Shown piece by piece: positions 1-29,995 of a stretch of 29,995 bases of DNA. The position numbers and the translations under genes were made by a program. The notes beneath the pieces were generated by a model. It was not told the DNA's origin, made no database searches, and worked only from the letters and a program-made list of their open reading frames with translations. Numbering within the stretch: the first letter of the stretch is position 1; each line of letters begins with the position of its first letter. The DNA is from a virus, in the IMG/VR virus record IMGVR_UViG_3300037847_001968, positions 1-29,995 of that record. The stretch is one strand, 5' to 3'.

Positions 1-2
1 AT

Positions 3-1205
3 GCTTTAGACAAGGGTGGTGATAACTTTAAAAAATTATACTATGATTCAGATGTTACCAAAAGAAACCGCAATGGACAGACTCGCTCAGGATTATATTC
101 TTTGTTCATACCTATGGAATGGAACTACGAAGGATACATCGATTCTTATGGAATACCTGTCTTCCAAAATCCAAGAGAGAAAACTTTTGGACCATATGGA
201 GATGAAATTAAAGACGGAGTTATCAACTATTGGAACAATGAAGTCGAAGGTTTAAAATCTGATCAAGACGCTTTAAATGAGTTTTATAGACAGTTTCCAC
301 GTACAGAGCAACATGCTTTTAGAGATGAAACAAAACAAAGTTTATTTAACTTAACAAAAATATACGAGCAAATAGATTATAACGAAGAAATTAAAAGATC
401 TGCTATTATTACAAAAGGTAGCTTTCAATGGCGTAACGGAGTGCAAGATACAACTGTAGAGTTTATGCCAAATAATAATGGTAGATTTAAAATTAGCTGG
501 ATACCTGAAACTAGTATGCAAAACAGGATAATAACTAAAAACGGTGTTAAGTTTCCTGGCAATGAGCACGTTGGTGCCTTTGGTTGTGATAGTTATGATA
601 TATCAGGTACAGTTGATAGATTAGGTTCTAATGGTGCTTTACACGGTGTGACTAAGTTTAGCATGGAAAACGCACCGCCTAATAGAGTATTTTTAGAATA
701 CGTAGCTAGACCTCAAACAGCTGAAATATTTTTTGAAGATGTATTAATGGCTATTGTGTTTTACGGTATGCCAATACTATGTGAAAATAATAAACCAAGA
801 TTATTATATTATTTAAAGCGTAGAGGTTATAGAGGTTATTCTATGAACAGACCTGATAAAGTTTGGAATAAGTTATCTGTTACAGAAAAAGAAATAGGTG
901 GTATACCAAACTCAAGTGAAGATATTAAGCAAGCGCATGCCGCTGCAATAGAAAGTTATATTGAAAACTACGTAGGACAATTAGGTGATAACTACGGTGA
1001 TATGTTTTTTAATAGAACTTTAGAAGACTGGGCTAAATTTGATATAAATAATAGAACTAAATTTGATGCTTCAATAAGCTCAGGTTTAGCTTTAATGGCT
1101 TGTAATAAAAATTTATATAGACCAGTTCAAGAAAAAACAATAAAATCAATTAATCTTGGTATTAAGAAATATGATAACCAAGGTGTTAGATCACAAATAC
1201 TATAA
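3..1205 (+). CDS. terL: Terminase large subunit, C-terminal part (5' end outside window)
   Basis: This protein packages DNA into the procapsid: an ATPase motor followed by an RNase H-like nuclease that cuts the concatemer. The reading frame is open from base 3, so the start and most of the ATPase domain lie to the left; the first in-frame ATG (102) is internal. The nuclease domain is visible. Numbering from base 3, an acidic residue sits in GCDSYD (D196), a second in the CENNKPR motif (E261), and a third in NRTKFDASISSGLALMA (D355). This is the usual three-acid layout, and the ENN motif after a hydrophobic strand is typical of large terminases. The stop is two bases before the portal start, so the two are probably co-translated. 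The family call is firm; which terminase clade cannot be judged from this part alone. Confidence 0.92.
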   Translation, partial: ALDKGGDNFKKLYYDSDVTKRNRNGQTRSGLYSLFIPMEWNYEGYIDSYGIPVFQNPREKTFGPYGDEIKDGVINYWNNEVEGLKSDQDALNEFYRQFPRTEQHAFRDETKQSLFNLTKIYEQIDYNEEIKRSAIITKGSFQWRNGVQDTTVEFMPNNNGRFKISWIPETSMQNRIITKNGVKFPGNEHVGAFGCDSYDISGTVDRLGSNGALHGVTKFSMENAPPNRVFLEYVARPQTAEIFFEDVLMAIVFYGMPILCENNKPRLLYYLKRRGYRGYSMNRPDKVWNKLSVTEKEIGGIPNSSEDIKQAHAAAIESYIENYVGQLGDNYGDMFFNRTLEDWAKFDINNRTKFDASISSGLALMACNKNLYRPVQEKTIKSINLGIKKYDNQGVRSQIL

Positions 1206-1207
1206 AC

Positions 1208-3619
1208 ATGATTAAAAAAGGTATAAAAACCTCTTTTCCTAGCCAAGCTGTTAGCGATGAAGAAAAGATGAGTGCTGAGTACGGTGCTAAGGTTGGTTCA
1301 GCTATAGAGCATGAGTGGTTTAGTAACAATGAAAACTCAAATAGATATACTACATTTAAAGAGTCATTTCACTCATTAAGGTTATATGCAAGAGGTGAAC
1401 AGTCTATTAAAAAATATAAAGATGAATTATCTATTAACGGTGATTTATCATATTTAAATTTAGACTGGAAACCTGTACCTATTATACCAAAGTTTGTAGA
1501 TATAGTTGTTAATGGCATGGCTGATAGGTCATATGATATTAAAGCATATTCACAAGATCCTGCTGCTATAAAAGAAAGAACTGATTATGTAAATGATATA
1601 GTAGATGATATGGATGCTAAAGGTTTTAACGATCAAATAGCACAAAGCTTTGGTATTGATATGACTAAAACTGATCAAGAAACTTTACCAAAATCTACTG
1701 AAGAGCTGCAACTACATATGCAACTAGATTATAAGCAAAGTATTGAAATAGCTGAAGAAGAAGCTATTAATAGTGTTTTTGATGCTAATAGATACGAGCA
1801 TATATCAAGAAGAGTTAATCAAGATTTAGTTACTATAGGTATTGGTGCTATGAAAAACTCATTTAATAAATCAGAAGGTATTAAAATACAATATGTTGAT
1901 CCAGCTGATTTAGTTTATTCATATACTGATTCACCTTATTTTGATGATATATATTATGTTGGTGAAGTAAAACAAATATATGCTAATGAGCTTAAAAAAG
2001 AGTTTCCACAAGTAACTGATGAAGAAATAGAAAGATACAGAGGTTATTCAACTGCATATAGAAAAAGAACTATTGTTAATAAAAAAGGTGATGACAGTAA
2101 CGCTATAAGTGTATTATACTTTGAATATAAAACTTACATGAGTGAAGTATATAAGGTAAAAAATACAGCTACAGGTGGTCAAAGAGCTATAAGAAAAGAT
2201 GATGGTTTTAATCCACCTAAAAACGAAGACTTTGAAAAAGTTGAAAGAGTTATCGAAGTAATATATGAAGGCGCTAAAATATTAGGTAGTGGTTCTGATA
2301 AACTTCTTAAATGGGAGTTAAAGAAAAATATGATGAGACCTAAGTCAGATACTACTAAAGCTGTAATGAGTTATAGTATATGTGCACCTCGTATGTATGA
2401 AGGTCGTATAGAAAGTTTAGTTAGTCGTGTAACTAGTTTTGCTGATATGATACAATTAACTCATTTAAAGTTACAACAAGTAATGGCTAAAATGGTACCA
2501 GATGGTGTTTATTTAGACGCTGATGCTTTAGCTGAAATAGATTTAGGTAATGGTACTAACTATAATCCGCAAGAAGCTTTAAATATGTATTTTCAAACTG
2601 GTAGTGTTGTTGGTAGATCAATGACACAAGATGGTGATATGAACAGAGGTATAAGACCAGTTACAGAAATAAACTCAAGCGGTAAAAATGGTAAAATAGC
2701 TTCTTTAATACAAACGTATAATTATTATTTACAAATGATACGTGATGTGACCGGATTAAATGAAGCTCGTGATGGTAGTATGCCTGATAAAGATGCTTTA
2801 GTTGGTATACAAAAAATAGCAGCCGCTAATAGTAACACAGCTACTAGACATATATTACAAGGTAGTTTATTTATAACTTTGTCAACAGCTGAGTGCGTGT
2901 CTATGCGTATATCAGATGTAATAGAATATTCACCTACAAGAGAATCATTTATTAAATCATTAGGTAAATTTAATGTAGGTACATTAGAAGAAATGTCTAA
3001 CTTACATTTACATGACTTTGGTATATTTTTAGAATTAGCACCTGATGATGAAGAAAAACAAAGACTTGAAAATAATATACAAATAGCACTACAGCAAAAT
3101 AGCATAAACTTAGAAGACGCTATTGATATTAGAGAAGTTAGAAACATAAAGCTTGCAAATCAATTATTAAAAATAAGAAGAAAACAAAAACAAGTTTTAG
3201 ATCAACAACAAGCTCAACAAAATATACAAGCGCAAGCGCAAGCTAACGCGCAGGCTTCACAAGCTGCTACAGCTGCTGAAATGCAAAAGCAACAAGCGTT
3301 GTCACAAGGTGAAGCTCAATTAGAGCAAGTTAAATCTCAACTTGCAATGCAAAAAATGGAAAGAGAAGCTCAAATTAAAAAAGAATTAATGGAGCTAGAG
3401 TTTCAAATGAATTTACGATTAAAACAAGCTGAAGTTGATAGTATTAAACAAAGAGAAAAAGAAAAAGAAGATCGTAAAGACGAAAGAACTAAAATACAAG
3501 CTAGTCAACAAAGTGAGTTGATAGAGCAGAGAAAAAAAGACACAGGCCCTAAAAAATTTGAATCAGCTGGATTTGATAATTTAGGTGGCTTTGGCCTAGA
3601 GCAGTTTGAGCCTAGGTAA
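1208..3619 (+). CDS. Portal protein
   Basis: The portal forms the ring at one capsid vertex through which DNA enters and leaves and to which the neck attaches. The product has 803 residues, a size like the long portals of N4-like and crAss-like podoviruses. The N-terminal third contains the stretch YLNLDWKPVPIIPKFVDIVV, a conserved-looking portal segment, followed by an alpha/beta core to about residue 640. The last 150 residues are rich in Gln, Ala, Lys and Glu with heptad-like spacing (about 650-780), probably a long coiled coil or barrel extension. The gene sits directly after terL and before the scaffold and capsid genes, the canonical position. Start: ATG at 1208, with A/T-rich upstream sequence and no Shine-Dalgarno motif. 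The call rests on context plus recognised sequence character, not on a catalytic motif. Confidence 0.85.
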   Translation: MIKKGIKTSFPSQAVSDEEKMSAEYGAKVGSAIEHEWFSNNENSNRYTTFKESFHSLRLYARGEQSIKKYKDELSINGDLSYLNLDWKPVPIIPKFVDIVVNGMADRSYDIKAYSQDPAAIKERTDYVNDIVDDMDAKGFNDQIAQSFGIDMTKTDQETLPKSTEELQLHMQLDYKQSIEIAEEEAINSVFDANRYEHISRRVNQDLVTIGIGAMKNSFNKSEGIKIQYVDPADLVYSYTDSPYFDDIYYVGEVKQIYANELKKEFPQVTDEEIERYRGYSTAYRKRTIVNKKGDDSNAISVLYFEYKTYMSEVYKVKNTATGGQRAIRKDDGFNPPKNEDFEKVERVIEVIYEGAKILGSGSDKLLKWELKKNMMRPKSDTTKAVMSYSICAPRMYEGRIESLVSRVTSFADMIQLTHLKLQQVMAKMVPDGVYLDADALAEIDLGNGTNYNPQEALNMYFQTGSVVGRSMTQDGDMNRGIRPVTEINSSGKNGKIASLIQTYNYYLQMIRDVTGLNEARDGSMPDKDALVGIQKIAAANSNTATRHILQGSLFITLSTAECVSMRISDVIEYSPTRESFIKSLGKFNVGTLEEMSNLHLHDFGIFLELAPDDEEKQRLENNIQIALQQNSINLEDAIDIREVRNIKLANQLLKIRRKQKQVLDQQQAQQNIQAQAQANAQASQAATAAEMQKQQALSQGEAQLEQVKSQLAMQKMEREAQIKKELMELEFQMNLRLKQAEVDSIKQREKEKEDRKDERTKIQASQQSELIEQRKKDTGPKKFESAGFDNLGGFGLEQFEPR

Positions 3620-3643
3620 TTATTAATTATATAATATTTTATT

Positions 3644-4957
3644 ATGGAAAACACTGAAAAGCAAGAAAATGTTATTCAAGAGGTAGAAACAAAAAAGGTT
3701 GAAGCGCCTGTTGAAGAACAAAAACAAGAAGCACCTAAAATTCAAGCTAGAATAGTTGAACAAGAAGGTGGTAATTTTAAAATTAAATTAAAAAAGAAAA
3801 ATGAGCCCGTTCAAGAGCAAAGCACAGATGAAGTACCTGTTCGCGACGAATCCGACGCTAGCAAAGAAGTTTCTAAAGAAAACAAGCAAGAGCAAGTTGA
3901 AAAGCCTGCCGAAGAAGTTAAAGAAACGAAAGAAGAGGTAGTTCTTGAAGAGGTAAAACAAGAAGAAGTACAACAACAAGAACAAGTTGTACAAGAAGAA
4001 ATTAAACAAGCTGCAGTTGAAAAACAACCTGAGCCACAAGTAATTGTACCTGAAAACTTAAAAGAATTAGTTAAGTTTATGGAAGATACTGGCGGTAATC
4101 TCGAAGATTATGTAAGGTTGAACGCAGATTATTCTAAAATAAATGATAATGCATTATTGTTAGAATATTATAAAACGACTAAACCTCATTTAAACATGGA
4201 AGAAATAAACTTCTTAATTGAAGATAATTTCAAAGTTGATGAGGAAATTGATGAGCCAAGAGATATTAAAAAGAAAAAATTGGCTTTCAAAGAAGAAATT
4301 GTAAAAGCTCGAAAGCATCTTACTGGTTTAAAGGATCAGTATTACAAAGAAGTCAAGTTGGGTTCTAAGTTGACCACCGAGCAGAAAGAGGCAGTAGAAT
4401 TTTACAATAAATACAAACAAGAACAAACCACTAATAGTGAGATCGAAAAACAACAGCTAGAACGTTTCAAAAAGTCTACTGACTCTGTATTCAATAGTAA
4501 TTTCAAAGGTTTTGATTTTAATGTTGGAGAAAAAACTTATAGATATAATATTAAAGATGTTCAAGGTGTTAAAGAGTATCAAAGCAACATGTCTAACTTC
4601 ATAGGAGAGTTTCTTGATGAAAACAACATGATGAGTGATGCAAAAGGTTATCATAAAGCTTTATACGCTGGTAAAAACATAGATAAAATTGTTAAACATT
4701 TTTATGATCAAGGTAAGGCAGATGCAATAAAAGAGACTAGTATGAGTGCTAAAAACATTGATATGTCTCCAAGAACTGCTGCGCCTGTTGTTGATGCTGG
4801 TGGTAGAAAGTTTAGAGTATTAAGTGGTGATGATAGTTCTAGTTTGAAATTTAAAATTAGAATCAAGGTTGGGCGCAACAATACCTACCTGAGTTGTACG
4901 AACAAGAAATCGAAAGATACGGAAATCGTACAATTAACGGATTTTTGGCAATGGTAG
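3644..4957 (+). CDS. Scaffold-like head assembly protein (reading frame probably altered at its 3' end)
   Basis: This is probably the internal scaffold or head-morphogenesis protein that guides capsid assembly; position (between portal and major capsid) and composition support this. Residues 1-135 are extremely rich in Glu, Lys, Gln and Val and look disordered. Residues 135-300 are helical and charged. The C-terminal part ends in a basic element, SLKFKIR, at about residue 406. A similar basic element, NFKIKLKKK, occurs near residue 47. The last 32 residues (from base 4859) lie over the start of the capsid protein in another frame. They have a different composition and end at a TAG that overlaps a capsid codon. 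The natural C-terminus is therefore probably near base 4860, and the tail to 4957 is likely an artefact of a small deletion or frameshift. No protease domain is visible. Confidence 0.6.
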   Translation: MENTEKQENVIQEVETKKVEAPVEEQKQEAPKIQARIVEQEGGNFKIKLKKKNEPVQEQSTDEVPVRDESDASKEVSKENKQEQVEKPAEEVKETKEEVVLEEVKQEEVQQQEQVVQEEIKQAAVEKQPEPQVIVPENLKELVKFMEDTGGNLEDYVRLNADYSKINDNALLLEYYKTTKPHLNMEEINFLIEDNFKVDEEIDEPRDIKKKKLAFKEEIVKARKHLTGLKDQYYKEVKLGSKLTTEQKEAVEFYNKYKQEQTTNSEIEKQQLERFKKSTDSVFNSNFKGFDFNVGEKTYRYNIKDVQGVKEYQSNMSNFIGEFLDENNMMSDAKGYHKALYAGKNIDKIVKHFYDQGKADAIKETSMSAKNIDMSPRTAAPVVDAGGRKFRVLSGDDSSSLKFKIRIKVGRNNTYLSCTNKKSKDTEIVQLTDFWQW

Positions 4958-6192
4958 GGGCAGAGATGCCTATGTCATCCGATCAAGTAGTATGGTCTGA
5001 GCAAAACAGATTACATATTGCTTATAAGCACAAAGCTGGTGGAAACGAAACTTGTGTTATTACAACTGTTTCTTCTGGTTTAATTACTTTAGGTTCTGAT
5101 TACACTAACTCTGTAAGAATAGGTGCTACAGTGATCGTAACAGATGCTGCTACAGGACTTAAAACAAATGTATGTAGAGTTTCTGCAACAGATTCAAGTG
5201 CTAACACATTTAATGTTAAGCCTTACAAAACTGCTACGTTATCAGCTGATTTAAGTGATTCTGACGGTGTTAATGTTTTTGTATTTGGTTCTGAGTTTGC
5301 TAAAGGTTCTGCTTCTATGGTAGGAGAGCTTAAGCCAGCTTTTACTAAATTCGACAACAAGCCAATGATTATCAAAGATCACTTTAAAATTTCTGGTTCT
5401 GACACAGCACAAATTGGTTGGGTTGAAACTATTGATGAGTCTGGACAATCAGGATTTTCTTGGTATATGAAGTCTGCTAGTGAAACTAGATTAAGATTTG
5501 AAGATTACCTAGAAATGTCTATGGTTGAAGCTGTAAAAGGTGTTCCTGGTTCTTCAACTGCTGATACTGATATGGGTATTGCTGGTGAGAATTTTGGTAG
5601 CGAAGGTTTATTTGCTGCAGTTGAGTCAAGAGGTAATGTATTTGAAGATTTAGCTTCACTTGCTGATTTTGACTTAATCTTAAAAAATCTTGACAAGCAA
5701 GGTGCTATTGAAGAAAACATTTTATATGTTAACAGAGAATTAGCTTTAACTTTTGACGACATGATGGCTGGATTAAACGCTAACTACGGTGGCGGTGCTT
5801 CTTTTGGAGTATTTGAAAATTCTGCTGACATGGCATTAAACTTAGGTTTCTCAGGACTAAGAAGAGGTTCTTATGACTTCTATAAGTCTGACTGGAGATA
5901 CTTAAACGATGCAACTGGAAGAGGTGGTTTTGGAGATATTTCTGGAATTTTAATTCCTGCTGGTGTATCATCTGTATATGATGAGAACTTAGGTAGAAAT
6001 ATTAAGAGACCTTTCTTACATGTTAGATATAGAGCTTCACAAACTGATGACAGAAGAATGAAGTCTTGGGTAACAGGATCTGTTGGTGGCGCATCATTTA
6101 TCGGTGACGATATTATGGAAGTACACTACTTATCTGAAAGATGTTTAGTTGTACAAGCTGCTAACAACTTTGTTCTGTTAAAAGAAGCATAA
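4894..6192 (+). CDS. Major capsid protein (true start unclear)
   Basis: This is the main shell subunit, inferred to be an HK97-fold protein of the crAss-like/marine flavophage kind. Recognisable stretches are HFKISGSDTAQIGW, WYMKSASETRLRFEDYLEMS and the C-terminal region with RPFLHVRYRASQTDDRRMKS. A Ser/Thr/Val-rich segment at residues 50-130 may be a surface insertion domain. The listed start is TTG 4894, the first permitted start codon, but coding character clearly continues upstream in this frame to base 4861. The codons before TTG read NQGWAQQYLPE and are preceded by an in-frame TAG at 4858. The next ATG is at 4951, inside what looks like conserved protein. The real start has thus been lost or lies beyond a short missing segment. 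The gene overlaps the scaffold frame by 64 bases as it stands. Confidence 0.85.
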   Translation: MYEQEIERYGNRTINGFLAMVGAEMPMSSDQVVWSEQNRLHIAYKHKAGGNETCVITTVSSGLITLGSDYTNSVRIGATVIVTDAATGLKTNVCRVSATDSSANTFNVKPYKTATLSADLSDSDGVNVFVFGSEFAKGSASMVGELKPAFTKFDNKPMIIKDHFKISGSDTAQIGWVETIDESGQSGFSWYMKSASETRLRFEDYLEMSMVEAVKGVPGSSTADTDMGIAGENFGSEGLFAAVESRGNVFEDLASLADFDLILKNLDKQGAIEENILYVNRELALTFDDMMAGLNANYGGGASFGVFENSADMALNLGFSGLRRGSYDFYKSDWRYLNDATGRGGFGDISGILIPAGVSSVYDENLGRNIKRPFLHVRYRASQTDDRRMKSWVTGSVGGASFIGDDIMEVHYLSERCLVVQAANNFVLLKEA

Positions 6193-6217
6193 TTAATAAC
6201 CTTTAAAACTAAATAAA

Positions 6218-6565
6218 ATGGATAAATTTTTATATTTTGCAGACGGTAACGGAGCAAACGCAACAGGTGAGGCTGTGCTAATGCCTTTATCAGCTTTTAG
6301 AGGTGCAGATCCTGTGGACGCAACTTCATTATTATTGTTTTTTGCACCACAACAGATTACAGATGTTGCTACAAGTGATGTCGTTGATCAAATAGACCTA
6401 ACAATAACTAGTAATACTCATAAAAAAGTGTTACAAGATATTTGTAAAGCTATAAACGCACAAGGTGTTAGTCTCGGAGACGGATTTATTAATATTTGCG
6501 ATGCTGATAACTCAGTTTTTGCTTCTAGTGATATTTCTGCATGCGCGATTACATTAGCTGCATAA
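6218..6565 (+). CDS. Small hypothetical protein downstream of the major capsid gene
   Basis: A 115-residue protein that I do not recognise. It has no signal peptide and no membrane helix. Sequence features are a Gly/Ala/Asn-rich start (about residues 8-17), a hydrophobic stretch near DATSLLLFFAP, a predicted beta segment (IDLTITSN) and a short helical segment containing KVLQDICKAINAQG. It lies 25 bases after the capsid stop and is followed at once by a strong hairpin terminator. A short gene just after the major capsid is often a decoration, head-fibre or minor structural protein; that role is inference from position only. ATG start in an A/T-rich context. Confidence 0.6.
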   Translation: MDKFLYFADGNGANATGEAVLMPLSAFRGADPVDATSLLLFFAPQQITDVATSDVVDQIDLTITSNTHKKVLQDICKAINAQGVSLGDGFINICDADNSVFASSDISACAITLAA

Positions 6566-6574
6566 ATTACTTTT

Positions 6575-6610
6575 TAAACCAAAGGCGTCTTAATGGCGCC
6601 TTTAGGTTTA
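6575..6610 (+). terminator. Strong rho-independent-type terminator after the capsid unit
   Basis: TAAACC at 6575-6580 pairs with GGTTTA at 6605-6610, and AAAGGCGTC at 6581-6589 pairs with GGCGCCTTT at 6595-6603 with one G-T pair. This leaves a five-base loop and one bulged A at 6604, about 15 base pairs in all. A run of T (TTTTT at 6611-6615) follows. It is strikingly GC-rich for this AT-rich region and would reduce read-through from the capsid and 115-residue genes into the next gene. Confidence 0.8.
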
Positions 6611-6637
6611 TTTTTAACTATTTAATTATATTATATT

Positions 6638-7435
6638 ATGGCAAAAAAGAAAAAAGAAGTATTGGTTGAAGAGCCAATACAAGTAAAAGATACGTCTCCA
6701 AGATGGGAGATGAAAGATAGACAATATTATTTAAAACAAGACGGTAGTCCTTTGACTTATGTTTTACAGTCTAAATCAAGCAGAAAAAAACCATTATTAT
6801 GGTGGGACGAAGATAAAGGTGAAAACAGAGAAATAAGATACTCTAGTAATCAAAAATCACCTTTTGTTGATGAGCAAGACAAAAACGTAATGTTAGATCA
6901 TATTATTTTTGAAGAGGGTGTATTATATGTACCTAAACAAAAACAAGCACTACAAAAATTATTATCTTTATATCACCCTAAAAAAGGTCTTGTTTATGAT
7001 GAAGTAGATAATGTAGCAGATGCAAAAGAAGATTTAATTGATATTGAAACTGAAATGAAAGCATTAAACACAGCTACATCTATTGAAATAGATCAAGCTG
7101 AAGCTATATTGAGAGTTGAACTTGGTTCAGCTGTTGATAAAATGAGTTCAGCTGAAATAAAAAGAGACTTGTATTTATTTGCTAGACAAAACCCAGTTTT
7201 ATTTTTAGCTCTTGTAAACGATGAAAATGTTATACTTAGAAACTTAGCTATTAAAGCTAATGAGTCTGGAGTTATAAGATTATCACAAGATCAAAGAAGC
7301 TTTACATGGGGTTCTAATGATAGAAAATTAATGGAAGTACCTTTTGATGAAAATCCATATAGCGCGTTTGCAGCTTGGCTTAAAACTGATGAAGGTGTTG
7401 AAGTTTACAAATCAATACAAAAAAAGTTAAACTAA
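6638..7435 (+). CDS. Hypothetical protein between two hairpins, probable virion component
   Basis: The product has 265 residues and no family I recognise. It begins with a basic Lys run (AKKKKE). An aromatic, charged region follows (residues about 25-80, with WWDEDKG and FVDEQDKNVMLDHIIFEEGVLYVP), then a helical segment around LGSAVDKMSSAEIKRDLYLFA. The C-terminus has aromatic and charged patches (FTWGSNDRKLMEVPFDENPYSAFAAWL). There is no signal peptide and no membrane helix. It is flanked by a terminator on the left and another hairpin on the right, so it may be transcribed partly as its own unit. The setting among head and neck genes suggests a structural or assembly role, which is inference only. 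ATG start; the upstream region is almost pure A/T. Confidence 0.6.
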   Translation: MAKKKKEVLVEEPIQVKDTSPRWEMKDRQYYLKQDGSPLTYVLQSKSSRKKPLLWWDEDKGENREIRYSSNQKSPFVDEQDKNVMLDHIIFEEGVLYVPKQKQALQKLLSLYHPKKGLVYDEVDNVADAKEDLIDIETEMKALNTATSIEIDQAEAILRVELGSAVDKMSSAEIKRDLYLFARQNPVLFLALVNDENVILRNLAIKANESGVIRLSQDQRSFTWGSNDRKLMEVPFDENPYSAFAAWLKTDEGVEVYKSIQKKLN

Positions 7436-7444
7436 CAACTAATG

Positions 7445-7473
7445 ATCACGGCCCTTTAATTAGGGCCTGTGAT
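7445..7473. terminator. GC-rich hairpin, terminator-like or RNA-processing element
   Basis: ATCAC at 7445-7449 pairs with GTGAT at 7469-7473, and GGCCCT at 7450-7455 pairs with AGGGCC at 7462-7467. The loop is six bases (TTAATT) with one bulged T at 7468. No T-run follows on the + strand (TATAATAAAATA instead), so it is a weaker terminator candidate than the hairpin at 6575. It may instead protect a 3' end or be processed. It occupies most of the gap between two genes. Confidence 0.6.
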
Positions 7474-7489
7474 TATAATAAAATATAAA

Positions 7490-8185
7490 ATGGCAATATC
7501 AGTAGATAGAGTATATAGAAAAGTATTAGCTATACTTAATAAAGAGTCCAGAGGTTTTTTAACACCAGATGAGTTTTCTAAAATAGGTTCACAAGCTCAA
7601 CTTGATTTACTAGACAAAGCGTTTCACGATTATAATAGAGCTATAACTAGAGAATCAGTAGGTAGAACTGGTGTAGGATATGCTGATATACCTAGAAAAA
7701 TACAAGATCGTATAGATCCGTTTTACGCTACGTCAAGCGTAACATTAACAAATGGTGTTGGAACTTTACCAACATTTTACAATATTATAAGTATATCTAC
7801 AGACAGTAGATTAACTAATTTAGAGCGTATAAAAAAATCTAAATTAAGTTTTTTATTATCTTCACCATTAACTGCACCCTCAACAACTTTCCCAATATAT
7901 TATGTAACAGGTAGTACTATAACAGTAAATCCTAGTAGTTTAACATCTATTGATATAGACTATATATCTGTGCCTTCAGATCCTGTTTGGAACAGCACTG
8001 TTGATAGTAATGGTGCATTAACTTTTAACTCTGATGGTGCTGTAGATTTTACACTACATCCATCAAGTGAAGTTGATTTAGTATTAGAAATATTAAGATA
8101 CACTGGTGTAGTAATAAAAGATCCTAGTGTTATACAAAGCGCTACAGCTGAAACAACACAAAAAGTACAACTTGAAAACTCATAG
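7490..8185 (+). CDS. Head-tail connector / neck-type structural protein
   Basis: The protein has 231 residues from the ATG at 7490. A GTG at 7469 would add seven residues, but it lies inside the 3' arm of the hairpin and the peptide it adds looks non-coding, so I chose the ATG. The N-terminus (SVDRVYRKVLAILNKESRGFL, then DEFSKIGSQAQLDLLDKAF) is a helical segment that I recognise from structural proteins next to the ring or tail-tubular gene in marine and Bacteroidetes podoviruses. The rest is beta-rich with Ser/Thr runs (VTLTNGVGTLPTFYNI, YYVTGSTITVNPSSL). It ends with a TAG three bases before the next ATG. It probably sits between portal and tail; an adaptor or ring function is inferred from neighbours. 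No enzyme motif is visible. Confidence 0.65.
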   Translation: MAISVDRVYRKVLAILNKESRGFLTPDEFSKIGSQAQLDLLDKAFHDYNRAITRESVGRTGVGYADIPRKIQDRIDPFYATSSVTLTNGVGTLPTFYNIISISTDSRLTNLERIKKSKLSFLLSSPLTAPSTTFPIYYVTGSTITVNPSSLTSIDIDYISVPSDPVWNSTVDSNGALTFNSDGAVDFTLHPSSEVDLVLEILRYTGVVIKDPSVIQSATAETTQKVQLENS

Positions 8186-8188
8186 TAA

Positions 8189-9367
8189 ATGTCATTAATT
8201 AAAACAACACAAGAAATATACTACAAAGGCCAACAGGTTTTTTATTTAAACCTTAGTAATAGTGCTTTTACTTTATCGCACACATACTCATTAAGTAATT
8301 TTGAAGACAAGTTATCAGCTAATGATATTAGAGTTTTTGTTGAATCAGGTGATTTTACACCAGGTGAAACTAGTTTTGTTAATAGACAAATATTTGACTT
8401 TACAGTTAGTGATAATGTTTTAACAGTAGCTACTGGTGGTGATGGTGACGATGCTTTTGATGAATTATCTGAAATAAATGTAGACGGTGTTTTAAGAGTT
8501 GAGCTAATAAATCATATGTTTGGTGGCTACAGACATACATCATTATCTGATGTTGTAAATAACTTTATGGTTAGCTATGTTGGTGATGGTAAGATTATAA
8601 ACAATGTAGCTAAATCAGATGTTATATTTCACGCTAAACGTGGTTTACAAGAATTTAGTTATGATGTTCTTAAAACAGTTAAAATACAAGAGGTTGAGTT
8701 AGGCCCATCATTAGCAATACCTATGCCCCAGGACTATGTAAGTTATGTTAAAGTTTGTTATATAGACAGTTCTGGTATTAAGAAAATAATATATCCAACT
8801 AGACTAACTACTAATCCTACTGAAACACCAGTGCAAGATTTAAACTATGATTACTTATTTAGTAGTGATGGTAAGATTATTGAAGGTAGTTCATATACAG
8901 AAAATCAATGGCAAGCTTTTGATACAGATAATTTAACAGGTAATTTAAGTACAGAAGAAGATTATTATATAAGTAGAGATAATCATTTAGGTACTGATTT
9001 TGGTAGAAGATATGGTATTGAGCCTGAGCACCAACAAATAAACGGTTATTTTACAATAAATGAAAGAACTGGTAGTTTTAATTTTAGTAGTGATTTATCT
9101 GGTAAAATTATAGCATTAGAATATATATCAGATAGTTTAGGTACTGATGCTGAAATGAAAATACATAAGTTTGCTGAAGAAGCTTTATACAAACATATAG
9201 CTTTTAATGTTATTGCAAACAAAAGAAATATGCCTGAGTATATAGTACAAAGGTTTAAAAAAGAAAGAAGAGCTGCAATGCGTAATGCTAAGCTTAGATT
9301 ATCTAAAATAAACTTAGCTGAAATATCACAAGTATTAAGAGGACAAAGTAAACGAATTAAAAATTAA
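8189..9367 (+). CDS. Tail ring / tail-tubular-A-like structural protein
   Basis: The product has 392 residues. The middle segment VIFHAKRGLQEFSYDVLKTV, followed by QEVELGPSLAIPMPQDYVSY, is a pattern I recognise from ring or tail-tubular-A-like (T7 gp11-like) proteins of podoviruses that infect Bacteroidetes. The N-terminal 110 residues are beta-rich and end in a Gly/Asp stretch (TGGDGDDAFDE); they resemble the first domain of podoviral tail-completion proteins. The C-terminus is helical and very basic (RFKKERRAAMRNAKLRLSK), suited to packing on the portal or neck. The gene starts three bases after the previous stop and ends three bases before the muzzle-like gene, so the three genes are tightly co-expressed. 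The general structural call is good; the exact ring position is inference. Confidence 0.7.
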   Translation: MSLIKTTQEIYYKGQQVFYLNLSNSAFTLSHTYSLSNFEDKLSANDIRVFVESGDFTPGETSFVNRQIFDFTVSDNVLTVATGGDGDDAFDELSEINVDGVLRVELINHMFGGYRHTSLSDVVNNFMVSYVGDGKIINNVAKSDVIFHAKRGLQEFSYDVLKTVKIQEVELGPSLAIPMPQDYVSYVKVCYIDSSGIKKIIYPTRLTTNPTETPVQDLNYDYLFSSDGKIIEGSSYTENQWQAFDTDNLTGNLSTEEDYYISRDNHLGTDFGRRYGIEPEHQQINGYFTINERTGSFNFSSDLSGKIIALEYISDSLGTDAEMKIHKFAEEALYKHIAFNVIANKRNMPEYIVQRFKKERRAAMRNAKLRLSKINLAEISQVLRGQSKRIKN

Positions 9368-9370
9368 TAT

Positions 9371-12300
9371 ATGCCTAAAATTCAAAATAGCTTTTTAAAA
9401 GGTAAAATGAATAATGACCTTGATGAAAGGCTTGTGCCAAAAGGTGAATACCGTGACGCACAAAATATATTAATTACACAATCAGAAAACTCTGATGTAG
9501 GCGCTGTAGAAAATATACAAGGCAACGCTTTGGCTTTAACAAGCCCGTTTTTAAGAGATAATCCTAATATAGAAACTATTGGTTATTTTGCAGATACATT
9601 AAATAAAAGAGCTTTTTGGTTTGTTACAGATTTTGCGGGCGACGATAGCGATGTTAGATCAATGAGTAGAGCATCATCTACAAACACTTGTGCTATATTA
9701 ATGGGTGAATTAGATAATAGCGAAACACAAGCTAAAATACTAGTACAAGGACGTTTTTTAAATTTTAGTACTAATCACTTGATAACAGGTGTAAATTTAA
9801 TTGATGATTTATTATTTTTTACAGACAACTATAATCAACCTAGAAAAATAAATGTAACAACAGCTTCTTCTAATCCTGAACATTATACTAAAGAAGAACA
9901 AATATCAGTTGCAAAAGTAGCTCCATACTTAGCGCCAATGCTTTATAAACAAGATTTTGACGGCGTAATAACTCAATCAACTAAATTAACTAATGATACT
10001 AGTATAACATCTGATTTTTTAAAAGACAGATTTGTTAGGTTTTCATATAGGTATAAATATGCAGATGGTGAGTTTACAACAATGGCTCCTTTTACGCAAA
10101 TTGTTTTTAAACCACTTAACGATGGTGTTATAGACAGTAGAATAAGTACTGATACTAGCATTACGGATTATCAAGATGTGTATTCTAAAACTATATTAGA
10201 TGTAATGAAAAATAATTATAACAAAATAGAGTTAAGAATACCTTTACCAAGTGATGAATATGTAGAAGATGAATTAATTGATTGGCAAAATGAACTTGAT
10301 TTGGTTAAATTAGAAATACTTGTAAAAGAGTCTGATCAGGATGTTGTTAAAGTGGTAAAAGAAATAGATGTAAATGCTAATGATTTTAATAATTCAATTG
10401 AAAAATTTAGAGTTATAAATGAGTCAGACAGTAGTATAACTTACTTTAGACATGTATATAAATATGTTTATAGATCAGAAAAACCTTTTAAAATACTAGA
10501 AGACAAGCAAATTACAAGGGTTTTTGATCAAGTACCCGTAAGAGCAAAAGCTCAAGAAATATCTGGTAATAGAGTTATATATGGTAATTTTACAGAAAAT
10601 TATAATTTACCAACAGACTCAAGTGGTAAAACAGGTATAAACTATGTAATAAATACTAATACAAAAGGAGCTTACCATTTTGACACATTTGGTAGTCCGT
10701 TGATCAATAACAATGATGAAAATCTTTTTTCTACTAATAAATACCACTCTTTAAAACAAAGAAGAAAATATCAAGTAGGTATAATACTTGCTGATAAATT
10801 TGGTAGACAATCACCTGTTATTTTATCAACAAACAACGATGAAAGTGCTATTGAAGATGCAACAACTGATACTGCTAGTATAGCCTCTTCTGATACTGTA
10901 TTTCAAGAAAATGTAACTCAAGACTTTTCTGGAAGTTCTTATACTTGGAATAGTAGTGTTAATGAACAAGTTATTGGTAGATCTTTGTTTATACGGTTTC
11001 TTGAAAATAATATAGTTAGTTCTAGTGACTTATATGATGGTGATATAAATAGTAGCACATATAATCCATATGGCTGGTATTCATATAAGTTTGTAGTAAA
11101 ACAACAAGAGCAAGAGTATTATAATATATACACTAGTCACCCAGCAGATACTTGGAATAACGAGTCTAACGGTCATGATGATGTTCAAGGTTTTACTTGG
11201 ATTAGTTTATATGGAGATAACATAAATAAAGTACCTAGAGATGTCAATGAGGTTGATGAAATAAGAGAAGGTGTGGCTGGTTCTGACACTAAATTATTTC
11301 CTAAAGTAATAAAAAAAGATCAACACAACGAAAATAGTTTTAGCACTAGAAGTGTAGCTGGTCCAAATGTAGATCCTATTGAGGTTATGACAATAGGTAC
11401 AGCTAGAGAACAAGGTATATTAACTCAAGATGATAGAGATAAAGACAGAGTGCATGATTTTGTAATGGCAAAACGTAATCCACTACTTGCTCAAGTAAAA
11501 TCAATAGGTACTAATAATAGAGTTAAATACGGTGTTAAAATAAATGCTATTGAAGCTAATACATCAACAACTCGTGATGTGTTAAAGTTTGGTAAAAACA
11601 ACGAAACAATACCGTATGTTAGAGTTGGTCAACAGTTAACTAAATCTCCTATAGATGAAAACGCGCCTATACATGATTTATTTATAGCTAAAAGAGTTGA
11701 AAGATTATTTATTGATGCTGATCAAGAAGGTTTAGATAGCAAATCTATTAAGTTAAACCGAGTACCAGATAAAATGAAAGCTGGTCAAATAATAGAGTTT
11801 GAATCTTCTCCAACTGATGGTATTGAAGCAAATACACCTTTATCTGTTACTAGTCATTTTGCTGGAAGCGCAGTGCTTACTGTTCAAGCTTCATTTGCAA
11901 ATGTATTTAGTTACGCAGCTGTTTTCAATCAAGTTCAAGCATATCAAAGTCAACTAGCACAAAACGCAAATGGCAATTGGGCTGCTACTGTTGGTTTAAA
12001 CGATACGATTACAGTTACAGTTGGCGAAGGTGCTGATGCTGAAATAGTAAACGTACCTATTAATACTGTTTTTGTTAACGGTACTTTATCAACTGGTACT
12101 TTACCGTCAGGCACTTTTATAGTTGATATGGTTCAAACAAATCCTCTTGCCTTTACTATAACTTTAAACCAAGCTATGCCAACTAGCTTTATGCCGGTTG
12201 GTGGAACAGGCTCAACAGAAGGTGTGTTGAATACATTTACTTTAGAAGGTGTAAGTGAATTTAGTTTATTTAGAACTATTACAAATACCACCGCTACAAG

Positions 12301-14059
12301 AGAAATACATGGTGATGAGGTTCTTGTAAGAAGGCCTGTATTACAAGAAGTTGAATTAGTTGATAATAATGATAAAGCTGTTTTACACTTTGATAGAAGA
12401 GTTTTAAAAAATGAAATACCAGGTGTTGGTCTTTTCGGTATATCGTTTCAATATAGACTTTATTTATGGGATCCTATAACTATAAAATCAGTTGAAACTA
12501 ATACTGTTGATAATGAAGTTATTCAAACTATACAGCTTAGCCATGAACTTGAAATTAGCGAAAACGAAGAGTTTACTGTTCAAAACTTAGAGTCTGAACC
12601 TGTAGCTGTTAGAACTGGTTTAACTGTTTTAGAAACAGATCCTTTTGTGTCAAATATAGATATATTCTTTGAATCATCAACAAGTGGCTTAATAAGAGAT
12701 TTACATAATAAAATTAATAGCAATAGAATAAAAGCTGATACTAAAGAAATATCTTATTTTAATACGTTTATACTTGCTGGTGGTGGTACTAATGTAGAAC
12801 AAAATTTAGGTGAGTTTCACGTAGAAGAGTCTAGAATAAAAGGTGAGTTTAACGGTAAATCTGTTGATTTTGGTGTAAGAGCTCATTTAATAGACACTGA
12901 ATATGCTCAAAGAATTAGAGGCAACGCGCTAATACACTCTGGCATATACAATGCTAAAACTTTAGTAAACAAAACTAATGAGTTTTCAATTGGTGAAAAC
13001 ATAACTAAAGCAGTTGATATACAAAATGGTACTATACAAAAACTATATGCTGAAGACACTAACTTAATTATATTTCAAGAAAACAAAGTTAATATTGCGG
13101 CTATAGATAAAGATATTATATTTACACAAGAAGGTCAACCGCTATCAACAGCTTCAAAAGTAGTAATAGGACAAGTAGTTTCTGTAGCTGGTAAATACGG
13201 TATAAGTAAAAATCCAGAAAGCTTTGCTGTTCATGGTAATAGAAAATATTTTGCTGATAAAAATAGAGGTACAATAATGAGGTTGTCTCGTGATGGTTTA
13301 ACTCCAATATCAGATGCTGGTATGCGTAGTTTTTTTAGAGATAACTTAGCAAAAGCAAAACTCATTTACGGCATGTATGATGAGCAAAAAAATAAATATG
13401 TAGTATCACTACAAAACGATACAGAAGTTATGACTAGACAGCACGAGATTGCTTCTAGTAGCACATCTACATCAAGACTTGATCAAAAATATGCCACTTT
13501 GTCATATGATGAGGCTTCTAAAGGTTGGGTGTCGTTTTATACTTATAAACCTACGTTTGGTTTTAGTTTAAGTAATGAGTTTTACACATATAACAACGAT
13601 AAATTGTTTCAACATTATAGAGATGATGTTCAAAGATGTAAATTTTATGGTAATGCTAATCCTGATCCAGCAAATATAGAGTTTGTATTTAACGATCAAC
13701 CAAGTACTATTAAAAACTTTCACACTATAGATTATGAAGGTAGTACAGGTTGGCAAATGTCATCTGCTGAAACAGACATGCATCAAGCTTTTCCTATATT
13801 AAGTAGCGATACTACAGTTGATGCATTATCAATAGCTGTAAATTTTGTTAATAAAGAAAACAAATATTATGGCCATATAAGAAATAATACAACAACAACT
13901 GCTTTAAATCAAATAGTAGGTGTTGATTTATCAGGTATAAAAGGATATTTTAATAAAGTAAAAATGCAGTATTGGAAACCAACAGAAGCTATTGCTTCAT
14001 CTGTTAATAAAGCAGAGCTTTATGCTGTTAGTAGCGAAACTGTTTATTCATCACAATAA
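9371..14059 (+). CDS. Very large tail muzzle / nozzle or stabilisation-like protein
   Basis: A 1562-residue protein, about twice the length of T7 gp12 and three times P22 gp10, the classical podoviral nozzle and stabilisation proteins. The N-terminus (QNSFLKGKMNNDLDERLVP, GEYRDAQNI) fits the start of such propeller proteins, where a first strand and loop precede the blades. Repeated propeller-like strands occur at the start (ITGVNLIDDLLFFTDNYNQP, near residues 140-160) and near the end (YGISKNPESFAVHGNRKYFA, about residue 1275, then a YDEQKNKYVVSL strand). Residues about 780-990 form a Thr/Val/Ala-rich beta segment between KLNRVPDKMKAGQIIEF and VRRPVLQEVEL and may be an inserted domain. No enzyme motif is seen. 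The position after the ring protein and before ejection proteins supports a distal tail role. Receptor binding is possible but not shown. Confidence 0.65.
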   Translation: MPKIQNSFLKGKMNNDLDERLVPKGEYRDAQNILITQSENSDVGAVENIQGNALALTSPFLRDNPNIETIGYFADTLNKRAFWFVTDFAGDDSDVRSMSRASSTNTCAILMGELDNSETQAKILVQGRFLNFSTNHLITGVNLIDDLLFFTDNYNQPRKINVTTASSNPEHYTKEEQISVAKVAPYLAPMLYKQDFDGVITQSTKLTNDTSITSDFLKDRFVRFSYRYKYADGEFTTMAPFTQIVFKPLNDGVIDSRISTDTSITDYQDVYSKTILDVMKNNYNKIELRIPLPSDEYVEDELIDWQNELDLVKLEILVKESDQDVVKVVKEIDVNANDFNNSIEKFRVINESDSSITYFRHVYKYVYRSEKPFKILEDKQITRVFDQVPVRAKAQEISGNRVIYGNFTENYNLPTDSSGKTGINYVINTNTKGAYHFDTFGSPLINNNDENLFSTNKYHSLKQRRKYQVGIILADKFGRQSPVILSTNNDESAIEDATTDTASIASSDTVFQENVTQDFSGSSYTWNSSVNEQVIGRSLFIRFLENNIVSSSDLYDGDINSSTYNPYGWYSYKFVVKQQEQEYYNIYTSHPADTWNNESNGHDDVQGFTWISLYGDNINKVPRDVNEVDEIREGVAGSDTKLFPKVIKKDQHNENSFSTRSVAGPNVDPIEVMTIGTAREQGILTQDDRDKDRVHDFVMAKRNPLLAQVKSIGTNNRVKYGVKINAIEANTSTTRDVLKFGKNNETIPYVRVGQQLTKSPIDENAPIHDLFIAKRVERLFIDADQEGLDSKSIKLNRVPDKMKAGQIIEFESSPTDGIEANTPLSVTSHFAGSAVLTVQASFANVFSYAAVFNQVQAYQSQLAQNANGNWAATVGLNDTITVTVGEGADAEIVNVPINTVFVNGTLSTGTLPSGTFIVDMVQTNPLAFTITLNQAMPTSFMPVGGTGSTEGVLNTFTLEGVSEFSLFRTITNTTATREIHGDEVLVRRPVLQEVELVDNNDKAVLHFDRRVLKNEIPGVGLFGISFQYRLYLWDPITIKSVETNTVDNEVIQTIQLSHELEISENEEFTVQNLESEPVAVRTGLTVLETDPFVSNIDIFFESSTSGLIRDLHNKINSNRIKADTKEISYFNTFILAGGGTNVEQNLGEFHVEESRIKGEFNGKSVDFGVRAHLIDTEYAQRIRGNALIHSGIYNAKTLVNKTNEFSIGENITKAVDIQNGTIQKLYAEDTNLIIFQENKVNIAAIDKDIIFTQEGQPLSTASKVVIGQVVSVAGKYGISKNPESFAVHGNRKYFADKNRGTIMRLSRDGLTPISDAGMRSFFRDNLAKAKLIYGMYDEQKNKYVVSLQNDTEVMTRQHEIASSSTSTSRLDQKYATLSYDEASKGWVSFYTYKPTFGFSLSNEFYTYNNDKLFQHYRDDVQRCKFYGNANPDPANIEFVFNDQPSTIKNFHTIDYEGSTGWQMSSAETDMHQAFPILSSDTTVDALSIAVNFVNKENKYYGHIRNNTTTTALNQIVGVDLSGIKGYFNKVKMQYWKPTEAIASSVNKAELYAVSSETVYSSQ

Positions 14060-14061
14060 TT

Positions 14062-15099
14062 ATGAAAGAAAAATTATATTTGTTTTTAGGTTTGTTTTTC
14101 ACGGTAACACCGATGTTTGCTGCTATTGATCCAGTAACAGGTATCTTTATGGGTGTTAGTTTTCTTAGTAGTCTTTTTGGAGGCGGAGCAGCGCGTAGAC
14201 AACAAAGACAAGCGCGAAGATTACAAAGAAGGCAAGAGAACCAAGTTAAAGCTTTAGAAGCTAATAGGCAAGATATACCTGATTTTGGTCAAGATTTAGA
14301 AAATCCATTTGCTAATTTACAAATTGCAACTAGAGCGGCTGAAATGCAAGCAGAGCAACAAGATATATCATTAGCTAGCACATTAGATGTATTAAGAGCT
14401 ACTGGCGCTAGCGCTGGTGGTGCTACAGCTCTTGCTAGAGCAGCGTCACAAAGTAAAAGAGGTGTTGCTGCTCAAATAGAAAAACAAGAAGCTAGAAACG
14501 CTCAGTTAAGAGCACAGGGCGAGTTACAATCTGCTGCGTTAAGACAAAGAGGCCAACAACTTGAGTTTGCAGCTGGAGAAAGAAGAGAGATGCAACAATT
14601 AAACAGAGCTTCTAGTTTAGCTAGCTCTGCAAGTCAACAAGCCGCGGCATACGGTGCACAAGCAAGCGCTATGTTTGGGCAAGCTGTTGGTACATTAGGT
14701 ACTTTTGCAGCCGCTGGTGGTTTTGGTAAAAGTGGGCCATTTGCGAGTGCTCCTAACACTGTAACTAATGCAGCTGGTCAACAAGTTGCTATGCCTGATT
14801 TATCAAGAACACCTCAATCAGTTAAATTTGATCAACTTATTGATATTAACTCAGCTTCTTTGACTCCAAATAATTTAGCTGGTCAAGTAATGAGCGGTGC
14901 TTATTCAGATCCAATGACAGGCGATGTTATTACGCCTAACGCACCTATTTCTAATGTAAATATGGCGGCAAATACGCAATTTAACCCTTATAATACTCCT
15001 AATTTTGGTAACACAATGGGTAATAATTTTATTAACAACCTTTCACAATTTGGCCTTACTAATCAACAGCTTAGCGCTTTAGGCGGTTTTAGATTTTAA
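14062..15099 (+). CDS. Probable ejected internal virion protein (T7 gp14-like character) with a signal-peptide-like N-terminus
   Basis: A 345-residue protein. Residues 1-21 (basic start, hydrophobic core LYLFLGLFFTV, then TPMFA) look like a Sec signal peptide with cleavage after Ala 20. A second hydrophobic stretch (GIFMGVSFLSSLFGGG) follows, then a strongly basic helix rich in Arg and Gln (about residues 44-66). The middle is Ala/Gln/Arg-rich amphipathic helix with repeated alanines, and the tail is Asn/Phe/Pro-rich and probably unstructured. The hydrophobic-head plus Ala/Gln-helix layout resembles short podoviral internal core proteins that enter the host outer membrane on infection. The gene begins two bases after the muzzle gene stop and precedes two larger probable cargo proteins. 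The function is inferred from layout and composition; homology was not tested. Confidence 0.55.
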   Translation: MKEKLYLFLGLFFTVTPMFAAIDPVTGIFMGVSFLSSLFGGGAARRQQRQARRLQRRQENQVKALEANRQDIPDFGQDLENPFANLQIATRAAEMQAEQQDISLASTLDVLRATGASAGGATALARAASQSKRGVAAQIEKQEARNAQLRAQGELQSAALRQRGQQLEFAAGERREMQQLNRASSLASSASQQAAAYGAQASAMFGQAVGTLGTFAAAGGFGKSGPFASAPNTVTNAAGQQVAMPDLSRTPQSVKFDQLIDINSASLTPNNLAGQVMSGAYSDPMTGDVITPNAPISNVNMAANTQFNPYNTPNFGNTMGNNFINNLSQFGLTNQQLSALGGFRF

Positions 15100-15110
15100 A
15101 TTAAATAAAT

Positions 15111-17153
15111 ATGGCAACAAGAAACATGAATCCATACAGCAGCGGCAATAATATAGGTTTTGGCGCTAGAGCAACTACAGGTGGTACTTATGAAAATCCT
15201 AGATTAGGTATAGAAGATATGTCTGCTTTTAGCAGAGGTGTAGCTTCTACATTTAGATTACCAGAAAAAGAAAAAACTAGTGTTTTAGATATACCAGATG
15301 TATTAATAGATTCAAAACGTGGTAATGAGTGGTATGAGTTAGATGGTAATGTAAATGATTTAAATCAAAACTTTGGTAGTATTTTAAATAATCAATGGAA
15401 AAATGATATGAGTGAAGGTGGTGCTGGTTATTATTATAATATGTATAAAAACGCTAAAAAAGGCTCACCAGAACAAGCTTTTGCAATAAACGCTATAAAA
15501 GAATATGAAAGAGTTTTAGGGCCAAACGGCTTTTTTTCTAACTATTTAAATACTATTGGTGATGGAACTAAAGTTGATAAAGCTGCTAGTAATGTGTTTT
15601 TACCTGGATTAAACGGTACAAACACTAGTTTTACTATAGCAAGTATAGCCGCTGATAGTCAAAACAACCCGCAAAACTGGAAATATGGACAAAAAAGAGA
15701 TAAATTTGGTCAACTAAGAACTGGATTAATACACAATCCAACTGGTGAATTTATTGATGTTTCTGCAATGGATGGTGCTTGGGTTGATAGTAATATAGCT
15801 GAATACTATGATTATGAAAGTAATATACTTAGTCAACATGATGTTGTTAAAAATATTAATTTTAATCAATTAGATGTTGTTGAAGGTAAAATTGTAGACA
15901 GAAGTGGAAACGAGTTTATGGTAAAAGAAAACAGTAGATACTATGATAAAGCTGACTTTTTTAATTTTGAAGGTCAAGTTTCTGCTCACACAAATCAACA
16001 AATTATGTTTATGGAATCTAACGGTATGTTTAAATCTGCTTTTAGACAAGTAAATGATCTTTTAAAGAATCGTGAATTTAATTTAAGTGCTGATTTAAAA
16101 AATGAATTAAACATTATAAATCAAGAATTAGAAAGATTAGATGGTCAACCAGATAGAGCATTAGCTAATAGAATAGATACTTGGAGAAAGGCTGCGGTAG
16201 CTGATTATTATAACGAACAGTTTAAGTTAAGAAACGGTAGTGATTACTATGGCAGAGATGATAGAGCTGTTTTAATGAATGAAAACTTTAATTCAGAATT
16301 ACCTGATACTACTGAATTTAACGAAGCAGGGCAAATAACTAAGCTAGGTGATAATTCAAAATATAAAGAAAATGATAATTTTGGTAGATCAATAGCTAGA
16401 ACATCAGACAATATTGATTTCTTTGAGCGAGATATTTCAGATGTACAACTTAGAGAGCAAAAAGGTGTAAGTGTAAGTGTCAGTGTAGGTGATGGAAAAG
16501 ATGATGTTACGGGTGGATTTAACGATGCGTTTAGTATACTTGACGAACAATTCTTTGGTGCAAATGGTCAATTAAACAACTTAATAGAAGGTCCTTTACA
16601 GCAAGGTGCAGGTGCACAATTATTAGACTTAAATAACTCTGCTACAATTGAAACACTACAAAGATCAATACAAGGTATTAGAGGTGTAACAGCAACATTG
16701 CAAACTAGAAATGATTTAAAACAAATAATAGGTAAAAATATACTTGCAACCAATCAGAAATTTGCAAACATTACTACTGCTGATGAGCTAGAAGGTGATC
16801 TTAAAGTAGAATACGAAAGGCTTGTAGAAAAAACATTTAATGATCAAATGTCTGCAGATCCAGATGCTGAGTTAATATTCTATGATCAAAGCAATAATAA
16901 AGTTATTGCTGCTGGTAGATTAGATAACAAAATGTATTACGGCGAAGATATAGTTGAATTTTTAAAACAATTTGCTAAGAGTAGTTCACAGAAAAAATCG
17001 ATACAACAAGCATACGAACAATCAGATAGATACGATATAGATCAATTACTTAAAAAAGCTGTAGAATCAGGTAGTAATGAAGGCCTTAATCCAGAGCAAA
17101 TAAAAACAGCTAATTGGATAAGATCAAGCTTAGGTAAATCAGAAGTAGTATAA
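15111..17153 (+). CDS. Hypothetical, probable internal/ejection virion protein
   Basis: A 680-residue protein without a family I recognise. It has no signal peptide and no clear membrane helix. The N-terminus is Gly/Asn/Ser-rich (MATRNMNPYSSGNNIGFGAR). The remainder is charged and helical, with long Asp/Asn/Glu segments and a short alternating Val/Ser strand (about residues 452-458). Its size and place, between the small ejection-type protein and the giant polyvalent protein, match the middle of the three internal virion proteins in podoviruses (gp14, gp15, gp16 in T7). That comparison is positional. No lysozyme, transglycosylase or peptidase motif was found by eye. The start has no Shine-Dalgarno motif, only an A/T-rich leader, as elsewhere in the operon. 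Confidence 0.55.
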   Translation: MATRNMNPYSSGNNIGFGARATTGGTYENPRLGIEDMSAFSRGVASTFRLPEKEKTSVLDIPDVLIDSKRGNEWYELDGNVNDLNQNFGSILNNQWKNDMSEGGAGYYYNMYKNAKKGSPEQAFAINAIKEYERVLGPNGFFSNYLNTIGDGTKVDKAASNVFLPGLNGTNTSFTIASIAADSQNNPQNWKYGQKRDKFGQLRTGLIHNPTGEFIDVSAMDGAWVDSNIAEYYDYESNILSQHDVVKNINFNQLDVVEGKIVDRSGNEFMVKENSRYYDKADFFNFEGQVSAHTNQQIMFMESNGMFKSAFRQVNDLLKNREFNLSADLKNELNIINQELERLDGQPDRALANRIDTWRKAAVADYYNEQFKLRNGSDYYGRDDRAVLMNENFNSELPDTTEFNEAGQITKLGDNSKYKENDNFGRSIARTSDNIDFFERDISDVQLREQKGVSVSVSVGDGKDDVTGGFNDAFSILDEQFFGANGQLNNLIEGPLQQGAGAQLLDLNNSATIETLQRSIQGIRGVTATLQTRNDLKQIIGKNILATNQKFANITTADELEGDLKVEYERLVEKTFNDQMSADPDAELIFYDQSNNKVIAAGRLDNKMYYGEDIVEFLKQFAKSSSQKKSIQQAYEQSDRYDIDQLLKKAVESGSNEGLNPEQIKTANWIRSSLGKSEVV

Positions 17154-17168
17154 AATAAATTAAATAAT

Positions 17169-20100
17169 ATGGCAAACGGACAAAACGATCAGTTGGTCGG
17201 ACCAGTAATTTTTGAAACACCGTCTCCTTTGTTAGTTCCACAAGAAGATGAGCAACCTGTTGTTGCGCCTGGTTTTTCTAATAGAATAACTGGTGATGGT
17301 GGTATAGGTGACATATTAAAACCTATTATTAGTGATTTATCAAATGATTATGCTGGTGATAGTAAACAAAAATGGTTTACAGGTGATGTAAAGCTAGATG
17401 AAACAACTTACAATGATAAGATAACAGCGTTAATAGATCAGTATAATTCTGCTTATGAAGATACTAATTTTGAGTTTACACCATATACTTCTTATGATCC
17501 AAATAGTAACGCGCAGTTTAAGCAAATAAAAGTTGTAGGTGAAAACGGTAATGAAAAGCTTTTTGATTTTAAAAATGGTAATCAAATACCTGAGATAAAT
17601 AACTTTATAGAAGAAACTAAAAGTGAAGAAAATAGAAATAAATCTAAATCTACACAAGCATCATTAGAAAGTTTTTTAAATCGTAATTTAAACTTTGATA
17701 GTGGTAATTGGAGAAGAAGTGGAGAAGAAGCATATGATCCACTTGGACCTGATTTTTTACGTGAAACTTTTCAAGATAAAGGTTATTTAGGTTTAAATGA
17801 TTATATTGAAAGAGAAGGACCTGAAGGCCTAAGAAAAGAATTAAGAAAACAATTTAACGAGTTATTAAGATTTAATAACCCTCTTGAATCAAGAACTGAT
17901 TTTTTATCATTTGACGACTCTACAAACGCAATGGGTATAAGTGATTATAAATTCGACCAGATTTTTGATCAAATATTAAACGAGCAGTTAACAAAAGAAG
18001 AGTTAAGTAAACAAGATTTTAATAGAAAATTATTACAACAAGAGATAAACGAACAAAATCCTAGTGATAATTTTTTATTTAAAATAGAAGGAGATGATAT
18101 TGATTATAGAGATTTACCTGAATATGCGCAAATAAGTGAAAGTTATTTTAAAACAGCTGTATCTAGTTTAAATTCAAAAGAACGAGAAATAGGTGGTGTA
18201 AATGAAAAAATTTTACAATTAAGCTATGATTATGCTAACATGGTTGATAGTGGTGATTTATTAGGCGCTAATATTTTAAAATCAGAAATAGAAGCATTGC
18301 AAAATAAATCAATATCACTACTTAACGACTACATGGAAGGCAACACTAAATTGTTTTTTAATTTTGCTGAAGGCAGCGTTAGATTTGATCAACCAACACC
18401 CAACGCTAATCAAGATGATAACATAAGCGTCGAATATAATAAATATATTGATGAGTTTACTATTTTAAAAAATGAAGACTTTCAAGCTTTGCAAGAAAGA
18501 TTCAATATGAATAGTATGAATTTTGATAATTTAGATAAAATTTTAAAACAAACTTATGATATAGAAGGCGCGTTTACTATTCAAGGAGCTGGCGGAAGCT
18601 GGAGTCGTCTTGGTGATAGATTAAGACAAGCTGGTTATGAATATGATCCAGAAACAGGTATATATAAAGATATACCTATGTCTTTTTTAGTTGAAAACAA
18701 TGATGTAATAGGTAAAGAACAAATAAATGTACCTAGTGATAAAGGTGATATTGTAAAACCTGATTTAAAAGGTTTAGCTGTAAACTTAAGAGAGCAAATT
18801 AAAACAAATGCTATTGAGCGAAAAGCTTTAACTACTATGTATGTATTAAATACTGATCCTGGTAGTTTAAAAAGAACAAGTGGAGTAGCTAGTTTTGCTG
18901 AAAGTATGATAGAAACTTTTACTGGTGATTTAAGAACAATACAAAGTAAATCTGATAGATTAGCTGATATAGAAAAAATAGGTAATAGCATTGGTGTACC
19001 TTGGTCTGAAAATCAACAAAGAAACTTTCAAGAAACAAGAGGTGAGTTTGTTGGAAAAACATTAGGTGCTGTTCCTCAAATAGCAGCTGAGTTTGGTATT
19101 TTAAATGCTGTTACAGGTGGTATTTCTACTGCTACAGGATTAAGTAGCGCGCTAATGACTATGAGAGTTGGTAGGCTTTACAAAAACGGTAGACAAATAT
19201 CTCATGCATATGCTAGACAAAGAGCTCTATCAAAAGGATATAGTTTAAATAAACAAGGTATTGAAGCTTTTTATAAAGCAGACGGTATAACAGTTAGAGG
19301 AGCTAGTGTTATAGATAAAGCTCAAGCATTAGGTATTACAATGCTTATAGAAGAAGGTAAAATGCAACTTATGGGTTTACCTACAGGATCTGGTGCTTCT
19401 TTTGCTTTTACAGGTAGTGTACTTAATAGCGTTACAAAAAGATTAGGTTTTTATTTTACAGGTGGATTAGCTAATCTTAATTCAGGTTTAAAATTTGCTA
19501 GAGGAGGTATAACTTTTGGTATATCTGCAGAAGCGGCTTTAAATGTTGAAGCTGCTATAGATGATTTAATAGGTGGTAAAGACTTTCAAACATTTATTGA
19601 TGAAAACTATAGAGAACTTTCAGGTGATGAAATAACAAAAAGACAACTAGGTCATATTTTAACTGGTTTAGGTTTTGCTATAGGTCATTCAAGAACTTTA
19701 CAAACAGGTATTAAAGGTATTAGATATGGTTTAAAAGGCGACGGTTTTGCTTTTACTATAAATCAAAAGAAAAAATTAAGAGATAAAGTTGAGAAAATAA
19801 TTGATAATGAGCTTAAAAAACCAGAAAATCAAAGAGATATTGCAAAAATAGAAAAATATAATGATTTAATAGCTGAAATAAAAAGACAGTTAGATGTAGC
19901 TGAAGGTTATTATAGATATTATACGCCTGAAATACTTAAAAAACGAGTTGAAAGAGACTTGCTTAGAAATAAAAAACAAGCTGTAAAAGATTATGGTGAT
20001 TTTTATGAAATAAAAGTTCAAATAGGTGGTAAAGGCTTAAATGGTTCTGGCGCTCAAATTAAAATGATTAATGGTAAAAAAACATTAGTTGTTGATGCTT

Positions 20101-23100
20101 TAAACCATAGAAACAAAGGTATAGTGCCACACGAAATGGCTCATTTTTATACTGAAAAAGAAGGCTTTACTGAAGAAGAATTTGAAAGATTATATGACAT
20201 TATTGAGTTACAAGTAGACGCTGCTACAAAAACTTATTATACTAAAAAAGGTTATAAAAGTTTCAAAGAGTTTATAGAAACAGAATATAAAAAAGTTAAT
20301 GAAAAAACAGCTTTAGGTTCTGAAAAAATAGCTAATATAATTGAATTTATATCTAACAAAGACATAATGAAAAACATTGTTGAAAATAATGCTTTTTTTA
20401 GATTTGAACAAGGTATAAAAAGTTTTTATGAAAGAAGATTACAAGGAAAAGGCATATTTAAAAACAAAGAAATAGGTTTTCAAGATGCTCAAGATGTAAT
20501 GGCTGCTTTATATAGAATAGCTAATGCAACTGGTAAAAGAGGTGTTGCTAGACAATGGAGACAATTAAGAGGGTTAGTACAGTTTAACGGTGAGCTTATA
20601 GATGCTAAAACACAACTAACAGTTGGTAAAACTTCTAAAAAAAGTTCATTAGAGTTATCTGTTGAAAACTTTAGAGAACGTCAAACAGAGCAACGTGAAA
20701 ACGAACAAATATATCAAAGAGTTGATAGATTAATCAACGAAGCTATTAAAAATGGTACTTGGGAGCGAAACAAACGAGATGTATCTTTTCAATTAGCATA
20801 TGAATTTGAAGGCAACATAATAGGTAGACTAAATAGATTACAAAGATTAGGTAAACTAGAAGGTTTTACAAAAGATGATATTTCTTTAATAGCTGGTGAA
20901 TATGTAACAGCTGAAAAAAATGGTTTAAGATCTGCTATAGAAGCTTTTAAACCTGAAAGAATGATCGATAGAAATACAGGTAAACCTAGTTTAGCAACTT
21001 ATTTAGAAAGCTCTACTGCTCAAGGTAAATTAATAGATGTAAAGCTAAGAAAGTTCTATCAAGAAAGTCCTAAGTTTGGTAGAATAATAAAAACTATTAC
21101 AGAAGATAAAGTTAAAAGACAAGTAGAAGCTAGGTTAATAGAGCAACCTTCACTTGATATAGTTGAAATAAAAGAAGGTGCTAAAATTAATCCGTTAGAA
21201 TTAAAAAGTATTGAAAACAAAAGCGAAAGACAAAGCTTTGAAACAGCAATACGTGAAAACTTTAACAAGTTTACTGATCAACAAGTTGGTGAATTAAGTT
21301 TTAACAAGTTAAAAGATTTAGCTCCAGAAGTAACTGCTAAGTTTTTTGGTATACCTAAATCAAAAATAATAGATGCTACTAAAAATTTAACATATAGTCA
21401 AAAAATAAAAGACGGTGTTAGAGTTGCTTCTGAAGCTGGTAATGTACAAAATGTTATAAATAGAAACGCGTTAGAGTTATTAGCTTTATTACCTAAAACA
21501 AATGTAGTTCCAGAAACTAGTATAAATAAAGTTGATGTAAGTAGAAACATAGTTGGTACATCACTCGGTTTACCCAGCTCGTTATTAAAAGTTTTTTATA
21601 ATAAAACAGGTGAAAGAAGCAAAGGCTTAACATCTCAAACCAATATATTTGAAATTAAAAAAGATTTAAGTATAAAAGATTTTAAAGAAGCTTTTGGTAT
21701 AACAATAGGTGGTGAATTAAATACTTATAATAGACAAATTGGTCAAAGATTAAAATCAATGGCTTCTTTAACAGGTAAGTTAATAACAAACAAAGCTGTT
21801 AGAAATATACTAGCAGGTAGAGATGTTAACACTATAATAAACGATATAGCCGCTGGTAAGTCTGATAAAATGTCTAGCTTACAGTTAAGTGAATTAAATA
21901 GAGAAATAAGATCTATATTAATACCAACAGCTGAATTAGTAAAACAAAAACTAAGAGAAAATTCTGATATATTTAAGATTAAATCACAAAAAGAAATTTT
22001 TGACATAGTTGATAAAGTATTTAAAGATAAAACACTAGAAAAAGATATTTCTGGTACAGAGCAAATAGCTAGAATATTTGAAAACGCTAATGCTAAAAGA
22101 TTAGCTGAACAAAGTGGTTTAGAAGTAGCAGATATTACTTTCTATGAAAAGTCTACTTTAAAAAGATATAAAGCTAGGTATGATAGAGAAGGTATAAGCG
22201 ATCAATATAAAACAGTAGAGCAGAGAGATAACCCTGTAGATTTAGCTAGAAAAAGAAACTTTGAAACTAAAATATTAAATAAATTTGCTAAAGATGTGCC
22301 TTTGCGTGTTTTAGATGCATTTGTTGATACGTTTGGTACTAATACTAGAAGTTGGAAACGAGATGGTAAGTATGTTAACAAGGGTAGAGAAGGTTCTCAA
22401 AAGTTTCTTGAAAAAGAATATCCTGGATATACTGGATCTGGTAAAAAATACGATGGAAAATATGATGCTGTATACTGGCCTACTAATTGGGGTGAAAAAG
22501 GAAGTGGTGTAAAAAAACCTTTTTTAGATTTAATAAAAAAATTAGACAGACAAAACGCTTCAGAAGCTGAAAAAAACACACAGCTTACAGAGCTTTTTAA
22601 CAAGGTAATGACAAATCCAAACGGTAAGTATACATATGAACAAACAGCAAGAGCTAATAGAATTTTTTTAAATGATTATTTAAATGCAACTAGAGAAGCT
22701 TATAAAGAAACTTCAAAACAAACCAAAGAAGTAGATGCTAGAGTAGATATGTATAGACACTACCAGATGCAAACTAATATAGCTAGAGGTATTTTAAAAG
22801 GCGCTGTACCTGTTACATCTATAAGTACTAGAGCTGAAGGTAAAAAAGGTTTACATTGGGAGCACAATATGCAGCTAAATAATTTTAGCGACTTCTTTTT
22901 TGATATAAATGCAGCTGGTGGTAAAAAATCAGATATAAGTATTTTAGTTAATAATGCTAGTCAAGCTTTAATACCTTATAGTTTAAAACAAAAAAACGAT
23001 AGCGCTGAAAGCGGTGGTACTACAGGTTATGGCAAGTTTTACGGTAAAGATGGTATGGCTACATTATCTAGTAATCCTGAAATGAATTTTATTACTAATC

Positions 23101-25988
23101 CAAATGTAGCTGGTAATCAAATAAGAACTACTGGTCAAAGCGCTGGTTTAAGATTAGCCGAGCAAATAGTTAATACTGTTAAAAAAGAAGTATTAATTAA
23201 AAGGCTAAATGAAATGAACGACTCTGCTGACAAATTTATTATACAAAGAGTTTTAGATAATAAAGCTAGCGTTGATAAAGTAAAAAACAATAATGCTAGA
23301 TCTTTACAAGCTATTACAGGTAAGTCATCACTTAACTTATCAAGTCAAGAAATTGTAGATAAATTAAGAAATATAGATAAAGCTATAGAGCTAGCTAGAA
23401 TTATAAATAAGCCTAAAAAAGGTATAAGTGTTTTAGATTTTGATGATACAGTTGCTAAGTCTAAATCTAAGGTTGGTTACACGCTTCCTAACGGCACTAA
23501 AGGTAAATTAAGTGCTACAGAGTTTGCTAGAACTTCTGAATCATTAGAAGCAAGAGGAGCAAAATTTGATTTTTCTGAATTTAATAGAGTTATTGACGGT
23601 AAAAAAGGACCTTTATTTGATAAATTAGAAAAAGCTGTTAATAAATTTGGTAATCAAAACGTGTTTATACTTACAGCTAGACCTCAACAAGCAGCAATAC
23701 CAATACAAAGATTTTTAAGTAATTTAGGTGTTAAATTAAAATTAAAAAACATAGTTGGACTTGGTGATGGTAAACCATCTGCAAAAGCTCAATTTATGGT
23801 TGATAAAGCAGCTGAAGGTTTTAATGATTTTTATTTTGCTGATGATGCTATTAAAAATGTAAAAGCTGTAAAAAGAGTTTTAGATATAATAGATGTAAAA
23901 TCAAATGTTCAATTAGCTAAGTCTAGTTTAAATTTAAGTGAAAACTTTAATGAAATAATTGAGTACTCAACTGGTATTGGTAAAGATAAAACATACTCTA
24001 CTGCTAAAGCTAGATTACAAGGTAAAGGTGGTAGCGGTACTGGCTGGTATGTTCCAAGTACTGCTGAAGATTTTGCTGGATTAATGAGACCTTTATATGG
24101 TAGAGGTAAAAAAGGTATACAAAACGAAAAATGGTTTAAAGATAATTTATTTAGACCATATTCTAGAGGTGAAAAAGCTGTAGCAGCTGATCGTATGGTT
24201 AGGATGCAAGACTATAAAGCAATTAAAAATCAATTAAAAGAATCAGGTGTTAATTATAAAAATGTATTTAAAAAGCACCCGTTAAAAGAACGTATTAATG
24301 AAAATGAACCTTTTACTAATTCTCATGCTGTAAGAGTTTATTTATGGAGTAAACAAAATACTTTGCCTGGTGATTTATCTAAAGCAGATATAAATAAATT
24401 AGTTAGACATGTAAATAGTAATCCAAAACTAAAAGCGTTTGCTGATCAAATTTTTAGTTTAGGTAAAGGTGATGGTTATCCTGCGCCTAGAGCTAATTGG
24501 TTAACAGGTAATATTACTACAGATATGTTAACAGGTTTTAGATCTACAAAAAGATCTAAGTATATGAAAGAGTTTAACGATAATGCTGATGTTATATTTA
24601 GCGAAGCAAATTTAAATAAACTAGAAGCTAATTTCGGTAGAAACTATAGAGAGTCTTTAGAAAATATGTTGTATCGTATGAAAAACGGTACTAATAGATC
24701 ACCTAATTTAACTAGAGCTGAAAATGGATTTTTAGACTGGGTTAATGGTTCTGTTGGTGCTACTATGTTTTTAAACACAAGATCAGCGTTACTACAAACT
24801 ATATCGTCTACAAACTACGTTAATTTTAGTGATAATAATCCTTTTAAAGCTGCTAAAGCTTTTGCAAATCAAAAACAGTTTTGGAAAGATTATATAGAAC
24901 TAATGAACTCTGAGTGGGCAACAAATCGTAGAAACGGTTTAAGATTAAATGTATCTGAAGCTGAAATAATCGAAGCTGCTGCAAATTCTACAAATAAAGC
25001 AGCTGCTATTATAAATAGTATATTATCTAAAGGTTTTATATTTACTAAATATGCTGATACTCATGCAACTGCTTTTGGTGGTGCTACTTTTTATAGAAAT
25101 AGAATAAATACTTACAAAAAACAAGGTTTAAGTGAAAATGTAGCTAAAGAAAGAGCTAGAAAAGAGTGGGAAGAGTTATCAGAAGAAAACCAACAGTCTG
25201 CAAGAGCTGATAAAATAAGTCAGGAGCAAGCTAGTATATTAGGTAGATTTACTTTAAATTATAACAACGTTGTAATGCAGTATGCTAGAAATATGAAAAA
25301 AGAAGTTTTAGACTTAGCTAACGGTAGATATGAAGGAACTTTTAAAGGTAATAACTCTATTGTTGCTAAGGTAGGTAGAATATTATATTACGGCGCTGTA
25401 CAAAATATAATATTTCAAACACTACAAAACGCTGTATTTATGCAGTTTTTTGATGAAGGACTTGAGCTTGATGATAACACAAGTAGAGCAGTTAACGGTT
25501 TAGCTGATGCGCTTTTAAAAGGTAGTGGTATTTACGGAGCTGGTTTATCTACTGTTAAAAATGTGTTATTTAAAGTATATCAAGAAGCTGAAAAAGATAG
25601 ACCAGAATATGTAGAAGCTGCTTGGCAATTATTAACTTTCTCTCCACCAGTTGATAAAAAAGTTAGACAGTTTAGAAATACATTAAGAGCATATCAATAT
25701 GATTTAGATGAAATGAAGGAAAAAGGGTTTAGTTTAGATAATCCAGCTTACTTAGCAAATGCTAATTTAATAGAAGCTAGTACTAATGTACCTGTTGCTA
25801 GACTTGTTAAAAAACTAGACAATATTAGAGGAGCTATGGATCAAGATAGAACAGCTTGGCAAAAAGTATTTTTATTAGCAGGTTATCCTGCTTATCAATT
25901 AGGTATTGAAGATGATGATGGCAGCTACAATCCTAAAACATACAGATTTAAATCAGGTACATCAAAGTTTAGTAAAAAGAAATTTTAA
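17169..25988 (+). CDS. Giant polyvalent (cargo/ejection) protein with zinc-peptidase and HAD-phosphatase motifs
   Basis: 2939 residues, the largest gene here. Large multi-domain proteins of this kind are packed in phage heads and delivered to the host. Residues 1-620 are charged and helical. About 625-830 contain hydrophobic Ala/Gly-rich segments (PQIAAEFGILNAVTGG, ITFGISAEAALNVEAA) that could insert in membranes. A zinc-peptidase motif HEMAH lies at 988-992, with a candidate third ligand E1059 in NIIEFIS. Residues 1896-1900 read HWEHN, a possible metal-binding site. A HAD-like domain spans about 2083-2245: DFDDT 2090-2094 (motif I), FILTARP 2166-2172 (motif II), FADDA 2223-2227 (acidic motif). 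The C-terminal third (WYVPSTAEDFAGLMRPLYGR, FLNTRSALLQTIS, IFTKYADTHATAFGG) matches the general style of polyvalent-protein tails. Substrates are unknown. No frameshift is seen over 8.8 kb. Confidence 0.75.
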   Translation: MANGQNDQLVGPVIFETPSPLLVPQEDEQPVVAPGFSNRITGDGGIGDILKPIISDLSNDYAGDSKQKWFTGDVKLDETTYNDKITALIDQYNSAYEDTNFEFTPYTSYDPNSNAQFKQIKVVGENGNEKLFDFKNGNQIPEINNFIEETKSEENRNKSKSTQASLESFLNRNLNFDSGNWRRSGEEAYDPLGPDFLRETFQDKGYLGLNDYIEREGPEGLRKELRKQFNELLRFNNPLESRTDFLSFDDSTNAMGISDYKFDQIFDQILNEQLTKEELSKQDFNRKLLQQEINEQNPSDNFLFKIEGDDIDYRDLPEYAQISESYFKTAVSSLNSKEREIGGVNEKILQLSYDYANMVDSGDLLGANILKSEIEALQNKSISLLNDYMEGNTKLFFNFAEGSVRFDQPTPNANQDDNISVEYNKYIDEFTILKNEDFQALQERFNMNSMNFDNLDKILKQTYDIEGAFTIQGAGGSWSRLGDRLRQAGYEYDPETGIYKDIPMSFLVENNDVIGKEQINVPSDKGDIVKPDLKGLAVNLREQIKTNAIERKALTTMYVLNTDPGSLKRTSGVASFAESMIETFTGDLRTIQSKSDRLADIEKIGNSIGVPWSENQQRNFQETRGEFVGKTLGAVPQIAAEFGILNAVTGGISTATGLSSALMTMRVGRLYKNGRQISHAYARQRALSKGYSLNKQGIEAFYKADGITVRGASVIDKAQALGITMLIEEGKMQLMGLPTGSGASFAFTGSVLNSVTKRLGFYFTGGLANLNSGLKFARGGITFGISAEAALNVEAAIDDLIGGKDFQTFIDENYRELSGDEITKRQLGHILTGLGFAIGHSRTLQTGIKGIRYGLKGDGFAFTINQKKKLRDKVEKIIDNELKKPENQRDIAKIEKYNDLIAEIKRQLDVAEGYYRYYTPEILKKRVERDLLRNKKQAVKDYGDFYEIKVQIGGKGLNGSGAQIKMINGKKTLVVDALNHRNKGIVPHEMAHFYTEKEGFTEEEFERLYDIIELQVDAATKTYYTKKGYKSFKEFIETEYKKVNEKTALGSEKIANIIEFISNKDIMKNIVENNAFFRFEQGIKSFYERRLQGKGIFKNKEIGFQDAQDVMAALYRIANATGKRGVARQWRQLRGLVQFNGELIDAKTQLTVGKTSKKSSLELSVENFRERQTEQRENEQIYQRVDRLINEAIKNGTWERNKRDVSFQLAYEFEGNIIGRLNRLQRLGKLEGFTKDDISLIAGEYVTAEKNGLRSAIEAFKPERMIDRNTGKPSLATYLESSTAQGKLIDVKLRKFYQESPKFGRIIKTITEDKVKRQVEARLIEQPSLDIVEIKEGAKINPLELKSIENKSERQSFETAIRENFNKFTDQQVGELSFNKLKDLAPEVTAKFFGIPKSKIIDATKNLTYSQKIKDGVRVASEAGNVQNVINRNALELLALLPKTNVVPETSINKVDVSRNIVGTSLGLPSSLLKVFYNKTGERSKGLTSQTNIFEIKKDLSIKDFKEAFGITIGGELNTYNRQIGQRLKSMASLTGKLITNKAVRNILAGRDVNTIINDIAAGKSDKMSSLQLSELNREIRSILIPTAELVKQKLRENSDIFKIKSQKEIFDIVDKVFKDKTLEKDISGTEQIARIFENANAKRLAEQSGLEVADITFYEKSTLKRYKARYDREGISDQYKTVEQRDNPVDLARKRNFETKILNKFAKDVPLRVLDAFVDTFGTNTRSWKRDGKYVNKGREGSQKFLEKEYPGYTGSGKKYDGKYDAVYWPTNWGEKGSGVKKPFLDLIKKLDRQNASEAEKNTQLTELFNKVMTNPNGKYTYEQTARANRIFLNDYLNATREAYKETSKQTKEVDARVDMYRHYQMQTNIARGILKGAVPVTSISTRAEGKKGLHWEHNMQLNNFSDFFFDINAAGGKKSDISILVNNASQALIPYSLKQKNDSAESGGTTGYGKFYGKDGMATLSSNPEMNFITNPNVAGNQIRTTGQSAGLRLAEQIVNTVKKEVLIKRLNEMNDSADKFIIQRVLDNKASVDKVKNNNARSLQAITGKSSLNLSSQEIVDKLRNIDKAIELARIINKPKKGISVLDFDDTVAKSKSKVGYTLPNGTKGKLSATEFARTSESLEARGAKFDFSEFNRVIDGKKGPLFDKLEKAVNKFGNQNVFILTARPQQAAIPIQRFLSNLGVKLKLKNIVGLGDGKPSAKAQFMVDKAAEGFNDFYFADDAIKNVKAVKRVLDIIDVKSNVQLAKSSLNLSENFNEIIEYSTGIGKDKTYSTAKARLQGKGGSGTGWYVPSTAEDFAGLMRPLYGRGKKGIQNEKWFKDNLFRPYSRGEKAVAADRMVRMQDYKAIKNQLKESGVNYKNVFKKHPLKERINENEPFTNSHAVRVYLWSKQNTLPGDLSKADINKLVRHVNSNPKLKAFADQIFSLGKGDGYPAPRANWLTGNITTDMLTGFRSTKRSKYMKEFNDNADVIFSEANLNKLEANFGRNYRESLENMLYRMKNGTNRSPNLTRAENGFLDWVNGSVGATMFLNTRSALLQTISSTNYVNFSDNNPFKAAKAFANQKQFWKDYIELMNSEWATNRRNGLRLNVSEAEIIEAAANSTNKAAAIINSILSKGFIFTKYADTHATAFGGATFYRNRINTYKKQGLSENVAKERARKEWEELSEENQQSARADKISQEQASILGRFTLNYNNVVMQYARNMKKEVLDLANGRYEGTFKGNNSIVAKVGRILYYGAVQNIIFQTLQNAVFMQFFDEGLELDDNTSRAVNGLADALLKGSGIYGAGLSTVKNVLFKVYQEAEKDRPEYVEAAWQLLTFSPPVDKKVRQFRNTLRAYQYDLDEMKEKGFSLDNPAYLANANLIEASTNVPVARLVKKLDNIRGAMDQDRTAWQKVFLLAGYPAYQLGIEDDDGSYNPKTYRFKSGTSKFSKKKF

Positions 25989-25999
25989 GATTATGAAAA

Positions 26000-26365
26000 A
26001 TGAGAACTTTATTTGCCCTCTTTGTGGTGGCATTTGTGGGATCTGCTAATGCACAGATATTACAAGAACAAGATAAAAAACTGCATTTTGCAGCGGGCGT
26101 TATAACTAGTAGTTTAGGTTATCAGCTTGTGTATAGCAAAACTCAAAACAAAGAGCAAGCTTTAGCAGCTGGTGTACTAACTTCTTTAATGGCTGGTATT
26201 GGTAAAGAAACATATGATTCTTTTCAACCAAACAATAAATTTGATAATGCAGATTTAGCTACTACTGTATTGGGTGGTTTATCTGTAAGTCTAACAATAA
26301 AATTATTTAATAAAAACAAAAACAAAAATGAAAAAAATATTAACATTACTTTGCTTAGTAATTAG
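26000..26365 (+). CDS. Secreted YfiM-like envelope protein
   Basis: The 121-residue product begins with a Sec signal peptide (RTLFALFVVAFVGSANA), with likely cleavage between Ala 18 and Gln 19. There is no lipobox cysteine. The mature part contains DKKLHFAAG, then a hydrophobic helix, then AGIGKETYDS and FDNADLATTVLGG. This order of motifs matches the YfiM-type family of small envelope proteins (DK..HF, GA/GIGKE, W/FxxxDLA). Those proteins are usually lipoproteins of unknown function; here it is a soluble or membrane-associated secreted form. It opens the envelope/lysis cassette after the giant polyvalent gene and overlaps the next gene by 38 bases. Its role could be anchoring or modifying the cell wall during lysis, or superinfection exclusion; that is inference. 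It ends in a basic Asn/Lys-rich tail. Confidence 0.7.
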   Translation: MRTLFALFVVAFVGSANAQILQEQDKKLHFAAGVITSSLGYQLVYSKTQNKEQALAAGVLTSLMAGIGKETYDSFQPNNKFDNADLATTVLGGLSVSLTIKLFNKNKNKNEKNINITLLSN

Positions 26366-27515
26366 CTTTAACTCTTTTGCACAAGAAAAAGAAAAAGGTA
26401 GATTTTTTAAAGCTATTTACAACGAGTTATTTAAATATGGCACGTTTTATATAGCTGGTGATATACAAAACCCAAAAGAAGAACCAAAAGATTATTTTGT
26501 TAGAACTAATCCTAGTGGTAATATATATGAGCCACCAGTTGTGGTTGATGGTACTGACTATTATGACTTTGATTATAGATATGGTTTTGGTGTTCGTAAA
26601 ATAGCTAGGTTTGATTATGAAAGAAAAACTAAAGATTATTTTAACGGCACTGAATCTAACGTAGCTATGACAGCTCCTAATTCAGCTATTAAAGGTTTAG
26701 AATATGTATTTCATACTGAAAAAGAAAGATCAAGAGATGAGATATTTCAAAATCACAGATATTTTGTAAAGTGGAGCGGTAATTATCACATGGTTAAACT
26801 TGAAAGTAGAAAACAAGGTAAAGTTAATTTTAATTATAAATCAGCAGAAGTTAGAGCTAAGTTACCTATTGGTAAAAAATTTAGTATATCCGCAGGTGCT
26901 ATGTATCGTACACATGAAAGAGCTTATGGATATAATCCTATTGAAATATGGTTAAACGAAACAGACAGCAACGGTTTTCCTGTTAACTATTGGTATCAGC
27001 TAGGTTACAACTATGGTTTCACTGATCAATGGGTTACAATAGATATTGATGGTGAAGAAGTGTATGATTACTACTGGTATGATCCACAAGGAAACCCTGT
27101 AGCTTATACAGATTTACAGTTTCGTGATACTGTGTTTGAATCGTTGATTAATCGTTATAACAACGAGCAATGGGATTTATTAGATCCGTTTGGTGTAGTT
27201 TCACCTGTGGTCGGTTTTGACTTCTATCATTATAAAAATAATTTCTGGCTTCATGCATATGGTTCTTATTTATTACCATATCATAAATACGTAAAAGGTG
27301 ATATTGATTTTAGTTATTTAAATAGAAATAACTGGGGCTTAGGCGGACTTCGCCAAGATTCTGAACACGAGCAATGGGAAGATTATCAAGCCGGTTTAGT
27401 ATTTGGTTGGAAATTAAGTAGAGCAATTGGTATATTCTTTGAAGGTGAATATACTAAATTTTGGGATAGTAAAATTTACAACAGTTCAGTTGGCCTGAAC
27501 ATAACACTTAGATAA
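26328..27515 (+). CDS. Secreted outer-membrane beta-barrel-like protein
   Basis: A 395-residue protein with a signal peptide (KKILTLLCLVISFNSFA, cleaved before Gln 19) of the FAQ-E kind common in Bacteroidetes. The mature protein is rich in Tyr, Phe, Trp and Gly. Alternating strands such as GKKFSISAGAMYRTHE, FWLHAYGSYLLPYHKY, YQAGLVFGWKLS, GIFFEGEYTKFWDSK and the terminal SSVGLNITLR read as antiparallel membrane strands, and the protein ends in a strand as barrel proteins do. No plug, TonB box or SusC motif is visible. Phages rarely carry such a gene. Plausible jobs are blocking receptors against superinfection, helping envelope disruption at lysis, or acting in nutrient uptake during infection; none is shown. 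It is co-transcribed with its neighbours: the stop is one base before the next ATG. Confidence 0.65.
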   Translation: MKKILTLLCLVISFNSFAQEKEKGRFFKAIYNELFKYGTFYIAGDIQNPKEEPKDYFVRTNPSGNIYEPPVVVDGTDYYDFDYRYGFGVRKIARFDYERKTKDYFNGTESNVAMTAPNSAIKGLEYVFHTEKERSRDEIFQNHRYFVKWSGNYHMVKLESRKQGKVNFNYKSAEVRAKLPIGKKFSISAGAMYRTHERAYGYNPIEIWLNETDSNGFPVNYWYQLGYNYGFTDQWVTIDIDGEEVYDYYWYDPQGNPVAYTDLQFRDTVFESLINRYNNEQWDLLDPFGVVSPVVGFDFYHYKNNFWLHAYGSYLLPYHKYVKGDIDFSYLNRNNWGLGGLRQDSEHEQWEDYQAGLVFGWKLSRAIGIFFEGEYTKFWDSKIYNSSVGLNITLR

Positions 27516-27516
27516 A

Positions 27517-27801
27517 ATGGCACAGCAAATAGGTGAAGAAACTAAAGTAACACTTGATCTTAAAACTATTGGTATGATAGTTGGTTTCGTATTAATGATC
27601 GCGGGTATGTGGTATACGCTTCAAGCAGATATAGCTGAAGCTAAAGAGCTACCAGCACCTGTAATTGATAGAGTTGAATATGACCTAAAAGACGAATTAA
27701 TACGCCAAACAATAATGGATACGCAGGAAGATGTAGAAGAAATAAAAGAAACTATTGAAAAAATAGACGAAAGATTATATGAAATACAAAAAAAGAACTA
27801 A
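27517..27801 (+). CDS. Small membrane protein with one helix and a coiled coil (holin/spanin-type candidate)
   Basis: A 94-residue protein. Residues 17-36 (TIGMIVGFVLMIAGMWYTLQ) form a single transmembrane helix after a short polar start. Residues 50-93 are charged with heptad-like Ile/Val/Leu spacing and end in Lys/Lys/Asn, a likely coiled coil. This layout occurs in inner-membrane spanins and some holin-like phage proteins; the place in the cassette before the endolysin fits. No lipobox or cysteine is seen, so an outer-membrane partner is not evident here unless the secreted proteins nearby supply it. The final codon overlaps the next start (TAATG). It could also be a membrane anchor for another factor. 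The function is inferred from topology and location. Confidence 0.55.
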   Translation: MAQQIGEETKVTLDLKTIGMIVGFVLMIAGMWYTLQADIAEAKELPAPVIDRVEYDLKDELIRQTIMDTQEDVEEIKETIEKIDERLYEIQKKN

Positions 27802-28217
27802 TGAAATATTTAAATATAGTTTTATTGTTAATACCGTTTTTAACTTTTAGTCAAGAAGATGTTCCAAGCGAATATTGGATAGATGATAATGATTTTGAAA
27901 ATGCTATTAACACAAACGAAGCATTTGGTGATGATGAAACAAAACCTGTAGTTGTAGAGTTTTGGGCAAAATTTAATGAAGCAAATTGTTTTGCTGATTG
28001 GAATAAATTAGAAGATGTAATATATTATAGAGTTGATATTGCAAAAGCACCTAACGCAAAGAAAAAATATAAAGTGCGTATGGCACCAACAATTATTATA
28101 TTTAAAGAAGGTGTAAAAGAAGTTGTATTTAAAGCAGGCTTAGATCTTATGCTACCCGCTGATTTAGATGAAATACAAGAGGCAATAAACGAAGTAAATA
28201 ACGCAAGTAGATTTTAA
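27801..28217 (+). CDS. Secreted thioredoxin-fold protein lacking the CxxC site
   Basis: A 138-residue product with a signal peptide (KYLNIVLLLIPFLTFS, FSQ-E style), so it would act in the periplasm. The mature part follows the thioredoxin layout: strand and tryptophan in PVVVEFWAKF (residues 49-58), then the active-site helix, the strand YYRVDIAK, and MAPTIIIFKEG, with the cis-proline loop at Ala 95-Pro 96-Thr 97. The usual WCxxC is replaced by F58-N59-E60-A61-N62, with a single cysteine at 63, so both redox positions are Asn. It cannot do ordinary dithiol exchange, but could bind substrates or act as a chaperone; the lone Cys 63 might form mixed disulfides. It is tightly packed in the cassette, overlapping both neighbouring genes. 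The fold call is by motif and strand order; the function is unknown. Confidence 0.7.
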   Translation: MKYLNIVLLLIPFLTFSQEDVPSEYWIDDNDFENAINTNEAFGDDETKPVVVEFWAKFNEANCFADWNKLEDVIYYRVDIAKAPNAKKKYKVRMAPTIIIFKEGVKEVVFKAGLDLMLPADLDEIQEAINEVNNASRF

Positions 28218-28348
28218 TGAAAAAAAGAAAACTTAATAGTACTAATCCTAAATATTATCCGTCACCTGTTGAGGTTGTAAAAGAGAATAAAGTTTTAATA
28301 GCTAGCGGTAAAGTTAAGGTTTATGCTGTTTTCTCTGAAATAGAATAA
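28217..28348 (+). CDS. 43-residue micro-ORF in the lysis cassette
   Basis: The ATG overlaps the preceding stop (TAATG) and the TAA at 28346-28348 is one base before the endolysin ATG. The product is 43 residues: a basic start (MKKRKLNSTNPKYYPS), then alternating hydrophobic and charged residues (VLIASGKVKVYAVF) that suggest two or three beta strands. No signal peptide, membrane helix or cysteine is present. It fills a 131-base gap exactly, and the tight spacing supports translation. I do not recognise it; it might be an antiholin-like or regulatory peptide, but nothing in the sequence shows that. Confidence 0.55.
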   Translation: MKKRKLNSTNPKYYPSPVEVVKENKVLIASGKVKVYAVFSEIE

Positions 28349-28349
28349 T

Positions 28350-28808
28350 ATGAAGATAAGTGATCACATAACGTATGCAGAAGCTATACACTCTAGCACT
28401 GCAAAAAGAAGAGGTATAGATAATACACCAAACCCTACACAAGTAGAGACTATGAAACTAACAGCTGAAAAAATATTTGAACCACTACGCGAGTGGGTTG
28501 GCGGACCGATAAAAGTAAATTCATTTTTTCGTTCACCAGAACTTAACACTGCGATCGGTGGAAGTAAAACTAGCCAACATTGTAAAGGACAAGCAATTGA
28601 TATTGACGACGTGTTTGGTCATAAAACAAATGCTGAAATGTTTAAATGGATTAAAGGTAATTTAAACTTTGATCAAATGATATGGGAGTTTGGTACAGAC
28701 ACTAATCCTAACTGGGTACATATATCTTATGTATCAGATGAAGATAATAGAAACAGATGTTTAAAAGCTTATAAACAAAACGGTAAAACTAAATATAAAG
28801 TTATTTAA
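28350..28808 (+). CDS. Endolysin-type M15 peptidase (D-Ala-D-Ala carboxypeptidase or L-Ala-D-Glu endopeptidase family)
   Basis: A 152-residue single-domain protein of the peptidase M15A type, which cuts peptidoglycan stem peptides to lyse the host. The zinc motif reads SQHCKGQAIDID, with ligands His 77 and Asp 84. A second motif, NWVHIS, supplies the third ligand His 124, and DQMIWEF has the glutamate (Glu 113) usual in this family as catalytic base. SFFRSPELN before the zinc motif is the common substrate-pocket element. It has no signal peptide, so export needs a holin, or the membrane protein at 27517. It is the last + strand gene: its stop overlaps the stop of the opposing ribonucleotide reductase gene by four bases. 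Chain length is normal for stand-alone phage endolysins of this family. Confidence 0.85.
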   Translation: MKISDHITYAEAIHSSTAKRRGIDNTPNPTQVETMKLTAEKIFEPLREWVGGPIKVNSFFRSPELNTAIGGSKTSQHCKGQAIDIDDVFGHKTNAEMFKWIKGNLNFDQMIWEFGTDTNPNWVHISYVSDEDNRNRCLKAYKQNGKTKYKVI

Positions 28809-29995
28809 CCGTCACAAGCTAAACACTCTTCGTCCATTGCTTTAGCAGCAATATCTCCTCGTAGTACTGATTCAGTACGCATATAATACAGAGTTTTAAT
28901 ACCTTTTTGCCAAGCATCTAAGTGTACTTTATTTATCCACTTTGGTGATGCTACAGCTGGAAAAGCTAGATTTAAACTAACAGCTTGATCTATGTATTGC
29001 TGGCGTATACCTGCTTGCCTTATTAGTTCTAACTGATTTATTTCTTTAAATGTTTTAAATACTTCTTTGGTATCTTCGTCTAATTCTTTTATATCCTGCA
29101 CCGAACCACCATCTGCTAATATTTTGTCCCATGTTTCTTTTGTATTTAATTTAAGTTTATTTAACACTTTTACTAGTGTTGGATTTTTACGTATAAAAGT
29201 ACCTTTAGCACTTTGCTCTGTAAATATGTTTGCAGCCCATGGTTCTATTCCTGGTGAAATATTTCCCGCAAGTTTACTATTAGATACAGTGGGAGCAATA
29301 GCACGAAGGTGAGTATTGCGAAAACCAGTACCAACACACCACAAAGGCTCGCCATACTCTTCAGCAAGAGCCATACTAGCACGTTCACTTTCGATTTTGA
29401 TTTGACTGAATATTCTTCTTGTTTCATATTGTGATAATAATCCTTCAAATGGTAAACCTTTTTCTTGTAGATATGTGTGCCAACCAAGTACACCAAGACC
29501 TAATGCTCTACCTTTTTCAGCAGATCTTACAGAGTTTTCAAAACCTTTTCTGTACTTAGCTCTTTGTATAAACTCTTCTAACACCCCATCAAGAAACCAT
29601 ATTGAGTCATATATTATATTAGTATTTTTCCACTCTTCATATTTAGCTAGGTTTAAGCTAGACAAACAACAAACAAAACTATGATTTTCATCTGTATGTA
29701 GTACTATTTCACTACATATATTTGTCATATGTACTTTTAATGCATTATCTTTGTATGCTGCTGGATTTTGCTTGTTCGTATTTCCTTTAAATAAAATATA
29801 AGGTTCGCCAGTTGCTTTGCGCTTTTGTAAAAGTTTGCTCCACTTTCTTCTTGCGTTAATATCTCCTGCAGTAAGCTTTCGCATAAATTTATCACCGACG
29901 ACTGCACACTGATGTAAGTTGAGAGACTGTCTGTTGACATCTCCTTTTGGTTCTCTAATCTCGAGCCATTCTTCAAAATCGTCGTGTTCAATGTC
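28805..29995 (-). CDS. nrdA: Ribonucleoside-diphosphate reductase alpha subunit, class I (C-terminal part; 5' end outside window)
   Basis: Class I ribonucleotide reductase makes deoxynucleotides for phage DNA synthesis with NrdB. The frame is open from the right edge (first complete codon 29995-29993), so the start is outside. The ATG at 29884 is internal, because the frame before it encodes protein (LNLHQCAVVGDKF). Numbering from that ATG, the catalytic cysteine is in NICSEI (C57) with the partner Glu 59, and the redox cysteine is in FVCCLSSLN (C72). Other family signs are RALGLGVLGWHTYL, RNTHLRAIAPTVSNSKLAG, GIEPWAANIF, and GIKTLYYMR, whose double Tyr belongs to the radical path. The protein ends in CLACDG, a CxxC tail that is reduced by thioredoxin or glutaredoxin. 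No nrdB is in the window. The call is firm. Confidence 0.93.
   Translation of the reverse strand, partial: DIEHDDFEEWLEIREPKGDVNRQSLNLHQCAVVGDKFMRKLTAGDINARRKWSKLLQKRKATGEPYILFKGNTNKQNPAAYKDNALKVHMTNICSEIVLHTDENHSFVCCLSSLNLAKYEEWKNTNIIYDSIWFLDGVLEEFIQRAKYRKGFENSVRSAEKGRALGLGVLGWHTYLQEKGLPFEGLLSQYETRRIFSQIKIESERASMALAEEYGEPLWCVGTGFRNTHLRAIAPTVSNSKLAGNISPGIEPWAANIFTEQSAKGTFIRKNPTLVKVLNKLKLNTKETWDKILADGGSVQDIKELDEDTKEVFKTFKEINQLELIRQAGIRQQYIDQAVSLNLAFPAVASPKWINKVHLDAWQKGIKTLYYMRTESVLRGDIAAKAMDEECLACDG

Follow-up and report, generated by a model that had tools for sequence, protein, structure and literature searches.

A 135-bp segment missing from the scaffold-capsid boundary of a marine flavophage contig

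The described relatives of the sequence analyzed here are Bacteroidota phages, i.e., the Flavobacterium elemo phages, Maribacter phage Panino, and Cellulophaga phages including phi38:1. The elemo phages, Panino, phi38:1 and Calle_1 have a member of PHROG 13704 ('virion structural protein'), and phi38:1 is placed in Pervagoviridae, Callevirus. Methylation at two lysine sites, 359 and 385, has been reported for the putative major capsid protein of phi38:1, there called gp067 (2026 mSystems, PMC13288928). In the phi38:1 homologue of the capsid protein discussed below, gp093 in the GenBank record, lysines also occupy positions 359 and 385, and these matching residues suggest that gp067 and gp093 are the same protein. 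Capsid proteins of PHROG 13704 have their own start codon and some 25-42 residues before the motif (G)WAQQYLPE, and their genes are expected in the order terminase-portal-scaffold-capsid.

The DNA that we analyzed (the window) comprises positions 1 to 29,995 of IMG/VR record IMGVR_UViG_3300037847_001968 and is a fragment of a marine, podovirus-like flavophage genome. It has the expected gene order, all on the plus strand: the 3' part of a terminase large subunit gene that extends past the window start (3-1205; PHROG 6681, E 4.1e-88), an intact portal protein gene (1208-3619; PHROG 6547, E 3.9e-148), a scaffold-type gene starting at 3644, and a 5'-truncated major capsid protein gene (4861-6192). 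The scaffold-type gene is related to phage genes for structural or hypothetical proteins situated between portal and capsid, and both this location and its composition point to a scaffold function. The capsid-family protein belongs to PHROG 13704 (E 1.8e-95, with homology over the capsid body; the capsid alignment was built from 27 family members) and is an ordinary flavophage capsid protein. The capsids of elemo, Panino, phi38:1 and Calle_1 are homologous to it over nearly the whole length, at about 37-50% identity, and the order of the four genes is shared. These phages have an intact capsid N-terminus and a separate scaffold stop, whereas the window has neither.

Direct reading of the boundary agreed with what a sequence-only reading had described. 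In the capsid frame, a TAG at 4858-4860 is followed at once by coding sequence, and the codons at 4861-4893 (NQGWAQQYLPE) contain no ATG, GTG or TTG. The first in-frame candidate starts are TTG 4894 and ATG 4951. The scaffold ORF (3644-4957, 437 amino acids) overruns into the capsid gene, as that reading had also stated, and terminates at TAG 4955-4957. From 4859 onward, its final 32 codons (RIKVGRNNTYLSCTNKKSKDTEIVQLTDFWQW) are almost entirely capsid sequence read out of frame. The authentic scaffold coding part spans 3644 to approximately 4862, with the last codons and the stop absent, and the run-on at 4863-4957 has no counterpart in the relatives.

An IMG/VR search with the capsid identified a sister contig, IMGVR_UViG_3300038530_002689 (loci L001/G001 and L113), the capsid of which is identical over the whole query. 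Over about 14.3 kb, window and sister contig differ at 10 single bases, and they align in two blocks: window 1-4862 corresponds to L113:1-4862 (four differences), and window 4861-14309 corresponds to L113 from 4996 on (six differences). Between the blocks the sister contig is longer by exactly 135 bp. Its scaffold gene is intact (408 amino acids, L001:1649-2875) and ends in KFKIRNK-TAA, matching the earlier expectation of a scaffold end near KFKIR at about 4860. The ATG of a 478-residue capsid lies 20 nt after this TAA. Residues 36-478 of this capsid are identical to the window capsid, and Asn36 is the first residue of the window sequence, preceded by 35 residues ahead of NQGWAQ. The additional 135 bp of the sister hold the final scaffold codons with their stop, the spacer, and the capsid ATG and first 35 capsid codons. 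Although 135 is a multiple of three, the two genes use different frames, and the scaffold ORF therefore runs on.

Judged from this alignment, the boundary anomaly is demonstrably a clean local loss of 135 bp, of a segment that is present in a near-identical contig. The N-terminal feature of PHROG 13704 that the window capsid lacks, and the sister contig has, is the deletion itself. The explanation preferred beforehand, in which a short segment with both the scaffold stop and the capsid ATG has been lost, is borne out by the sister contig; the segment had been called intergenic, but it is larger and also takes the last scaffold codons and 35 capsid codons.

The same boundary could be read in 79 relatives with 51-100% capsid identity, and all 79 have a normal gene boundary with scaffold stop and spacer. 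Isolates such as elemo, Panino and phi38:1 show the same arrangement. In the 79, the scaffold stop precedes the capsid ATG by 10-36 nt (median 22), and a further 25-42 codons (median 35) separate this ATG from the position at which the window capsid begins. Because TTG 4894 and ATG 4951 are both in frame and open, translation from either might give a shorter capsid protein. At the site of TTG 4894, 17 of the 75 relatives read there have TTG and the rest another Leu, Ile or Val codon; at the site of ATG 4951, 42 of 79 encode Met and 37 encode Gln or Ala. The A content of the 20 nt upstream is 35% for TTG 4894 and 30% for ATG 4951; for the ATGs of the relatives it averages 63%, and for that of the sister contig it is 65%. 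Every one of the relatives has an ATG ahead of the junction point. The unusual TTG start proposed earlier is neither conserved nor plausibly placed, and use of an internal start is highly improbable.

A programmed -1 frameshift or a translational bypass, also suggested by the sequence-only reading, would produce a scaffold-capsid fusion. The capsid frame is indeed offset by -1 from the scaffold frame, and neither contains a stop across 4861-4954. However, the scaffold frame contains no slippery heptamer of the type X XXY YYZ between 4799 and 4955, as had been noted before; none of the 79 relatives has overlapping or fused scaffold and capsid frames; and the genes are separate in a sister contig only 10 single-base differences away over 14.3 kb. 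The proposal finds no support in these comparisons, and we consider such recoding extremely improbable. A circulating deletion variant that still assembles, with its capsid made from an internal start or as a scaffold-capsid fusion, is hardly credible either. The boundary is not a new biological feature, nor a new way of starting a capsid gene.

The breakpoints of the deletion overlap by 2 nt (AA, 4861-4862). Since about 22% of all 135-bp deletions in the region would have an overlap of at least 2 nt, the breakpoints carry no notable homology. Direct repeats were considered as the basis of a k-mer mis-join, but of the two imperfect pairs found, one (13 nt, spaced by 290 nt) does not fit the loss of 135 bp, and the other (21 nt, spaced by 24 nt) does not span it. 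Hairpin potential of the lost segment (DNA fold z -2.4) was also discarded as a cause, the breakpoints having no matching repeat. The RNA fold at the junction likewise gave z -2.4; the relatives do not have the junction. A promoter and terminator scan of 4700-5100 gave nothing above chance, and a literature search on this type of artefact gave nothing specific. Ordinary mis-joins in de Bruijn assembly run through a shared k-mer and need a longer overlap than 2 nt; the junction therefore probably existed in some sequenced molecule, either a library chimera or a deleted genome.

The 2-nt overlap suits illegitimate recombination, or another event at the level of the molecule, better than a k-mer mis-join. 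It fits an actual loss of the 135 bp from some genomes of the virus population. Such genomes would be defective, with a wrong-tailed scaffold and little or no capsid protein, and would be kept only transiently or by co-infection. Against this, the capsid is essential in tailed phages, and its N-terminal region is retained in all 79 relatives. The junction is found in this contig alone: its 23-mer matched no other IMG/VR contig in a search that may leave out records very near the window, whereas an intact scaffold-end 26-mer occurs in 29. Furthermore, the rest of the capsid is unchanged and the ORF list shows no other evident frame break in the window, and nothing therefore points to decay or adaptation. 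A real deletion therefore appears rather unlikely.

The most likely explanation is an ordinary local deletion of probable technical origin in a population with the normal gene layout. The unique junction, the universally kept capsid N-terminal region, and the otherwise unchanged scaffold and capsid genes favor a technical origin. The virus population would have the scaffold gene, its stop, a 20-nt A-rich spacer, and an ATG opening a capsid whose first 35 or so residues precede the part present in the window. Removal of the 135 bp leaves the scaffold gene without its stop and the capsid gene without its start and first 35 codons, with the spacer between them also gone, and the scaffold frame, different from that of the capsid, continues to the next chance stop. 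The loss would most likely be technical, through a chimeric library molecule or an assembly path, or represent a dead-end defective genome. Such an origin is more likely than a working arrangement, and the junction is unlikely to function as a gene layout.

The main value of this case is a caution on the annotation of such contigs. Gene callers applied to this contig would overextend the scaffold and place the capsid start at a false TTG, and these errors would enter databases. Comparison with relatives also reveals the true N-terminus of this uncultivated capsid family.

Structural modeling of the intact capsid with AlphaFold2 gave a low-confidence model (mean pLDDT 49.6, with residues 1-33 below 50), which says little about the N-terminal region. 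The best PDB match of this model in Foldseek was the capsid of Vibrio phage VP1 (E 2.4e-8, TM-score 0.26, rmsd 24.5), and the third was the phicrAss001 virion; these matches lend weak support to a capsid fold, the HK97 type being the one expected for the family. A search of solved structures with the capsid profile returned nothing.

The sister contig has a defect of its own, a join of 10 N at L113:11754-11763 (about window 11612-11618) inside a 1562-residue ORF. It is flanked by a duplicated CGTATG, and the window sequence is unbroken at this place. Each of the two contigs thus has one local defect not shared by the other. Five of the 10 single-base differences between them cluster in 45 bp, at window 12905-12949. 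Elsewhere in the window, GTG 7469 is the listed start of one ORF (MIIIKYKMAIS...), for which ATG 7490, seven codons on, looks the likelier start. A very large ORF of 2939 amino acids at 17169-25988 gave no Pfam match. A peptidase M15 family gene (PF08291), possibly encoding an endolysin, lies at 28350-28808, and the C-terminal part of a ribonucleotide reductase large subunit (PF02867) is encoded on the minus strand at 28805-29995, continuing past the window end.
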